The notes under the pieces are model-generated. The model searched no databases. It was given only the letters and a program-made list of their open reading frames with translations, and was not told the origin of the DNA. A stretch of DNA of 64,000 nucleotides, taken from contig NZ_LMUR01000018.1 of assembly GCF_009765825.1 (NCBI RefSeq), positions 1,425,900 through 1,489,899 of the forward strand, in the 5' to 3' direction. This document shows, piece by piece, positions 1-64,000 of the stretch. The first letter of the stretch is position 1. Each line of letters opens with the position of its first letter. This DNA is from Granulicella sp. L60 (lineage in GTDB: Bacteria; Acidobacteriota; Terriglobia; Terriglobales; Acidobacteriaceae). The translations under genes were made by a program, and so were the position numbers.

Positions 1-1097
1 GCACCATCCGTCTCGACCGCCACGGACCCGATGTTTCCCACTTCCCGCAAAAAGTCTGGGCAAGGCTCGTCGCCAAACGCATGCACGAGAACGGCGGATC
101 CATGTTCGAGTACGCCTACGACTTCAGAGGCGATCCAACCCTGCGAGCACTCACCGCGCGGTACCTCGCCCAGGCTCGCGCCGTCACCTGCGACCCCGAC
201 CAGATCCTGATCGTCAGCGGCTCGCAGCAGGCAATCTACCTCGCCGCCCGGATCCTCCTCAACGAAGGCGACCACGTAGCCATGGAGAGCCCCGGCTACT
301 ACTTCGCCGGAAGAATTTTCTCCTCTCAAGGCGCCCAACTCATACCGATTCCGGTAGACAGACATGGACTCAAGGTCGCCGAGCTGAAGAGACATAAAGA
401 CGTTCGCATGCTGTACGTCACGCCCTCGCATCAGTTCCCCACAGGAGCCTCGCTCACCCTGTCGCGCCGCATCGCACTGCTGAAGTGGGCCCGAAGCAGC
501 AACGCCTTCATCCTCGAAGACGACTACGACAGCGAGTTCCGGTACCGAGAGAGCCCGCTGCCTGCGCTTCAAGGTATGGCCCCCTCCGCTCCCGTCATCT
601 ATACCGGCAGTTTTTCGAAGTTGCTCTTTCCCTCACTTCGACTGGGTTATCTCGTACTGCCGAAGCAACTTGTAACAGCGTTTCGAACGGCAAAGCTACT
701 CAACGATATGCAAAGTTCGTCCTTTCACCAGCTCGTTCTAGCGGACTTTCTGGCCGAAGGTCATCTTGACTCTCACCTCCGACGGATGCGCACACTCTAC
801 GATGGTCGCCGCGCAACTCTCACGCAAGCCCTGAGAGATCACTTCGGGACAAGAGTAAGAATCTCCGGAGACGAAGCTGGAATGTACCTTCTTGCCAGCT
901 TCCAGAGCAGTCTGTCAGAAGACGAGGCCTGGACTCGAGCCTTTCACGCGGGAGTGCGATTAGAGCGCCTCTTCTGGCCCGCTGGAGCATCCGTGAAGCA
1001 GCCAGGCTACGTACAGTTTGTCTTCGCATACGGAACGCTCTCCGACAAGGAGTTGCAGCTCGTCGCGTCGCGTCTGGCAACCGTCTTTCTCGCCTGA
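1..1097 (+). CDS. MocR-family (GntR/aminotransferase) regulator, 5' end outside window
   Basis: Only the aminotransferase-like C-terminal part is visible. The reading frame is open from base 3 and continues past the left edge, so the N-terminal GntR winged helix is missing from view. The fold-type I PLP signature is clear: a YDFRGDP-type segment, then ILEDDYDSEFRY (PLP-binding Asp/Tyr region) and SFSKLLFPSLRLGY with the Schiff-base lysine. EDDYDSEFRY is typical of MocR regulators rather than metabolic aminotransferases. Members of this family often control vitamin B6, GABA or taurine genes, but the target cannot be told here because the upstream neighbour is not shown. The gene converges on the receptor gene that follows. 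Confidence 0.85.
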   Translation, partial: TIRLDRHGPDVSHFPQKVWARLVAKRMHENGGSMFEYAYDFRGDPTLRALTARYLAQARAVTCDPDQILIVSGSQQAIYLAARILLNEGDHVAMESPGYYFAGRIFSSQGAQLIPIPVDRHGLKVAELKRHKDVRMLYVTPSHQFPTGASLTLSRRIALLKWARSSNAFILEDDYDSEFRYRESPLPALQGMAPSAPVIYTGSFSKLLFPSLRLGYLVLPKQLVTAFRTAKLLNDMQSSSFHQLVLADFLAEGHLDSHLRRMRTLYDGRRATLTQALRDHFGTRVRISGDEAGMYLLASFQSSLSEDEAWTRAFHAGVRLERLFWPAGASVKQPGYVQFVFAYGTLSDKELQLVASRLATVFLA

Positions 1098-1122
1098 GCT
1101 CATAGAGTGCTGTAGCTCAGGC
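1092..1122. terminator. Convergent terminator-like hairpin
   Basis: A perfect 9-bp inverted repeat, GCCTGAGCT (1092-1100) and AGCTCAGGC (1114-1122), with a 13-nt loop, overlaps the stop codon of the MocR gene and lies between two convergent genes. No long T-run follows on either strand, so strength is uncertain. Confidence 0.5.
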
Positions 1123-1140
1123 AAGTAAACGGTCTAAGAG

Positions 1141-4100
1141 TTAGAAGTTCAGCTTCAGTTGGAACTCCGTCGTTCGCGGACCACCAATATCCGATGTGCC
1201 GGAGCCGCGTTGAACACGATTCAGGTCGTGATCGGTAAAGCCGTTAGGACCGTTCAACAGACCGCTGGAACTGCCAGTCGTCGTATTCGCTAGCGTCCCA
1301 TTCGTATAGTCTCTGAAGTTTGAGAAGTTCCCGACGTTGTAGAAAGCGATGCCCGGTACTAACGATAAGCCCTCCCGCAGACGGGTGATACGGATTGGAT
1401 AGGAGACGCTCACGTCGAGATTGCGGTAGAAGGCGTTCTCCGGACCAATCTGTTCCGAAACTGGAACGATGGGTTGCTGCGTAGCCTGCAGGGCGATCAG
1501 TTGTTGCTGGGTGAAAAGGTTAGATGCAACCAATGCCTGGCCGGCGGGCGTCAACTGACCGGCCTGGGTTGCATTGTACTGTGAGATTAGTTTGTTGAGA
1601 TTATTTCCCTTGTACTGATGCATGAACGCTCCAGGGCCTGTTCCCGGAACGAGATCGCCGATTGTCCCGTCGCCGGTTACATCGGACTGAAAGATACCTG
1701 CCGTTGCGCTGCCGCTGGTTCCACCGTTATCAAGATTGAGATCGGTGGCCGCCGCGGAATAGAAATGTCCAATGATGCCGATCTGCGGACCATACTTCAA
1801 CGTTGCCGAGCCGCCGAATGAGACCTGATGCGTGTGGTCAAGTCCGTTGCGCCCTATGTATGCCGTCGGATGATCGAAGTCGTACGACGGCGAAGAGAAA
1901 AACTGATCGCCTACGCCTGTATTCCCTGCGTTGATAGCCGGGTTTGCCGTCGATACGATGCGCGACAGAGAGTAAGAGATCTGCAGATTGGAGCTCATGA
2001 TGCCAGGCACTGGATGGGACTTCTGTTCGCGGAAGACTATCTGCAGCGCATCGTAGCCCGATCGGCCAACAGGCAACAGGAAGAGGCCTTGACCCAGAAG
2101 CGGATTGAGTCCGGGAAACGCCGCACCTGTTGCAACGGTTCTGCCGACGTACGATGCGGGATTCGTGCCATTGAAGGTGATTCCCGAGTCAAGACCATTC
2201 GAAGCGAAGTCGGCGATCTGAGCACCGGCTGCAATGGCGCATGTGATCGCCGCACTGCTGTATCCTCCCGCACAGCCGAAGCTGCTGGTCGTTACAGCCA
2301 TGGCGTTCTGAGCGGCCGTGGTGTTGAGAGTGCGTGCAGCACCTACATGGTTCACATCAATCTGCTGCGCGATCTTCAGAGTCGAGTTGTGAACATAATC
2401 AACTGAGAGAATTCCTCCCTTGAAGATCTCATGCTGGATACCGCCGTTCCACTGCTCGGAGTAAGGCGTGCGGTAAGGAGCCCCATAAGCTTCGGTGATC
2501 GTCAGGTTATTGCCAACATAGCTGCTATTGCTGGCTGGGCCGACCTTCGCGGTGACGCTCTGAAACAGGTTCTGAAGGTTGATGAAATGCTGGCCCGCCT
2601 GGCCTAGGGGTTCAGAACAGATCGCCGCGATTGAAACGCCGCCATCGCTTGTAACGACGGAACCATCCGGCAGCGTCAGCGAGTTGGTACCACCGCAAAG
2701 AGTATGGTTTGAATCGTTAAAGAGACCCATTGGGATCAAATTCGCGCGGGCGTTGGTCGTATTGTTGAAGACATCACTCTCGTAGAAGATGCCGAATGCG
2801 GCACGCACTACAGTTTTATGATCTCCCGGACTAAAAGCGAAGCCGAGTTGAGGGCCAAAGTTAGCGTAGGGCTGATGGATCTTCTTACCCAGCCCAGCCT
2901 GAAACTGATCAAGCAGAGGCGCACTACCGGAGCATGGAGATTCCAGTGAAGGATCCACATCCGAGCAAAGCGGCGTTGGCAGGTCCTGGTTGGCGCGGTC
3001 CGTATCGACGCTCCAGCGAAGGCCCGCCGTCAACGTAAAGCTCGGAGTGATCTTCCAGTTGTCGGAGAGATAGGCGCCCTGCCGCCAATCCTCTGTTCCG
3101 CCACCCGGCAGGTTGAAGCCTGGGTTTTCCGTGAAAAATCCTTCTCCATTACCGAATCTCACTCCAGCGGCGAAGTAGCCATTCAGAGGATCGGAGGGGC
3201 AGGGGCCAGGTGTCCCATCTCCGCAGTTCGGTAGCAAGGTGGATGCAAGAAGGCTTACTCGCGGGGCTAAGCCAAAGAAGCTGGCAAAACCACCGCCAAG
3301 AATACGGTTTAGGCTATACCCGTAACGGATGAGATGAGTTCCCTTCGTCCAACTTCCGTCATAGCGAAATTGTTTGTCCGATTGATAGGTGTTTTGAGGG
3401 GAGTCAACGTTCGGGCCCGAATAGAGACCGGCTGTTGCCAAACGAAAGTTCAGACCCGGAAAGCCGTTATACACGCTACTGTTTCCATCGGTTCCATCTA
3501 CCAGCAGATTGTGAAACTTCTCATAGCTGGCTCGGAACGAGTGAGTGAAATGTCCTGTTGCAAAGTCCGCCCCACCTGCGAGGCCGGGCGTGTTATCGCG
3601 ATTGTCATAGATCTCATAACCCGCGCCGAAGTTTGAGCTGGAGATGTTGACGTCGTAGTTTGCACGAGCAAAGTAATGCACGCCCCATGGCCCGTCGTAG
3701 TCTAGGCGAACGGTGGAATATGTCTCGCGGAAAGGGGATGGGATGGTCGGGTACGCCGCCTGAATCGCCGAGAAGGTTGGGGCCATCGTGATAGAAACCG
3801 GTGACTCCTGCTTGATACGCTCCGCATTGCCGAAGAAGAAGAGCTTATTTTTAAGGATCGGCCCGCCGACACTTCCGCCAAACTGATTTCGCTGGAAGGG
3901 AGTATCTATACCGCCTGCAGTATTTGCGAACAACGCGCTATGATCCTGGAAGTTGTAGAAGGCTTGACCGTGAAGTCTATTAGTCCCAGAGTTTGTGGAG
4001 ACCAATACCTGGCCGGTTGAGGTCACATCTCCCGAAACATCCTGGGTCGAGCGATTTAGCTGAAAGTCTCCGATTGCGCCTTGAGAGACGTTGAAGATCG

Positions 4101-4719
4101 TTGTACCAACCGTTTCGTCTGTGATGTCCTGGCCGTCGAGGAGAATACGAGTCGTTCGCCCCGAAACACCGCTCGTTGAGATCGCCGAGTAGCCCGCCTT
4201 GGTTGGATCAAATGATTCTCCACTCTGCAGAATTACGCCCGGCTCGATCTGGGCGAGGTCGAGGAAGTTACGACCATTAACCGGCAGAGAATCGATCTGC
4301 TCTCTCGTGATAACGTCACTCACACCTGCCTGGTCAGTGTTGACTTGAAGTGCTCCGGCGGTCACTTCCACTGTCTCTGTCGATGACCCGACTACAAGCC
4401 GGAAGCTTCCGCTTGTCGCCGTACCAGTACGTACGACCGTCTTTACCGTCAGCGTTTCAAATCCCGGAGCGGTTACAGTAACCGTATACGGCCCTGGATT
4501 GAGAGGTCCGATGCTATAGAACCCACTTGTATCGGTCTTTAGGGTCTTCGAAGAGTTAGTGTCATTCCCAAGTATGATGACTACGGCATTCGGCACGATT
4601 GCACCTGTGCTATCAGTGATCGTGCCCTGAATTGAACCACCGTTGACAGAGATTGCCTGCCCCTCTCCCATCACGGCAGTCGCAAGAACCAACATCAATA
4701 TACTGAGTAGCGTCTTCAT
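1141..4719 (-). CDS. Oar-like TonB-dependent receptor, 1192 aa
   Basis: Large outer-membrane receptor. After a signal peptide (MKTLLSILMLVLATAVMGEG) comes a carboxypeptidase-regulatory-like beta-sandwich (GSIQGTITDSTGAIVPNA, about residues 25-110). A plug domain follows (ITREQIDSLPVNGRNFLDLAQIEPGV), then a long beta-barrel ending in LKLNF with a terminal Phe. This architecture is typical of acidobacterial Oar/CarbRegSusC-type receptors that import glycans or other large substrates with TonB. I chose the ATG at 4719 because AGGAG lies 7 nt upstream and a signal peptide starts exactly there; the longer reading frame adds 11 residues without these features. It lies downstream of the Fap-like cassette on the same strand, but a 500-base gap suggests its own promoter. 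Substrate unknown. Confidence 0.9.
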   Translation of the reverse strand: MKTLLSILMLVLATAVMGEGQAISVNGGSIQGTITDSTGAIVPNAVVIILGNDTNSSKTLKTDTSGFYSIGPLNPGPYTVTVTAPGFETLTVKTVVRTGTATSGSFRLVVGSSTETVEVTAGALQVNTDQAGVSDVITREQIDSLPVNGRNFLDLAQIEPGVILQSGESFDPTKAGYSAISTSGVSGRTTRILLDGQDITDETVGTTIFNVSQGAIGDFQLNRSTQDVSGDVTSTGQVLVSTNSGTNRLHGQAFYNFQDHSALFANTAGGIDTPFQRNQFGGSVGGPILKNKLFFFGNAERIKQESPVSITMAPTFSAIQAAYPTIPSPFRETYSTVRLDYDGPWGVHYFARANYDVNISSSNFGAGYEIYDNRDNTPGLAGGADFATGHFTHSFRASYEKFHNLLVDGTDGNSSVYNGFPGLNFRLATAGLYSGPNVDSPQNTYQSDKQFRYDGSWTKGTHLIRYGYSLNRILGGGFASFFGLAPRVSLLASTLLPNCGDGTPGPCPSDPLNGYFAAGVRFGNGEGFFTENPGFNLPGGGTEDWRQGAYLSDNWKITPSFTLTAGLRWSVDTDRANQDLPTPLCSDVDPSLESPCSGSAPLLDQFQAGLGKKIHQPYANFGPQLGFAFSPGDHKTVVRAAFGIFYESDVFNNTTNARANLIPMGLFNDSNHTLCGGTNSLTLPDGSVVTSDGGVSIAAICSEPLGQAGQHFINLQNLFQSVTAKVGPASNSSYVGNNLTITEAYGAPYRTPYSEQWNGGIQHEIFKGGILSVDYVHNSTLKIAQQIDVNHVGAARTLNTTAAQNAMAVTTSSFGCAGGYSSAAITCAIAAGAQIADFASNGLDSGITFNGTNPASYVGRTVATGAAFPGLNPLLGQGLFLLPVGRSGYDALQIVFREQKSHPVPGIMSSNLQISYSLSRIVSTANPAINAGNTGVGDQFFSSPSYDFDHPTAYIGRNGLDHTHQVSFGGSATLKYGPQIGIIGHFYSAAATDLNLDNGGTSGSATAGIFQSDVTGDGTIGDLVPGTGPGAFMHQYKGNNLNKLISQYNATQAGQLTPAGQALVASNLFTQQQLIALQATQQPIVPVSEQIGPENAFYRNLDVSVSYPIRITRLREGLSLVPGIAFYNVGNFSNFRDYTNGTLANTTTGSSSGLLNGPNGFTDHDLNRVQRGSGTSDIGGPRTTEFQLKLNF

Positions 4720-5220
4720 GAACTTTCTCCTGGCTTCCAAAGTTGAAAACATGGATCCGAGATCATCATGTGGTCCGCCGCGCTGCTCGCGGTCATCTCT
4801 CGAATTCCGACATGTAGTACGAAATCAATTCAAGCGCCTTTTGCTCTTGTTGTAATTTCAGGCGCACCTTCGCTTTTGAGTACGATATGGTTGGCCGAAC
4901 ACAGCTACAATCGCGTCTGGCTACTTCTCTATCCGCTTTGACGGGATATTACGGAACCACTTACTAAGCCATCAGTCGTACTTCACCGCAGATCATCTAG
5001 AGGATCACGGGAACGTATGCACTAAACGCTTCAGTTCCTGGGAAGTTGATTGGAGTGCCCATATTAAAACAGGACAAGACCAAGTCGCGACCACGTAGAA
5101 ACGACTTTAGGGCAAGCGCAGCACGACTGCTATGGCCACCTCAGGAAAGTTTCACATAGCCACTTGTCACGATGTGCATATGTGTCAGGCGATCGAGTTA
5201 GGCACATAGACTATTTTTGC
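4720..5220. other. Intergenic gap between receptor and barrel gene
   Basis: About 500 bases with no credible gene. It should hold the promoter of the receptor gene and the 3' end of the fap-like transcript. No strong terminator hairpin was seen after the barrel gene; a weak CTATGTG/CACATA pairing near 5175-5205 is the best candidate. Confidence 0.5.
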
Positions 5221-6504
5221 TTACTGTACAGACAGCTTCCTCTGCTTTGGTCCCCATAGACCTACCCGGAAAGGCACTCCAACAGAGAACTGCAGATTTG
5301 GTGTGTCGGGCGTTAGCCCCACGCCAAAACTTAAATCGATCGTTCGTCCAGGTGCATAAAGGTAACTCGTTCCCAGGCGCAGCGTCCCCTCCACCAGATA
5401 AGACGCAGGAATATCTGCGCCGTTCAACGTGGTACTCCGCGTAAATCGCTGATCCCAGCCGAGGGTCATCGAAACCTCTGGGTTTAATGCGAGGATCGAT
5501 CCTATCTGGAATCCCATCGCATCTCCAGGCTTGAAGTGACCCACAGTGGTAGCTGCTGGATTGTTCGGATCGTTAGCTGAAACCGTGTGGTCGCCTGCAA
5601 AATTGGCTGTATAGGAAAGATTTCCGAAGAACACTACCGGGTCGCTGGACTTCGCCAGTGTCAGGTTTCCCTGAAGCGCATTGAATCCTGTTCCCAGCGC
5701 CACCTCGCTACTCTGCAGGTTATAAGGGTCCTTGCCTGTCGTGGATTTGAAGCGAACGTTTGCTAGAATATCGGGTTTCTTTCCACGTTCGGTTGTCAGC
5801 TGCCGTGAGATGCCGGCCGAGATATCGCCCAACCCGAAGCTGCTTGAAGATGTTTGCACATTGTTCGCATCCACGGTTCGAATTAGTTCATACCCATATG
5901 GAACTGTGAACTCGCCCTGGAACTTATGAGGTAATCCGAGTCTTGCCGTAAGGGACGGCAATAGGTAGTCCTCACGCACGCGCTCCGATGCGATATCGCC
6001 CACCACCAGTACTGGAAGCAGCGCAAATCCGTTGACTGTGACATGGTCTGAGGATGCGCTGAAGTAGGAGGTTGTGTTGTCGATCTCCAACGTTCCGGAG
6101 GGCAGCAGTAAGCCGCCACGCACAATCAAAGCCTGATCGAGCGCCTCGGTCGCCTGCCGTTCTGTGGTGTCGTACGTGGATGTCGATACGATCGAATTGA
6201 TGACACGACTGGTTGACGGACTAGGTAGGACAGGGCGTTCGTCAAGCTTGGCAGAAGTAGCTCCACCGTTCACTCGCAACTCGAGCTCGCTTACGCGTTC
6301 CAGTAGGTTCCGGATGATGGCATCGCGCTCTCGCAGCGCATCTTGTAGTTTCAAATCGATCGGGTCTTTCGACGGAGCCGCTACCTTGGCCTGAGCGATC
6401 TGCTGATTCTGTGGCTGTTCCTTCACCGGCGTCGTCTGGGCCAGAAGAGTTCCCGCACACGTCAGCATCAAAAGAAGGCCTGATAAAACTCTTCGCCGCA
6501 ACAT
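5221..6504 (-). CDS. FapF-like outer-membrane transporter with coiled-coil N-terminus
   Basis: 427 aa. A signal peptide (ending ...AGTLLAQ) is followed by a Gln/Ala-rich linker and a short predicted coiled coil (LQDALRERDAIIRNLLERV, about residues 50-78). After a second linker comes a barrel of amphipathic strands from about residue 125 (ALIVRGGLLLPSGTLEI, TARLGLPHKFQGEF) to the end. FapF of Pseudomonas has the same order (coiled-coil plug plus 12-strand barrel) and about the same length; it exports amyloid subunits through the outer membrane. The gene starts 16 bases after the FapD-like peptidase gene and is last in the cassette. The alternative is a generic transporter of the phenol-degradation MetA type, which shares the fold; the C39 neighbour favours FapF. 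Confidence 0.75.
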   Translation of the reverse strand: MLRRRVLSGLLLMLTCAGTLLAQTTPVKEQPQNQQIAQAKVAAPSKDPIDLKLQDALRERDAIIRNLLERVSELELRVNGGATSAKLDERPVLPSPSTSRVINSIVSTSTYDTTERQATEALDQALIVRGGLLLPSGTLEIDNTTSYFSASSDHVTVNGFALLPVLVVGDIASERVREDYLLPSLTARLGLPHKFQGEFTVPYGYELIRTVDANNVQTSSSSFGLGDISAGISRQLTTERGKKPDILANVRFKSTTGKDPYNLQSSEVALGTGFNALQGNLTLAKSSDPVVFFGNLSYTANFAGDHTVSANDPNNPAATTVGHFKPGDAMGFQIGSILALNPEVSMTLGWDQRFTRSTTLNGADIPASYLVEGTLRLGTSYLYAPGRTIDLSFGVGLTPDTPNLQFSVGVPFRVGLWGPKQRKLSVQ

Positions 6505-6520
6505 CGAGCCGCCTTTCCCT

Positions 6521-7201
6521 TCAGTACAGATAGTTACTCGGAGCCACGACTCCGATCTTTCGTGAGATCACCGACTCGTCCGGTAGCAGCCGCGATGCAA
6601 CAGACACACTCTTCTCTCCAATCATCCTGTCGTCCGGCGGATGAATCGTGAACACAATGCCGTTCTTCCACAGAGTCTGAAATCGATCAACCCGCATGGT
6701 CATATTGCCGAACCCCGGATCGCCCAGAATCACATGCCCCGCGTAGATACCTTTCACCACTACAAAATGGTCGAAACCCTTCACCCGTATCGGAACGATG
6801 ACCGAAGTCTTTTCCATTGCCAGATCCTCAATCGACATGCCACTGAAGGCCTCCGCATGATATCCACGAGCCTCAGAGAAGCGCTTCAGGTCCAGTAGCG
6901 AAAATCCCCCGCGAGCTCGCACACGAACCGGGTCCACCCGATGCAGGATCCACACCACGATCGAGGTTTCAGGTGTTGGGTCTTTAAAATCGTAAGCCAG
7001 CAAGGTGCTCAATGCCGCAGCGCCGCAGCTCATATCCCAGCGTTGCTTCACCACGCCTTCGTCACGAATCTCTTTCATGCTGCGAATATTCTTGCTCGCC
7101 TGCACCCCGGTTGCGCCTCCAGTGCTCTGGGCGCGCGCGGGGGCAGAGAAGAGAGAAAGAATCACCGCTCCAGCGGAGACTAGTGACCGAAGGCAGCTCA
7201 T
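6521..7201 (-). CDS. FapD-like periplasmic C39 cysteine peptidase
   Basis: 226 aa with an N-terminal signal peptide ending near APARAQ (residue 25). The C39 catalytic set is complete: oxyanion Gln53 and Cys59 in KQRWDMSCGAAAL, His145 in GFDHFVVV and Asp161 in LGDPGFGN. GGFSLLDLKRFSEARGY is the usual C39 middle helix. It is a stand-alone peptidase, not fused to an ABC transporter, as in FapD. The start ATG overlaps the stop of the upstream small subunit gene by one base (TGATG), so the two are translationally coupled. C39 enzymes usually cut after a double-glycine-type leader; both upstream secreted proteins carry such a motif (see findings). The family assignment is firm; a role in amyloid subunit maturation or secretion is inferred. 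Confidence 0.88.
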   Translation of the reverse strand: MSCLRSLVSAGAVILSLFSAPARAQSTGGATGVQASKNIRSMKEIRDEGVVKQRWDMSCGAAALSTLLAYDFKDPTPETSIVVWILHRVDPVRVRARGGFSLLDLKRFSEARGYHAEAFSGMSIEDLAMEKTSVIVPIRVKGFDHFVVVKGIYAGHVILGDPGFGNMTMRVDRFQTLWKNGIVFTIHPPDDRMIGEKSVSVASRLLPDESVISRKIGVVAPSNYLY

Positions 7202-7608
7202 CAGTGTTTCCCGTTCAGGTTGGACTGCAGAATGGTTCCGACCGTCGAGTTAAGATTGACGTTCAGGTTCAGCAGCACGTTTATATTCGAGTTCACAGCG
7301 TTGATATTCACCAGCGAACTTAGGCTCTGCTGTGCGCTGCCGTTCAATGTGAGTGTGCTCATATTAGTCCCGGTCAGCGGTCCAGTGAGGACTTGCAGCG
7401 TACCCGCGCCTGTTACCAGGCCGTTGGCCGTTGGCGCTGATCCTTGAAACTGCACAACTCCATTTGAGACTCCCGCTGTAACGCCCGCTGCCGTGATTCG
7501 ATCCATGGCAGCGTCGTTCAGCGGTTGACCCGTGTGCCTGGTTGGGCTTTGGGCCAATCCTGCAGTGGCTAGCATAGTAAGACTCGCAATCACTAAAAGA
7601 CGACTCAT
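7201..7608 (-). CDS. Small secreted Fap-like subunit (possible nucleator)
   Basis: 135 aa, not recognised as a named family. Signal peptide to about residue 20 (ATAGLAQ), then LNDAAMDRITAAG at residues 30-42, which matches the leader-like motif of the large neighbour. The C-terminal half is an Asn/Leu/Val-rich repeat-like stretch (LTLNGSAQQSLSSLVNIN ... LLNLNVNLNSTVG) resembling the modules at both ends of the 565-aa protein. There are no Cys residues in the mature part and it ends in His, like its neighbour. A strong AAGGAGGA site precedes the ATG. By size and position it could be the equivalent of FapB or FapE, but primary sequence does not prove this. Confidence 0.7.
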   Translation of the reverse strand: MSRLLVIASLTMLATAGLAQSPTRHTGQPLNDAAMDRITAAGVTAGVSNGVVQFQGSAPTANGLVTGAGTLQVLTGPLTGTNMSTLTLNGSAQQSLSSLVNINAVNSNINVLLNLNVNLNSTVGTILQSNLNGKH

Positions 7609-7640
7609 ACATCCTCCTTGAAGCCGAGTGCAGCAAAGGC

Positions 7641-7669
7641 CGGAACTCCGCCGCTAGTGCGGAGTTCCG
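7641..7669 (-). promoter_or_regulatory. Intercistronic hairpin between the two subunit genes
   Basis: A perfect 11-bp stem (CGGAACTCCGC at 7641-7651 with GCGGAGTTCCG at 7659-7669, 7-nt loop) sits in the 75-base gap after the large subunit gene. Only a short T-run follows on the transcribed strand, so it may act as a partial terminator or RNA stabiliser that sets a high ratio of large subunit to export genes. Confidence 0.6.
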
Positions 7670-7683
7670 ACCTGTAACTGCTT

Positions 7684-9381
7684 TTAGTGGACCTGCGAGA
7701 TGCTGTTGACCTGGCTCAGCGAAGGAATCGCGTTCATGTTTGCCGAGTGAGCGATGTTCAGCCCATTTGCAACCATGCCACCAGCTGCGTTCACGATGTT
7801 CAACGCCTTCGCGTTCGACTCAGCAGAACCGGCGAGGGTCACGCTGTAGTTGTTAGCTGCATTGACAGTCGAGCCATCCACTGCGATGTTGGTCGCGGCG
7901 GCATTATCCAGGCTGACTGCTCCTTCAATGTTCTGAGTTACTGCGGTGTTCTTCACTGCCGTGCTGGAGCTCATGTCCGAGCTGCTGGTCGAAAGGCTCG
8001 CTACCGTGCTGGTTGCCGAGTCGTTCGAGGAGTTGATGTTATGCGACGAAGCATCGCTCTTGGACAGCATAGAGCTGTTGCTGCTGGCGCTGCTCGCACC
8101 GAAGGAGCTCATAGAAGCTTTGTTGGCGCTGGACGAAAAAGCTTCCTGTCCGCCCTTCGATGAGCTGGAGTTGGTGGCGAAGTTCTTGGAGTCGCCCGTG
8201 CTTGCCGCAAGGCTTGCATTGGAGGCCGAGTTGTCGGACGCACTTGCATTCAGCGACTTGTTCGACGTAGATGCATCGCTGCTCGCGCCGTTCGAACTGG
8301 AGCCAGTCTGGTAGTTGTCGGCGGCCGCCAGGGAAGCATTGCCTGCAAACGATCCGTTCGCCGCTGAACTCGTGCTGCTCGCACCGTTCGCAGCGTTATT
8401 GGCCGCTGCGCTCTTTGCTGCTCCGTTGTTGGTTGTGGCACCCTTGCCCTGCTGATAGTTAGACGATGCGCTCTGACTTGCTGCCGAGTTCGCGTAGTTG
8501 CTTGCCGAGTTCGAGCTGTTCGCACCCGAAGCATTGACAGCGCCGCTTGCATTGAGTGATTTATCGTTCGTGGTGCCGCTGGACGTAGCGGCATTTGCAC
8601 CGAAGGTATTGCTCTTGCCTTCGCTTGCGCCTAGGCTCTCTGTGGAGCCCGATGACTTCGCTGCGCTTGCGTTCAAGGCACTGTTGGACGTAGAAGACTT
8701 CGTTGTTCCCGAAGATTTGTTATCGTAGGCCGACGCAGAAGCGTTGTCGGAAGAAGAAGAGCTGTTGCTGTTCGTGTTTGTGAGCGAAGCATTCTTCGAC
8801 GCCGAAGAGCTGTTCGTGAAGCTGCTATTGCTCGCTTGGTCATTCGTGTACGACTTGTTGTCGCTCGCGCTATGGTTCAAAGAACCATTCAGGCTCGACG
8901 AGGTGGCATCTGTCTTAGACACGTTCGAGCTCTTATTGACCGTAAGCTGGCTGTTGGCACCGCGAGTGTAACCGCTTAGAGATGCCGTCGTGCCCGCAGA
9001 CTGCGAGATGACGTTGCCCTGTGTGACATCGGCGCCTTTCGTAGTGCTATCTGCGGTCATGCTGCTGTCGTACACATTAACGCCGTTTGCAACCAGGCTG
9101 TCGCTCGAGTTCACAATATTAATACCGCTCGCACCGCTCAAGGCGCTTCCACTTACATTCACCGCGCCCGTATCCGTGGAGTTGACTGTCGAGTTATTCG
9201 CCGCGATCGAACCTGCGCCAGAGGGATCGCTTTGACCGGCCGTGACCTTATCCATCTGGTTATCACGGAGAGCCTGTTTGCTCTGTTTGTCGTTTGTGGT
9301 TTTTGGTTTGTTGCTCTGTCCGTAGGCGGAGCCGCCGACTAGAACCGATGCGGTAATGAGAGTGCAAATGAGCTTATTCAC
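7684..9381 (-). CDS. Large Ser/Asn/Ala-rich secreted FapC-like protein (candidate amyloid subunit)
   Basis: 565 aa from a GTG start (9381). An AGGAGG site lies 5 nt upstream and a signal peptide begins there (MNKLICTLITASVLVGGSAYG); an upstream ATG at 9399 has no such support. Residues 38-49 read LRDNQMDKVTAG, a double-glycine-leader-like motif. Two related modules flank the protein: near residues 55-105 (STVN...GSALSGASGINIVNSSDSL) and in the last 75 residues (GSAESNAKALNIVNAAGGM, then VANGLNIAHSANMN). Between them lie about 380 residues almost only of Ser, Asn, Ala, Gly, Thr and Lys with recurring SLNAS, GANA and SSNS blocks and scattered Tyr. The mature part has no Cys, unlike the CxxC-bearing Fap proteins of Pseudomonas. 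Best guess is the main fibre subunit; an unstructured surface or biofilm matrix protein is the alternative. Confidence 0.72.
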   Translation of the reverse strand: MNKLICTLITASVLVGGSAYGQSNKPKTTNDKQSKQALRDNQMDKVTAGQSDPSGAGSIAANNSTVNSTDTGAVNVSGSALSGASGINIVNSSDSLVANGVNVYDSSMTADSTTKGADVTQGNVISQSAGTTASLSGYTRGANSQLTVNKSSNVSKTDATSSSLNGSLNHSASDNKSYTNDQASNSSFTNSSSASKNASLTNTNSNSSSSSDNASASAYDNKSSGTTKSSTSNSALNASAAKSSGSTESLGASEGKSNTFGANAATSSGTTNDKSLNASGAVNASGANSSNSASNYANSAASQSASSNYQQGKGATTNNGAAKSAAANNAANGASSTSSAANGSFAGNASLAAADNYQTGSSSNGASSDASTSNKSLNASASDNSASNASLAASTGDSKNFATNSSSSKGGQEAFSSSANKASMSSFGASSASSNSSMLSKSDASSHNINSSNDSATSTVASLSTSSSDMSSSTAVKNTAVTQNIEGAVSLDNAAATNIAVDGSTVNAANNYSVTLAGSAESNAKALNIVNAAGGMVANGLNIAHSANMNAIPSLSQVNSISQVH

Positions 9382-10697
9382 TTCTGCCTCCTGGGGCATT
9401 TGTTGACGAAGCGCGACCGTCTACGCAGCAGACCCGGCTGCACAGTGGACAAATTTGACGCACCAATCTGCGCGGGCCCGGCAGGAGATGGGCGCAGTGG
9501 GACATCACGTGAATATTTGAGTTAGGGCTTCAATACGGGCTGAATAAAATCAGCATAAACAAAAAAAGAAAAAATCATGCGATCGAAACGCTTCATAGAA
9601 GCCGGTCGCGTCGTAGTCCATGTCGTGCGTGAAGCCCGTTATTCCTAATGACTGTCATCTCTGTCTTGCATACATCGCGCGACAGATAGAGCCCGTTTCA
9701 GAAGCCTTCAGACTTCCGACGGCGTGATATATGCAATCGTCATACCAATTGCGGACCTTGCATTTCATGGCAAATATCGCATGTGTCTTCGAATACCATG
9801 CAGCAACTTGCAAATATCGAGGAAAAAGTTGCCCAGTTGCATCTACCGCAGCAGTAACCCCATGGCATGACCCGGTCGTAACCCCGGATTTATTCCTCTG
9901 AATATCTGAATAATAGATAAGCTAACTACTAGCAAGCTCGTTCCGGGTGGCATTGTAGTTAGTTTTGGCTCACCCCATTTTTTTGCGACAGCGAAAGTTA
10001 TCAGCTGATTTCTACTTTCAGATAATCGACTAGGCAGAGATATATCGGATCATGCTGTAAATAATGCCGATTATTCACAGCATGGGCATAATTAGCGTTT
10101 TGAAATTGACAGCCGGAAATTGCCCGGTCTATAGTCGTCGTCGCACCTATAACGATAGCTCCTACAGTTATTGCGGGAATGCGTTGTTGTGCCCGAACTC
10201 TTTTCAAAAATCTGTAATGTATCCACTGGCTATCCTTTATGCACTACGTTGTTCTAACAGCTAAGAATTAATACTCAAAGGAGGGACGAAGGCCAACAAA
10301 ATGCCGGTCACTATTCGGGATAATGCGAAAGTTCCTAGATTGTCGCTTGCTAGACGGCAGAATCGGGACCGCTTAGCAAGTGGCGAAAATCTCAGGAAGG
10401 CGGTGTAACGATATCCCAACCCTCGCGAGATTATCGCCACGATTTTGGCCATATAGCGACCTCGGTCTTTTTTTAGCCATACCATCAACGCATCGGCTAC
10501 AATTCACCGACTCATCGAGGGCTGATTTCACGTTACCGAATTTCTGATGTTGAATCATAGCCAAAAAGTTTATGGCAATAAGCGAAATCGAACGAGTGCT
10601 ACGTCGCAAGACCCCGGCGAGTGGACATTGGTGTCCTCTCATCTTATTGGCATAGTACGAGCATTTGTAGATGTTCAAAGGAATAGGAATTCGGGCT
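9382..10697. other. 1.3-kb AT-rich intergenic region between the Fap-like cassette and the GH3 gene
   Basis: No convincing gene. Short reading frames here lack ribosome-binding sites and protein-like composition. The region separates divergent transcripts, so it should carry both promoters. It contains a strong hairpin (10051-10084), a repeated 10-mer GCAAATATCG at 9770-9779 and 9810-9819, and an A-rich tract near 9560-9575. Confidence 0.6.
10051..10084. repeat. Strong 15-bp inverted repeat, operator or structured RNA
   Basis: Arms at 10051-10065 and 10070-10084 pair at 14 of 15 positions (one A-C mismatch at 10059/10076) around a GCCG tetraloop. No T-run follows on either side, which argues against a plain terminator. 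Confidence 0.6.
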
Positions 10698-13385
10698 ATG
10701 TCATTAGGGAACAGGCAGTACCTTGCGGCGATTCTATTTTTAGGTATTTCTGGTGCGGTAGTTCAGGGACAAGTGATTCCGGCGGAGAAGGCAGATGACG
10801 CTCGAGTGGAGCATCTGCTAAGAGAGATGACGCTGGAAGAGAAGATGAACTTGATCCGAGGTGGCGTGGAAGATTCTTCGGTCTACCAGGGGCAGGCAGG
10901 GTATATGCCGGGTGTGCCGAGACTACATGTTCCTTCGCTGCGTATGGCGGATGGGCCTCCCGGGCTGCTGACGCGAGTTCCTGCGCAGGCAGAGACGGCG
11001 ACGATGGGAGTTTCGGCAACCTTCAGCACGAAGGACGCAGAGGCAAATGGTGTGGTCATCGGCCGGGAGGCTCGCTCCCTTGGAATCGATGTGGTGCTGC
11101 AGCCGTTCATCAATATAGATCGCGACATCACCTTTGCACGCGGGTACAATACCTTAGGCGAAGACCCATTGCTGACAGGCCTGATGGGAGCGGCTGAGAT
11201 TCGCGGGGCGCAAGCACAGGGAGTGATGGCGCAGGCGAAGCATTACGTGGGATATGACACCGATTCATACAATGTGTTTATCGATCAGCAGACGCTGCAT
11301 GAGGTGTACACTGCGCCATTTGTGCAGGCGGTGAAGGCGGGCGTCTCGTCCGTCATGTGTTCGTACAACCACGTCAATGGCCCGTTTGCCTGCGATAACA
11401 GCGATACCCTGAACACCATTCTCAAGGGCGAGATAGGATTCAAAGGCTTCGTAACATCGGACTGGGGTGCGGTACACAGCGTTACATTCATCAACCATGG
11501 GATGGATATGGAGATGCCTGGTTCGCTGCCACCAGACAGTCCCTTTACTGCATTCATCAACTCCTACTTTGTGACCGCCGGCGCTGAGACTGCTCCAGCG
11601 AGCAAGCTCGATCAGGATGCGCTGGAAGGTATTCTGGGAGGGTCTATTCCAGAGGAGCATGCAGCACCAGGCATGGATATGAACGCGTTCCCCCGCGACA
11701 ACGATAAGACGACGATGGAAGCGGCGTTGAAAGATGGGACAGTAACTGAGGCGACGATTACCGCGGCGGCCCGAAGAGTCCTCTACGAGATCGATCGCTT
11801 CGGCTATCTGGATGGAAAGCAGAAACATACAGTGACGCCGCAAGATGTTGAAGCCAATGCGGCGATTATCCGAAAGACTGCAGAGGACGCAGCGGTGCTG
11901 CTGAAGAATGAGCACGCGCTTCCGCTAAGCAAAGACGATCTACAATCGCTGGCCTTGATAGGTCCCGGCGCAGGGCAGGTCGCGGCAATCGGAACGTTTG
12001 GAGAGCGCAGTCCGGGGTTAGTGGAGAGGCAAATTGGACCGCTTGAGGCTTTGAAGAAGCTCGCACCTGGGACCAATGTCCGCTACGCAGTGGATGACGA
12101 TATGACTGGTGTACCTATCGATGCAGCGATGCTCTCGCATGAAGGCAGACCTGGACTGGTAAGGACTGTTAGCACAGGAAAGAGTTTCATAGACGCACAA
12201 CTGAACTTTACTCATACCAATGGCAGACCGCTTCCGGCTAACGAAAGCGTGACTTGGACAGGAACGTTGAGCGCGCCGGGCGCGGGAGACTATTGGCTTT
12301 ACCTACAGGTGCTGGGCGCACGTGGCATACTCTCGGTCGACGGCAAAGAAGTTGGGCGTACGGGTGCCGCAAAGGGCACGGTGCACGGAGATGTGCAACA
12401 TGCGACGCAGGACAATGGATTTCCCACGACAGATGGGTTGGACAATGTCCGACGCTCGGTGCAGTTGACTGCTGGTCCGCATGACATCACGGTGAAGGCG
12501 AGCGGAGATACGTCGAATCATCCTGAGCAGATTCGTCTAAGCTGGATGACTCCTGAGCAGCGGCAGCGCAATCATGACGCGGCGATTGATGCGGCGAAGC
12601 ATGCACATACTGCAGTCGTGTTTTTGTGGACGCGCGGCAAGCCGAACTTCGAGTTACCGGGAGAACAGGACAAACTCGTTGAGGACATTGTGGCGGTGAA
12701 CCCAAATACGATTGTCGTACTGAACGTCAGCCAACCGGTAGCCATGCCCTGGATAGGCAAAGTAAAAGCGGTGCTGCAGATGTGGTGGCCCGGAGATGAG
12801 GGCGGTTGGGCGACTGCGGATGTTCTTTTGGGTAAAACCGATCCGGCGGGCCGTCTGCCCTTTACCTGGGCGAAACGTCTGCAGGATTATGCGGCGAACG
12901 ATCCAGCGTATCCAGAGCGTTCGGCCAAGGGCGTCGATGGCAAAACGACGTTCTCCGAGGGAGTAGACGTCGGCTATCGCTGGTTCGATAAACAGAAGAT
13001 CGAGCCTCTATTTCCATTCGGCTACGGGCTGTCGTATACAAGCTTCGACTACTCGGATCTCCACGTGAAAAAGGCGGCGGACGAAGGACTGGATGTATCG
13101 GTTCGCATCAAGAATGTTGGCAGTGTCGCGGGGGATGAAGTGCCGCAGGTATATCTGGATGCACCGCAGCAGAGGTCGCAGGGAGTGCAGTTCGCAATGC
13201 GTACACTGGCTGCGTTCGATCGTGTGACGCTCGCGCCGGGTGAGAGTAAAGAGGTTACATTGCACGTGTCTCCACGCAGCCTTGAATACTGGTCGGTTGC
13301 GGAGAAGCGTTGGGTGCGTTCGGATAAGAGACTGGTCAGGATTGGCTCTTCCTCGCGCGACTTGAGACTTACGGCTGAGAGATGA
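10698..13385 (+). CDS. Secreted GH3 beta-glucosidase with PA14 insert
   Basis: 895 aa. The start at 10698 gives a signal peptide (MSLGNRQYLAAILFLGISGA ... QGQ) with AGGA upstream; an in-frame ATG at 10671 is less likely. The GH3 N-terminal TIM barrel runs to about residue 400, with KHYVGYDTD and the nucleophile Asp in FVTSDWGAVHS (about residue 257). The C-terminal alpha/beta domain is split by a PA14-like segment (about 520-620, WTGTLSAPGAGDYWLYLQV). A fibronectin-III-like end follows LFPFGYGLSYTSF. It should release glucose or other sugars from beta-linked oligosaccharides in the periplasm or outside. It stands alone, divergent from the Fap-like cassette, with a palindrome downstream. Confidence 0.92.
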   Translation: MSLGNRQYLAAILFLGISGAVVQGQVIPAEKADDARVEHLLREMTLEEKMNLIRGGVEDSSVYQGQAGYMPGVPRLHVPSLRMADGPPGLLTRVPAQAETATMGVSATFSTKDAEANGVVIGREARSLGIDVVLQPFINIDRDITFARGYNTLGEDPLLTGLMGAAEIRGAQAQGVMAQAKHYVGYDTDSYNVFIDQQTLHEVYTAPFVQAVKAGVSSVMCSYNHVNGPFACDNSDTLNTILKGEIGFKGFVTSDWGAVHSVTFINHGMDMEMPGSLPPDSPFTAFINSYFVTAGAETAPASKLDQDALEGILGGSIPEEHAAPGMDMNAFPRDNDKTTMEAALKDGTVTEATITAAARRVLYEIDRFGYLDGKQKHTVTPQDVEANAAIIRKTAEDAAVLLKNEHALPLSKDDLQSLALIGPGAGQVAAIGTFGERSPGLVERQIGPLEALKKLAPGTNVRYAVDDDMTGVPIDAAMLSHEGRPGLVRTVSTGKSFIDAQLNFTHTNGRPLPANESVTWTGTLSAPGAGDYWLYLQVLGARGILSVDGKEVGRTGAAKGTVHGDVQHATQDNGFPTTDGLDNVRRSVQLTAGPHDITVKASGDTSNHPEQIRLSWMTPEQRQRNHDAAIDAAKHAHTAVVFLWTRGKPNFELPGEQDKLVEDIVAVNPNTIVVLNVSQPVAMPWIGKVKAVLQMWWPGDEGGWATADVLLGKTDPAGRLPFTWAKRLQDYAANDPAYPERSAKGVDGKTTFSEGVDVGYRWFDKQKIEPLFPFGYGLSYTSFDYSDLHVKKAADEGLDVSVRIKNVGSVAGDEVPQVYLDAPQQRSQGVQFAMRTLAAFDRVTLAPGESKEVTLHVSPRSLEYWSVAEKRWVRSDKRLVRIGSSSRDLRLTAER

Positions 13386-13460
13386 AGTGGAGTACCTCCC
13401 TCCTCCCGGTCAAAAGTGTGCAAAGTCTTCAAAACAATAGACCTAAGTCCGGACCTTGGT

Positions 13461-13480
13461 GCCGAGGCATATGCCTCGGC
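13461..13480. terminator. Terminator-like 20-bp palindrome after the GH3 gene
   Basis: GCCGAGGCATATGCCTCGGC is a perfect palindrome followed by TTTG, 75 bases after the GH3 stop codon. It probably ends that transcript, although the T-run is short. Confidence 0.55.
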
Positions 13481-13627
13481 TTTGAGTACAGAGAGTCGCT
13501 TCGATGGGGCTCGTGCGCTCCCGTGTTCTAAACGCAACATCTGTGTCAAGTGAGGGGATGTTTTGGAAGGGTTTGTGAGAGGAATGGAACCCCGGCATAC
13601 GTTCTCACGCTGGTATTCTGGGAGTAT

Positions 13628-14203
13628 ATGGCTGCACTAATCGACGCAATCGATGTAAAGCGCAAGATGTTTGTCGAGTTTGAAAACTCCCCGTTCTGCT
13701 GCCTGGAGTCGGATATCTCCACCCCTACCGCCAGAGGCGGTCAGACGCTGGTTCGCCTGAAGATGCGCAACATGCTCACCCGCGCCGTCTTCGATAAGAC
13801 GTTCAAGGCCAGCGACAAGTTCAAGGAGCCGGACCTGCAGACGGTGGAGGCTTCCTATCTCTACAGCGACGGGGATGGCTCCTACTTTCTCGATCAGGAG
13901 AGCTTTGAGACTCTCTCGCTCAACGAGACGATCGTAGGGGACGCCCTGGACCTGCTGGTGGAGGGAGTCATCATTCAGATCGACAAATACAACGGCAATC
14001 CTATCGGGCTGCAGTTGCCGCAGCTTGTGGAGTTGACGGTGACGTATACCGAACCAGGTGTTCGTGGCGACACCGCCGGTGGAAGCGTGACCAAGGCAGC
14101 CAAGGTGGAGACCGGCATAGAGATCCGCGTGCCCATGTTCATCAAAGAAGGCGAAAAGGTCAGGGTCTATACAGAGACGCGCGAGTTTGCCGGGCGGGCC
14201 TGA
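13628..14203 (+). CDS. Elongation factor P-like protein, YeiP/EfpL type
   Basis: 191 aa, the three-domain beta-barrel length of EF-P. The start at 13628 follows GGGAG; upstream in-frame codons are not protein-like. The tip of domain I, which in classical EF-P is PGKG with a modified Lys, reads STPTARGGQTL, so Arg takes the lysine position. The PTARG sequence is that of YeiP/EfpL. The end (GEKVRVYTETREFAGRA) also matches this family (GEKIRIHIEERRYMGRA type). EF-P proteins bind between the P and E sites and help ribosomes through proline stretches and other slow motifs. Some EF-Ps with rhamnosylated Arg are an alternative, but PTARG favours YeiP. Confidence 0.82.
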   Translation: MAALIDAIDVKRKMFVEFENSPFCCLESDISTPTARGGQTLVRLKMRNMLTRAVFDKTFKASDKFKEPDLQTVEASYLYSDGDGSYFLDQESFETLSLNETIVGDALDLLVEGVIIQIDKYNGNPIGLQLPQLVELTVTYTEPGVRGDTAGGSVTKAAKVETGIEIRVPMFIKEGEKVRVYTETREFAGRA

Positions 14204-14349
14204 ACTGGCGCGAACCGGGCATTTGTTGAAGGGATCAATAAATCTGCGGCTGCGCTTCAGTTCAGGTTGGACCGAGGGATAACGCGACCCGAGGCGATGC
14301 CATCGTACCGGACAAGAGCTGATGCTCTTAGAAAAGGTAGTGGACACCA

Positions 14350-14550
14350 ATGGCAAAACAAGCGCACATGGATGCTGCAAAGCATCACACCGAAGCAGCA
14401 GGTCACCACATCAACGCAGCCAACAAGCACGACTCGGGCAGTCACGATGAGGCTCACGAACACTCCAAGAAGGCCCATGAGTCATCTACGTCTGCTCATG
14501 GCAAGTCAACTGATGCACATGCGAAGTCGGCGGCATCGAGCAAGAAGTAG
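14350..14550 (+). CDS. Small His/Ala/Lys/Ser-rich hypothetical protein
   Basis: 66 aa, extremely hydrophilic and built of short repeats of AxHH, KAHE and SxxAH (MAKQAHMDAAKHHTEAAGHH at the start). Similar tiny His-rich, helix-forming proteins are common in soil bacteria without known function. The start is the ATG at 14350, with AAAAGGT 12-14 nt upstream. It is followed directly by a hairpin terminator, so it is probably a monocistronic, well-expressed gene. Metal binding is possible from the His content but unproven. Confidence 0.75.
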   Translation: MAKQAHMDAAKHHTEAAGHHINAANKHDSGSHDEAHEHSKKAHESSTSAHGKSTDAHAKSAASSKK

Positions 14551-14572
14551 TTAGCACAAGAAGTGGTCAGTA

Positions 14573-14608
14573 TTTGAAGGGGCCGCGGATCTCCCGCGCC
14601 CCTTCAAA
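14573..14608 (+). terminator. Rho-independent-like terminator of the His-rich gene
   Basis: Arms TTTGAAGGGGC and GCCCCTTCAAA pair over 11 bp and extend 4 bp beyond a bulged C; the loop is short and GTTT follows. It lies 23 bases after the stop codon. Confidence 0.75.
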
Positions 14609-14748
14609 GTTTAGTGGGAGTCGTGGATATGCTCAGTTTGCCGGAATACTTACTTCAAGGTGATGAGATTGTGCGCAGAGCGGCTGTCACTTCGTCCAAA
14701 CTATATGCACTTATGGGTAGCTATCGTAGACGCTGAAATAGAGAAGCC

Positions 14749-15725
14749 CTACCCAACAGCAGCAACTTCCAACTTATTCTCGTGGCTGGTTCCGGAGGTG
14801 ATTGGAGAAGGCGGTGGGGAACTGCTTCCACGGGTGTATTGTCGTGGCGAACAACCCATCATCCTTTTGAAGGCTTTACCGAAGGCGCTTTCGGATCCGT
14901 AGCCGAGCGATAGGGCAATCACGGAGATAGAGTCGCCGGAGTTGTTCAGCTTGTCGCCTGCCAGCAGCATCCGCCAACGTGTCAGATATTCCATGGGTGT
15001 CGTTCCAACCGTCTCTTTGAATCTAAGAGCGAAGACCGATCTCGACATGCCGATGCGCTCAGCGAGTTTCTGTAGTGTCCACGGATGCCCCGGATCGTCG
15101 TGCATGCATGTGATGGCTGCGCTCATCTGTTTGTCCGCAAGCGCAAAGAGCCAGCCGACGCCTCCTCTCGCCCCTTCGGCCACGTGCAGGCGGAGAGCTT
15201 GAACGAGCATCATGTAGGCAAGTTGCTGTGAGATCAACGAGCTGCCCGGCTGCGGGTCGCGCAACTCCTCCTTCATGCGCTCGAGCGACCAACGCATCGC
15301 CGCCTTATCCGATTCTTTCCTAATATGCACGATGGGTGGCAGGGACTTTAGCAGAATGTCGGCATGACTGCCGGTAAGAACGAAGTGGCCGCCGACAATA
15401 TAGTGACCACCACCTTCCTTGCGCGGGGCCATTTCACCACTCTTCAGCGCCATGAGAAACTTGCTGAAATCAACAGGCGTGAGTGACAGATCGGTCGCGA
15501 GGCAGAAGGGCAACCCGTGCGGCAAGAGGAAACAGTCCCCGGCCGTGAGAAGCACAGCATCAGGAACGCCTTCCACTGATAGCCAGCATTGGCCAGAGAC
15601 CACGGCGTAGCATTTGATGCCTTGATGTTTTGGCCATTGGATAGCCGTATCGCAACCCACCTCGAAGCCGCCCGAAGCAAGCTTCGCGGCTTCAGCAACG
15701 ACAACACATCTGAGAGTGGATCCAT
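14749..15725 (-). pseudogene. AraC-family regulator with cupin_6 domain, frameshifted near its start
   Basis: The main reading frame (from about 15680 down to 14749) encodes an N-terminal cupin-type domain (IKCYAVVSGQCWLSVEG ... AGDCFLLPHGLPF) and a C-terminal double helix-turn-helix (SRSVFALRFKETVGTTPMEY, then SISVIALSLGYGSESAFGKAF). The expected N-terminus, MDPLSDVLSLLKPRS, is present in another frame starting at the ATG 15725, which has a good GGAG site. The two frames join at 15679-15681, where about one base is missing before ASGGFEVGCDTAIQWP. This is therefore a frameshifted gene or a sequencing error. If functional, translation would have to begin internally and lose about 20 residues. 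Confidence 0.75.
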
Positions 15726-16001
15726 GCAGTCTCCGGACGATCGAACCAATATACGGACAGTGTTAAGTATCACCTATCCATCGCAGGCCGCAGGCCTCAC
15801 GTCGAGAAGCTTAGTCTTGGATGGCAGGCCAACAGGAAGTAACACGCCTAGTCTCTGACGTGTCTGTGACTCTACATGAGTCCGGGGGCATAGCCTTCGC
15901 GGTGCTTGATGAAGTCACCCAGCGATTTAGCAGCAACTAAGAGAACGCTAGTTGCAGGCACATCTAGATTGCAGAGATCCGGGCCTTGGCTTCACGTATG
16001 A

Positions 16002-16235
16002 CTAAGCTGGCCTTTCAAATCGTAAGTCGGAACGCGGAAGGGCAGCCTTCTTCAGTGTCGCCTGTTCTTTTATCAGGGTGGTTTGCTCCATCCTGCTGAT
16101 TTTTTCCGCGATTGCGAGGCTTACGAAGTGGTTGAGCGATATGCCTTCGGCGTGGGCGAGATCATTTGCCTGTTGGCGAATGGAAGGAGATAGGCGGAGT
16201 GGAAAGCTCTGGTGCCGCTTATATTCTTGGCTCAT
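16002..16235 (-). CDS. Orphan ribbon-helix-helix (HicB/CopG-like) protein
   Basis: 77 aa. The segment FPLRLSPSIRQQANDLAHAE followed by GISLNHFVSLAIAEKISR fits the strand-helix-helix DNA-binding fold of Arc/CopG and of the C-terminal half of HicB antitoxins. A GGGAG site lies 5 nt before the ATG. No HicA-like or other toxin gene is next to it, so it is either an orphan antitoxin or a small regulator. Confidence 0.72.
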   Translation of the reverse strand: MSQEYKRHQSFPLRLSPSIRQQANDLAHAEGISLNHFVSLAIAEKISRMEQTTLIKEQATLKKAALPRSDLRFERPA

Positions 16236-16826
16236 TATGCTCCCGTCTTGCTGCTCTACGGACGATGGAACCTTCTACTTGCTACCTAAAGCGATTCTGA
16301 TACCAGAACGCATGAATGGCAATACAAAAATAGGTTACCTCTGTGCGGATGACTATCTTCTTCTACTTTTTTCATGACGGCAAAAGACCAACCTATATCT
16401 GCCTAAGTTATAGGAACGAGCTTCCGTTTCAAAAAAACCGACCACGATAAGTCGCTATTTTTGCGAGATATCGAAAGAAATTCGGTAGTGATATCACCAC
16501 TGATATCAAACTGTAGCTTTATTACTTACCCTCTAAATCCAAACTCAAAGTCACGCGCTATATAGGTTACTGCAAAGATTTGCGGTTACTTTTGGAATCA
16601 CTTTGCGTTTGATTTGGCCTTGGAGGAACCCATGTTTCAACTGCCCGGCAAGCTCGATGCGATAACTGCCCGATACCTCCCTCATTTCTTTTCCAGCTTA
16701 GTAGACACCGAAGTTTGGTCGGACTGGTGGCCGCTGACTCTGTCGGCCAAGAGACATAAACAGGCGCCGAAACAGAACGATTCCCCAAGTTCCTTTCGTC
16801 CCTGCCCAAATCAGAAGGAGTTCTCC
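16236..16826. other. Intergenic region upstream of the giant lipoprotein gene
   Basis: AT-rich, about 590 bases, divergent promoters expected. The reading frame of the next gene extends back to 16614, but the upstream part lacks a ribosome-binding site. A palindrome GTGATATCAC (16488-16497), followed closely by CACTGATATC, is a possible regulator site. Confidence 0.5.
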
Positions 16827-19800
16827 ATGTCGAGTAAATTGCTGCCGTTTCTGAATGCGGATCGCCTGAACACTACTGTCTTGAACGACAATGCGACTGG
16901 TAATTCCGCCGTATTGATCATTCTTCATACGACTGCAATGTTTATGTTTCTTCTTACAGTTTGCCTAGCATTTACAGGATGCGGATCTGGCGGATATGCC
17001 GGTGGCGGTGTCGTCAGCCTGTCGAGTTCTGCGGTTACGCTGGATGCCGGCCAGGCCTTCATGATCAATTCGAAGCTCTCTGGAGCGCCGTCTGTATCTT
17101 GGGCGCTTTCAAGCAACGCCTGTAACTCCAGCGGTTGCGGAACGCTCTCGAGCGCAGTTGGTTCGTCCGTGACTTATACGGCCCCTGCTGGCATCACCTC
17201 GCAGCTGCAACTAACATTGACAGCGGGAGTTACAGGAACAAAAGACGCCAGCGCGGTCAGCATCACGGTCAACCCGGATCCGACGATCTCCGGCACTCCT
17301 TCGAGTGGGACCGTAGGAAGTGCTTACTCCGCTACGCTGACCGCCACCGGCGGCACGGCTCCTTTGAAGTGGAGCGTAGCCAGTGGATCTCTTCCAGTGG
17401 GTCTCAGCTTTAATACGACGACGGGTGTTATCTCTGGCACGCCCACCGCTCCAGGCACGTCCAGCTTCACTGTTCAAACTACGGACTCCAGCGACATTCC
17501 TGACTCCGTGACCGCAAAAGAGACGATTGTGATCTCTACCGGTGTAGGCGCATCTGGGCCACTGACCGTTATCGGAGGAAATCCTCCTGCTGGAATAGTG
17601 GGTGCAGCCTATTCGACCTCTCTCGCAGCCTCGGGCGGAACCGCGCCTTACACGTGGAGCGTTATCTCCGGGAGTCTTCCCGCTGGTCTCGCGCTCTCTG
17701 CTTCGACGGGCGTTATCTCGGGAGTCCCAACAGCGCAGGGCACGTATGGATTTACGGCTCAGGTGCAGGATGCGTCAGGCAGTCATGCGAGTGCTGGCTT
17801 TAGCATTATGATCAACGCTGCAAAGAGTGCTGTGACGTTGACGCTTGGGAATCCTCCGGGCGCTACGGCAGGGACGCCTTATACCGGTACGGTTGTCGTA
17901 ACTGGTGGAACCGCACCATACATCTGCACGATCACTGGGCTGCCTGCTGGATTGACATCCTCTGGTTGCACAATAAGTGGCACGCCGACTACTGCAGGAA
18001 CATCAACGCTTACCGTAACTGCAACTGATTCTGGCAATCCAACTACAACGAAGACCGGTTCAGTTACGCTGACAGTCGGACCTGCCGCTGTGGTTCTAAC
18101 GCTTGGCACACTGCCCAATGCAACGGTTGGAACTCTCTACACGGGCACGGTCGGTGTGACGGGCGGAACTGCACCTTATACCTGCACAATCACTGGATTG
18201 CCTGCTGGGCTGACTGCCTCTGGCTGCACGGTCAGCGGCACTCCAACCACTGCGGGAACATCCACAATTACTGTTACTGCAACTGACTCCAGCAGTCCCG
18301 CTGCGACGAAGACTGGTCCGGTTACTCTAACAATCGCACCTGCTGCCGTCGTTCTGACACTTGGCACTTTGCCTAATGCAACTGTTGGAACGTTGTACAC
18401 CGGTACGGTTGGTGTGACCGGTGGAACCGCACCGTACACCTGCATGATCACCGGGCTGCCTGCTGGGTTGACTGCTTCTAGCTGCACGGTCAGCGGCACT
18501 CCGCCCACTGCGGGAACATCCACAATTACTGTTACTGCAACTGACTCCAGTAGTCCCGCTGCGACGAAGACTGGTCCGGTTTCTCTAACGATCGGACCGG
18601 CCGCTGTTGTTCTAACGCTTGGCACTTTGCCTAATGCAACTGTTGGAACTCTATACACGGCCACAGTTGGTGTAAGTGGTGGCACTTCACCGTACACCTG
18701 CACAATCACCGGATTGCCTGCCGGGTTGACTGCCTCTGGCTGCACGGTCAGCGGCACTCCGACCACTGCGGGGACATCAACGCTAACCGTTACTGCGACT
18801 GACTCCAGTAGTCTTGCTGCGACGAAGACTGGTCCGGTTAGTCTGACGATCGCACCGGCTGCTGTCGTTCTGACGCTTGGCACGCTGCCTGATGCAACTG
18901 TTGGAACTCTATACACGAGCACAATTGGTGTGACCGGTGGAACTGCACCGTACTCTTGCTCGATCACCGGATTGCCTGCTGGGTTGACTGCTTCTGGCTG
19001 CACGGTCAGCGGTACTCCGACTACTGCGGGGACATCCACACTCACTGTTACCGCAACTGACTCCAGCAGTCCTACCGCAACGAAGACGGGACCAGTCAGT
19101 CTGACGATCGCACCGGCTGCTGTCGTTTTGACACTTGGCACTTTGCCTAATGCGACTGTTGGAACGCTGTACACCAGCACGGTCGGCGTAAGTGGTGGCA
19201 CTGCACCGTACACCTGCACAATCACCGGAGCGCCTGCTGGGCTGACAGCTTCAGGCTGCATAGTCAGCGGCACGCCCACAGTTGCGGGAACGTCGACGCT
19301 AACCGTTACAGCGACGGACTCTCACAGCCCTGCTGTGACGAAGACTGGTCCGGTAGTTCTGACAATCGCACCGGCTGCTGTCAATCTGACGCTAGGCACG
19401 CTTCCGAATGGGACGGTCGGTAATCTGTACATCAACACGGTTGGTGTGACCGGTGGAACTGCACCGTACTCTTGCTCGATCACCGGACTGCCTGCTGGAT
19501 TGACGGCTGCTGGTTGCGCAGTGAGCGGCACTCCGACAACCGCCGCGACATCTACACTCACTGTTACTGCAACTGATTCCAGCAGTCCCGTTGCGACGAA
19601 GACTGGTCCGGTTGCGCTGACGATCGTCCCGGCTTCGATCACTCTAACGCTTGGAACACTAGCGAACGCGACAGTTGGAACTGTTTATAGCGGCACGGTT
19701 GGTGTAACAGGTGGAACGGCCCCATATAGCTGCACGATCACCGGATTGCCTGCTGGGCTGGTTGCTTCCGGCTGCACGGTCAGCGGCACTCCGACGACTG

Positions 19801-21788
19801 CGGCAACGTCGACGCTAATTGTTACCGCGACTGATTCCAGTAGTCCGATTGTGGCGAAGACGGGACCGGTTCCATTGACCGTTTTGCCGGCGCCGGCTCT
19901 CAGCCTCACTGGTGCTCTGCCGAACGCAATACTGAATCAGGCCTACAGCCAAACTCTGCAAGCTACTGGTGGAGTACAGCCCTATTCCTACAGTATCTCT
20001 ACGGGTAGTCTGCCAAATGGTCTCACCCTCTCTACTGCAGGCGTCATTAATGGAATACCAACAGCGCCAGGAGCCAGCAGCTTCACCGTAACAGTGACAG
20101 ACAATGAAACTCCTGAGCAGAGTACGACGAACAATTACGTTCTCCTCGTCTCTTACCCGTCAGGAGTAAATAACGGCGAGTTGGTTGGTCCCTATGCCTT
20201 CCTCTTCCAAGGTTACGACGATGTACTCGTCGGTATTCTCGCCTATCAAACCGCAGCTGTAGGAAGCTTCACTGCTGATGGCATCGGAGGGATCAATAGC
20301 GGAGAACTTGATTCAAACCACCAAACCACCGGAGCTGCGAGCAATCAGTTCCTTGGAACTTATGAGGTAGGCTCCGATAACCGGGGAATGATGGCGCTCA
20401 CAACCCTTAACCCCGATGGGACTACAGCTGGGACCAAGATTTACGCTATCTCGGTCAAGGCTCCAGTCTCGCCGGCTACTGTCTCAACTCAGGCACAGAT
20501 GGTTGAGTTTGACGATAATCTTGTCATCGGCTCGCGAGGATCAGGTTCGATACTTGCTCAGCAATCGACAGCGTTCACGTCCGGCTTGAGTGGTAATTAC
20601 GCCTTCGGAGTCTCGGGTGATACATCCTGCCTGGTCTCGTGCGCTCTTGGACTTTCGGGCCCAGCAGCAGCAGTAGGACAGTTCTCCGCCGCTGGTGGTG
20701 CTCTCAGTTCAGGCATGAGCGACGCCAATATCGCTGCTTCAAATTATCCTAGCGAATCTCTCACAGGAACTTATCAGTCGGCCGATTCAAATGGTCGCCT
20801 AACCATGTCGGTCACCACGACCGGTACACCAAGCGTTTACCCAACAAATTATGTGGCCTATATGGTCAACGCGAATCAGGTGTTCCTCATGTCCGACGAC
20901 AGCCATGCATCCTTCGTCCTGCTCGCTGGAACCGCTCAGTCGCAGACGCAGGCCAACTTCGATACCACGTCATTGAATGGTCCGATCATCGGCTACGAAA
21001 ACTCGCAATCCAATCCTGGTCTGCTACAAACTACGTTGCAGGACACACTGAATCTCTCAACTTCAACTATCTTCCGTACGGTTGCCGCGTCCGGCCAATG
21101 CAACTTCACTAACGTTGATATTGCCGGTATCAATCAATTGACCAGCGCAATCAATAACCTTGTCGGATCGCTTCTACCACTCAACGCCTTGCAGGATCTA
21201 CTTGGCACCTATCAATCTACCGGCAATGCCAGTTGCTCGGTAAGCGCCAATGGTCGTGGTCAACTCAACTACCCGCAACCGAGTAGCGTGCTGTCGGGCC
21301 TCTTAAATCTCCTCGGCCTGGGTGCGAATCCTCCTGCACCTCGCACCTTCTATCTCACCGCTCCCAATAAGGGCTTCTTCCTGGAATCGGGTTTTGCAGG
21401 ACTCGGTAACTTCGAAGGGCAGATCAATCAGGCTACCTTCACCGTCGCCGACTTCGATGGAACCTTCGTCTATGGCAGCCTCCCAGCCGCTACACTCGCG
21501 GGGATCAACACCTCGGGTTCGATCCATGCGGATGGAGCTGGGAATGCGACCAGTGTGACCGATCTGAATGTAGGACTCGGCAGTCTTAATATTTTGGACC
21601 TCGACGTAACCTCTTCCGGCACATACACAATCAACTCAACTCCACCGTTGTTCTCAACCTTCTCGGATGCAAACGCCGGACGCTTTGTGTATGGCACAAA
21701 CGTGATCTACGAGATTTCGCCTACCAGATTCGTGCTGATGGATACGAACCTGATTACGACTTCGCCAACCGTCACGTTGCTGTACTAG
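16827..21788 (+). CDS. Giant lipoprotein with tandem putative Ig (He_PIG) repeats
   Basis: 1653 aa. The ATG at 16827 has AGGAG 7 nt upstream. After about 35 residues a hydrophobic segment ends in a lipobox (LAFTGC), suggesting an outer-membrane lipoprotein. Two classic He_PIG domains come first (SGSLPVGLSFNTTTGVISGTP type). Eight tandem 86-aa repeats follow (258 bp period, starting at 17844), each with VGxLYTxTVGVTGGTAPYxC and GLPAGLTASGC, then one more He_PIG copy. The last 550 residues hold three loose copies of a module with GxYAFxxxG, aVGxF and GTYxxxxNGRG that is frequent in Acidobacteria. Function is probably adhesion or surface structure. An OmpA-family gene follows after 48 bases, likely in the same operon. 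Confidence 0.85.
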   Translation: MSSKLLPFLNADRLNTTVLNDNATGNSAVLIILHTTAMFMFLLTVCLAFTGCGSGGYAGGGVVSLSSSAVTLDAGQAFMINSKLSGAPSVSWALSSNACNSSGCGTLSSAVGSSVTYTAPAGITSQLQLTLTAGVTGTKDASAVSITVNPDPTISGTPSSGTVGSAYSATLTATGGTAPLKWSVASGSLPVGLSFNTTTGVISGTPTAPGTSSFTVQTTDSSDIPDSVTAKETIVISTGVGASGPLTVIGGNPPAGIVGAAYSTSLAASGGTAPYTWSVISGSLPAGLALSASTGVISGVPTAQGTYGFTAQVQDASGSHASAGFSIMINAAKSAVTLTLGNPPGATAGTPYTGTVVVTGGTAPYICTITGLPAGLTSSGCTISGTPTTAGTSTLTVTATDSGNPTTTKTGSVTLTVGPAAVVLTLGTLPNATVGTLYTGTVGVTGGTAPYTCTITGLPAGLTASGCTVSGTPTTAGTSTITVTATDSSSPAATKTGPVTLTIAPAAVVLTLGTLPNATVGTLYTGTVGVTGGTAPYTCMITGLPAGLTASSCTVSGTPPTAGTSTITVTATDSSSPAATKTGPVSLTIGPAAVVLTLGTLPNATVGTLYTATVGVSGGTSPYTCTITGLPAGLTASGCTVSGTPTTAGTSTLTVTATDSSSLAATKTGPVSLTIAPAAVVLTLGTLPDATVGTLYTSTIGVTGGTAPYSCSITGLPAGLTASGCTVSGTPTTAGTSTLTVTATDSSSPTATKTGPVSLTIAPAAVVLTLGTLPNATVGTLYTSTVGVSGGTAPYTCTITGAPAGLTASGCIVSGTPTVAGTSTLTVTATDSHSPAVTKTGPVVLTIAPAAVNLTLGTLPNGTVGNLYINTVGVTGGTAPYSCSITGLPAGLTAAGCAVSGTPTTAATSTLTVTATDSSSPVATKTGPVALTIVPASITLTLGTLANATVGTVYSGTVGVTGGTAPYSCTITGLPAGLVASGCTVSGTPTTAATSTLIVTATDSSSPIVAKTGPVPLTVLPAPALSLTGALPNAILNQAYSQTLQATGGVQPYSYSISTGSLPNGLTLSTAGVINGIPTAPGASSFTVTVTDNETPEQSTTNNYVLLVSYPSGVNNGELVGPYAFLFQGYDDVLVGILAYQTAAVGSFTADGIGGINSGELDSNHQTTGAASNQFLGTYEVGSDNRGMMALTTLNPDGTTAGTKIYAISVKAPVSPATVSTQAQMVEFDDNLVIGSRGSGSILAQQSTAFTSGLSGNYAFGVSGDTSCLVSCALGLSGPAAAVGQFSAAGGALSSGMSDANIAASNYPSESLTGTYQSADSNGRLTMSVTTTGTPSVYPTNYVAYMVNANQVFLMSDDSHASFVLLAGTAQSQTQANFDTTSLNGPIIGYENSQSNPGLLQTTLQDTLNLSTSTIFRTVAASGQCNFTNVDIAGINQLTSAINNLVGSLLPLNALQDLLGTYQSTGNASCSVSANGRGQLNYPQPSSVLSGLLNLLGLGANPPAPRTFYLTAPNKGFFLESGFAGLGNFEGQINQATFTVADFDGTFVYGSLPAATLAGINTSGSIHADGAGNATSVTDLNVGLGSLNILDLDVTSSGTYTINSTPPLFSTFSDANAGRFVYGTNVIYEISPTRFVLMDTNLITTSPTVTLLY
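17844..19907 (+). repeat. Eight in-frame 258-bp tandem repeats
   Basis: Copies begin at 17844, 18102, 18360, 18618, 18876, 19134, 19392 and 19650 (CTTGG or CTAGG plus GTLPNATVG coding block). Each encodes 86 residues with two Cys about 13 residues apart. The high nucleotide identity between copies makes copy-number change by recombination likely. Confidence 0.9.
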
Positions 21789-21836
21789 GCACCGGATTCG
21801 CTAACACCGGGCGCTAGTCCGGAAGGAGATCACACT

Positions 21837-23147
21837 GTGCGTCGAATCACTCTAGCTCTGGTCCTTGTAATCCTCGGAGTCTCTTCTGCCATCGCGCAGC
21901 AGAGACCCGACAATCCGGCATTTCTCGTCCCACGCTTCTCTGTCTCTCTGGGATACAACCACATGAATGCAAACGCACCTCCGGGACAGACCGATTACTT
22001 CGGCCTGAACGGGGGATACGTCTCCGGAGATTTCTACTTCACTCACTGGTTCAGTATCGCCGCTGAGTTTACCGGCGGTCATGCAAACGACATCAGCATG
22101 TTGGGTCAGGATCTCACCCTGACCACCTACCAGGCTGGCCCAAAGGTGTCGCTGACAGGACATCGCTTTGTGCCCTATGGCCAAATCCTCTTCGGCGGGG
22201 CTCATGGAAGCGACTCTTATTTTCCGACGTCGACCTCCTTCACCTCCAGCGCATCGAGCTTTGCGTTCTCTCCTGGTGGCGGCGTTGATATCAACCTCAC
22301 GCGCCGCTTTGCTGTTCGCGCTGTGGATGCCGACTACTTGAGGACAACCCTGCCGAACGGCACCAATAACTCACAGAATCATCTCATGATCGGTGCTGGC
22401 GTCGTCATCAAGTTCGGCCAGCGCGACTCTCCTTCCACTCCTGTTCGGACGGCGGTTCAGCGCCCGAGCGAGATTCTGTTTACCTGCGCCACCAGCGTTG
22501 CAAATGTCAACGCGGGAGAGCCGTTGGAGATCATCGGCCATACCCTCACCGAACCCGATCGCCTCGATGTCAACTACACATGGGCGTCGAGCGGAGGCAA
22601 GATAGAAGGTTCTGGCCGAAGCGTCACCCTCAACACGGCAGGTCTGGCCAGCGGCGACTATCACGTCACCGGGCATGTCGCGTTGGTCATAAGTCCATTG
22701 ACTACAGCTGACTGCGATGCCGCATTCCGTGTCACCGCGCGCAGCGTTCCAACTCCTCCTAGCGCTGTTCCGGACCAATCCGCGCTGCAGGCGAAAAAAG
22801 ACGCGATCTTCCACGAAAATGTCCAGGATGCTCTCTTCGACTATGACAGTGCTGTGATCAGGGCTGATGCGCAGACTGCTATCGAACATGCTGCTCATTA
22901 TCTGAAAGAGAACCCATCGATTCGTGTTCTCGTAGGCGGTTACGCGGATGAGCGCGGCTCCGCCGAATACAACCTTGGCCTTGGGCAAGAGCGCGCAAAC
23001 AATGCACGCAACGCGCTCATCGCAGCGGGCGTTGACGCAGATCGCGTCCAGGTCATCAGCTACGGAAAGGAGGCCCAGGTATGCACAGCTCAAAACGAGA
23101 GTTGCTGGCAGCAAAATCGACGCGCAGCTTTCTCAATGCATCCCTAA
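21837..23147 (+). CDS. OmpA-family outer-membrane protein
   Basis: 436 aa from a GTG start with GGAAGGAG upstream. A signal peptide (VRRITLALVLVILGVSSAIA) is followed by an eight-strand-type barrel (residues 25-195, FSVSLGYNHMNANAPPG ... MIGAGVVIKFGQR). An Ig-like linker (LFTCATSVANVNAGEPLEI) precedes the OmpA C-terminal peptidoglycan-binding domain (FDYDSAVIRADAQ ... GYADERGSAEYNLGLGQERA). It links outer membrane and cell wall. It lies 48 bases after the giant lipoprotein gene and could anchor or stabilise it. The final part carries Cys in VCTAQNESCW, as is common in Pal/OmpA domains of this phylum. Confidence 0.9.
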   Translation: MRRITLALVLVILGVSSAIAQQRPDNPAFLVPRFSVSLGYNHMNANAPPGQTDYFGLNGGYVSGDFYFTHWFSIAAEFTGGHANDISMLGQDLTLTTYQAGPKVSLTGHRFVPYGQILFGGAHGSDSYFPTSTSFTSSASSFAFSPGGGVDINLTRRFAVRAVDADYLRTTLPNGTNNSQNHLMIGAGVVIKFGQRDSPSTPVRTAVQRPSEILFTCATSVANVNAGEPLEIIGHTLTEPDRLDVNYTWASSGGKIEGSGRSVTLNTAGLASGDYHVTGHVALVISPLTTADCDAAFRVTARSVPTPPSAVPDQSALQAKKDAIFHENVQDALFDYDSAVIRADAQTAIEHAAHYLKENPSIRVLVGGYADERGSAEYNLGLGQERANNARNALIAAGVDADRVQVISYGKEAQVCTAQNESCWQQNRRAAFSMHP

Positions 23148-23256
23148 CCGGGAGTACGGCTGTTGGAGATAGTCGGCGGGGAACTGGATGAGAGGGGTTC
23201 CGTTCGTACACGTTCTTCGCAAGCGTCTTGTCGCCGCTCGACGCAATGGAGACCTC

Positions 23257-24680
23257 ATGAACAGTTCATCCTCTGATATTGAAGTTGTTTCTTCCAAGTA
23301 CGCATCGCACAATCCGGACTCCTTATCCTTTTCGGCGTTGATTCCTGCGCTTGCCTTCGCACTCGACCTGACAGAAGGACGTCCGATGGGACATGTCCTT
23401 CGTTCATGCGTCATCGGCATGCGCATTGGAGAACGAGTTCATCTGTCTCATGAGATGCTTGCTCATCTCTACTGCGCTCTTCTGCTCAAAGATGTCGGCT
23501 GCAGGGGTGATTCGTCATGGATGCTGGACTCGACGGCCTCGAATCAATATATAGCCTCGCCAACGGAGACATCTCCTGGGAACACTGGCCCGAATGCAGA
23601 CGATAGAAGCGCTTCGCAACCTGCAGACCACCGTCCGTCATGGGGGTGGGCGCAACCGTTGCAGGGAGGCTCGAATCATCTCTCCGATGCCTGTGACACC
23701 AACTCGTTCGACGCCGATTCGTTCGACACCACCATTCATCTTCCATGTGAACGTGCCGCACGCATCGCAAGGGATCTCGGCCTACCCTTCGAGGTGAGCG
23801 AAGCGATCTATCAGTCTGATGAGCCGTGGGATAGATTTGAATCGTCCCTTGGCATACAGAGCGAAGAGATTTCTTTGCTCGCTCGCATCATTAAATTTGC
23901 TCAAGCCCTGGACATTGCTGCCGAGCGATATGGCCCCGCGGTTGCCATCAATCTCGTATCGAGACGTTGCAGCAGATGGTTCGATCCAGAGGTCAGTGCG
24001 GACGCTAACCGCCTGCACGAACAGCTCGAGTTATGGAATGGGCTGCAATCGCCAGAGATCTTGTCCTACGTGATGGAACTTGCCCCGGAAGGATATAGAC
24101 AGTCTCCGAATATCTTCTTAGTAGATAACATCTGCCTCGCATTCGCAGAGATCGTTGATGCCAAATCTCCTTTTACGTTCAGCCACTCCACGGGCGTCGC
24201 CCGGACAGCGATCTCCGTCGCCGAGGTGATGGGGGTTGATCGGTCCAACATCAAGCTGCTGCACCGGGCGGCACTGCTCCACGACATTGGAAAGCTCGGA
24301 GTGCCCAACGTCATACTCGAGAAGGCCGGCAAACTCACCTCCTGGGAGTGCACTACATCTACCAACATCCCCGGTACACCAGAGAGATCCTCAATAAAAT
24401 GCCAGGATTTGAAAAGATCGCTGAGGTCGCAGCGGCACATCATGAAAAACTCGATGGGTCAGGTTATCCACGAGGATTGCGCGCGCATGAGCTACCGCTT
24501 CTTGCGCGGATACTTACAGTCGCGGACATGTACGATGCACTTTCGTGCTCGCGTCCCTATCGAAAGAAGCTTGGAAGTGAGGAAGTGTTCAAGATAATGA
24601 CAAATGATGCTCCACAAGCGATCGACCAATCGTGTATGGATGCGTTAGCGGTGGCGATTCAATCGGCTGGAACTAAATAG
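23257..24680 (+). pseudogene. HD-GYP domain protein (c-di-GMP phosphodiesterase type), frameshifted
   Basis: Two overlapping frames together make one protein. The first (from ATG 23257, GGAG upstream) has a degenerate N-terminal HD-like domain (FALDLTEGRPMGHVLRS ... LLLKDVG). It then enters the catalytic HD domain (FSHSTGVARTAISV, ALLHDIGKLGVPNVILEKAGKL) and goes out of frame at TSWE. The second, open from about 24348 to 24680, continues with YIYQHPRYTREIL, HHEKLDGSGYPRGL (the GYP signature) and ADMYDALSCSRPYRKKL. Inserting one base after 24350 restores the canonical E-W-x5-HP spacing. Either a recent inactivating deletion or a sequencing error. If intact it would degrade cyclic di-GMP and affect biofilm behaviour, fitting its adhesin-like neighbours. 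Confidence 0.8.
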
Positions 24681-24777
24681 ATAGAGATCTAACTCTCGGA
24701 GGCCTTCCCGGCCTGTACAAAAGCTTGATCCGAAGGGTCGCGTTGAAGCCCGCATTGTCACCAACGCATGACCATCG

Positions 24778-27021
24778 CTATCGCTGCTTGAGATCGAGGG
24801 TATACAAATTGCCCGCACCGATCCGCGGTTCGACGAGTGGTTCATTTGCAGGCGTCAGTCCTCCGAAGAAGTAGTTCACTGTCTCCAGGTTATGAAAGTC
24901 GCCAAGATCAGCGACTACATGAACTGCGCCATCCGGCACACTCACTTTGAGGATCGGCTCCTTGTTGGCTTGAAAGGCATGGACGTAGATAAACCTGCTG
25001 TCCCCGCTCCAAATTGGATCTGCAGCGCTGGTCGAGGCAAGCTCCTTCCAGCGCCGCTGTGCCACATCGTAGAGCATCAGGCTCTTCTGGTTGAGTGAGA
25101 GGGCGGCGATCCAACGGCCATCCGGCGACCAGCGTGGGCTGAAGAGTCCTTCGGAGTCTGGTACCGTTTCTGTTCTCTTACTTTCAAGATTCACGATCTC
25201 AATCGAATGAGATCCACTCTCTTTGCCCATCAAGTCTGGCTCCCGGCCAAACACGATGCTCTTGCCATCTGCGGACCATCCCGGATCTGCAGCATTGCGA
25301 TCTTCATTTAGTAAGGGCTGCGGTGCTCCGCCCGCCGCATCGATCAGGTAGGTTCGCCAGACTTTGCCCGGGGTGCGAGCCATCACCGCGAGCTGCTTGC
25401 CGTCTGGAGACCAGTGCGACATAAATGCCTCAAGATATTCTGGCGTCAGCTGGAGCTTATCGGAGCCGTCGGCGGCCCTTGCGCGCCACAGACGCTTGTT
25501 GCTATCCGTCCACGCAACCCACGCTCCGTCTCGTGAGTAATCTACACGTGTGGCATCTGCAATAAAGGAAGGTGCTGCGCGGAATCCGTTTGCTCCGTCC
25601 AGCTTCTGCAGTCCAAACGGTTGTGCCAGACCCATAAAGAAGATACGAGAGCCGGACCGAGCAGCTACGGGGGATAAGAAACGCAATGGTCCGTTCGTCA
25701 GTTGGATTAAGGTTGCCTTTCGACCGTTTCCCTTCAGCTCCCAGAGGTTGTCGCCCGCCTGCAGGATGTATGCTCCGCCGTCCGCCGTCCATGTTCCGCA
25801 ACATGCCGAAAGATGATTCGGATCCGGAGTGGAGACCTGTCTCGGCTCACCGCCTCCGCTGCCCACCTCCCACACGCCAGAGGTATGTGTCACAGGATCC
25901 ATTAAGGTAAAGCGGAGCAGCTTGCCATCCGGAGACCAGCGCATCCAGAAGGCTCGCCCTTTGAGTCTGGCAAATGGAGTCGATACGCCGTCGTCCAGTT
26001 TGACCACAGCCAGATCGTTCCCGTTGGCATACAGAATGCTCGCTCCATCGGGCATCCAGGATGCGTCATGAGCGAGAACGCCACCGACCCTTAACGCGCT
26101 GCTGCCGGAAGAAGGCACAACCCATAAGGGCTGCTCCGAAGCGGAGGAGAGGTGGCTCTTTAGCAGGAGTTTCGTACCATCTTTAGAGATGTCCGCCAAC
26201 GAGCTTGAGGCCAGATCGCGAGGCAACGCCAGTCTCTGAACTTCACCCGTACTTATATAGATAGCCGCTAGCTCCGGCTGTCCATCGTTCATCACAGAGG
26301 TGATGATGCGATCTCCGTCGGTGGCTAACGTAAGCAGGTTTTCCATGTTCGGCGGCCCTGTCGAGATGGAGCCGTCGCGTGTGATCTGTTCGACTTTCAG
26401 CGGAGGGGCGTCCGTCTGCCGCTGCCAGAGCCAAAGTATCGTCAACATGGCAACCAGGAGCGCGACCACCAAGCCTGATAGTGCTTTTTCCAGGATGCTC
26501 CGGCCGGGGCGAATCGGGTCGGGGAGTTCCTTGTGAACAATCAGCGAACTCTCATAAGAGGGGCTTCCTACAAGCGAGGTCGTTGGCTGAGGACCGCCCG
26601 GTAGTACAAGCACTTGCTCTGGTGAGTCGCTAACGCTCGATCCCAAGGAGGCTTGCGCATGCTCCGGTTTCGGAGAGGCTGGTTCTACGAAGCTGACCGG
26701 GGCGATAAAGCGATACCCTCGTTTGGGTAGTGTCTCAACGAACCGGGGATTGTCCGCCGAATCGTTCAGCGCTTCGCGAATTTTGTTGATGGCTCCAGCC
26801 AGCGCACGCTCAAAGTCAATATTGGTGTCAGAGCCCCAAATTTTTAGCTGCAACTCTTCACGCGTGACCACCTCTCCGGGGACGGAGAGAAGCATTGTGA
26901 GTACCCGGAACGGCTGCCCTTGAAGCCGGACTTTGAAGCCAGCCTTCCAAAGTTCGCCGGCTTGGAGATCAACTTCAAACAGGCCAAACGACATCCTGTT
27001 CGCTGTTTTAAGGATTGCCAC
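24778..27021 (-). CDS. Membrane-bound winged-helix regulator with TolB-like propeller
   Basis: 747 aa from a GTG start. Residues 10-110 form an OmpR/CadC-type winged helix (FEVDLQAGELWKAGFKVRL, REELQLKIWG, ETLPKRGYRFIAPV). A proline-rich linker and one membrane helix follow (about 172-192, LSGLVVALLVAMLTILWLW). The rest is a periplasmic six-bladed WD40/PD40 propeller with blade motifs such as WSPDGKLLRF, WSADGKSIVFG and WSPDGRWIAALS. This domain order is very common in Acidobacteria, and the protein is expected to sense a signal outside the inner membrane and act on DNA directly. It is divergent from the TonB-dependent receptor and glycosidase operon, which it may regulate (inference). Confidence 0.9.
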   Translation of the reverse strand: MAILKTANRMSFGLFEVDLQAGELWKAGFKVRLQGQPFRVLTMLLSVPGEVVTREELQLKIWGSDTNIDFERALAGAINKIREALNDSADNPRFVETLPKRGYRFIAPVSFVEPASPKPEHAQASLGSSVSDSPEQVLVLPGGPQPTTSLVGSPSYESSLIVHKELPDPIRPGRSILEKALSGLVVALLVAMLTILWLWQRQTDAPPLKVEQITRDGSISTGPPNMENLLTLATDGDRIITSVMNDGQPELAAIYISTGEVQRLALPRDLASSSLADISKDGTKLLLKSHLSSASEQPLWVVPSSGSSALRVGGVLAHDASWMPDGASILYANGNDLAVVKLDDGVSTPFARLKGRAFWMRWSPDGKLLRFTLMDPVTHTSGVWEVGSGGGEPRQVSTPDPNHLSACCGTWTADGGAYILQAGDNLWELKGNGRKATLIQLTNGPLRFLSPVAARSGSRIFFMGLAQPFGLQKLDGANGFRAAPSFIADATRVDYSRDGAWVAWTDSNKRLWRARAADGSDKLQLTPEYLEAFMSHWSPDGKQLAVMARTPGKVWRTYLIDAAGGAPQPLLNEDRNAADPGWSADGKSIVFGREPDLMGKESGSHSIEIVNLESKRTETVPDSEGLFSPRWSPDGRWIAALSLNQKSLMLYDVAQRRWKELASTSAADPIWSGDSRFIYVHAFQANKEPILKVSVPDGAVHVVADLGDFHNLETVNYFFGGLTPANEPLVEPRIGAGNLYTLDLKQR

Positions 27022-27286
27022 CGACGATTGCCGTCCTTTCTCCCCGAACCGAATACTAAATTATTGTCGGCATGAACTGAGAGTTACAAACAATATATTT
27101 CTATAAGAATAACAAAAATAAAGGCTTATCTGGAAAGACACATTCCACGAATAATCAACTCGCAGAGTATTGCGCAAATCCGTCGTTCTGGAAGAGTGTT
27201 GCGTTCGAATTAGAAATGCCGGACGCCAGCAGCCTGAACAGAACAAGACTGTCTGTCCGAACCGAAAATCCTATGGAGAGTCAGTT
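27022..27286. promoter_or_regulatory. Divergent promoter region of the glycan locus
   Basis: A 265-base AT-rich gap between the membrane regulator (minus) and the TonB-dependent receptor (plus). The AT-rich core is at 27085-27130, including AATATATTTCTATAAG, suitable for -10 elements. No clear operator dyad was recognised. Confidence 0.5.
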
Positions 27287-30200
27287 ATGACAATCACCCG
27301 AAAAAGAACCTCGATCCAACGGTCGCTCCTCGTTTTTGTACGCGGCGCACTCCTGCTGAGTTCACTCTGCTTAGCCGTACACGTTCGGGCATTTGCCCAG
27401 GCCGACTCCGGGCGCGTTGTCGGAACCGTAACCGATAGCACGGGGGCGATCATCCCAGGCGCGACCCTGACCATTACGAATCTTGCGACAAGCGCCATTC
27501 GCGTCGACAAAGGAAGCCCCATCGGAGAGTTCAATATCCCGGCCCTCGCACCGGGCAACTACTCCGCCAAGATCGAAGCTGCCGGATTTCAATCGCAGAC
27601 GCTCAACTTCTCGGTCATCGTGACCCAGGTTCAGACGCTCACCTTCAAGCTTAGTCCCGGCGAAGCCTCGACGACCGTAGAAGTGACCTCCGCTGCGTCT
27701 TTGGTCAATACGACCGATGCCACCCTGGGAGAGACGGTCAGCGAAAAACAGATCACCGAGCTGCCTCTGAACGGACGAAACGCCCTCAACCTGGCATTGC
27801 TGACGCCCGGCGTCACCCAGGGAACGAAGGTAGAGTACGGCCAGGACACGGTCAACCGCTTCAGCGACTCAGGTGGAGGCGCGATCTCCGTCAACGGCCT
27901 GCGTTCTCAGGCGAACAACTTCATCCTGGACGGCGTGGACAACAATGACGGACTGCAGAACGTCATTCTGTTCTTCCCTCCAGTCGACGCGACGCGTGAG
28001 TTCAAGGTGGCAACGAACGTAGCTCCCGCACAGTATGGCCGCGCTGGCGGCGCCCTGGTCGTAAGCTCTATCCGTTCCGGTACCAACTCGATCCACGGTT
28101 CGGCGTTCGAATTTTACCGAAGCAACAAGTGGGCGGCTAATCCGAACTACCAGTTTCTGGATGCGCCTGCCACGCCGAATCCGCCGTACCGGCGCTCCCA
28201 GTTTGGTGGCTCCCTCGGTGCTCCAATCATCAAGGACAAAGTCTTTATCTTTGGCGACTATCAGGGCACCCGCATCGGTTCGCCCGATGGCACTCACTAC
28301 GATACGGTACCAACCGCGCTGATGCGCCAGGGAAAATTCCAGGAGTTGCTGAATCCAGCGCTGAATGGCGGGAACTTCGATACCACCTTCCCGATCTGCG
28401 TTCCGAACTCTGGAAATCTCAACGGCAACCTCGCCGCAAACAGCAAGGGCCAGATCTACGATCCGCTGACCTGCACACCGTTCGTCGGAAACATCATCCC
28501 AACAGCTCGTCTTAACCCTGCTGCGTTGAACTACTTCAATGCCTTCCCGATGCCGTCACGTACAGACCGCGTGCTGCAGAACTACCTGGTGCAGAACAGC
28601 TCGGCTTCGAAGTACAACACCTTTGATGTACGTCTGGACTGGAACGCATCGCCGAGTGATCTGTTCTTCTTCCGCTTCTCCTACGACAACTCCACATCAG
28701 ACAACCAGTCCGAACTTCCGCAGCAGCCCGGCCAACCGCCGCTCTCTGCGAACGGTTCCGAGAACTTCGGTCGTGGCCGAGGATATGACCTTGGCTACAC
28801 TCATATCTTTTCCGCTCGCATTGTTAACGATGCACGTATCGCTTACAACCGCGACAACTATGGCTTTGCGCCATCCAATAACGGAATCAATGTTACTCAA
28901 GAACTTGGCATGATGGGCCCGAGTGGTCCCTCATCCACAGCAGGAGGTCCGCTGATTGGCGCTAGCGGAAACGAGATTGAGTACACCGGTGACTACGGCC
29001 TGTTCGCCGTACCTCAGAATGTGATTGAGGTAACGGACACCCTGAACCTGAATCTCGGCAGCCACTCGCTGAACGTCGGTGGAACGTTTCTCCGGCGTCA
29101 GGTTAACTTCTTTCGTCCAATCTCCGGTAAAGGCTTCTTCGCCTTTGCGAACAACGGGTCCGACTTCACGGGATACGAGACCAGCGAGATGTTGGCTGCG
29201 CCTGTAGACAACTACTCCATTGGCGCTCAGACCGGCTACTTCGGTAATGTGAGCCAGGAAGATGCCGTCTTCGCCCAAGACGACTGGCGCATCACGAAGA
29301 GGCTCACACTTAACCTTGGAATCCGGTGGGACCTGCTGACCTGGCCTTACGAAGAGCACAACCAGCAGGCTTCTTTTGATATCGCAACCGGCCACATCCT
29401 TGAAGCCGGAGTGAATGGTGTTTCAAGAAGCATCATCAACCAGGACTATCTGAACTTCGCACCGCGTGTCGGCTTTGCCTACGATCTAAGCGGAGATGGT
29501 AAGAGCGCGCTCCACGGTGGTTACGGCATCTTTTACTTCCCCGACTACGGCGGAATCAGCAACCAATTAGGACAACAGCCACCGTTCGGCGGATCCGTTA
29601 CGTACTACGCCTTCAACGGCTTCTGCGGAACCTTCACCGGTCAAACCGCAACAGGGACTCCCTATAGCTGCCCCGGTTACACAACCGGCACATCCGCGAC
29701 TGCGGCTTTGCCCAAGCCCGGATTCCCCAACTTCGATCCCAACAATCCTCCGCAGGGACTTGGCGGACTCGCGGTTAATCAGAACAACCAGCACAGCCGC
29801 ATCCAGGAGTACAACCTCCAGCTTCAACAGCAATTGAGCGCAAGGGATGTGTTCTCCGTAGCCTACGTCGGCACGTTCAGCGATCGCCTTTCAACGTACT
29901 ACACCTACAACACCTACACCATCGGTGCAACCACCAAGCCGTTCCCGAATCTTGGCGGCATTACCTATAACAACTACAACGGGTCTGGAAACTACAACGG
30001 CCTGCAGCTGCACTTTGAACACCGAGGCACAAACTTCACCGCAACGGGAGCCTATACCTGGTCCCATGCACTCGACAACTCTGTGAGCGCCTTTGGTGGT
30101 ACGCCGGCAACCATCCTGCTCTACTACGATCAGAAAGCGAACTACGGCAATGCAACACAGGACCAGAGGCACTTCTTCAGCTCTTCCTTCGTCTACAACC

Positions 30201-30733
30201 TGCCCTTCGGGCATGGTAAGCAGTTCATGGGAGGCGCAAACCGTCTACTGGACCTTGCGGTCGGCGGGTGGCAGATCAACGACATCGTACTGCTCGCCAC
30301 CGGGCAACCGGTCGACCTCTCTGCACAGGGAAGCGCCGCACCGGGCAACCGGCCAGACTTGGTCGGGCCGATCAAATATCCGAAGCAGATCAACGATGGC
30401 TATTGGTTCGATCCCACCTCCTTCTCCAGCTCCATTCCTACGGTTCTGTCGACAGATGGAACCAACCAAAGCATCTATACGAGAGTAGGCACGCTTGGAC
30501 GCAACCAGGTCTATGGTCCGGGCAGCCGAACCATGAATCTGGGGTTGCAAAAAAATCTCCATCTAACGGAGAGCAAGTATCTGGAACTCCACGGCGATGC
30601 TTTCAACGTCTTCAACACTGCAAACTTTGGCAACCCAGGGAACGCCCAGGGAGACCCAACTACCTTTGGCAAGATCACCAGCCTCTTTGGGCAAGCTCGT
30701 CAGATCCAACTGGCAGCCCGCCTGGTCTTCTAA
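27287..30733 (+). CDS. Oar-like TonB-dependent receptor of the glycan-utilisation locus
   Basis: 1148 aa. ATG 27287 has GGAGA 7 nt upstream and begins a signal peptide (ending VRAFAQ). Next comes a carboxypeptidase-regulatory-like domain (SGRVVGTVTDSTGAIIPGA). The plug (VSEKQITELPLNGRNALNLALLTPGV; SVNGLRSQANNFILDGVDNND) and a long barrel end in QLAARLVF with a terminal Phe. It should import oligosaccharides across the outer membrane with TonB energy. It heads a same-strand set with GH13, GH28-like and GH31 genes, so alpha-glucans and possibly pectic sugars are candidate substrates. A strong hairpin follows its stop codon. Confidence 0.92.
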   Translation: MTITRKRTSIQRSLLVFVRGALLLSSLCLAVHVRAFAQADSGRVVGTVTDSTGAIIPGATLTITNLATSAIRVDKGSPIGEFNIPALAPGNYSAKIEAAGFQSQTLNFSVIVTQVQTLTFKLSPGEASTTVEVTSAASLVNTTDATLGETVSEKQITELPLNGRNALNLALLTPGVTQGTKVEYGQDTVNRFSDSGGGAISVNGLRSQANNFILDGVDNNDGLQNVILFFPPVDATREFKVATNVAPAQYGRAGGALVVSSIRSGTNSIHGSAFEFYRSNKWAANPNYQFLDAPATPNPPYRRSQFGGSLGAPIIKDKVFIFGDYQGTRIGSPDGTHYDTVPTALMRQGKFQELLNPALNGGNFDTTFPICVPNSGNLNGNLAANSKGQIYDPLTCTPFVGNIIPTARLNPAALNYFNAFPMPSRTDRVLQNYLVQNSSASKYNTFDVRLDWNASPSDLFFFRFSYDNSTSDNQSELPQQPGQPPLSANGSENFGRGRGYDLGYTHIFSARIVNDARIAYNRDNYGFAPSNNGINVTQELGMMGPSGPSSTAGGPLIGASGNEIEYTGDYGLFAVPQNVIEVTDTLNLNLGSHSLNVGGTFLRRQVNFFRPISGKGFFAFANNGSDFTGYETSEMLAAPVDNYSIGAQTGYFGNVSQEDAVFAQDDWRITKRLTLNLGIRWDLLTWPYEEHNQQASFDIATGHILEAGVNGVSRSIINQDYLNFAPRVGFAYDLSGDGKSALHGGYGIFYFPDYGGISNQLGQQPPFGGSVTYYAFNGFCGTFTGQTATGTPYSCPGYTTGTSATAALPKPGFPNFDPNNPPQGLGGLAVNQNNQHSRIQEYNLQLQQQLSARDVFSVAYVGTFSDRLSTYYTYNTYTIGATTKPFPNLGGITYNNYNGSGNYNGLQLHFEHRGTNFTATGAYTWSHALDNSVSAFGGTPATILLYYDQKANYGNATQDQRHFFSSSFVYNLPFGHGKQFMGGANRLLDLAVGGWQINDIVLLATGQPVDLSAQGSAAPGNRPDLVGPIKYPKQINDGYWFDPTSFSSSIPTVLSTDGTNQSIYTRVGTLGRNQVYGPGSRTMNLGLQKNLHLTESKYLELHGDAFNVFNTANFGNPGNAQGDPTTFGKITSLFGQARQIQLAARLVF

Positions 30734-30737
30734 GGGA

Positions 30738-30785
30738 AACTACAGCGGGCAGCGCGGAGATATTTCGCGCTGCCCGGTCGTAGTT
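30738..30785 (+). terminator. Strong two-part hairpin after the receptor gene
   Basis: Inner stem of 11 perfect pairs (CGGGCAGCGCG 30746-30756 with CGCGCTGCCCG 30766-30776) and an outer 6-bp stem (AACTAC 30738-30743 with GTAGTT 30780-30785). It lies 5 bases after the stop codon. It may end the receptor transcript or attenuate reading into the amylase gene. Confidence 0.65.
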
Positions 30786-30980
30786 CTTACATCTTCACGT
30801 CTTGCTCAGATGAAAGCAGCAGGAGAAGACGCGGAATGCTCCTGCAAAACCATCAAGTCTGCGACAGAACGATCTGTCTGTGGGCAGAGGCCAGGGTCGG
30901 CGAAGGTTGAGTTCCTACTGCATCTTCAAGCTGATTTGTTGCAACGTCTTTTCAAATTCTGCCAACGGAACCCAGAGATC

Positions 30981-32444
30981 ATGAAGACTTCCATACATTC
31001 AAAAATACTTCTTGCGAACGCCCTGCTTGTCTTCGCTCTCGGCGCTTCGGCGCAGATGCCTGATGTACCACTGAGCCCCACCACCAAAGCACTTGGTTCC
31101 ACCGAAGCGCGGACGCTGCCTCCGGGCCTCGACGCGAGTGTGATCTATGAGATCTTTCCGCGTTCGTTCTCGCCTGAAGGAAACCTCAATGGCGTTACGA
31201 AAAAGCTCGATGATCTGCAACATCTGGGTGTCAACGTACTTTGGCTTATGCCGCTGCACCCCGTTGGGCAGATTCAAAAAAAGGGGACAGAAGGCAGCCC
31301 CTACGCAGTGCGCGATTACTACGCCATCAACCCAAGCTACGGCACGAAAGACGATCTGCATCGCCTCGTCGATGAAGCGCACAAGCGAAATATGAAGGTC
31401 ATCATCGACATCGTTGCAAATCATACGTCCTTTGACAGCGTGATGATGTCGCACCACAACTTCTATAAGCACGACGCGCAGGGAAAAGTACTCTCGCCTT
31501 ACGACTGGACCGATGTAGCAGCGCTCGATTATACGAATCCCGAACTGCGCCGTTACATGACGGACATGCTCCTCTACTGGATCAAGGATTTCAACCTGGA
31601 TGGATTTCGTTGCGATGCCGCTGGCGAGATACCGACCGACTTCTGGGAGAACGCACGTAAGGAGCTGGATCGCGTCCATCCCGGTCTCATCATGTTGGCC
31701 GAAGCTTCAAAGCCGGAGTTGCTTCGCAGCGCTTTCGACATCGACTACTCCTGGCCCTTGATGGGAGCGCTGAACAATGTCATCGAACACGGAGCGCCGG
31801 CGAGTTCCGTGGAAGCGACCTTCGAGCAAGAGCAGAGGCTCTTTCCGAAGCACTCGGTGCACATGCGCATGTTCGACGACCACGATGAGCAGCGCGCCCT
31901 CGCACGCTATGGAGTTGGCGGTTCGCTCGCCGCTGCGGCGCTCATCTTCACCTCTGATGGCGTCCCGATGATCTACAACGGCATGGAGGTAAGCGATCCG
32001 ACAGAGTCCGGCGCACCCGCCCTATTTGAGCCGCTGAAGATCTGGTGGCAGGCAGGCGAGATGCGCCCGGAGTTCTCCAGGTTCTACGACTTCATGATTC
32101 ATTTTCGTGAGCGCCAGCCTACCCTGATCCACGGAGACACAGTGTGGCTGCACAACTCGGATGAAGCGCACATCGTCAGCTTTTTGCGGCGCACCGCGGA
32201 CGAAGAGTTTCTGATTACGATCAACCTCTCCAACGTTCCATTCCGCGGGACGGTGGAAGTCTCAGACGCATGGGAAGAGGTCAAGGTGCCAGTCGCTCAG
32301 AGACGTCACAACACGGGTGCGTCGGACGAGAAGAACGTTGATGTCCGTCAGAGCGCGCTTCCCGCTTTGTCCTTGGGCGCATTTGAATTCCGCATCTTTC
32401 ATCGGAACCGAAACCCTTCGGCCAACCGAACCTCGGCTAACTAG
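30981..32444 (+). CDS. Secreted GH13 alpha-amylase-family enzyme
   Basis: 487 aa. The ATG at 30981 starts a signal peptide (MKTSIHSKILLANALLVFAL ... SAQ); the frame is open further upstream but without a start site. GH13 regions I-IV are intact: DIVANH (about 152), GFRCDAAG with the nucleophile Asp (about 212), MLAEAS with the acid/base Glu (about 239) and FDDHDEQ (about 299). VIYEIFPRSFSPEGNLNGV is the usual start of the barrel. The short C-terminal domain fits maltodextrin-active or cyclodextrinase-like amylases. It likely cuts alpha-1,4-glucans outside or in the periplasm, supplying the GH31 enzyme and the receptor. The ribosome-binding site is weak. Confidence 0.9.
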   Translation: MKTSIHSKILLANALLVFALGASAQMPDVPLSPTTKALGSTEARTLPPGLDASVIYEIFPRSFSPEGNLNGVTKKLDDLQHLGVNVLWLMPLHPVGQIQKKGTEGSPYAVRDYYAINPSYGTKDDLHRLVDEAHKRNMKVIIDIVANHTSFDSVMMSHHNFYKHDAQGKVLSPYDWTDVAALDYTNPELRRYMTDMLLYWIKDFNLDGFRCDAAGEIPTDFWENARKELDRVHPGLIMLAEASKPELLRSAFDIDYSWPLMGALNNVIEHGAPASSVEATFEQEQRLFPKHSVHMRMFDDHDEQRALARYGVGGSLAAAALIFTSDGVPMIYNGMEVSDPTESGAPALFEPLKIWWQAGEMRPEFSRFYDFMIHFRERQPTLIHGDTVWLHNSDEAHIVSFLRRTADEEFLITINLSNVPFRGTVEVSDAWEEVKVPVAQRRHNTGASDEKNVDVRQSALPALSLGAFEFRIFHRNRNPSANRTSAN

Positions 32445-32602
32445 TGTTTGGCAAGGCTTACTCTCCGCCGTCGTCCTGGGCATTTTTGACACGTCGATTT
32501 TTCTGCGGCCACACGTTCGCGGTGTGGAACGGCGGTACACAGACATTGGCGAAGTCTGATCCGCGCAGGCCGTGCGTAATGGGTACTCAAAGGAGATTGC
32601 AA

Positions 32603-34831
32603 ATGAACAGAGTGAAGATTGGCATCTTTCTGTCGGGACTAATGTTGTTACTGCCAGCGGCGCAATTGGCAAGTGCTCAAACGCCCAAGTCCTTCGATGT
32701 GACCCAGTATGGCGCGACCGGAGACGGCGTCACGTCCGCCACCAAGGGCATCACGGCAGCAATTGAGGCCAGCGCCAGCGCCGGAGGAGGAACGGTCTAC
32801 GTTCCCGCAGGCACCTATGTCACCGGCACGATCCACCTGAAGAGCAACGTCACTTTGTGGCTTTCATCCGGTGCGACTTTGCTCGGAACCAAAGATATAA
32901 CCGCGTATCAGTCTGTTGCGCCAGGAGGATCCGGGCGGGATTGGTATGACGCCCTCATCGTCGCCAAAGATGTGCATGACGTGGCCGTCGTTGGCCCAGG
33001 CATCATCGATGGAAACCACGTCTCCAATCCAAACGGTGAGGAGCACATACGAGGTCCGCACGCGCTCCTCTTTTTCAATACCGAAAACGTGACCGTCCGC
33101 GACGTCACGATCAGAAACGCTGGAAACTACTCCCTCATCCTGCGCCATGCCGAAGGAGTGACCATCGATGGCCTGAAGACCCTCGGTGGATGGGATGGCA
33201 TCAACATGCACGACGTCAAGAATGCGACTATCTCAAACTGCCGCCTCTCCACCGGAGACGACAGCCTCGCAGGCGCCTATTGGGAGAACGTCACCGTCAG
33301 CAACTGCATCCTTAACGCTGCGGCAAACGGCATTCGTGTCGGCGGGCGTAACGTTCTGATCTCCGACACCATCATCTACGGACCGGCCAAGACGGCGAGC
33401 GGCACATCTCTACGAAACGTTACCGAAGCAGGCTTCCAGATTCTTCCCAACGGGTCAGGTAACGGCAACAAATATGCAGCACCCAGTCCTGTCGATAACA
33501 TGGTTCTCTCCAACATCACCATGATCAACACAGGCACGCCCATCTACGTGGCTTATAGCGCGGATGCTCCATACAGCGCACGAAACCTTGGAGTGGGCCG
33601 CATCATCGTCAACAATCTCACAGCGTTGCAGGCTGGTAGAACGCCGATCTACATCTCTGCTCCGAAGGACAATCCCGCCAAATCGATCATCCTGACAAAC
33701 GTCCGCATCACTTTTGCAGGAGGCGAAACCCCGGCGCAGTCGGAAGGCCAGGGCTTCAGTCCGTACTCCGTTCTCAACTCCTACGGTGTCTTTGTTCGCA
33801 ATGTAGAGAGCGTCGAACTTCATGACGTTCGTGTTGGCTCGACTGTGGCGGATTTCAGGCCCGCGTTCTTCGGAGAAAACGTCGGCCTCCTTGAACTCGA
33901 TCGCTTCCACGCTGAACGCGTCCCAGGAGGTTCTCCATCGATTGAAGCCGCAGGCATTGGCCGGCTTGTCATCGACGGAAAGCAAGCAGCCGTTGCGAAG
34001 GTCAGCGTAAGCGCTCTTAAAATGCCGCAGGCTCCCGTAACAGCAGGAGATCCATTCGCGATTACCGAGACCATTCAAAACCTGGGCGCAGAAGGTCTCG
34101 CGGAGATTCCCCTGCAGATCGGAACGCAGACCGTGCCTCGGAGCGTGTGGCTCGATTCCGGTGAGAAGACAGACGTAACCTTTACCAATCTGCAATACGC
34201 CGAGGCCGGCGAAGCCCCGCTGCACGCTGGACAACTTAGCAAAGTTCTTCCTGTCGCTCAGAAGAATCCCGCACAGCCAGTTAGCGCGCCTTTCAAGACA
34301 TTCCACAACGTCACCTTCGCATTCGACCAATCCAACAACAGCTTCTACATCCGAGCAGAGGGCGACTCTACCGTCATGCACTACGGCGATCAGTACGGCT
34401 CCATCTATCTCAACCAAGCCCTGCCGCCCAACAGCACGGTCGTCGTCAAGGTAGACAACCCTGATCTGCGCAGCAACTGGCCAGGCCTCTCCGGAATTAT
34501 CGTGAGAGACAAGATCGACCAACCCGGCAGGCCCGGCGCCTACGTGATTCTGGGATCTTCGCCCGCCGCAGGCACCTACCTCGAATGGGCGGGACACGAT
34601 AGCGGCGTGCTCAATCAGCATGCTGAGGCAGAAGGATTCACCATCTGGCCGCACTGGCTCAAGCTGCACAGACAAGGCACCAGGTTTATCGCGTCCTCCA
34701 GCACAGACAATGTGCACTGGACCCAGGTTGGTCAATGTGATGTGCCCGACGCAACCGGAGCTCTGGATGTCGGCATGTTCGCCTTCCGCAGCAGCAACCG
34801 CTTCACGGAGTTCGCGGTAAGCGCTCAATGA
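32603..34831 (+). CDS. GH28-like right-handed beta-helix enzyme with C-terminal sugar-binding-like domain
   Basis: 742 aa with GGAGA before the ATG and a signal peptide ending QLASAQ. The start of the mature protein (FDVTQYGATGDGVTSATKGI) is the pectate-lyase-superfamily/GH28 opening. Helical coils follow: GPHALLFFNTENVTVRDVTI, GWDGINMHDVKNATISNC and STGDDSLA. The GH28 signature NTDG-D is altered to GWDGIN, while GDD is kept. After about residue 560 a concanavalin-like (DUF1349-type) domain begins (FDQSNNSFYIRAEGDST ... GIIVRD). It may act on pectin-like or other polysaccharides, or on an unusual glycan. Its stop overlaps the longer form of the next reading frame. Confidence 0.8.
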   Translation: MNRVKIGIFLSGLMLLLPAAQLASAQTPKSFDVTQYGATGDGVTSATKGITAAIEASASAGGGTVYVPAGTYVTGTIHLKSNVTLWLSSGATLLGTKDITAYQSVAPGGSGRDWYDALIVAKDVHDVAVVGPGIIDGNHVSNPNGEEHIRGPHALLFFNTENVTVRDVTIRNAGNYSLILRHAEGVTIDGLKTLGGWDGINMHDVKNATISNCRLSTGDDSLAGAYWENVTVSNCILNAAANGIRVGGRNVLISDTIIYGPAKTASGTSLRNVTEAGFQILPNGSGNGNKYAAPSPVDNMVLSNITMINTGTPIYVAYSADAPYSARNLGVGRIIVNNLTALQAGRTPIYISAPKDNPAKSIILTNVRITFAGGETPAQSEGQGFSPYSVLNSYGVFVRNVESVELHDVRVGSTVADFRPAFFGENVGLLELDRFHAERVPGGSPSIEAAGIGRLVIDGKQAAVAKVSVSALKMPQAPVTAGDPFAITETIQNLGAEGLAEIPLQIGTQTVPRSVWLDSGEKTDVTFTNLQYAEAGEAPLHAGQLSKVLPVAQKNPAQPVSAPFKTFHNVTFAFDQSNNSFYIRAEGDSTVMHYGDQYGSIYLNQALPPNSTVVVKVDNPDLRSNWPGLSGIIVRDKIDQPGRPGAYVILGSSPAAGTYLEWAGHDSGVLNQHAEAEGFTIWPHWLKLHRQGTRFIASSSTDNVHWTQVGQCDVPDATGALDVGMFAFRSSNRFTEFAVSAQ

Positions 34832-34899
34832 TGATGGCAGGAAGAATCGCTCTGCAAAAACAAAAACATCTCTCAACGCATTGCGTCCCCGGGAGGACC

Positions 34900-37401
34900 A
34901 TGTCATCCATTGCATCCAATCGGATCTCGGCTGCAATTCTGTTTCTTCTTAGTCTGCCAGCCGCAAGGATTAACGCTCAGCAGTTGATCCCAATGCCTAA
35001 CGGCATAACAGCCGTCAGCGCAGGCACGACCATACAGGTGACTGCGCTTCGTAACGACATCCTTCGCGTCCGTGTATGGAGGGGTGATGCTGTGCCCGAA
35101 GATGCCTCCTGGGCCGTTCTTACTTCAGCCCGAACCAGCTCTGTGCGGACCGTGCCGGAGCCGAACGGTTTCGCAACCACGCAACTGCGCGTCACCCTCG
35201 ACGACCAGCTTCGCCTCAAGGTGAGTGATCTTGCTGGCAACGTCCTGCAGGAAGATGCTGCACCTGTGCAGTGGAAGGGAAGCCAGTTCACCGTCAGCAA
35301 GACCCGCACGGCGACGGATCACTTCTACGGCCTTGGCGACAAGCCCGGCCCACTCGACCGCTCCGGCGAAGCCTTTACCATGTGGAACACCGACTCCTTC
35401 GGCTGGCAGAGTTACACCGATCCCATCTACAAGAGCATTCCGTTCTTCATGGAGATCAATCACGGCCGCGCCCTCGGTCTCTTCCTCGATAACACCTGGC
35501 GCACCAACTTCGACTTCGGGCGCGCCAATCCTGCCGAATACAACTTCGGCGCACTAGATGGACCCTTGGACTACTACCTCATCTATGGCCCGGAGCCCAA
35601 GCAGGTAGTCACCGATTGGGCCTGGTTAACCGGCCCCACGCCGCTGCCTCCTCTCTGGTCCCTCGGCTTCCAGCAGTCCCGGTTCACGTACTTTCCTGCA
35701 TCCCAACTGCGCGAGGTCGCTGAGCGACTCCGTAAAGACAAGATCCCAAGCGACGTCCTTTGGCTGGACATCGACTTCCAGCACAACAACTGGCCGTTCA
35801 CCGTCAACGAGCAGGCGTACCCAAACTTCAGCGGCATGGTGCAGGACCTCGGGCACGAACACTTCAAGCTTGTCGTCATCACGGATCTTCACATCGCCAG
35901 TCAGCCCAGGATCGGCTACGCTCCATACGACTCCGGCCTCGCAGGCGATCACTTTGTAAAGAACCCGAACGGCTCAATCTATGTTGGAAAGGTTTGGCCT
36001 GGCCCCTCGGTCTTCCCGGACTTCACGCGTGCGCAGACCAGACAGTGGTGGGGAACGCTCTACAAAACCTTCGTTGCAGACGGAGTGGCCGGATTCTGGA
36101 ACGACATGAATGAGCCGTCTGTCTTTGACGGTTCGACGAAGACCATGCCGGACGACGTGCAGCATCGAATCGACGAGCCCGGCTTTCGCAAACGCACCAC
36201 CACCCATCTTGAGATCCATAACGTCTATGGCATGGAGAACTCTCGTGCCACCTACGACGGAGAGCTCGCGCTAAGGCCCAACGAGCGTCCCTTCGTGATG
36301 ACGCGTGCAAGCTACGCAGGCGGCCAGCGCTACAGCACAACGTGGACAGGCGACAACAGCTCCACCTGGGATCACATGCGCGCGAGCGTCCCTCAGCTCG
36401 TCAATCTCGGCCTCAGCGGCTTCTCACTCGCCGGTGGGGATGTGGGCGGATTTGCAGGATCGCCTCCGCCCGATCTGCTCACCAAGTGGATCGAGCTCTC
36501 GGCCTTTCAGCCCATCGACCGCGACCACTCCGCCAAAGGCACGCGTCCGCACGAGGTCTGGACCGACGGTCCGGAGCAGGAGTCCATCCGCCGTCGCTAC
36601 ATCGAAGAGCGTTATCGGCTCATGCCTTACCTCTACACGCTCGCCGAAGAGACCTCGCGCGACGGCGTGCCAATCGACCGTCCGCTTTTCCTCGAGTTCC
36701 CCCACGCTATCGAAAACGGCACGCCGTTCGACGCCACCACTGGAGGCAGTGAGTTTCTGTTCGGCAACCACATCCTCGTCGCGCCCAATCCAAGCCCGGA
36801 AGAGGTCGCACCTTACACCATTCATCTTCCGCCTGGTACCTGGTACGACTACTGGACCGGCGAACGCTACACCCGCGCCGCAAAATCAGGTGGCCCGCTT
36901 GATCTCGAGCAGCGCGACCTCGTTCTCGCTCAAAAGACCCTGACCGTCACCCCCACACTGGAGCGGCTGCCTGTCTATGTCCGTGGAGGCAGCATCCTTC
37001 CCGTCGCTCCACTGACCCAAAGCACCTCCGAGGTTCCAGTCGGGCCACTCACCCTTCGCGTCTACCCCTTGGCTCCTGGCCTGAACACTCCCGGTGAGAC
37101 GTGCGCGGGAGAGGTATACACCGACGACGGCCACACCTTCGACTTCCGCAACGGTGCCTTCGCCAGGATTCACTTCACCTGCTCCATGGCAGCCGACGGC
37201 AGCATGAGCTTGGCCATCGGTAAGCAGGAAGGCACTTGGAAGCCCTGGTGGACACAATACCGTGTGGAAGTGGTCGGCTGGACGCCTAAGGAAGGGAAGG
37301 GGTCGATCGACGGAAATAAAAGCGCACTCACTCGCGAGGGCGGCAACTGGGGCATCACGATCGCCGCAAAGCCGGACGGAGCCAAGATCGATCTGCGCTG
37401 A
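34900..37401 (+). CDS. Secreted GH31 alpha-glucosidase
   Basis: 833 aa. ATG 34900 follows GGGAGG and begins a signal peptide (MSSIASNRISAAILFLLSLP ... NAQ); an in-frame ATG at 34828 overlapping the previous stop is less likely. GH31 hallmarks are complete: an N-terminal beta-sandwich (DHFYGLGDKPGPLDRSG), WLDIDFQ, the nucleophile in GFWNDMNEPSVF (about 402), and the acid/base in TTWTGDNSSTWDH (about 485). FSLAGGDVGGF and the distal sandwich LERLPVYVRGGSILP complete the pattern. It removes terminal alpha-linked glucose (or xylose) from oligosaccharides. Last gene of the glycan locus, followed by a strong terminator. Confidence 0.93.
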   Translation: MSSIASNRISAAILFLLSLPAARINAQQLIPMPNGITAVSAGTTIQVTALRNDILRVRVWRGDAVPEDASWAVLTSARTSSVRTVPEPNGFATTQLRVTLDDQLRLKVSDLAGNVLQEDAAPVQWKGSQFTVSKTRTATDHFYGLGDKPGPLDRSGEAFTMWNTDSFGWQSYTDPIYKSIPFFMEINHGRALGLFLDNTWRTNFDFGRANPAEYNFGALDGPLDYYLIYGPEPKQVVTDWAWLTGPTPLPPLWSLGFQQSRFTYFPASQLREVAERLRKDKIPSDVLWLDIDFQHNNWPFTVNEQAYPNFSGMVQDLGHEHFKLVVITDLHIASQPRIGYAPYDSGLAGDHFVKNPNGSIYVGKVWPGPSVFPDFTRAQTRQWWGTLYKTFVADGVAGFWNDMNEPSVFDGSTKTMPDDVQHRIDEPGFRKRTTTHLEIHNVYGMENSRATYDGELALRPNERPFVMTRASYAGGQRYSTTWTGDNSSTWDHMRASVPQLVNLGLSGFSLAGGDVGGFAGSPPPDLLTKWIELSAFQPIDRDHSAKGTRPHEVWTDGPEQESIRRRYIEERYRLMPYLYTLAEETSRDGVPIDRPLFLEFPHAIENGTPFDATTGGSEFLFGNHILVAPNPSPEEVAPYTIHLPPGTWYDYWTGERYTRAAKSGGPLDLEQRDLVLAQKTLTVTPTLERLPVYVRGGSILPVAPLTQSTSEVPVGPLTLRVYPLAPGLNTPGETCAGEVYTDDGHTFDFRNGAFARIHFTCSMAADGSMSLAIGKQEGTWKPWWTQYRVEVVGWTPKEGKGSIDGNKSALTREGGNWGITIAAKPDGAKIDLR

Positions 37402-37425
37402 TCACAGCAGCACTATAAAACAAAA

Positions 37426-37461
37426 AAAGAAAAAGCCCAGCATCATCTGGGCTTTTTCTTT
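37426..37461. terminator. Strong rho-independent terminator closing the glycan locus
   Basis: A 15-bp perfect stem (37426-37440 with 37447-37461, loop CATCAT) with GCCCAG/CTGGGC core and A-rich/T-rich arms, so it can act in both directions. It lies 24 bases after the GH31 stop and faces the minus-strand tRNA-Ser gene. Confidence 0.92.
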
Positions 37462-37497
37462 GGCATCTGCACTCTAGGATGTCTTCGAGCAAGTGTC

Positions 37498-37587
37498 TGG
37501 CGGAAGAGGAGGGATTCGAACCCCCGATACCCTTTCAGGTACGCCAGTTTTCAAGACTGGAGCCATCAACCACTCGGCCACTCTTCC
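37498..37587 (-). tRNA. tRNA-Ser(UGA)
   Basis: On the minus strand the gene begins GGAAGAG and ends CTCTTCC, then G and an encoded CCA (37498-37500). The anticodon stem CCAGT/ACTGG encloses CTTGAAA, giving anticodon TGA (Ser, UCA codons). The long variable arm (GTACC..GGGTAT region) is typical of class II tRNA-Ser. The T-arm has GGTTCGAATCC. Confidence 0.97.
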
Positions 37588-37716
37588 TCTCTGAAGTTTA
37601 TTACGCGGTGGTCCACAGCGCAAAAAGATCTTCTCAGGACTATTCTATTGACTAGCCAGGTAGTCGGTGGCGAAACATGCACCGCTGCCCTGCCGAAAGA
37701 CGTCTAATTATCCGAG

Positions 37717-38991
37717 ATGGCAACCGTTAATCTTCTCAAAACGAGCTCGTTCGACCGGACGCTGGCCAGCGCACGCTCCACAATGATGTTCAGCGAGGTC
37801 GTGCGCCTTGCGGTCGACAGCTTTCGCGCCAGCAAGACGCGGTTCCTGCTCACCATGCTCGGGATGGTCATCGGCTCAGCCTCCATCATTCTGGTTGCGA
37901 CCTTAGGCTCCACCGGTAAGCAGTATGCCCTCGATCAGCTCACCAGCATCGGTCCCAATAAGATCGAACTCCAGTACGGCGGCGGCACCGTCTCCGGCCC
38001 GGACAACACCACGACTCCCGACTTCATGACACTGGACGACCTGCATGCGGTCCTCGAACAGGTTCCTGGCATCGTCGCCTCCTCTCCCATGTTGGAGTTT
38101 CACGACAATGTAAGCATCGGCGGCGGTCTTACCAAGGCGACCATGCTGCTCGGCGTCTCACCCCAGTACAAGATCGTGCGCAACCTTGTGATGGTCTCTG
38201 GCCGCTTCTTTGACGAGCAGGACGATCTGGCCCACGAAAAGGTCGCCGTCATTGTGCAGCCGTTCGCCGAAGAGCTCTATGGCACTTCAAACGAGGCCAT
38301 CGGCAAAACCATCAGCGTCAAAGGCATACCGTTCGTCATCATCGGCGTCTTCCGCGAAGCCTTCAACACCTACGGGAACTCGGAGATCAGCGATCACACC
38401 ATGCTGGTGCCTTACACCGTCCTGCGTTACTTCACCGGAACCAACAGCCTGAAAGAGATCTTCTTCACCATGCGCGACGCCTCCATGGTCGTGCCCTCCA
38501 GCGAGCGCATTCTTGAGATCGTCCGCTCCCGCCACTATGCGGGCTCAGTCTACAGCGCCGCGGTACTCACCGACCTTCTCAGCAGCATGGCCAAGATCGC
38601 CGACATGCTCACCATCGTGCTCACCCTGGGCGCGGGCATCACACTTGTAGTCAGCGGTGTCGGCATCATGAATAGCATGTTGGCCAACGTTCAGTCGCGG
38701 CTCAAAGAGATCGGTATCCGCAAGGCACTCGGCGCCACCAGCCGCGAGATCAGGCTCCAATTCCTCACCGAAGCTGTGTTCCTGTCGCTCAGTGGAGGCA
38801 TTATCGGGACGGCTTTTGGCCTTGCTCTGCCCCTGACCCTCGGCCTGCTGACACCATTCAAGATCCCGATCAACCCTTGGGCGCCAGTCTTCGCCCTCGG
38901 CAGCTCAGTCCTGGTCGGCGTTTTGTTTGGAACCCTTCCAGCTAACCGTGCCGCCCGCCTCGACCCAGTGCAGACGCTGAAGTACGAGTAG
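37717..38991 (+). CDS. MacB/FtsX-type ABC transporter permease
   Basis: 424 aa. N-terminal membrane helix (TRFLLTMLGMVIGSASIILV), a periplasmic MacB-type core (GPNKIELQYGGGTVSGPDN ... GRFFDEQDD), then three C-terminal helices. These include ITLVVSGVGIMNSMLANVQS and the conserved RLKEIGIRKALGA motif, ending NRAARLDPVQTLKYE. Such permeases pair with a MacB-type ATPase and often an HlyD-like adaptor for export of lipoproteins, peptides or antibiotics. Neither partner is next to it, so it is an orphan here. No clear ribosome-binding site precedes the ATG at 37717; the internal ATG-ATG near 37783 is an alternative. Confidence 0.88.
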   Translation: MATVNLLKTSSFDRTLASARSTMMFSEVVRLAVDSFRASKTRFLLTMLGMVIGSASIILVATLGSTGKQYALDQLTSIGPNKIELQYGGGTVSGPDNTTTPDFMTLDDLHAVLEQVPGIVASSPMLEFHDNVSIGGGLTKATMLLGVSPQYKIVRNLVMVSGRFFDEQDDLAHEKVAVIVQPFAEELYGTSNEAIGKTISVKGIPFVIIGVFREAFNTYGNSEISDHTMLVPYTVLRYFTGTNSLKEIFFTMRDASMVVPSSERILEIVRSRHYAGSVYSAAVLTDLLSSMAKIADMLTIVLTLGAGITLVVSGVGIMNSMLANVQSRLKEIGIRKALGATSREIRLQFLTEAVFLSLSGGIIGTAFGLALPLTLGLLTPFKIPINPWAPVFALGSSVLVGVLFGTLPANRAARLDPVQTLKYE

Positions 38992-39051
38992 TCATTCCTA
39001 CCTGGCGGCCCTCCGAAGCAAGAGAAGATAACCCCGCACTCTAACTGCAAA

Positions 39052-39091
39052 AAGCACCAGCCTCCGCGATCTCTCGCATTGGCTGGTGCTT
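39052..39091. terminator. Bidirectional terminator between permease and rplI
   Basis: An 11-bp perfect stem (AAGCACCAGCC 39052-39062 with GGCTGGTGCTT 39081-39091), preceded by AAA and followed by CTTTA, between convergent genes. Confidence 0.85.
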
Positions 39092-39127
39092 CTTTATGGT
39101 GCATGCTTCGATAGTTCGCTACAGCAA

Positions 39128-39604
39128 TTACGCAGTGACAGCAGCCGCTTCAGCCTCAGGCTGATCGCCCTTGACCGTCACCTTCACGTGGCTGGTGACC
39201 TCACGGTGCAGCTTCACGGGAACGTGGTATTCGCCGATCGTCTTCAGCGGCTCCTCAAGGGAGATTTTGCGACGATCGATAGTGAAGCCCTTGGCTTCGA
39301 GCTGATGCGCGATATCGCCCGAGGTGACCGAGCCAAACAGATGCTCGTTCTCGCCGACCTTGCGCTCGAACACAAGCTCAACCGCGGAGAGCTGCGTAGC
39401 CAGTTCTTCGGCTGCGGTCTTCTCCTTGGCAGACTTGCGCACGGCTGAGGACTTCATCTGCTCGATGACTGCCTTGTTGGCGGCGTTCGCCTCGATGGCG
39501 AGCTTGCCGGGGAGCAGAAAGTTGCGCCCGTAACCATCGGCGACTTTTACCACATCGCCGCGATGCCCGAGCTTGTTTACGTCTTCCTTCAGAATGACTT
39601 CCAT
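39128..39604 (-). CDS. rplI: 50S ribosomal protein L9
   Basis: 158 aa. The N-terminal RNA-binding signature MEVILKEDVNKLGHRGDVVK and NFLLPGKLA are canonical for L9, followed by the long connecting helix and the C-terminal domain (GSVTSGDIAHQLEAKG). It binds 23S rRNA and helps maintain reading-frame fidelity. Last gene of rpsF-rpsR-rplI, with 73 bases after rpsR. The tail is slightly extended and Ala/Glu-rich. Confidence 0.98.
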   Translation of the reverse strand: MEVILKEDVNKLGHRGDVVKVADGYGRNFLLPGKLAIEANAANKAVIEQMKSSAVRKSAKEKTAAEELATQLSAVELVFERKVGENEHLFGSVTSGDIAHQLEAKGFTIDRRKISLEEPLKTIGEYHVPVKLHREVTSHVKVTVKGDQPEAEAAAVTA

Positions 39605-39677
39605 TGCAATTCTCCGATTTCAACTCTGGCCCGTGATGCCGCCAGATCGTAGGTCCGCCCGCGAGGAGCGGAAGAAG

Positions 39678-40031
39678 TTAGAAGCGTGCAGCGAAGGCGA
39701 GCAGAGCGATGTTGCGCGACTGCTTGATGGCCAGGCTGAGCTTGCGCTGGTGGCGGGTGCAGACACCGGTCAACCGGCGCGGAACAATCTTGCCGCGCTC
39801 GGCGACGAAGCCCTGCAACAGGCGGACATCGCGGTAGGAGATAGCGTCGATCTTCTCGGTGCAGAACTTGCAAACCTTCTTACGACGGAAGAACTTGCGG
39901 CCACCAGGACCACCGCCAGGAGCGCCGGCGGGGCGTGGGGTGCGGGGACCGGCACCAGGGCCGGAGTGTGCCGGGCGGGGTGTCGGTGCTGCGTGCTGCT
40001 CAGTGGATTGCGTGCTGGTTTCGTCAGCCAT
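39678..40031 (-). CDS. rpsR: 30S ribosomal protein S18 with extended N-terminus
   Basis: 117 aa, longer than the usual 75-90. Start taken at ATG 40031 because GAGAGGAA lies at proper spacing; the ATG at 40037 is too close to it. The first 45 residues are a Pro/Gly/Ala-rich extension. The core [21 protein letters not shown] and [19 protein letters not shown] is typical S18 and retains Cys residues of the zinc-binding C+ form (CKFC ... C). It forms a heterodimer with S6 on the platform of the small subunit. Confidence 0.97.
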
Positions 40032-40201
40032 GATCATTTCCTCTCAGTTGCGTTATGCCTTCGCGCGCTCCAGACTCGCATTGGAGTCTCTGAACATTCG
40101 ATCAGGATCGATCAAGTGGAAGCGGGCAGGGCGATCGTGTTGCGTTGTGCGAAGCGAATGGTAGCGGCGTCGCAGATCTCTTCAAGCGAAGACTAGAAAG
40201 A

Positions 40202-40714
40202 CTAGACGGCTGCGGAGACAGTCTCGGGTGTCGAGTCGGAGGCCACGTGCTCAGCCGAAGCTGCGGGCTTCTTCTCTTCCTCGGTCTCGGCTGCTGCGGC
40301 AGGAGCTGCGGTCTCTGCATCCGGAGCGGCTACGACAGGAGCCTGCACAGGCTGTGCGATCGGCTGCGCGCTGCGCTTCACCTTGGTGTCGCGGATGGCC
40401 TTGATCTTCGCAAGACGCTTCTCTTCTTCGTCCATGCGCACGGTGATGAATTTGATCACCTGCTCGGAGACGCGGAGACGGCGCTCGATCTCGGTGATCA
40501 GCGAACCGGCGGCGGCGACGTTCAGCAGAACGTAGAAGCCATCGTTGAACTTGCGCACAGTGTAGGCGAGCCGGCGGCGGCCCATCTTCTCGACAGACTT
40601 CACTTCGCCGCCACCATTGGTGACGTTCGCGGAGAAGCCTTCAATCAGCTTGTCGAGGTCGGCTTCTTCAACGTCCGGCCGGACGATGAACATGATTTCG
40701 TAGGTACGATTCAT
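40202..40714 (-). CDS. rpsF: 30S ribosomal protein S6
   Basis: 170 aa. The first 95 residues are canonical (MNRTYEIMFIVRPDVEEADL, MGRRRLAYTVRKFNDGFYV, ERRLRVSEQVIKFITVRMDE). The remaining 70 form an Ala/Glu/Pro/Val-rich acidic tail. S6 pairs with S18, whose gene starts 170 bases downstream; no ssb gene lies between them. The leader contains a small perfect hairpin just before the ribosome-binding site (40731-40747). Confidence 0.97.
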   Translation of the reverse strand: MNRTYEIMFIVRPDVEEADLDKLIEGFSANVTNGGGEVKSVEKMGRRRLAYTVRKFNDGFYVLLNVAAAGSLITEIERRLRVSEQVIKFITVRMDEEEKRLAKIKAIRDTKVKRSAQPIAQPVQAPVVAAPDAETAAPAAAAETEEEKKPAASAEHVASDSTPETVSAAV

Positions 40715-40730
40715 TCGTTTACTTCTTTCT

Positions 40731-40747
40731 GCGAAGTTCTGCTTCGC
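40731..40747 (-). promoter_or_regulatory. Leader hairpin immediately upstream of rpsF
   Basis: GCGAAG and CTTCGC arms with a 5-nt loop in the rpsF leader, about 17 bases before the ATG. S6:S18 complexes are known to bind structured rpsF leaders in many bacteria; whether this hairpin is part of such a site cannot be told from one sequence. Confidence 0.4.
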
Positions 40748-40880
40748 ACCTCGCCGGCGTATGCTCTGCCGACTCGGTTTGGAAAATCAACCCTGTTTAT
40801 GCTGCTCTGCCGCGCTCTTGCTTACTTCAAAACCAAAGCGCAACAAACTAAAAACGCAACGACCGTTTTGCTTACTTCTT

Positions 40881-41510
40881 TTACTTCTCCTTCGAGCCGT
40901 TCGCCCCAGCTTCGGGATCGTCCAGCCGACGGTTGAACTTGTTCATCGCAGCGCCGACACCCTCTGTCAGCACCGTCTCGACAGCACCACGTGCGCGGTC
41001 GAGCACCTCATCCAGCACCGCAAGCTCCTGCTTACGGAACGGCGACAATAAGTAATCCTTGCCGCCTGCTTTGATCTCTCTTCCATCCGCCAGCGCCGGT
41101 TTTCCGACGCCGATGCGAATGCGCAACCACTCTTCTGTTCCAAGCACCCCGGAGATCGACTTCACCCCGTTATGCCCGTTGGCCGATCCACGCTCCCGAA
41201 TCCGGATCGTGCCCAGCGGAAGAGCAAGCTCGTCATACAGCACGATCAAATCTTCTGTCGGAACCGGCAGCTCCAACTCCTGAAGCAGAGCGGCAACTGA
41301 AATCCCGCTCAGATTCATATACGTCTCCGGCTTGGCCAGCAGAACCTCATGTCCCGCCAGTCTTGCCTTCGCCGTAAGAGCTCTGCCCCTGCGGTTGGAG
41401 AGGACCACGCCGCAGTCCTCCGCGATGCGATCCACCGCAAGAAAGCCGGCGTTGTGCGGCGTGAACTGATACTCGATACCGGGGTTTCCGAGACCGACAA
41501 TCAACTTCAC
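40881..41510 (-). CDS. pth: Peptidyl-tRNA hydrolase
   Basis: 209 aa from a GTG start preceded by GGAGAGGGA. Family signatures are intact: KLIVGLGNPGIEYQFTPHNAG with the catalytic His, KPETYMNLSG, DELALPLGTIRIRERGSANGHNG, and RIRIGVGKP. It frees tRNA from peptidyl-tRNA that dropped off the ribosome. It sits between rplY and rpsF in the conserved minus-strand translation block. The extra tail after FNRRLDD is hydrophilic. Confidence 0.97.
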   Translation of the reverse strand: MKLIVGLGNPGIEYQFTPHNAGFLAVDRIAEDCGVVLSNRRGRALTAKARLAGHEVLLAKPETYMNLSGISVAALLQELELPVPTEDLIVLYDELALPLGTIRIRERGSANGHNGVKSISGVLGTEEWLRIRIGVGKPALADGREIKAGGKDYLLSPFRKQELAVLDEVLDRARGAVETVLTEGVGAAMNKFNRRLDDPEAGANGSKEK

Positions 41511-41579
41511 GCGATCTTTCCCTCTCCAACAAACTCAAGCGGCCCGCGCCCCGTAAGGAGAACGCAGGCCGCGGAACAG

Positions 41580-42272
41580 TTACTTCTTCTTCGTATCGGC
41601 TGCAGGTGCGGCAGCAGCAGGCGCGTCGGTCTTGCCCTTCTTGGCAACCTCTGGCTCGGTTGGGGCTGCAGCCACGGCATCGGCTGCGACAACCTCTTCC
41701 TTGACCGAGGTGACGTGCGCCACGGTGGCATGCTCGTCGCCGAGGAACTTGATGCTGCCCGAGTGCGGCAGATCCGAAACGTGAATCGAGTCGTTGAGCG
41801 CGAGGTTGGTGATGTCCACATCAAGGTGGCTCGGAATGTCGTTTGGCAGGCACTCGATCTCGACTTCGCGGAGAACATGCTCAAGAATTCCGCCCTGCGC
41901 CTTGACGCCGACTGCGGTTCCAACCAACTGGATGGGCACGGACACGCGCATCATCTTGTCCATCGCAATCCGCTTCAGGTCGATGTGCAGCAGCCTGCCC
42001 TTGATGGGCTCATGCTGCCAGTCCACGATCATGGCCTTCACAACGGCCGAGCCCTCGACGTTGAGGTCGAAGATCGTGTTGTGACCGGAGTCAGAGTGAA
42101 GAATCTTGGTGATAACCTTGGGGTCAACCGCAACGGCGACTGCGTCCTGGCCCGCGCCATAGACAACCGCGGGAATCTTGCCGGCGACACGTACGCGACG
42201 TGCGGCGTTCTTGTTGAACTTGCCCTCGCGGGGCGTTGCGACGACTGCTTCGATAGGGGTGCTGGATGCCAT
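41580..42272 (-). CDS. rplY: 50S ribosomal protein L25 / general stress protein Ctc
   Basis: 230 aa, the long Ctc (TL5) form. The 5S rRNA-binding L25 domain comes first (EAVVATPREGKFNKNAARRVR, GKIPAVVYGAG). The C-terminal Ctc beta domain follows (VKAQGGILEHVLREVEIECLP, HLDVDITNLALNDSIHVSDL). The Ala/Lys-rich tail is low complexity. AAGGAA precedes the ATG. Next upstream is prs and downstream pth, the usual order prs-ctc-pth. Confidence 0.96.
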   Translation of the reverse strand: MASSTPIEAVVATPREGKFNKNAARRVRVAGKIPAVVYGAGQDAVAVAVDPKVITKILHSDSGHNTIFDLNVEGSAVVKAMIVDWQHEPIKGRLLHIDLKRIAMDKMMRVSVPIQLVGTAVGVKAQGGILEHVLREVEIECLPNDIPSHLDVDITNLALNDSIHVSDLPHSGSIKFLGDEHATVAHVTSVKEEVVAADAVAAAPTEPEVAKKGKTDAPAAAAPAADTKKK

Positions 42273-42334
42273 GATAAATCTTCCTTTCGGGCACAGAGTT
42301 GAGCTCTGCTCCCTTTGTTTCTTCCCTGCAGCTT

Positions 42335-43432
42335 CTAGTTGAACAGCGTACTGACGCTGGTCTCCATGTGAATACTCTCGATAGCGCGGCCCAGTAGACC
42401 GGCGATCGAAAGTACCTTAATCTTCTCCACCTTCTCCGCATCTTCGCGCAGAGGGATGGTATTCGTCACGATCAACTGCTCCAACCGTGATGCTGCGATA
42501 CGCTCAACCGCCGGGCCCGAGAGCACCGGATGCGTTGCGCACGCATAAACTTTATCCGCGCCTTCAGCCAGCAGCGCATCCACCGTCTTCACCAGCGTTC
42601 CGGCGGTGTCGATGATGTCGTCGAGGATCAAGCACGTCCGGCCCTTTACATCGCCGATCACGTTCATCACCTCGGTGACATTGATGTCGGTCCGCCGCTT
42701 GTCGACGATGGCCAACGGTACATCCAGCTTCTTGGCGAAGAATCTCGCCCTCTCCACACCACCCGCATCCGGCGAAACCACCGTCAGATTCGGCAGGTCA
42801 AGCTCCCGGAAGTAGCTCACCAGCACCGGGCTGGCAAACAGGTGATCCACCGGAATATTGAAGAACCCCTGTATCTGCGCTGCATGCAGATCAACCAGCA
42901 GAGCACGGTTTGCACCGGCAGTGGTCAGAAGATCGGCAACCAGCTTCGACGTAATGGCAACACGCGGCCGATCTTTACGATCCTGCCGGGCGTAGCCATA
43001 GTAGGGAACGACTACCGTGATCCGTCCGGCTGAGGCGCGCTTCAGCGCATCCATCATGATCAGCAGCTCGACAAGGTGCTGATCCACCGGGAAACACGTA
43101 GGCTGAACGACAAAGACATCCGCACCGCGAACGTTCTCGAGCAGCTGAAAATGAACCTCGCCGTCGGAGAATCTCTGCAACCGGGTCTCGCCCAGCGGCA
43201 CACCGACGAACTTGCAGATCTCTTCGGCCAAAGGCCTGTTGGACGATCCGCAAAAAATCTTGACGCGCTTGTCTTCACTCAGCCGCCCGGAGCGCTTTTT
43301 TTCCGGAGCTGTTATTACGCGTGCCCTTCCGTCTTGGGAGGAGAGCGCCGGTGCAGGCTGAGAGCTCGCTTCTGTCTCTTCAGCCTGCCCTGAAATAGGG
43401 GATAGAACCGCAGTCGTGTATCGTTCGTTCAC
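42335..43432 (-). CDS. prs: Ribose-phosphate pyrophosphokinase with N-terminal extension
   Basis: 365 aa, about 50 residues longer than usual at the N-terminus. Start is GTG 43432 with GGAGG 7 nt upstream. The extension is hydrophilic and ends near DKRVKIFCGSSNRPLAEEIC, where the standard protein begins. Key motifs are present: FSDGEVHFQLLENVRG, VVPYYGYARQDRKDRPR, the divalent-metal and PRPP loop CLILDDIIDTAGTLVKT, and ATHPVLSGPAVERI. It makes PRPP from ribose-5-phosphate and ATP for nucleotide, His and Trp synthesis. The gene lies between tRNA-Gln and rplY. Confidence 0.96.
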   Translation of the reverse strand: MNERYTTAVLSPISGQAEETEASSQPAPALSSQDGRARVITAPEKKRSGRLSEDKRVKIFCGSSNRPLAEEICKFVGVPLGETRLQRFSDGEVHFQLLENVRGADVFVVQPTCFPVDQHLVELLIMMDALKRASAGRITVVVPYYGYARQDRKDRPRVAITSKLVADLLTTAGANRALLVDLHAAQIQGFFNIPVDHLFASPVLVSYFRELDLPNLTVVSPDAGGVERARFFAKKLDVPLAIVDKRRTDINVTEVMNVIGDVKGRTCLILDDIIDTAGTLVKTVDALLAEGADKVYACATHPVLSGPAVERIAASRLEQLIVTNTIPLREDAEKVEKIKVLSIAGLLGRAIESIHMETSVSTLFN

Positions 43433-43676
43433 GTGAAACCCTCCAGGTTGGTTGACCTTGAATGTTCCTGCTGCACTGTCTTGCGTTGCCTTGTTGCGGC
43501 ACCGTTACTTCTTTTGAAATCCTCGTTGCGGACTACTCAAAAAAACTAAAGACTTCGGTCCTTCAAACTTCTCGCTTCTTCCTTCGCGCTGTTTCCCGCG
43601 AAGTCCAAACTGTCTACTCAACGGCAAGTTGCTGCCGCGAAATACCCTAAATTCCTGCCGCATCTGGCGTCGACAT

Positions 43677-43750
43677 TGGTTGGGCGACTAGGATTCGAAC
43701 CTAGACAAAGAGATTCAAAGTCTCTTGACCTACCATTAGTCGATCGCCCA
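43677..43750 (-). tRNA. tRNA-Gln(UUG)
   Basis: Minus-strand gene starting TGGGCGA and ending TCGCCCA, then A and an encoded CCA (43677-43679). The anticodon stem AGAGA/TCTCT encloses CTTTGAA, anticodon TTG. The T-arm is CTAGGTTCGAATCCTAG. It lies between ispE and prs. Confidence 0.97.
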
Positions 43751-43805
43751 GTACATCGCCGGATGCAGTCTTATCTTACTATCGACTTCCATCGGACCGG
43801 CGAGG

Positions 43806-44972
43806 TCACTCTGCGAACATTCTCTCCCAGTACTCCGACCGGGGCAGGGTGCTGGTCACAAAGACCTTAACCCCAACTTCCGACGCAGCGGACTGGACGC
43901 GCAGTTGAGCAGCCTTCGCATCCGACTCAGACCGATATAGTCCGAACAGAGCAGAGCCAGAACCTGATAGAGCTGCATAAACAGCAGGGCTGTCTACAGA
44001 AGAACTATCCAAATCACTACCCATCAATTGACGCTTGGTTATTCGCAAGGAGGGATACTGAGGAAAGACAGCCTCTTCAAAATCATTTTGAAGAACGCCA
44101 TTTCCAATCCCGGTGCGGACAAGCGCGAGAAGGGTATTCTCGGCCAGATCGTTCATCGCGTCAGTCTGATTTTCACCAGACAAATCCTGCTTTTTCTCAG
44201 GATTATGATCGCGAACGATACCGGAGGTGCCGGGCTTCCTATCGCCTGTCTTTCCATGGCTAACGCCTATTGGAGCAGAGAGGGATGAGTAAGCAAGACT
44301 CAACTCCTGTAGCTTATCAAGTTGGGGCAGGGAAGTCAACCCTCCACCTGCCTGGGGATCATCCGCCGCCCCTTTATCGCCAGAATCCGCCGCCCGTCGC
44401 GCATCCCACTCCCGGAACGCCGCCGGCGTCGAAACCCCCACAGACGGCACCGCAACCACGCAAAAAGTCCGCGGCAGATCAGGAATCGGCACCACCTGCT
44501 CACCCCTCCCCAGCCCCAGAACCGCCCCACCCAACAGAAACAAAGGCACATCCGACCCAATCTCCCCCGCCAGCTGCAGCCGCTCCACCCCCGGCAGCGC
44601 CACCCCAAGCTCCCGCTCCAGCCCCAGCAGCGCCGCCGCCGCATTCGCCGAACCCGCACCCATCCCACCCTGCACCGGCAGGTTCTTCTCAATATGAATC
44701 TGCACCTCGGCAGCGATCCCTAGCCGTCCCAGGCACCGCTCCACCATCCGCCACGCGGTATTTCTGTTATCCCGCGGCACAAAAGGATGATTCGTCGTCA
44801 GCGTGATGCTCGTCTCCGCCCCCAAGTCCAGCCGCCGCGCCGAGACCGTCACCAGATCATGCAGTTCCAGCGTCTGATACAGCGTCGTCAGCCCATGAAA
44901 CCCATCCGGCCGCACCGGCCCAATCGCCAGCCCCAGATTTATCTTCGAATACGAACGAACACGCGTAGCCAT
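43806..44972 (-). CDS. ispE: 4-diphosphocytidyl-2-C-methyl-D-erythritol kinase with internal insertion
   Basis: 388 aa; the family is usually about 280-310. GHMP-kinase motifs are present: SYSKINLGLAIGPVRPDGFH, the ATP loop LPVQGGMGAGSANAAAALLG, and the C-terminal ALSGSGSALFGLY. It phosphorylates the 2-hydroxyl in the MEP isoprenoid pathway. Extra length lies between about residues 200 and 280 (hydrophilic, Ser/Gly/Asp-rich) and again before AVYAALSGSG (QLMGSDLDSSSVDSP). The inserted DNA (about 44000-44330) is visibly less C-rich than the flanking coding sequence. tRNA-Gln and prs follow. Confidence 0.93.
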   Translation of the reverse strand: MATRVRSYSKINLGLAIGPVRPDGFHGLTTLYQTLELHDLVTVSARRLDLGAETSITLTTNHPFVPRDNRNTAWRMVERCLGRLGIAAEVQIHIEKNLPVQGGMGAGSANAAAALLGLERELGVALPGVERLQLAGEIGSDVPLFLLGGAVLGLGRGEQVVPIPDLPRTFCVVAVPSVGVSTPAAFREWDARRAADSGDKGAADDPQAGGGLTSLPQLDKLQELSLAYSSLSAPIGVSHGKTGDRKPGTSGIVRDHNPEKKQDLSGENQTDAMNDLAENTLLALVRTGIGNGVLQNDFEEAVFPQYPSLRITKRQLMGSDLDSSSVDSPAVYAALSGSGSALFGLYRSESDAKAAQLRVQSAASEVGVKVFVTSTLPRSEYWERMFAE

Positions 44973-45024
44973 AAACTTCAGTGTACTGTCCGGCTCCTGC
45001 GCGAAGACGACTCGCGCGCCTCAG

Positions 45025-46257
45025 CTATTGAACCCTGCCACTAGCCGAGTAGATGATCTTCCCACCGCGAATCGTATACGCGACCTGCGAAAAGCGATGC
45101 ACATCGCCCGCCGGATCAGCATCCAGCACCACCACATCAGCCTGCATCCCCTGCTCCACCCGCCCTTTCGTCGCGTCCTTGAAGTACCCGCTCGGATTCG
45201 TCGTCAGCGACGCCAGAATATCGCGCCATCCCATCGCCCGCCCCATCAACTCATACTCCTGCGACGTGTCGTACTTCGACTGAAACCCTACATCGGTCCC
45301 AAACAGAATCGGCCCACCCTCCGAAAAGTACTGCTTCAACTCCGCAACCCCGGCGTCCACCAGCATCTTTGTCACCGCCGGGTCCGACACCACCGTAGTC
45401 CACAGCGTCAGCGTCGGAATCAGCGCCGTATGCTGCTGCTTCATGCGTGCCAGCTCCTCAGCCGTGTAGCGTCCTTCGTTCGGGATCGTATGCGCCAACA
45501 CATCCACGCCTCCAGCCAGCGCATTATCCTGTCCCTCCCGGTTCTGCGGATGGGCGAAGACCGGCCTGCCCTGCGCGTGCGCCACATCCACCGCCGCCTT
45601 CACGATCGCCGTGTCCATATTCACCACCGGCTTATCGCCCATATATGCCCCGGTAAACAGCTTGATGCCGTCCAGCCCCATCTTCAGATATCCCTGCGCC
45701 ATCCGCTCCGACTGCTCCGGACTAGCGGCCTCCGGCAGCTTCATCTCCGCAGGCAGATACACAGGGTGGCCGTTCAGCGGAAAGATATCGCCCGCCATCA
45801 GAATCTGCGGCCCGCCGATCTCTCCCGCAGCGATCCTGTGCCGCAGTTCCAGCGTATTCTCAGGCGCCGAGCCCAGATCCCAAACCGTCGTAACCCCCCA
45901 CCGCGTCAGCATCTCCTGCATGTGCGCCTCCAGCCTCTCCGGCGACGTATGCGGAACGTCCTCCCACCCACTCTCGAAGTGCACATGGCTATTCCAGAAT
46001 CCCGCGACGGTCACCTTCCCCTTGCAATCGATCACCCGCGCACCCTTCGGCGTCTTCACCACCCCGCTCACCCCTACCGCAACGATCTTGCCGCCCTCCA
46101 TCACCACCGCAGCGTTATCGATAGGGCTGCCCGTCGGCGAAGGATAAACCCGCCCACCCTGCAGCACCAAAGGCCCCTGGCCTATCGCAACCTGCCCCAT
46201 TGCAGCAATGCCGGATAAAAACAACAGCACGGATAAGGCAGCAGCAGGTAGTCTCAT
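45025..46257 (-). CDS. Secreted amidohydrolase
   Basis: 410 aa with a signal peptide ending AAMGQ; start at ATG 46257 because GGAG is 6 nt upstream (an ATG 6 bases earlier is too near). Metal-dependent amidohydrolase features are NSHVHF (HxH), a Lys in DGIKLFTGAY that may bridge metals, FAHPQN, DVLAHTIPNE and FGTDVGF (catalytic Asp). The ends form the small beta-sandwich (VLQGGRVYPSPTG; ADVVVLDADPAGDVHRF). Substrate unknown; relatives include imidazolonepropionase-like and prolidase-like enzymes. Signal peptide indicates a periplasmic or exported role. Confidence 0.88.
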   Translation of the reverse strand: MRLPAAALSVLLFLSGIAAMGQVAIGQGPLVLQGGRVYPSPTGSPIDNAAVVMEGGKIVAVGVSGVVKTPKGARVIDCKGKVTVAGFWNSHVHFESGWEDVPHTSPERLEAHMQEMLTRWGVTTVWDLGSAPENTLELRHRIAAGEIGGPQILMAGDIFPLNGHPVYLPAEMKLPEAASPEQSERMAQGYLKMGLDGIKLFTGAYMGDKPVVNMDTAIVKAAVDVAHAQGRPVFAHPQNREGQDNALAGGVDVLAHTIPNEGRYTAEELARMKQQHTALIPTLTLWTTVVSDPAVTKMLVDAGVAELKQYFSEGGPILFGTDVGFQSKYDTSQEYELMGRAMGWRDILASLTTNPSGYFKDATKGRVEQGMQADVVVLDADPAGDVHRFSQVAYTIRGGKIIYSASGRVQ

Positions 46258-46384
46258 TAACATCTCCTCTATCTCAGATAAAGAACGACGATAAGACTAC
46301 ATTTGTTCCTTCAAAAACTGGCTAACTGAACCACCCGGCCATAACGATATCTTCGTTTTAACCGCCAGCATCGGAGAAAAGCCT

Positions 46385-48130
46385 TTGAACATGGGTCCGT
46401 CCATCCGAACCACCGCCGCCCTCCTCGTCGCTCTGCTCCCCATGCAGGCCCCCGCACAAACCAGCGACCCGGTCCGCGCCCAACACGCCATGGTCGTCAC
46501 CATCCATCACGACGCCACCGACGCAGGCCTCGCCATCCTCAAGCAGGGCGGCAACGCCATCGACGCCGCCGTCGCCGTCGGATTCACCCTCGCCGTGGTC
46601 TATCCAGCCGCAGGAAACATCGGCGGCGGCGGCTTCATGCTCATCCGCAGCAAACATGGCAAGACCCACTTCCTCGACTACCGCGAAAAAGCCCCCGCCG
46701 CCGCCAGCCGCGACATGTACCTCGACGCCAAAGGCAACGTCATCCCCGGCATGTCCCTCGTCGGCTACAAAGCCAGCGGCGTTCCCGGCTCCGTCGCCGG
46801 CCTCACCTACGCGCAGAAGCACTTCGGCAAACTCACCCTCGCGCAGGATATGGCCCCCGCCATCCGCCTCGCCACCGAAGGCTACCTCCTCTCCGCCGAA
46901 GAGGCCCACAACCTGCAAAGCCGCAACCTCACCCGCTTCCCCACCTCCGCGCACCTCTTCCAGCGTGACGGCGACTTCTACAAAGAGGGCGACACCCTCA
47001 AACAACCAGAACTCGCCGCAACCCTCACCCGCATCTCCAAAGATCCCACTGACTTCTACAAAGGCGCGATGGCCCACCAGATCGCCAGCTTCGAAAAGGC
47101 CGGCGGCGGTCTCATCACCGAGGCCGACCTGGCCGCCTACGAAGTAAAAGAGCGTCCCCCGATAACAGGCAACTACCGCGGTTACAAAATAATCACCGCT
47201 CCGCCACCCTCCTCCGGCGGCATCGTCCTTCTCGAGATCCTCAACATCCTCGCACCCTACAACCTCCCCAAACTCGGTCCCGACCGCAGCGCCGCGCAGG
47301 TCCACATCATCACCGAAGCCTTTCGCCGCGCCTACATGGACCGTGGCGACTATCTCGGCGACCCCGACTTCAACACCCTGCCGCTCAAGCAGATGGCCAA
47401 CAAGAAATACGCCGCCGCCTGGCGCAGCTCCATCGACCCAACCAAGCCCACGCCCTCCAAAGATCTCGTCCGCCCCGCCGGCTTCATGCCTCCACCCCCG
47501 CAAGCCGCACCCGTCAAAGAGTCCACCCAGACCACACACTTCTCCATCGTCGACGCCGACGGCAACGCCGTCTCCAGCACCTACACCCTCAACGGCGGCT
47601 TCGGCTCCGGCGTCACCGTCGAAGGCCTCGGCTTCCTCATGAACAACGAGATGGACGACTTCACCTCGAAGATCGGCGTCCCCAACACCTACGGCCTCAT
47701 CCAGGGCCCCGCCAACTCCATCGCACCCGGCAAGCGCCCGCTCTCCGCCATGACCCCCACCATCGTCACCCGGCACGGAAAGCTCGCCCTCGTCCTCGGC
47801 ACCCCCGGCGGCTCCACCATCATCACCACCGTCGCCAACGACCTCCTCAGCGTCGTCGACAACGGCCTCAACATCCAGCAGGCCGCCGACGCACCGCGCT
47901 TCCACCACCAGTATCTGCCCGACCGCCTCGACCTCGAAAAGAAGTTCTCCCCCGAAGTCGCCGAACAGTTGAAGGAGATAGGCTACACCGTCAACCAGAC
48001 CGCCATCGCCGACGAACGCAACCCCGGTACCTGGGGCGACAGCGAACTCATAGCCGTCGATCCCAAGACCCACGAGCTTCTCGGCGGCCACGACAATCGC
48101 CGAGCCTACGGCAAAGCCGCCGGCTACTAA
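46385..48130 (+). CDS. ggt: Gamma-glutamyltransferase
   Basis: 581 aa with a signal peptide (ALLVALLPMQAPAQ). TTG 46385 sits 8 nt after GGAG; ATG 46391 is the alternative. The Ntn-hydrolase proenzyme signature is intact: the catalytic Thr begins the small subunit in TTHFSIVDADGNAVSSTYTLN (about residue 383), and GxGxGG substrate regions are seen (AGNIGGGGFMLI, LGTPGGSTIITTV). It cleaves glutathione and other gamma-glutamyl compounds in the periplasm. DNA here is extremely C-rich at third positions, which creates a long but false antisense reading frame. Confidence 0.95.
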   Translation: MNMGPSIRTTAALLVALLPMQAPAQTSDPVRAQHAMVVTIHHDATDAGLAILKQGGNAIDAAVAVGFTLAVVYPAAGNIGGGGFMLIRSKHGKTHFLDYREKAPAAASRDMYLDAKGNVIPGMSLVGYKASGVPGSVAGLTYAQKHFGKLTLAQDMAPAIRLATEGYLLSAEEAHNLQSRNLTRFPTSAHLFQRDGDFYKEGDTLKQPELAATLTRISKDPTDFYKGAMAHQIASFEKAGGGLITEADLAAYEVKERPPITGNYRGYKIITAPPPSSGGIVLLEILNILAPYNLPKLGPDRSAAQVHIITEAFRRAYMDRGDYLGDPDFNTLPLKQMANKKYAAAWRSSIDPTKPTPSKDLVRPAGFMPPPPQAAPVKESTQTTHFSIVDADGNAVSSTYTLNGGFGSGVTVEGLGFLMNNEMDDFTSKIGVPNTYGLIQGPANSIAPGKRPLSAMTPTIVTRHGKLALVLGTPGGSTIITTVANDLLSVVDNGLNIQQAADAPRFHHQYLPDRLDLEKKFSPEVAEQLKEIGYTVNQTAIADERNPGTWGDSELIAVDPKTHELLGGHDNRRAYGKAAGY

Positions 48131-48308
48131 GCCATATCAACTCTCGATTGCGACCAGCAGGAGCACCACCCGAAGGGGTATACAAGTCACGAAGTGACCT
48201 CTCGCCGAGCAGACGGCCCGTCCGGCAGGACAAAGTCTTCGAACCTAGCCCAAACCCACACGACAGAGCATCACCCCAAGCAGTACACTACCGCCCAGGA
48301 GCCGCATC

Positions 48309-48659
48309 ATGGTGCTCGAACTCGCCAAGCCCGTCGCATTACTGCTCTGCCTGCTCTCGCTCTACGGGCTCTTCCACACCGCGTTCCTCGCCCCCGGCAG
48401 CGGCGACACCCTCCTCATCCCCGGCCCCGAGCTGCACGACCGCATCGTCGTATCCCTCCTCCTCTTCAGTCTCTCCGCCGGCATCAGCGTCATCAGCGGC
48501 CTCCTCTTCCGCGAAGCCGCAACTCCGTCGCACCAATCCCTCTCCGCGACCCTGCCCATGCGCCTCTTCTACTGGGCCACCGGCATCATGCTGCTCCTCT
48601 TCGTCATCTCCTGGTACTTGGAGACCTACTGCATCTTCTACCGCTCCAACCAGTGGTAG
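48309..48659 (+). CDS. Small integral membrane protein, three helices
   Basis: 116 aa, no recognised family. Helices are at about residues 6-26 (KPVALLLCLLSLYGLFHTAF), 44-66 (IVVSLLLFSLSAGISVISGLL) and 84-105 (RLFYWATGIMLLLFVISWYL). The ATG follows GAGCCGCATC; AGGAG lies upstream. It overlaps or abuts the DUF72 gene that follows, so the two are probably cotranscribed. Function unknown. Confidence 0.75.
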   Translation: MVLELAKPVALLLCLLSLYGLFHTAFLAPGSGDTLLIPGPELHDRIVVSLLLFSLSAGISVISGLLFREAATPSHQSLSATLPMRLFYWATGIMLLLFVISWYLETYCIFYRSNQW

Positions 48660-49438
48660 CGAAGCCCTTGAAGCAATCCAAGCCCAACCAACCAGACCTC
48701 CGAATCGGCACCGCCGGCTGGAGCATCCCACGTCAGTCCGCGGAACAATTCCCCGCCAACGGAACCCATCTCGAACGCTACGCCGCCGTTCTAACCTGCG
48801 CAGAGATCAACTCCTCCTTCTACCGTCCCCACAGAGTCTCCACCTGGGCAAAGTGGGCGGCATCGGTCCCGGATGACTTCCGTTTCGCCGTAAAGGCCCC
48901 GAAGACGATCACCCACGAAGCACGCCTCGCCTGCACCCCGGAAGATCTCAAGAACTTCCTCGCAGAGATCACAACCCTCGGACCGAAGCTGGGCCCCATC
49001 CTCGTCCAGCTTCCTCCCAGCCTCGCGTTTCAGTCCGCCACCGCCAAGACCTTCTTCACCATGCTCCGCGATCTCCATCAAGGCCCCATCGTCTTCGAGC
49101 CCCGCCACGCAACCTGGTTCACCGCCGAAGCCGACGATCTCCTGAAAGTCCTTCACATCGCCAGAGTCGCAGCCGATCCCGCACCTGTCCCCGAAGCCGC
49201 CACTCCCGGCGGCTGGAACAAACTCATCTACTATCGGCTCCACGGCTCTCCGCGCATGTACTACAGCCCTTACACGCAGGCCTTCCTCAACTCACTCGCC
49301 GACTCCATCGCCCAGCATCAGCAAGCATCGACAGTATGGTGCATCTTCGACAACACCGCCACCGGTGCCGCACTCGGCGACGTCAACATCCTTCGAAACC
49401 TGCTCCACGCGAAGCCCCAAACAGCAAATCCCACGTAA
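48653..49438 (+). CDS. DUF72 family protein
   Basis: 261 aa. LRIGTAGWSIPRQSAEQFP, EINSSFYRPHRVSTWAKWAA, FRFAVKAPKTITHEARL, VQLPPSLAFQ, FEPRHATWF and YYRLHGSPRMYYSPY match the DUF72 TIM-barrel family in order. Its activity is not established. The start is uncertain: GTG 48653 overlaps the stop of the small membrane protein, and TTG 48668 begins just before the first conserved residues; neither has a strong ribosome-binding site, in line with translational coupling. Confidence 0.88.
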   Translation: MVAKPLKQSKPNQPDLRIGTAGWSIPRQSAEQFPANGTHLERYAAVLTCAEINSSFYRPHRVSTWAKWAASVPDDFRFAVKAPKTITHEARLACTPEDLKNFLAEITTLGPKLGPILVQLPPSLAFQSATAKTFFTMLRDLHQGPIVFEPRHATWFTAEADDLLKVLHIARVAADPAPVPEAATPGGWNKLIYYRLHGSPRMYYSPYTQAFLNSLADSIAQHQQASTVWCIFDNTATGAALGDVNILRNLLHAKPQTANPT

Positions 49439-49440
49439 AA

Positions 49441-50232
49441 CTACTTGCCTCCGCCCAGCGCCTTATCAATCGCAGCCTGCGCCAGCGGCCCCATAATCGC
49501 GTACCCCTGCGCATTCGGATGCACCCCATCAAAACTGATCCCCGGCTTCATGCCACCGTCCGGCCCCACCATCGCCGAAAAATAATCGAGGTACGTCAAC
49601 GAGTGGTTCGCGCAGTATCCCTGCAGCCAGTCGTTCAACACCTTCACCTTCGGCGCGGGCGTCATACCCGGCTTCCACGGATAGTCTGCCACTGGCGTAA
49701 TCGACGCGACGATCACCCGAATCCCATTCGACTTCGCCAGCTCCACCATGGAACGGAAGTTATCCTCCGTCATCTCCGGCGTCATCGGCCCCGTGTTTCC
49801 GGCAATGTCGTTCGTCCCCGCAAGAATCACCACCGCCGCGGGATGCAGATCGATCACATCCTGCCGAAACCGCACCACCATCTGCGGCGTCGTCTGCCCG
49901 CTGATCCCGCGATTGACATACGGCTTACCCGGAAAGAAACTCCCCGTATCCGGCCGCCGTCCCCACGCATCCGTAATCGAATCCCCATAGAACACCACCC
50001 GCTGTTCGTCCGCAGTCGCCGGAGCCAGGGCAGCATCGTCCGCCTTATACCGCGCCAACTGTGGCCAGTCCGCCAACTTCGCCTCCATCGTTGCAATCCG
50101 CTTCGCCAACTCCACCGGCACCGCCACCGGCGGCACCATCGCAGAGGTCGCGCCCCCCACCTGCCCCGTCTGCGCATACCCCACACCACTCACGCAAGCC
50201 AATAAAACCGCACACCTCAGGATCTTCACCAC
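49441..50232 (-). CDS. Secreted SGNH/GDSL-type esterase
   Basis: 263 aa from GTG with GGAGG upstream. A signal peptide (LRCAVLLACVSGVGYAQ) is followed by the SGNH blocks: VVFYGDSITDAWGRR (block I Ser), NRGISGQTTPQMVVR (block II Gly), VVILAGTNDIAGN (block III Asn) and FDGVHPNAQGYAIM (block V Asp and His). Likely a periplasmic carbohydrate esterase or lipase. It converges with the DUF72 gene, with only 2 bases between stop codons. Confidence 0.92.
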   Translation of the reverse strand: MVKILRCAVLLACVSGVGYAQTGQVGGATSAMVPPVAVPVELAKRIATMEAKLADWPQLARYKADDAALAPATADEQRVVFYGDSITDAWGRRPDTGSFFPGKPYVNRGISGQTTPQMVVRFRQDVIDLHPAAVVILAGTNDIAGNTGPMTPEMTEDNFRSMVELAKSNGIRVIVASITPVADYPWKPGMTPAPKVKVLNDWLQGYCANHSLTYLDYFSAMVGPDGGMKPGISFDGVHPNAQGYAIMGPLAQAAIDKALGGGK

Positions 50233-50331
50233 GTCTGCACCCTCCGTACTATCGCGTACCGATTCTAGCCGACGTTCCCTCCCAGGCTCCGCTCAGCATA
50301 CCGAAGCCCCGCTGCTGTACCTTAAAGAGTG

Positions 50332-51210
50332 ATGCAACCCGGTATCTCCACTCACGTCTTCCTGCCGCAGCGCCTGCACCCCGGCCTGCTGGACGCCCTC
50401 CACAAATCCGGCGCACAAGTCATCGAGATCTTCGCCGCTCGCCACCACTTCGACTACACCGACCGCGCCGCCGTCCGCGACATCGCCAGTTGGTTCCGCT
50501 CCACGAACATCGGCGCCACACTGCACCAACCCCTCTACATCAGCGATCGCGCCGACGCCCAGTGGTCCCGCCACGTCGCCGCGAATCTCAACCTCATCGA
50601 CCCCGAAAAGTCTCGCCGCATCGCCGCCATGGATGAGGTCAAGCGCGCCCTCGAGTCCGCCGAGCAGATCCCCTTCACCGCCTGTACCCTCCACCTCGGC
50701 CACAAAGACGACGCCTGGAACCCCCGCGCCCTCGAAAACTCCCTCACCGCCATCGAGCACCTCAAGGCCTTCGCCCACCCCCTCGGCGTCCGCATCCTCC
50801 TCGAAAATCTCCAGAACGAGATCACCACGCCCGAACACCTGCTGGAGATCATCCGCGTCGGCCACTTCGACCGAGTCGGCGTCACCCTCGACCTCGGCCA
50901 CGCCCACCTCGCCGCCCCCGAAGCCCACAAAGGCATCGACGAAGCCTTCGAACTCCTCAAGCCCCGCATCGCCGAACTCCACCTTCACGACAACCTCGGC
51001 CAAAAAGACGACCACCTCTGGCCCGGCACCGCAGACTCAGGTAGCTTGAGCATCGACTGGCAGAACGCCGCCCGCCACATCGCCACCCTCCCCGCCAACA
51101 CCCCCGCCATCCTCGAAATCTCCCACGACCTCGAAGAGACGACCGAATCCGTCATCGCCAAAGCCACAAAAGCCTTCGACCTGCTCAAGCGAGCCGTGGA
51201 GCAGATTTAG
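50332..51210 (+). CDS. Sugar phosphate isomerase/epimerase-like TIM barrel
   Basis: 292 aa. PGISTHVFLPQRLHPGLLDAL, VIEIFAARHHFDY, LHQPLYIS, CTLHLGHKDDAW, RILLENLQNE, GVTLDLGHAH, ELHLHDNLGQKDDH and AILEISHD are the strands of the xylose-isomerase-like barrel with the usual metal ligands Glu, Asp, His and Glu. Substrate unknown. GTG 50329 directly before the ATG is an alternative start. Confidence 0.9.
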   Translation: MQPGISTHVFLPQRLHPGLLDALHKSGAQVIEIFAARHHFDYTDRAAVRDIASWFRSTNIGATLHQPLYISDRADAQWSRHVAANLNLIDPEKSRRIAAMDEVKRALESAEQIPFTACTLHLGHKDDAWNPRALENSLTAIEHLKAFAHPLGVRILLENLQNEITTPEHLLEIIRVGHFDRVGVTLDLGHAHLAAPEAHKGIDEAFELLKPRIAELHLHDNLGQKDDHLWPGTADSGSLSIDWQNAARHIATLPANTPAILEISHDLEETTESVIAKATKAFDLLKRAVEQI

Positions 51211-51237
51211 ACCGCCTGATTGCAAGATCACCCTGAT

Positions 51238-51732
51238 TTAGTAGTTTCGTCTTCGTATAACGCCATCTATCGACCACGGACCCGACCCACCCATCACCAG
51301 CGCCGCAAGGCACGCTAGATACAGCAGGTCGCACTCATACCCCGGCGGTCCAAACTGCGCCCCCGCCGCCGTCACCGCGACCAGCTTGATCGAGCTGAAC
51401 CCGTAGCGAAGATGTACCGTAAAGATCGCCACCAGCAAAACCGCAGCCATCGGTATGCTCGCAAGCGGTACAAGCGCGCCCAGCAGCACAGCAAGGCCCC
51501 CAACAATCTCCGTAAGTACTGTCATCCACGCCATCAGGTGCGGGGCCGGCACACCCATCGCATGCAGGATTAAGGCAAACGCATCAGGCCCCTTCGACAG
51601 CTTCGCGAAACCATGCTGCATGAAGCCAAAACCCACGATCAGCCGCAGTGGAATCGGAACCCATCGCGCAAAACTCTGTCCCATTGCCCCAGATGGAAAA
51701 TCAGAGGAGTAAATCGACTCTGCAGATCTCAT
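51238..51732 (-). CDS. DoxX family membrane protein
   Basis: 164 aa. Four helices with the DoxX opening PLRLIVGFGFMQHGFAKLSKG, then MTVLTEIVGGLAVLLGALVPLAS and the end AALVMGGSGPWSIDGVI. Members are quinone- or redox-related inner-membrane proteins with unclear chemistry. The gene stands alone between the sugar isomerase-like gene and asnS; AGAGAGGT precedes the ATG. Confidence 0.9.
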   Translation of the reverse strand: MRSAESIYSSDFPSGAMGQSFARWVPIPLRLIVGFGFMQHGFAKLSKGPDAFALILHAMGVPAPHLMAWMTVLTEIVGGLAVLLGALVPLASIPMAAVLLVAIFTVHLRYGFSSIKLVAVTAAGAQFGPPGYECDLLYLACLAALVMGGSGPWSIDGVIRRRNY

Positions 51733-51878
51733 TGGATCGTGACCTCTCTTCGGCGAGGCCTAGCTCTATCACTCACCACTCTGTTCGATTCGATACGTGC
51801 AATAGAGTTACAAGCCATCTCCTCTAAGCGCCATCGAAGACCTCCAACCCCGAAAACGCGTAAACTGACTCTATTCTC

Positions 51879-53225
51879 ATGTCTATAACGACCTCCGCAC
51901 CCATCGCCACCATCGCCTCACTCTCCGCGCACGAAGGCCAGACCGTCACCCTCCGCGGCTGGCTCTACAACCTCCGCGCCTCCGGCAAACTCCTCTTCCC
52001 CATCTTCCGCGACGGCACCGGCACCATCCAGGGCATCGTTCCCAAAGCCGCCGTCCCCGAAGCCGTCTTCGAGACCCTGAAAAACCTCACTCTCGAATCC
52101 TCCCTCACCGTCACCGGCAAAGTCCGCGCCGACTCCCGCGCCCCCAGCGGGTTCGAGCTCGACGTCGAAGACGTCCAGGTCATCCAAAAAGTCCCAGTCG
52201 AAACCCCGTTCCCCATCCAGCTTAAAGAAGCCGGCGTCGACTTCCTCATGGAGCATCGCCACCTCTGGGTCCGCACCCCGCGCCAGTCCGCCATCCTCCG
52301 CGTCCGCGCCACCATCATGCGCGCCGCAGCCGAGTACTTCGACACCAACGGCTTCATCCGCACCGACCCACCCATCCTCACTCCCAACGCCTGCGAAGGA
52401 ACCTCCGAACTCTTCGAGATGGACTACTTCGACGACGACAAGGCCTACCTCACCCAGTCCGGCCAGCTCTACATCGAAGCCACGGCATTGGCCCTTGGCA
52501 AGGTCTACAGCTTCGGCCCCACGTTTAGAGCCGAGAAGTCGAAGACGCGTCGGCACCTGACGGAATTCTGGATGATCGAACCCGAGGTCGCCTTCCTCGA
52601 ACTCGACGGCCTCCTCAACCTCGCCGAAGGCTTCATCACCCACATCGTCACCACCGTCCTCGCCCACCACCGAGCCGACCTCAAAGTCATCGGCAAAGAC
52701 GTCGAAAAGTTAGAAGCCGTCATCACCCCCGGCGGCTTCCCCCGCGTCTCCTACGACGAAGCCCACGCCATGCTCGAAACAGCCTTCGCCGAAGGCAAGA
52801 TCGAAGCCCCCCACACCTACGGCCACGACTTCGGATCCCCCGACGAAACCTACATCTCAAGTCAATTCGACAAGCCCGTCATGATCCACCGCTACCCCGC
52901 CGCCTTCAAGGCCTTCTACATGCAGCCCGACCCGCTCGACCCCACCAAGGCCCTCTGCGTCGACGTCCTCGCCCCCGAAGGCTACGGCGAGATCATCGGC
53001 GGCTCTCAGCGCATCCACGACTACAACCTCCTCAAATCCCGCATCGAGCAGCACGACCTTCCCCTCGCCGCCTTCCAGTGGTACCTCGACCTCCGCAAGT
53101 ACGGCTCCGTCCCTCACTCCGGCTTCGGCATGGGCATCGAGCGCGCCGTCGCCTGGATCTGCGGCCTCGACCACGTCCGCGAGACCATCCCCTTCGCCCG
53201 CACCCTCAACCGCATCTACCCATAG
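51879..53225 (+). CDS. asnS: Asparaginyl-tRNA synthetase
   Basis: 448 aa. N-terminal OB-fold anticodon domain ([21 protein letters not shown]). Class II catalytic domain: motif 2 [25 protein letters not shown] and motif 3 [22 protein letters not shown], ending RTLNRIYP. It charges tRNA-Asn with Asn directly. A small secreted-protein gene follows 23 bases later. Confidence 0.97.
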
Positions 53226-53248
53226 CCTTCCAAAGACTGGACGCCAAG

Positions 53249-53311
53249 ATGAAGATGAAGATGACGAAGATGACGAAGATGATGAAGAAGATGATGATGA
53301 TGAATAAGATG
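53249..53311 (+). repeat. GAT/GAA-type microsatellite with many ATG codons
   Basis: About 63 bases built of GATGAA, GATGAC and GATGAT units on the plus strand, at the 5' end of the small secreted-protein gene. All units are multiples of three, so slippage would change N-terminal length but not frame. Confidence 0.85.
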
Positions 53312-53773
53312 ACGCCTATCAAAACTCTCCAAAGCACACTCGCCGCATCCCTGCTCCTCTGCACCCTCACCGCCGCAGCGCAGGACAAGGGCAACTGGCG
53401 CGCCGTCAGCACCACCGCCCGCTCCATCACCGGCGACATCGGCATCGCCGAAGAGAAGGTCGCCATCAACTTCGCCACCTTCACCATCGCCCGCATCCGC
53501 CCCCTCGAAAAGGCAGAGGTCAGCTCCATCTTCGACGCCGACAGCACCGCCCCCGGCAGCGCCAGTCTCTACCGCCTCAGCATCCCTGGCGACAAGAAAT
53601 TCCTCCACAAGAACAAACTCTGCGGCGACGAAGACACCCAGTGGATGGTCACCTACGTCACCGGCCACGACCTGCAGATGGCTCTCTTCTCCGGCGAAAA
53701 GCCACCCGTCTTCACCCACGACGCCATCGCCAACTCCACCGCCCTCTGCGGCACCTTCTCCTACACCAAATAA
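53249..53773 (+). CDS. Small secreted protein beginning in a microsatellite
   Basis: 174 aa by the first ATG. The first 20 residues are only Met, Lys, Thr and Asn, encoded by a GATGAA/GATGAC trinucleotide-based repeat, and then a signal peptide appears (MTPIKTLQSTLAASLLLCTL ... AAAQ). The true start is likely an inner ATG such as 53306 or 53312. The mature part (GNWRAVSTTARSITGDIGIAE ... CGTFSYTK) is an all-beta-looking domain with two Cys; no family recognised. TopoIB follows after a REP-like element. Confidence 0.78.
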   Translation: MKMKMTKMTKMMKKMMMMNKMTPIKTLQSTLAASLLLCTLTAAAQDKGNWRAVSTTARSITGDIGIAEEKVAINFATFTIARIRPLEKAEVSSIFDADSTAPGSASLYRLSIPGDKKFLHKNKLCGDEDTQWMVTYVTGHDLQMALFSGEKPPVFTHDAIANSTALCGTFSYTK

Positions 53774-53805
53774 CCAGCCGCACCCGCCCAAACACCCAAA
53801 CCAAA

Positions 53806-53873
53806 TCCGGGTGCCCCATCTTCGCGACAGTCTCATCGTCGCTAAGGTGGGCATTCGTGCAACGCACGAACCC
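53806..53873. repeat. REP-like 68-bp element, copy 1
   Basis: Shares 57 or more of 68 positions with 55101-55168. It contains an imperfect long dyad (GCCCCATCTTCGCGAC against GTCGCTAAGGTGGGC) and a short terminal hairpin TTCGTGC-AAC-GCACGAA. Located between the small secreted-protein gene and the topoisomerase gene. Confidence 0.85.
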
Positions 53874-53995
53874 GACGGTCTAAACCCCACCCATACCTAT
53901 CAGGCAGCGCCCAATCTTCCGTACCATCAAAACCCCACCACCCCTCAAAGCCCCACCCGCATCCAACCCTCTCAGGTAAACACCCGAGACCCTCC

Positions 53996-55078
53996 ATGCC
54001 GCGAAAGAAGCAACTGCAAATCATCACCGATCCAGCAGAGTCCGCAAAGGCCGCCGGTCTGCGCTACGTCACCGACACCAAACCCGGCATCCAGCGTAAG
54101 CCCTGGCGCAAAGCCTTCCGCTACCTGAACCCAGACGGCACCGCCCTCCGCGAAGCCGAAACCCTCTCCCGCATCAAGTCCCTCGTCATCCCTCCCGCAT
54201 GGACCGAGGTCTGGATCTGCCCCAACCCCAAAGGCCATCTCCAGGTCACCGGCCGCGACGCCAGAGGCCGAAAGCAGAGCCGCTACCACCCCCTCTGGCG
54301 CGAAGTCCGCGACGAGACCAAGTACGAGCGCATGACCATCTTCGGCGCCGCCCTCCCCACCATCCGCGAGCGCGTCGAACACGATCTCTCCCTCCCCGGC
54401 CTGCCTCGCCCCAAGGTCCTCGCCACCATCGTGCGCCTCATGGAGACCACCCTCATCCGCGTCGGCAACGAAGAGTACGCCCGCCAAAATCACTCCTACG
54501 GCCTCACCACCATGCGCAACAAACACGTCGACATCGACGGATCCACCGTCACCTTCAACTTCCAGGGAAAGAGCGGAGTCAAACACACCGTCGACATCAC
54601 CGACCGCCGCATCGCAAAGATCGTGCAGCGCTGCCAGGACATCCCCGGCTACGAGCTATTCCAGTACATCGACAGAGACGGCACCCAGCACTCCATCGAC
54701 TCCTCCGACGTCAACCAGTACCTCCAGGACATCTCCGGCCAGAGCTTCACCGCCAAAGACTTCCGCACCTGGGCCGGCTCCGTCCTCGCCTGCGAGCTGC
54801 TCTACGAATTCGAAGAGTTCCAGTCAGAAACACAAGCCAAACGCAACGTCGTGCAGGCCATCAAATCCGTCGCCGCCCGTCTCGGCAACACCCCCTCCGT
54901 CTGCAGAAAGTGCTACGTCCACCCCGCGGTCCTCGACTCCTACATGAGCGGAGCCATGCTGGAAAAGGTCAGACGCCGCGTCCACGAAGAAGCCCCCAAC
55001 GCCTCCGAAGACCTCCAACACCAGGAGCTAGCCCTCCTCAACCTCCTACGCCGCCGAGTCAACCTCGCCGTCGCCTAA
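53996..55078 (+). CDS. DNA topoisomerase IB
   Basis: 360 aa. Poxvirus-type topoisomerase IB: N-terminal domain (KPGIQRKPWRKAFRYLNPDG, SLVIPPAWTEVWICPNPKGH), then the catalytic domain with TGRDARGRKQSRYH, LIRVGNEEYARQNHSYGLTT and DFRTWAGSVLA. The active-site Tyr is in CRKCYVHPAVLDSY (about residue 306). It relaxes supercoils through a 3'-phosphotyrosyl bond. It is flanked on both sides by copies of a 68-bp REP-like element. No strong ribosome-binding site is seen before the ATG. Confidence 0.95.
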   Translation: MPRKKQLQIITDPAESAKAAGLRYVTDTKPGIQRKPWRKAFRYLNPDGTALREAETLSRIKSLVIPPAWTEVWICPNPKGHLQVTGRDARGRKQSRYHPLWREVRDETKYERMTIFGAALPTIRERVEHDLSLPGLPRPKVLATIVRLMETTLIRVGNEEYARQNHSYGLTTMRNKHVDIDGSTVTFNFQGKSGVKHTVDITDRRIAKIVQRCQDIPGYELFQYIDRDGTQHSIDSSDVNQYLQDISGQSFTAKDFRTWAGSVLACELLYEFEEFQSETQAKRNVVQAIKSVAARLGNTPSVCRKCYVHPAVLDSYMSGAMLEKVRRRVHEEAPNASEDLQHQELALLNLLRRRVNLAVA

Positions 55079-55100
55079 CCACACAACGCACTCCGAAAAA

Positions 55101-55168
55101 TCCGGGTGCCCCATCTTCGCGACGGCCTCATCGTCGCTAAGGTGGGCATTCGCGTCCCGCGCGAACCG
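55101..55168. repeat. REP-like 68-bp element, copy 2
   Basis: Same element as 53806-53873. The first 52 bases differ at only two positions; the terminal hairpin differs in sequence but still pairs (TTCGCG with CGCGAA). Lies between the topoisomerase gene and the convergent DUF1810 gene. Confidence 0.85.
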
Positions 55169-55180
55169 CTTTAGCACCAC

Positions 55181-55600
55181 CTAAATCCGCTCCAGCGTTC
55201 CTCGATCCATCTCCCCGTCAAAGTACTTCCCCAGCGCCTCCCCAAACACCCCACCCTCCGCATCCGCCCTCGCAAACAACATCACACTCGAATGAAACTT
55301 CAGGTCATCCGGATACCCGAAGATCTCCCCAACCGTCCTCCCCTGCAACCCAACCACAATCCCGGCACACTCCTGCAGCCTCGGCCCCAGCACAGCATGG
55401 TCCAGGTAAGCCCGCGCCTCCTCCAGCGAAGACACCGCATACCGCACCGCCATCGGACTGCGCCCCAGCCCCCGAATCTGCGGAAACACAAACCACATCC
55501 AGTGACTCCGCTTCCATCCCGCCCGCAACTCCGCGCAAGCCTGCTCATACACGCCAGTCTGCGCCTCCACAAACCGCTCCAGATCGTACCCCTTCGCCAT
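55181..55600 (-). CDS. DUF1810 family protein
   Basis: 139 aa from ATG 55600, with GAGAGGG upstream; a longer frame to 55636 lacks support. YDLERFVEAQTGVYEQACAEL, GWKRSHWMWFVFPQIRGLGRS and FGYPDDLKFHSSVMLFARA are the conserved parts of this small all-helical family. The function is unknown. Convergent with the topoisomerase gene. Confidence 0.9.
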   Translation of the reverse strand: MAKGYDLERFVEAQTGVYEQACAELRAGWKRSHWMWFVFPQIRGLGRSPMAVRYAVSSLEEARAYLDHAVLGPRLQECAGIVVGLQGRTVGEIFGYPDDLKFHSSVMLFARADAEGGVFGEALGKYFDGEMDRGTLERI

Positions 55601-55722
55601 CGTCCCTCTCGATCCAAAACTCCTGTCAACCCCCAAACCTGCGAAAACCCGCGCCAGGCAAGGGGATTCGCGTTGCGTAGGAGTTATCCTCCAGCCGCTA
55701 TACTGGATATAGAGAGTGAGAA

Positions 55723-55752
55723 AAAGCCCCGGAGGGATGTCTCCGGGGCTTT
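55723..55752. terminator. Strong terminator-like hairpin
   Basis: A 12-bp perfect stem (AAAGCCCCGGAG 55723-55734 with CTCCGGGGCTTT 55741-55752, loop GGATGT), flanked by A-rich and T-rich bases on both sides, so it can act in either direction. It may terminate the P460 operon coming from the right. Confidence 0.85.
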
Positions 55753-55847
55753 CTCCTTTGTTATCAAATTTTTAGCCGTAACCCGTTTGTTTTGAATATT
55801 TTGCAGACGTCAATTTTGCCATCTCGCTCAAAATAAGCCACTTACCA

Positions 55848-55877
55848 TGGGGTACCCCCAGGGGAGGGGGTACCCCA
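55848..55877. repeat. Nested palindromic inverted repeat rich in GGGGTACCCC
   Basis: Perfect 12-bp arms TGGGGTACCCCC (55848-55859) and GGGGGTACCCCA (55866-55877) separated by AGGGGA. Each arm holds the self-complementary GGGGTACCCC. Located 16 bases after the stop of the P460-like lipoprotein gene on its strand. Confidence 0.8.
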
Positions 55878-55892
55878 CAGATGTCGAAAGGA

Positions 55893-56390
55893 CTAAGGCA
55901 TCACCGAAGCCCGCTGAGCCAGCAGATAGGCCGCACGGTCGTTAGGATCGGCTCCCTCGATGCTCGCCACCTTCTTCAGGGGCGACCCTTCGTACCGCTG
56001 ATACGTGTACTGCCCCGGCCCGGTGACCGTCACATACTCAACCGCCTTCGGAGTGTGCGGTATCTTTCCACCAAACCACCGCGGATCCTCCACCTGGTTC
56101 CACGTAACAGCCGACAGAATCGACCCTGCCGGATACTTCCCATCCGCACTCGTCCGCGCATACTGCACCGCAGCATCGTTGCCGAAGAGCGTGGACATAG
56201 TCGCATCCTGCCTGTCGGTCCACGAAGTAATCACCTTGTTCCGCAGCGGATTCGACGGCAGATCGCCCGGCATCTCCGCATCCTGGTTGAACTTGGTGGC
56301 CACCCTCGGATTCACCTTATCCGAACAGCCCGCAAGCCCAAGAGCCAGCAGCGCACCGAAAACAAATATCTTTTTCGCCGAAGATCTCAC
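55893..56390 (-). CDS. P460-fold lipoprotein without haem motif
   Basis: 165 aa from a GTG start that overlaps the stop of the upstream dihaem gene by 3-4 bases (GTGA). A lipobox (LALGLAGC) predicts a lipoprotein. SWTDRQDATMSTLFGNDAAVQYA and YPAGSILSAVTW match, position for position, the cytochrome P460 domain of its neighbour (TDRFDNHTMREILANDVAVKAI; WPDGSAFAKVTW). No CxxCH is present, so covalent haem binding is not expected. Probably a diverged partner subunit. It is the last gene of the operon. Confidence 0.78.
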   Translation of the reverse strand: MRSSAKKIFVFGALLALGLAGCSDKVNPRVATKFNQDAEMPGDLPSNPLRNKVITSWTDRQDATMSTLFGNDAAVQYARTSADGKYPAGSILSAVTWNQVEDPRWFGGKIPHTPKAVEYVTVTGPGQYTYQRYEGSPLKKVASIEGADPNDRAAYLLAQRASVMP

Positions 56391-57376
56391 TGTTGCCCCC
56401 TGAGCGGCATGGTGTAAACATAGTCATTCTTCGCCACCGGCTCGTGACAGCTCGTGCACTCGTTCTGAAACGCCGCGTCCTTCCCGTACGGCTTCAGATC
56501 CATCCCGCGCCAGCGTCCCCAACCCCAGCCCTCGGTAGCCGAATACTTCTGACTGTCCTTGATCATCAACTCCGTCTGGACGAATCTTCCAGCCTTCACC
56601 ACGCCCTTCTCATCCGGAGCCGGCTGCACCCACGTCACCTTCGCAAAAGCACTCCCATCCGGCCACGGATTGATATGATTTTCAGCGATCGCCTTCACCG
56701 CAACATCGTTCGCAAGAATCTCGCGCATCGTGTGATTGTCGAACCGGTCCGTGCTGCTGATCGCCTTCCAGTTCTTATAGTCCGGCAGAAACCCAACACC
56801 GTTGAACTCAGGCTGCACATTCGTCGCCGGACCGCTGGATTGGATCCACTTTCCATACTCCGCATTATCCGCCGCCGCATCTGCCGTCGCCTTCATAGCG
56901 GCCTGAGCTGTCCTCGCCGCGTCCGGAGCAGGCGGTCCGCTGAGATAGTTCCGCAGAACGGCAAGCTGCTCCGGCTTCACGACAGCATTCGGATGAACCT
57001 TCGTATACGCGGGCAGAGGCATCGCGCCCAGCTGGATCATGTTCACCGCCTCGAACAGGAACCCCCTCTGCTGCGCAACTGGAAGCCTCCCCATCTCGGA
57101 GAAGTTCATATGCCGCCTCGCCTCCATCACATCACTGGTGACGATCCAGTACGCAGGCACCACCTCATCGAACCACGGAAGTTTCGTCTCATTGGAGTGG
57201 CAGCTATAGCAAGAGCCCTTCAGAACCTGCATCACCTCAGGAGGGGCCTGCAACTCTGCTGTCACCGGTGGGTTAGTCAGCTCCGGACGTAGGAATTGAA
57301 TGCCGACAAAGACCAGGCCCAGGACAGCAATGGTCCAGGCAAGACCACGAAAACGAGTCTGCGATGTTGCATCCAT
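56387..57376 (-). CDS. Haem-binding domain plus cytochrome P460 domain protein
   Basis: 329 aa from ATG 57376 (GGGGAAGAA upstream). A membrane anchor or signal (GLAWTIAVLGLVFVGIQFL) precedes a haem-binding domain with CYSCHSNETKLPWFDEVVPAYW and a long linker. A P460 domain follows (about 165-320), with the second haem site CTSCHEPVAKNDYVYTMPL near the end. P460 cytochromes oxidise hydroxylamine or nitric oxide-type substrates in some bacteria; here the reaction is unknown. A DinB-like gene lies 37 bases upstream and the haem-less paralogue overlaps the end. Confidence 0.9.
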   Translation of the reverse strand: MDATSQTRFRGLAWTIAVLGLVFVGIQFLRPELTNPPVTAELQAPPEVMQVLKGSCYSCHSNETKLPWFDEVVPAYWIVTSDVMEARRHMNFSEMGRLPVAQQRGFLFEAVNMIQLGAMPLPAYTKVHPNAVVKPEQLAVLRNYLSGPPAPDAARTAQAAMKATADAAADNAEYGKWIQSSGPATNVQPEFNGVGFLPDYKNWKAISSTDRFDNHTMREILANDVAVKAIAENHINPWPDGSAFAKVTWVQPAPDEKGVVKAGRFVQTELMIKDSQKYSATEGWGWGRWRGMDLKPYGKDAAFQNECTSCHEPVAKNDYVYTMPLRGQQ

Positions 57377-57413
57377 AATGTTCTTCCCCGCTCGACGCAC
57401 GATTGGCCCGCGC

Positions 57414-57971
57414 TTATTTTTCGCTGCTAGGCGGTACCAAACCCTTCAGCCGAAGATACAAGGCCAGAGTCGCATACTGTTCATTGTCATGCGAGACCGT
57501 TCCCCACACCAGACCGACGCGCGAGCGCTTTGCTTTCCCCAGGTCGAACATGTCGGTCAGATTAGCGTCAGTGAGCGAAGCGAATGCCTTGTCGCATGCG
57601 TCAAACGAAGCCTTGAGCGCATCGACAACAGCGGCTTTGTCCGCAGTGTCGGCTGGAACCTTGCCCATGTCGCTCGCGGCAGTGTGATTGATCGCACCGC
57701 AGCTATGGAACTGCGCCTCGGTGATGTGATTCACGACGCGCGCATATGCTCGGACATCAGGCGTTGCCTTGAACTGATAATCCTCCGCTGGCATCTTATC
57801 CGCGGCTTTCAGGATGTTAGCCTTGAGGCCAGCGTAGCTTCGCTGAACCTCAGCTGCAGGTCCTGTTGGGCCTACTGGCGCAGAGCCCATCTGCATCTGA
57901 CCCATCGCCGCACTCGTTGCGACCATTCCGACCCAACCTGCCAAAGCACACACCATACGTATCCGTTGCAT
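57414..57971 (-). CDS. Secreted DinB-like protein
   Basis: 185 aa. ATG 57971 with GAGGTGAGA upstream; a GTG 24 bases earlier is the alternative. After a signal peptide (VCALAGWVGMVATSAAMGQ) comes a four-helix DinB/YfiT-type domain with possible metal ligands (VVNHITEAQF, SHDNEQYATLALYLRLKGLVPP). Exported DinB-like proteins are common in Acidobacteria; their activity is not known, though some relatives are thiol transferases. Cotranscribed with the P460 gene (37-base gap). Confidence 0.88.
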   Translation of the reverse strand: MQRIRMVCALAGWVGMVATSAAMGQMQMGSAPVGPTGPAAEVQRSYAGLKANILKAADKMPAEDYQFKATPDVRAYARVVNHITEAQFHSCGAINHTAASDMGKVPADTADKAAVVDALKASFDACDKAFASLTDANLTDMFDLGKAKRSRVGLVWGTVSHDNEQYATLALYLRLKGLVPPSSEK

Positions 57972-58055
57972 CGTTCTCACCTCGCACCTCTTCACCAGCC
58001 TAATCTTACTGCTCGCCTCAGGCTAGTGATTTTTTGTCACGAATTTGTCCGGACG

Positions 58056-59048
58056 TTACGGACCAGATGCCCAATAGGTTCCTCTAGCGGAGACGATCAT
58101 CTCCGGATGATGAGTGAGTCGCACTTTGATCGTATGTAGTCCAGGATCGGCTGAGGTCGGATAGAAGCTGAGAACGTAGCTGTTGCGAACATGATTGGTC
58201 AAAACGCCGAGGTCTTCAGCTAGTTCGCCCGCATTATCGAAGCTGCTCCATTCGCCACCCGACAACGTGGCCACTTCGGCGGAGGTATTCTTCTGCATCG
58301 CACCCAGAATGAGCCGCAGCGGTTCACTGAGGTTGAAATAAGCCTGATAATCTCCATCTCCGACGTGCAACGGTGGATTCAAGTGCGCCGGATCCTTGAA
58401 TGCCTGTCTGGCTGCTGTCTTTTCGGCCGAAAAGGTGACGCTGTAGATTGCGGTGTTCGTCTCGCCCAGATCACGGACGATCTCCTTCATCGAGGTTTTG
58501 CTTCCAGCGTCATGCTCCTGGCTGATGAGCAGGATGGCCCGTCGGTTACCAGCCGGACGGTCCTTTAGAAGCTCCAGCGCATAGGCGACGCTATCGAAGA
58601 TCGCAGCCCCCTTATCGCCGACATCGGGATGATTGATTGCATCGCGCCATTGAGCGATATCGGATGTAAATGGAGAGGCACCCTCCGGCCGACTATCGAA
58701 GTTTACGATCGAGGCCTCATTCGGGGCTGCACCGAGAAGGGAAACGAGCATCGTCTCAAGTTTCTCGTAGCTGGGGAACTGTCCGCGAGCATCCCCGCCT
58801 GTCTGCACCAGGACCACAAGGGAGAGCGACCGTTTGCTCTCCTCTTCCAAAGTCACCTTCTGAGGAACTCCGTCGTCTGTGAGAGTGAAGTCGTCCGCAG
58901 TCAGCGTAAAGACCAACTCCTTACTCTGGGTCTGCACCAGCGTTGGCACGACTACAAGCGTAGACCTCGTGTGTAGCGTCGTTTGTGCAGATGCCACCCC
59001 TGCAAATGCTGCAGCGAGAACGCCGAATTTGGCTGCGGTGAGACCCAT
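58056..59048 (-). CDS. VWFA-related acidobacterial-type secreted protein
   Basis: 330 aa. The start at 59048 begins a signal peptide (MGLTAAKFGVLAAAFAGVASAQ); the frame extends upstream without a ribosome-binding site. RSTLVVVPTLVQ, LTADDFTLTDDGVPQKV, ILLISQEHDAGSKTS, VLTNHVRNSYVLSFYPT and GLHTIKVRLTHHPEM follow the order of the VWFA-related family that is strongly enriched in Acidobacteria. The MIDAS residues are partly replaced (VVLVQTGGDARG), so metal-dependent adhesion is doubtful. Divergent from ychF and 84 bases before the DinB-like gene. Confidence 0.9.
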   Translation of the reverse strand: MGLTAAKFGVLAAAFAGVASAQTTLHTRSTLVVVPTLVQTQSKELVFTLTADDFTLTDDGVPQKVTLEEESKRSLSLVVLVQTGGDARGQFPSYEKLETMLVSLLGAAPNEASIVNFDSRPEGASPFTSDIAQWRDAINHPDVGDKGAAIFDSVAYALELLKDRPAGNRRAILLISQEHDAGSKTSMKEIVRDLGETNTAIYSVTFSAEKTAARQAFKDPAHLNPPLHVGDGDYQAYFNLSEPLRLILGAMQKNTSAEVATLSGGEWSSFDNAGELAEDLGVLTNHVRNSYVLSFYPTSADPGLHTIKVRLTHHPEMIVSARGTYWASGP

Positions 59049-59176
59049 CGAGTTCAGATTAGACGAGTCTACTGACGTGCGGGCACAGGAGAACGAGCAA
59101 AAAGGTATCCTATAAAAGACAATCACGACGCCAAAACAAGCCTCGTACCAGCTTCATAAGAAGGAAATAGCAAAAC

Positions 59177-60274
59177 ATGCCATTGAACTGCGGAATCGTT
59201 GGTCTCCCCAACGTCGGAAAGTCCACGATCTTCAACGCTCTCACCTCGGCGAAAGCCCAGGCAGCAAACTACCCCTTCTGCACGATCGACCCCAACACTG
59301 GGGTCGTCACGGTGCCTGATGAGCGCCTTGCAAAGATCTCTGAGTTGATCAAGCCCAAGTCCCTTGTCCCGACCACGATGGAGTTCATTGACATCGCAGG
59401 CCTCGTTGAGGGTGCCAGCAAAGGCGAAGGTCTCGGCAACCAGTTTCTTGGCCATATTCGCGCCACCGATGCCGTCTGCCACGTCGTTCGCTGCTTCGAC
59501 GATCCCGAGGTCATTCACGTCGCAGGCGGTGTCAATCCGCTTCACGACATCGACATCATCAATACTGAACTTCTTTTGGCCGATCTTGATACCGTAGAGA
59601 AGCGTCACACCAAGGTCGAGCGTTCCGCTAAAGCTGGCAACGATCCCAAAATCAAAGCTGAGCATGCGATGTTGCAGAAGCTTCTTATGGTGCTGAATGC
59701 CGGAAAGCCAGCTCGGACAGCCGACCTCACTGACGATGAAAAGATTCTTTCTCGGGATCTCTTTTTGATTACAGCCAAGCCGCAGCTTTACGTCGCCAAT
59801 GTGGACGAGTCAGGCCTCATTGATGGCAATGCCCACACAGCCGCTGTAGAGAAACGAGCTGAAGAGGAAGGCAGTCAGGTTGTGCGGATCTGCGGTGCGC
59901 TCGAAAGCGAGATCGCACAGCTGGAACCGTCCGAGCGCGATGAGTTTTTGAAGGACATGGGCCTCTCCGAGCCTGGCCTCAATCGCCTCATCCACTCTGC
60001 CTACCGCCTGCTCGATCTCATTACCTACTTTACGGCTGGGGTGCAGGAGGTTCGCGCCTGGACCATTCGCCGCGGCACGAAAGCTCCTGGTGCAGCGGGC
60101 GTCATCCACTCCGACTTCGAGAAGGGCTTCATCAAGGCGGACTGTTATGCTTCCGACGACCTCTTCACCTACGGCAGCGAGCAAGCTGTGAAAGAGAAGG
60201 GGCTTCTGCGATCTGAAGGCAAAGAATACGTGGTTAAGGACGGCGATATTCTGTTCTTCAAATTCAACGTGTAG
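59177..60274 (+). CDS. ychF: Redox-regulated ATPase YchF (OBG family)
   Basis: 365 aa. P-loop GLPNVGKSTIFNALTSAKA, DIAGLVEGASKGEGLGNQFLGHIRATDA, the YchF-specific ATP-binding NVDE (YVANVDESGLI) and the C-terminal TGS domain (IRRGTKAPGAAGVIHSDFEKGF, ending GDILFFKFNV). It binds ATP rather than GTP and associates with the ribosome. AGAAGGA precedes the ATG. A bestrophin-like gene begins 6 bases after its stop. Confidence 0.97.
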   Translation: MPLNCGIVGLPNVGKSTIFNALTSAKAQAANYPFCTIDPNTGVVTVPDERLAKISELIKPKSLVPTTMEFIDIAGLVEGASKGEGLGNQFLGHIRATDAVCHVVRCFDDPEVIHVAGGVNPLHDIDIINTELLLADLDTVEKRHTKVERSAKAGNDPKIKAEHAMLQKLLMVLNAGKPARTADLTDDEKILSRDLFLITAKPQLYVANVDESGLIDGNAHTAAVEKRAEEEGSQVVRICGALESEIAQLEPSERDEFLKDMGLSEPGLNRLIHSAYRLLDLITYFTAGVQEVRAWTIRRGTKAPGAAGVIHSDFEKGFIKADCYASDDLFTYGSEQAVKEKGLLRSEGKEYVVKDGDILFFKFNV

Positions 60275-60280
60275 GTTCTG

Positions 60281-61045
60281 ATGACTCTCATGGACTTCCC
60301 CATCATCCTTTTCGTCGTTGCTTTCTCCGTTCTTTGGCTGGCAGCACGATGCGGGGCAGCGCTTCGCAGACACAGACAAGGCCTGAAAGAAGCGGAGCGC
60401 GATGACTTTGGCCTGATCCTCGGTTCCACGCTTACACTTCTGGCTCTGATTATCGGCTTCAGTTTCTCCATGGCGATTAGTCGATATGACCAGCGCAAAA
60501 GCTATGAGGAGGCCGAAGCAAATGCTATCGGCACGGAGTACCTTCGTGCCGATCTGCTTCCCGTTGACGATGCAGCCAAGCTTCGCACGCTACTTGGGAA
60601 GTACCTGGAGCAGCGCATTCTCTTCTACGAGGCTCCGCGTAGTCAGATGGTCGTCGAAGCGATCAACGTAAGAACTGTACAGCTTCAAGACGAGCTCTGG
60701 TCCGCCGTCCGACCTGCTGCCTCTGCGCAGCCCACGCCAATCACCGCACTCGCAGTTGCCGGCATGAACGATGTTCTCAACTCGCAGGGTTACACGCAGG
60801 CCGCCTGGTGGAACCGGATTCCTCCCGCAGCCTGGATCCTGATGTTTCAGATAGCCATCTTCGGCAATATTCTCCTCGGTTACTACCTTCACGATCCTGA
60901 TGCAAAGAAAGTTCTCTTTCTGATACTGCCCCTGATTCTCGCGATCTCATTTTTTCTCATCGCTGACTTAGACAGTCCACGTGGAGGTCTTATCCGCATT
61001 CATCCACAGAATCTGATCAGCCTCTCTGGGTCCATGCATCCTTAA
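60281..61045 (+). CDS. Bestrophin-like (DUF4239) membrane protein
   Basis: 254 aa with four helices: FPIILFVVAFSVLWLAARCG, FGLILGSTLTLLALIIGFSFSMA, WILMFQIAIFGNILLGYYL and FLILPLILAISFFLIADL. The conserved SRYDQRKSYEEAEANAIGTEYLRADLL and final DLDSPRGGLIRIHPQNL match DUF4239. It may be an ion channel of the bestrophin type (inference from fold naming). Cotranscribed with ychF. Confidence 0.88.
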   Translation: MTLMDFPIILFVVAFSVLWLAARCGAALRRHRQGLKEAERDDFGLILGSTLTLLALIIGFSFSMAISRYDQRKSYEEAEANAIGTEYLRADLLPVDDAAKLRTLLGKYLEQRILFYEAPRSQMVVEAINVRTVQLQDELWSAVRPAASAQPTPITALAVAGMNDVLNSQGYTQAAWWNRIPPAAWILMFQIAIFGNILLGYYLHDPDAKKVLFLILPLILAISFFLIADLDSPRGGLIRIHPQNLISLSGSMHP

Positions 61046-61159
61046 GCGTCACCTAGATTAGGTGGCACCACAAGAAGCATAGAGAAGATGACGATTGTGG
61101 TTCACCCCTTACTCCGGGGCCGCGAATTGTAACCCGCGTATCAGACACTGAAAGACAAG

Positions 61160-62311
61160 ATGAAGAAAAAACTACGCATTGGAATTCTCTTTGGCGGCCG
61201 TTCCGGCGAACACGAGGTATCGCTCAACTCCGCCGCTTCCATCCTCGCTGCTATCGATAAGGTGAAGTACGACATCGTTCCTATCGGCATCACGAAGCAA
61301 GGCCACTGGGTCACCTCGGGCGAAGCTCAACATCTGCTCACCGGTAACACGAAGCTAACGCTGCTCAAGAAATCTCGCAGCAAGGGCATCGAAATTAGCG
61401 CCAGCGCCGACCTCGGGCAGCAGAGCGGTGCTCTCGCTCAGTCACTTGATGTGATATTCCCAGTCCTTCATGGCACCTTTGGCGAAGACGGCACGATTCA
61501 GGGCCTATTTGAGCTTGCCGATATTGCCTACGTTGGCTCCGGAGTTCTCGGCTCCGCCACTGGCATGGACAAGACCGCGATGAAGCAACTCTTTGCGGCT
61601 GCCGGCCTGCCTCAGGCTCCGCACGTCAATCTACTTCGAAGTGAGTGGAAAGCGGACGCCAAACGCGCGGTGAAGCTGATTGAAAAAAAACTTTCCTACC
61701 CCGTCTTCGTCAAGCCTGCGAACCTTGGATCTTCCGTCGGCATCAGTAAAGTTCATGATCGAAGCGAGCTTGCTGCTGCGATGGATCTGGCAGCCAGCTT
61801 CGATCGCAAACTCATCATTGAGCAAGGGGTTGGTGGTCCAGGTATCAAACCCCGCGAACTTGAGGTCGCCGTTCTCGGCAATGACTTACCCGAGGCCTCT
61901 GTCGTCGGCGAGATCGTCCCCAATAAGGAGTTCTATGACTACGAATCGAAGTACGCTGACTCCCCGGAGAATCCAAGCGTACCTATCATTCCCGCGAGGC
62001 TCTCAAAGTCAGAGGCGAAAATGATCCGCGAGATGGCCGTTGCTGCCTTCCGTGCGTGCGACTGCGCCGGGCTCGCCCGTGTCGACTTTCTTATGGAGCC
62101 TGCTCCGCTGGGAGGTAAGGGAAAGAAAAAGCGTAAGCCGCGCATCTACCTCAACGAGATCAACACGATGCCTGGCTTCACCAGCATCAGCATGTACCCG
62201 AAACTTTGGGAGGCCTCTGGTATGCCGTACAAACAACTAGTCGATCGGCTCATTGCTCTCGCGATCGAACGCAACAAAGAAAAACAGCAGACTAGCTTTT
62301 CTCGCGTCTAA
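61160..62311 (+). CDS. ddl: D-alanine--D-alanine ligase
   Basis: 383 aa. LRIGILFGGRSGEHEVSLNSA, FPVLHGTFGEDGTIQGL, YVGSGVLGSATGMDKTAMKQL, YPVFVKPANLGSSVGI, RVDFLM and LNEINTMPGFTSISMYPKLW are all canonical ATP-grasp Ddl motifs. It makes D-Ala-D-Ala for peptidoglycan. A small Lys-rich insert (GGKGKKKRKPR) precedes the metal-binding ENE-type motif. No other cell-wall genes are adjacent. Confidence 0.97.
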   Translation: MKKKLRIGILFGGRSGEHEVSLNSAASILAAIDKVKYDIVPIGITKQGHWVTSGEAQHLLTGNTKLTLLKKSRSKGIEISASADLGQQSGALAQSLDVIFPVLHGTFGEDGTIQGLFELADIAYVGSGVLGSATGMDKTAMKQLFAAAGLPQAPHVNLLRSEWKADAKRAVKLIEKKLSYPVFVKPANLGSSVGISKVHDRSELAAAMDLAASFDRKLIIEQGVGGPGIKPRELEVAVLGNDLPEASVVGEIVPNKEFYDYESKYADSPENPSVPIIPARLSKSEAKMIREMAVAAFRACDCAGLARVDFLMEPAPLGGKGKKKRKPRIYLNEINTMPGFTSISMYPKLWEASGMPYKQLVDRLIALAIERNKEKQQTSFSRV

Positions 62312-62396
62312 TAAACAGCTAAAAAAGTTCCTACGCGAATGTCTGCCAGATTGAGTCAGTGATATAGCCGGAACTTGCGGGCTGAGGGAGGTGGTC

Positions 62397-63032
62397 ATGG
62401 AAGCTATTGGCAGATCGGTCGTATCGTCCAGCCGCACCTTGAAGTGCAGCCTCGCGTCGGTTGTGTTGCATCTTCTGCTCATCGGTCTTCTCATCCACAA
62501 AGGCGCATCGTGGATCGCTCCTATCCGGCTTCCGGGAAGCGAACACGGAAGCAATCTCATCCTTACGTACTTGCCTGGTCGAGCGCCTCTGCAGGCCTCG
62601 GCGCCGAATCCAAAGACTCCGCCGAAACATGCCTCCTCCACGACGCCCCTGCCCACGTCGCTCGCGAAGACTGTGACAACCGCTGCCGCATCGCCAAATA
62701 CGAGTTCGCCAACCTCCGCACAGCCTGACTCTGCCGCAGGTGCGGATGCACTCGGTTCCGGAAATATCAATATTGCATTGGCGAGCTTCTTTCCCACGCC
62801 TCAGCCAGATCTCTCCGCACTGCCTCGCGGCACTAAGGGCGACGTCATTCTCGATATCGTCATTGATACAGCAGGAAAGATAGCCGACATCAAAATGACT
62901 CGCGGCCTTGGACATGGTGTGGATGAGAGTGTGATCGCCACGGTGCAACAGTGGACCTTCCATCCTGCCACAAAGGACGGGCAGCCAGTTGCCAGTGAGC
63001 AAGAGCTTCACTTCCATTACGAAAAGGCCTGA
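62397..63032 (+). CDS. TonB-family C-terminal domain protein
   Basis: 211 aa from ATG 62397 with GGGAGG 5 nt upstream. A single N-terminal helix (LASVVLHLLLIGLLIHKGA), a Pro/Ala/Ser/Thr-rich spacer, then a TonB C-terminal domain (GDVILDIVIDTAGKIADIKMT, IATVQQWTFHPATKDGQPV). It could energise the two TonB-dependent receptors in this window, but no exbB/exbD genes are next to it; TonB-like proteins with other roles are common in this phylum. Confidence 0.88.
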   Translation: MEAIGRSVVSSSRTLKCSLASVVLHLLLIGLLIHKGASWIAPIRLPGSEHGSNLILTYLPGRAPLQASAPNPKTPPKHASSTTPLPTSLAKTVTTAAASPNTSSPTSAQPDSAAGADALGSGNINIALASFFPTPQPDLSALPRGTKGDVILDIVIDTAGKIADIKMTRGLGHGVDESVIATVQQWTFHPATKDGQPVASEQELHFHYEKA

Positions 63033-63064
63033 TAGGCGCGAAGACAGCGGACGAGCAATCGCAA

Positions 63065-64000
63065 CTAGAGAACGCGGCTGTGCTTGTATCCTTCGGTCGT
63101 TAATGCAGCGAGGAGTTCCTCGACCTGCTCCCGTCCTCGCGTCTCCATGGTGATATCGATAACCGTGTCGCCAAGGTTTACGCCATAGTAGGCGCGATTG
63201 TGAAGCGTATCCACGATGTTCGCGCGGTAGCTTGCGATAAGCCGTGTCAGGTCTGCTAATGCTCCTGGCTTATCAAGCAGATGAATGCGCAGTCGAATTA
63301 ATCTTCCATCCTGAACCAGGCCGCGTTCGATGATCCGGCTCAGCAACGTCACATCGATGTTGCCGCCGCAAACAAGCACGCCTGTGTGTGCGCCCTTGAG
63401 CGATGTCTTTCGCTGCAACAGCGCAGCCAGAGCCGTAGCGCCAGCGCCCTCAGCCAATGTCTTTTCGCGCTCCAGAAGGACAAGAATTGCAGACGCAATC
63501 TCGTCCTCATCCACGGTCACGATCTCGTCGACGTACCGTTCCACCACCGGCAACGTCACATCTCCGGCACGCCGGACCGCGATACCATCAGCGATCGTAG
63601 TTGCTGGTTCCAGTGTGACGGGATGATGTTGTGCCACAGCCGCCATCATCGAGGGCAGACGCGAAGTCTGTACGCCGATGATGCGAATCTCTGGCCTCGA
63701 CTCCTTGATCGCGCACGCAATGCCGCCAATAAGGCCGCCACCGCCGATCGGCACTACGATGGCCTCCAGCTGAGGAACCTGCTCCAGCATCTCCAGCCCG
63801 ATCGTACCCTGTCCAGCCATTACCGTCGCATCGTCGAATGGATGGATAAACGTCATCTGCTCTGCTTTGCACAGGCGCGTAGCCTCTTCGCAGGCCTCGT
63901 CGTAGTTGGCACCATGCAACACGACCTCAGCGCCAAATCCGCGTGTGGCTGTGACCTTCACGAGAGGGGTTGCCAATGGCATCACGATCAGCGCACGAAT
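63065..64000 (-). CDS. ilvA: Threonine ammonia-lyase (dehydratase) with ACT domain, 5' end outside window
   Basis: The frame is open to the right edge (IRALIVMPLATPLVKV...), so the N-terminus with the PLP lysine is not visible. PLP-fold features: the tetraglycine-type loop VVPIGGGGLIGGIACAI, the TFIHPFDDATVMAGQGTIGLE segment and LLQRKTSLKGAHTGVLVCGGNIDV. The last 80 residues are an ACT-like regulatory domain (LRIHLLDKPGALADLTRLIAS). It deaminates threonine to 2-oxobutanoate. Whether it is the biosynthetic or catabolic form cannot be decided; the single short ACT suggests the TdcB/short IlvA type. Confidence 0.93.
   Translation of the reverse strand: MRALIVMPLATPLVKVTATRGFGAEVVLHGANYDEACEEATRLCKAEQMTFIHPFDDATVMAGQGTIGLEMLEQVPQLEAIVVPIGGGGLIGGIACAIKESRPEIRIIGVQTSRLPSMMAAVAQHHPVTLEPATTIADGIAVRRAGDVTLPVVERYVDEIVTVDEDEIASAILVLLEREKTLAEGAGATALAALLQRKTSLKGAHTGVLVCGGNIDVTLLSRIIERGLVQDGRLIRLRIHLLDKPGALADLTRLIASYRANIVDTLHNRAYYGVNLGDTVIDITMETRGREQVEELLAALTTEGYKHSRVL

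Follow-up and report, generated by a model that had tools for sequence, protein, structure and literature searches.

Introduction

In the Fap system of Pseudomonas (fapABCDEF), fapE sits between fapD and fapF, and fapA is frequently absent from known operons. Classical double-glycine leaders are N-terminal, are found in the cytosol and do not stand behind a Sec signal. Three imperfect repeats are present in 94% of FapC and of FapB (PMC12392863), and PMC12822426 describes Fap, with its three repeats, as evolutionarily "fixed". In the part of PMC5557850 consulted, Pseudomonas FapD acts in the periplasm and its active-site Cys is required for FapC secretion, the FapD target is called "unclear", and whole-cell mass spectrometry indicated processing for FapE and perhaps FapF, and none for FapA-D. 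The FapD substrate is described as "yet to be determined" in the consulted part of PMC6173800, which also places fapD and fapF side by side outside Proteobacteria, in five additional phyla, and in which no C39 partner is reported for the COG4313/PF13557 channels.

The window analysed here is a 64,000-nucleotide stretch of DNA from Granulicella sp. L60, in which a first-pass annotation proposed a Fap-like functional-amyloid cassette of four genes. The cassette is different from the canonical fap operon; we judge it somewhat better than an even chance that it is a Fap-type outer-membrane secretion cassette reduced to a pair of subunits together with one C39 peptidase in the periplasm and one FapF-like pore, with a leader that is cut before export.

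Gene Organization

The four genes lie on the minus strand between 9381 and 5221 and, as had been proposed, all four ORFs are co-oriented, in the order (5′ to 3′) large subunit, small subunit, C39 peptidase and FapF-like barrel. The start of the peptidase overlaps the stop of the small subunit at 7201, and 16 bases separate the peptidase and barrel genes. The large subunit starts with GTG, with AGGAGG 5 nt upstream; this start at 9381 was preferred over the ATG at 9399 because the relatives L003 and L004 begin with MNK there. No convincing gene was found upstream of the large subunit in the ORF list, no RNA family reached the gathering score in the region 4700-10700, and the promoter and terminator scan gave a count not above that of shuffles. 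Signal peptides of the cassette proteins were judged by eye. The features are as follows:

7684..9381, minus strand: large secreted fibre-subunit candidate (FapC-like role), 565 aa, with Sec signal peptide, leader, two repeats and linker
9235..9270, minus strand: candidate leader LRDNQMDKVTAG, large subunit residues 38-49 (motif score, alignment)
9001..9171, minus strand: repeat R1, N-terminal, large subunit residues 71-127
7912..9000, minus strand: variable Ser/Ala/Asn-rich linker, residues 128-490 (comparison with L002)
7687..7851, minus strand: repeat R2, C-terminal, large subunit residues 511-565
7201..7608, minus strand: candidate for the small secreted subunit, 135 aa, with a single repeat at the C-terminus
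7486..7521, minus strand: candidate leader LNDAAMDRITAA, small subunit residues 30-41 (motif score, alignment)
7219..7359, minus strand: single repeat of the small subunit, residues 84-130
6521..7201, minus strand: stand-alone C39 peptidase with signal peptide, FapD/FilB-like, 226 aa (Pfam, NCBIfam, alignment)
5221..6504, minus strand: FapF-like outer-membrane barrel, 427 aa (NCBIfam, PDB sequence search, fold search)
6271..6363, minus strand: coiled-coil candidate, helix 48-78 predicted in the barrel protein by a low-confidence model (mean pLDDT 49)
6115..6168, minus strand: helix 113-130, predicted by the low-confidence model immediately ahead of the barrel, where FapF has its plug helix

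FapF-Like Barrel and C39 Peptidase

The last gene had been read as a barrel with an N-terminal coiled coil; the barrel is borne out by FapF matches, and the helix of coiled-coil type comes from the low-confidence model. The NCBIfam FapF model matched with E 1.3e-28 (100 bits, below the equivalog cut-off of 700) and the FilC model with 54 bits (below its cut-off of 630). In the sequence search of solved structures only FapF chains came out below E 8, the best of them at E 4e-21, and in a Foldseek search with the low-confidence barrel model the first 18 matches were FapF (E 6e-13), followed by the COG4313 channel 4rl8 (E 2e-8), so that FapF is the best match among solved structures by sequence and by fold. 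This second place of 4rl8 and a Pfam match to Phenol_MetA_deg (E 3e-6) are what speaks for taking the barrel as an uptake channel of the COG4313/phenol-degradation type among unrelated neighbouring genes. The COG4313/PF13557 channels do belong to a barrel superfamily common to both, but their fold match is weaker than that of FapF, and the four genes stay together where the flanks vary (see below). The uptake-channel identity of the barrel was rejected since FapF fits better by sequence and fold, and we regard this reading as highly improbable. A GG pair follows the predicted coiled coil of the window FapF and attains a score of 6 on the leader scale described below, as one of the control hits; it is missing in L003 and L004.

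The annotation of the third gene as a stand-alone, signal-peptide-bearing C39 peptidase was confirmed by a Pfam match to Peptidase_C39 (E 5e-15) and by the putative catalytic residues C59, H145 and D161, which are invariant in 10 of 10 aligned FapD-like proteins. FilB was the best NCBIfam model (E 2.5e-32, 112 bits) and FapD also matched (E 4.7e-29, 101 bits), both below their curated cut-offs of 475 and 330, respectively. In the "putative pilus" Fil system of Acinetobacter (FilA, FilB, FilC) a C39 peptidase likewise adjoins a related barrel; unlike in Fil, there is no FilA match here, the window barrel is nearer to FapF than to FilC, and FilC of L054 is followed downstream by large secreted proteins for which the window has no counterpart.

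Putative Subunits

The first gene had been described as coding for a repetitive Ser/Asn/Ala-rich secreted protein, which agrees with its composition, repeats and signal peptide. Its linker of 363 aa contains 31% S, 18% A and 14% N and is 47% identical to that of L002, as against 79-80% for the flanking parts. According to the alignments, the large subunit has two repeats in the window and four in L003. A homologue is present in all 16 four-gene loci, the copy of L032 being split over two frames within the linker. No extra subunit copies were found in the genome, both matches falling in the window gene. The solved-structure search with the large-subunit profile gave no match at E ≤ 10, and the fold prediction for L004, a short relative of the large subunit, was unusable (pLDDT 35).

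The second protein is small and secreted, as proposed, and only a profile comparison links it to the large subunit: hhalign gave a probability of 73% and, counted as one single comparison, E 3e-5, the matched part being the N-terminus, leader included, and one repeat. When compared with the small proteins found near fapD elsewhere, the small subunit gave an hhalign probability of 3%, and the large subunit against the family of these proteins gave 50%.

Identification of the secreted proteins as FapC and FapB/E was not upheld, as no Fap subunit model matches them and no gene lies between peptidase and barrel. NCBIfam models gave no match at E ≤ 1 with the two window subunits or with the large subunits of L003 and L006. 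In the window genome the FapB and FapC models found nothing at E ≤ 0.1 and the FapE model found nothing, the Aeromonas controls being recovered by the FapC model at E 2.5e-50 and by the FapE model at E 1.3e-11. Direct homology to FapC is unsupported, with an hhalign probability of 0.2% between profile A4 and Aeromonas FapC and the FapC model silent in the genome.

Of the Fap core logic claimed for the locus, the FapF-like pore, the FapD-like peptidase and the conserved order stand, and the canonical Fap subunits do not. The cassette resembles Pseudomonas Fap in its FapF-like pore, in a stand-alone C39 FapD with signal peptide, in repetitive Asn-rich secreted subunits with a variable linker, and in the order subunits-D-F. 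It is unlike Pseudomonas Fap in the leader on both window subunits and in missing the FapD and FapF NCBIfam cut-offs, and unlike Fap with three repeats in its repeat number, which is two for the large subunit and one for the small.

Double-Glycine-Type Leader

Both subunits bear a leader behind the signal peptide, with the pattern [LMI]-x-D-x-x-[LM]-[DES]-x-[VIL]-x-A-[GAS], in the acidobacterial branch and in the Myxococcota MAG L006, where it takes the canonical form LSDGELEGVVAG. Leaders were rated by a seven-point score derived from the general consensus of such leaders and composed after the sequences had been seen; the near-duplicates L027-L029 were omitted, and the large subunit of L032 was scored from its 5′ piece. 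A score of 6-7 was reached by 30 of 31 subunits from 15 loci, where shuffles expect 0.85, these being homologous subunits and not 31 independent tests; single-protein shuffle p-values ranged from 0 to 0.17. The same score was obtained for 5 of 108 control secreted-like ORFs, a set collected by a crude signal-peptide rule with some Fap-locus proteins inside; the five are the window FapF, the FapD of L044, the small protein of L052, the peptide beside a C39 gene in L056 and one protein of L036 with no known connection. The leader was the least variable N-terminal segment (L027-L029 and L031 omitted) in an ungapped alignment anchored on the leader pattern, which favours the leader over its flanks. 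Position -1 is frequently A (7/14 small and 6/15 large subunits). The subunits agree with the C39 substrate pattern (hydrophobic at -12, -7 and -4; G/A at -2 and -1), the score being post hoc.

The C39 family and the double-glycine leader pattern are shared with peptidase-containing ABC exporters (bacteriocins, microcins); unlike in these, the window peptidase is stand-alone, with a signal peptide and without ABC fusion, and the leader follows a Sec signal peptide. The small protein might accordingly be a bacteriocin-like peptide, matured by the C39 protein and released by the barrel, as the combination of C39 peptidase and double-glycine leader is typical of bacteriocins, and of four loci in another acidobacterial family one places short peptides with signal peptide and leader next to a stand-alone C39 gene, with no FapF noticed. 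Such antimicrobial-peptide export is improbable, given the same leader on a 565-aa large subunit with repeats and Ser/Asn linker, a repeat common to both subunits, and a cassette without ABC exporter or obvious immunity gene.

At other fapD loci, weaker, similar motifs were seen in most of 18 small and FapE-like proteins scored, which had been chosen by position once motifs had been noticed among them. Some of the 18 are related to one another (three from Cupriavidus, two from Photobacterium), and one, L043_small, is a truncated frame. Among the large subunits of such loci, 0 of 9 had a leader at ≥5 points (0.63 expected); cutting of every subunit would therefore be peculiar to the present branch. 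Scoring left out the FapE-like proteins of L042, L049 and L050, the near-duplicate L052 pair, the FilA of L054, the FapB-like proteins, and the large subunits of L049, L051 and L052.

Conservation of the Cassette

The gene order, expected to be shared by relatives, is kept in 16 of 20 other Acidobacteriota loci (L002-L005 and L026-L037); two loci are decayed (L038, L039) and two have other partners (L040 and L041, family f29), with FapD and FapF homologues and no match to the subunit profiles. An intact barrel gene is accompanied by the four genes in the same order in 16/16 Acidobacteriaceae loci, and in G036 and G061, where the barrel gene is broken, no FapD match was obtained. Six kinds of flank were distinguished among the 19 loci compared, with the window and the two decayed ones counted in; none of the 18 others has a flanking gene in common with the window within the stretches compared. 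The proposed refuting result, a barrel closer to an unrelated transporter family than to FapF together with an order not conserved among relatives, was not obtained. In trees the window falls among Acidobacteriaceae, and that side also takes in L006, the Myxococcota MAG, and L041, which has a long branch; the deep forks have weak support, and long branches were flagged.

Proposed Secretion Route

In the Fap-type cassette proposed here, Sec would carry both subunits across the inner membrane, with removal of the signal peptide, and the FapD-like peptidase would bind and cut the double-glycine-type leader in the periplasm. The processed, unfolded subunit would then go through the FapF-like pore, gated by the helical N-terminus of the pore, and outside it would polymerise via Asn-rich repeats, e.g. 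GSALSGASGINIVNSSDSLVANGVN, with the variable Ser/Asn linker on the fibre surface. Leader cleavage, pore export, and fibre and amyloid formation are what we infer from the sequences. Several points speak against the cutting of the leader: the whole-cell mass spectrometry of Pseudomonas, the large subunits of other fapD loci, in which no leader was seen, the cytosolic, N-terminal place of classical double-glycine leaders, and the frequent A at position -1.

Fibres might also be secreted in the Fap manner with the motif as an uncleaved signal docking the subunits on the pore, the C39 protein being a chaperone or the cutter of FapF. Cleavage of FapF and a chaperone role of FapD are discussed in the literature, in the consulted parts of sources that include PMC5557850, and the GG of the window FapF, with its score of 6, would suit this reading. 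We consider it unlikely, as the motif agrees with the C39 leader pattern at -12, -7, -4, -2 and -1, the peptidase keeps its catalytic residues and, for FapF cutting, that GG is missing in L003 and L004.

A two-signal route can be put forward tentatively, at somewhat less than an even chance: Sec would act first, and cutting of a type-I-secretion-like double-glycine leader by FapD in the periplasm would then license passage through FapF. It would apply to all subunits in the acidobacterial/myxococcal branch with the four core genes, and to FapE-like and small starter proteins alone in proteobacterial loci.

The leader on the subunits as candidate FapD cut site may be new relative to the literature. 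The cassette, a small version found in bacteria not known to be pathogens, hints at relatives of the Fap system that use other subunits and that searches demanding FapB/C repeats would be expected to miss. The leader provides an exact and cheap prediction of the FapD cleavage site and target; should the two-signal route be true, the FapD substrate class would be named, and the Fap pore would serve a second, unrecognised subunit family.

Organization and Distribution of the Cassette

As proposed in the first-pass annotation, the four genes are co-oriented: they follow one another head to tail, all on the minus strand. The features of this region are as follows:

9381-7684, minus strand, secreted Ser/Ala/Asn-rich protein (large subunit), 565 aa
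7608-7201, minus strand, secreted protein (small subunit), 135 aa
7201-6521, minus strand, C39 peptidase with signal peptide, 226 aa
6504-5221, minus strand, barrel, 427 aa
4752-1141, downstream of the cassette, large TonB-receptor-like barrel with a carboxypeptidase-regulatory domain

The small subunit and peptidase genes overlap by 1 base, and the peptidase and barrel genes are 16 bases apart. No convincing gene was found in the approximately 1.3 kb upstream, as far as a plus-strand gene at 10671. Elsewhere in the window, a 1724-aa secreted-looking protein (16614-21788) with at least seven tandem units carrying TGLPAGLT-like motifs is followed by a product that looks OmpA-like by eye (21837-23147), possibly forming a cell-surface pair.

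The four-gene order is conserved in relatives, being the same in 16/20 other Acidobacteriota loci inspected (L002-L005, L026-L037). Two further loci of the window's genus (L038, L039) are decayed copies with a partial or broken barrel gene and no FapD, and two of the distant family f29 (L040, L041) encode FapD and FapF homologues without window-type subunits. In L041 the FapF-like barrel (8046-9668) has an extra N-terminal stretch and is directly followed by a FapD-like peptidase. In L032 the large-subunit gene (7616-9315) is split within the linker into two reading frames, by sequencing error, phase variation or decay. Six flanking contexts were distinguished among 19 loci, the window included, and the window had no flanking gene in common with any of the other 18 within the stretches compared. 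A Myxococcota MAG (L006) encodes FapD and FapF along with one homologue of the small subunit and two of the large. Among named FapD relatives, the closest found was from Edaphobacter lichenicola (81%).

The barrel profile (E ≤ 1e-15) matched 17/396 Acidobacteriota genomes. The window's genus, with 22 genomes listed, accounts for 14 of them; one belongs to a different genus in the same family and two to f29. The broad FapD profile (E ≤ 1e-12) matched 47/396, with 12 from that set of 22; its weaker matches often lay inside open frames of at least 700 residues, as in ABC exporters. In G036 and G061, both from the window's genus, the barrel gene is broken and the FapD profile found no match. Since these searches score few candidates per genome, absences in the counts are soft.

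Identification of the Pore and the Peptidase

The window barrel matched the NCBIfam FapF model (E 1.3e-28, far under the curated cut-off), and a PDB search returned four FapF sequences (best E 4e-21) and a single further match at E 8.7. A low-confidence barrel model (pLDDT 49, built with six sequences) retrieved 18 FapF chains on top (E 6e-13), followed by a COG4313 channel (E 2e-8); its helices 48-78 and 113-130, with strands from 138 onward, match the expectation for FapF. FapF/COG4313 barrels are described as carrying a PTG motif; the window barrel has TTG at this place, and its relatives have TTG, VTG or STG. The peptidase matched FilB (E 2.5e-32) and FapD (E 4.7e-29), both far under the curated cut-offs, and Cys59, His145 and Asp161 were invariant in 10/10 FapD-like proteins from Acidobacteriota, one Myxococcota MAG and Proteobacteria. 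The FapF-like and FapD-like assignments made earlier are upheld by these results. The locus is likely a secretion cassette of the Fap type that serves fibre-like proteins; an amyloid nature of the subunits may be proposed by analogy only.

A Leader-Like Motif on Both Subunits

C39 peptidases cut leaders of the double-glycine type, for which a consensus exists. Both window subunits contain, between signal peptide and repeats, the motif [LMI]-x-D-x-x-[LM]-[DES]-x-[VIL]-x-A-[GAS], whose sequence resembles such leaders. It was present in 37/37 subunit N-termini (18 small, 19 large) of the branch formed by the window, its Acidobacteriaceae relatives and L006, two rows of split or decayed fragments being excluded. 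On a seven-point score, based on this consensus but written after the sequences had been seen, 6-7 points were reached by 30/31 subunits from 15 loci, these being homologous (0.85 expected from shuffles); among 108 secreted-like control ORFs, 22 reached 5 and five reached 6, four of the latter from fap or C39 loci. Column entropy was minimal at the leader in small (0.81 bit vs 2.15 before and 1.24 after) and large subunits (0.94 vs 2.21 and 2.14), in an ungapped, leader-anchored comparison biased in the leader's favour; in whole-protein MAFFT alignments the leader L, D and A were likewise invariant. The L006 leaders are canonical (LSDGELEGVVAG, LTDGELDAIAAG, LTDAELDGVAAG). Likeness between the two subunit families lies mainly at the leader and one repeat.

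At other fapD loci, proteobacterial plus L040, 17 of 18 small or FapE-like secreted proteins scored at least 5 (4.2 expected; control rate 22/108) and 6/18 at least 6 (0.5 expected), mostly at a site such as LTDDEMSSLRGG; L044_E and L046_small scored at a different kind of position and L055_E reached 4 points only. Because this set was chosen from listings with the motifs already seen and includes close relatives, these scores are a lead, not a test. None of nine large FapC-like proteins reached 5 points (0.63 expected). This distribution agrees with mass spectrometry in Pseudomonas (PMC5557850).

In the Acidobacteriota family f48, the FapD profile matched 14 genomes; the listed frames span about 175-316 aa, which makes these proteins probably stand-alone. 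One of four f48 loci inspected, L090 (5830-6570, plus; 3918-4259, minus; 6610-6897, plus), has short peptides with signal peptide and double-glycine-type leader (LADAEMAAVLGG, LTEAEMVDIVGA) near the C39 gene, possibly a Sec-dependent bacteriocin-like class; no FapF was noticed there. A Deinococcus plasmid (L056, 5183-5593 and 5905-6531) encodes a secreted peptide with LSDEELDGVTGE near a C39 peptidase gene bearing a signal peptide.

Relation to Canonical Fap Operons

The window cassette is not a canonical fap operon. Assignment of the secreted proteins to FapC and FapB/E was not sustained: the FapB, FapC and FapE models matched neither subunit, nor anything in the whole genome of the strain at E ≤ 0.1, while the FapE and FapC models both recovered the Aeromonas record used as positive control. 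In the survey literature, FapB/C repeats were required as a criterion and three repeats are almost invariable (PMC12822426, PMC12392863), whereas the window has two in the large subunit and one in the small. Fap was initially found in Beta-, Gamma- and Deltaproteobacteria only (PMC3792158), and a 2025 survey reported fap and curli operons in phyla including Pseudomonadota, Desulfobacterota, Nitrospirota and Bacillota (PMC12822426). The fapD-fapF pairing as such was already known, since a 2018 review places such pairs in five additional phyla (PMC6173800). A literature search, conducted mostly without subscription papers, returned none joining Edaphobacter and amyloid and none joining "Fap operon", amyloid and Acidobacteria; the name Acidobacteriota did not occur in the listed 20 of 26 papers from a further query.

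By mass spectrometry in Pseudomonas, the first ~70 residues of FapE are missing, while FapA-D appear unprocessed; secretion of FapC depends on the cysteine of FapD, which works in the periplasm; the authors stated that canonical C39 sites are absent from Fap proteins and highlighted GG/GA motifs in FapE and FapF (PMC5557850). FapE and FapF are thought to be processed by FapD in a 2025 review (PMC12822426), and FapC is described as modified by FapD in a 2023 docking paper, in the available part of which no cleavage data were seen (PMC10638192).

We somewhat favour the view that the peptidase would cut both subunits at the predicted leader site. Several points count against it: FapB/C look unprocessed by mass spectrometry in Pseudomonas, Ala often occupies position −1, the score was devised post hoc, and the subunits counted are homologous. 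If both subunits are cut at the leader, this branch may dispense with FapE, because each subunit would bear its own processing signal.
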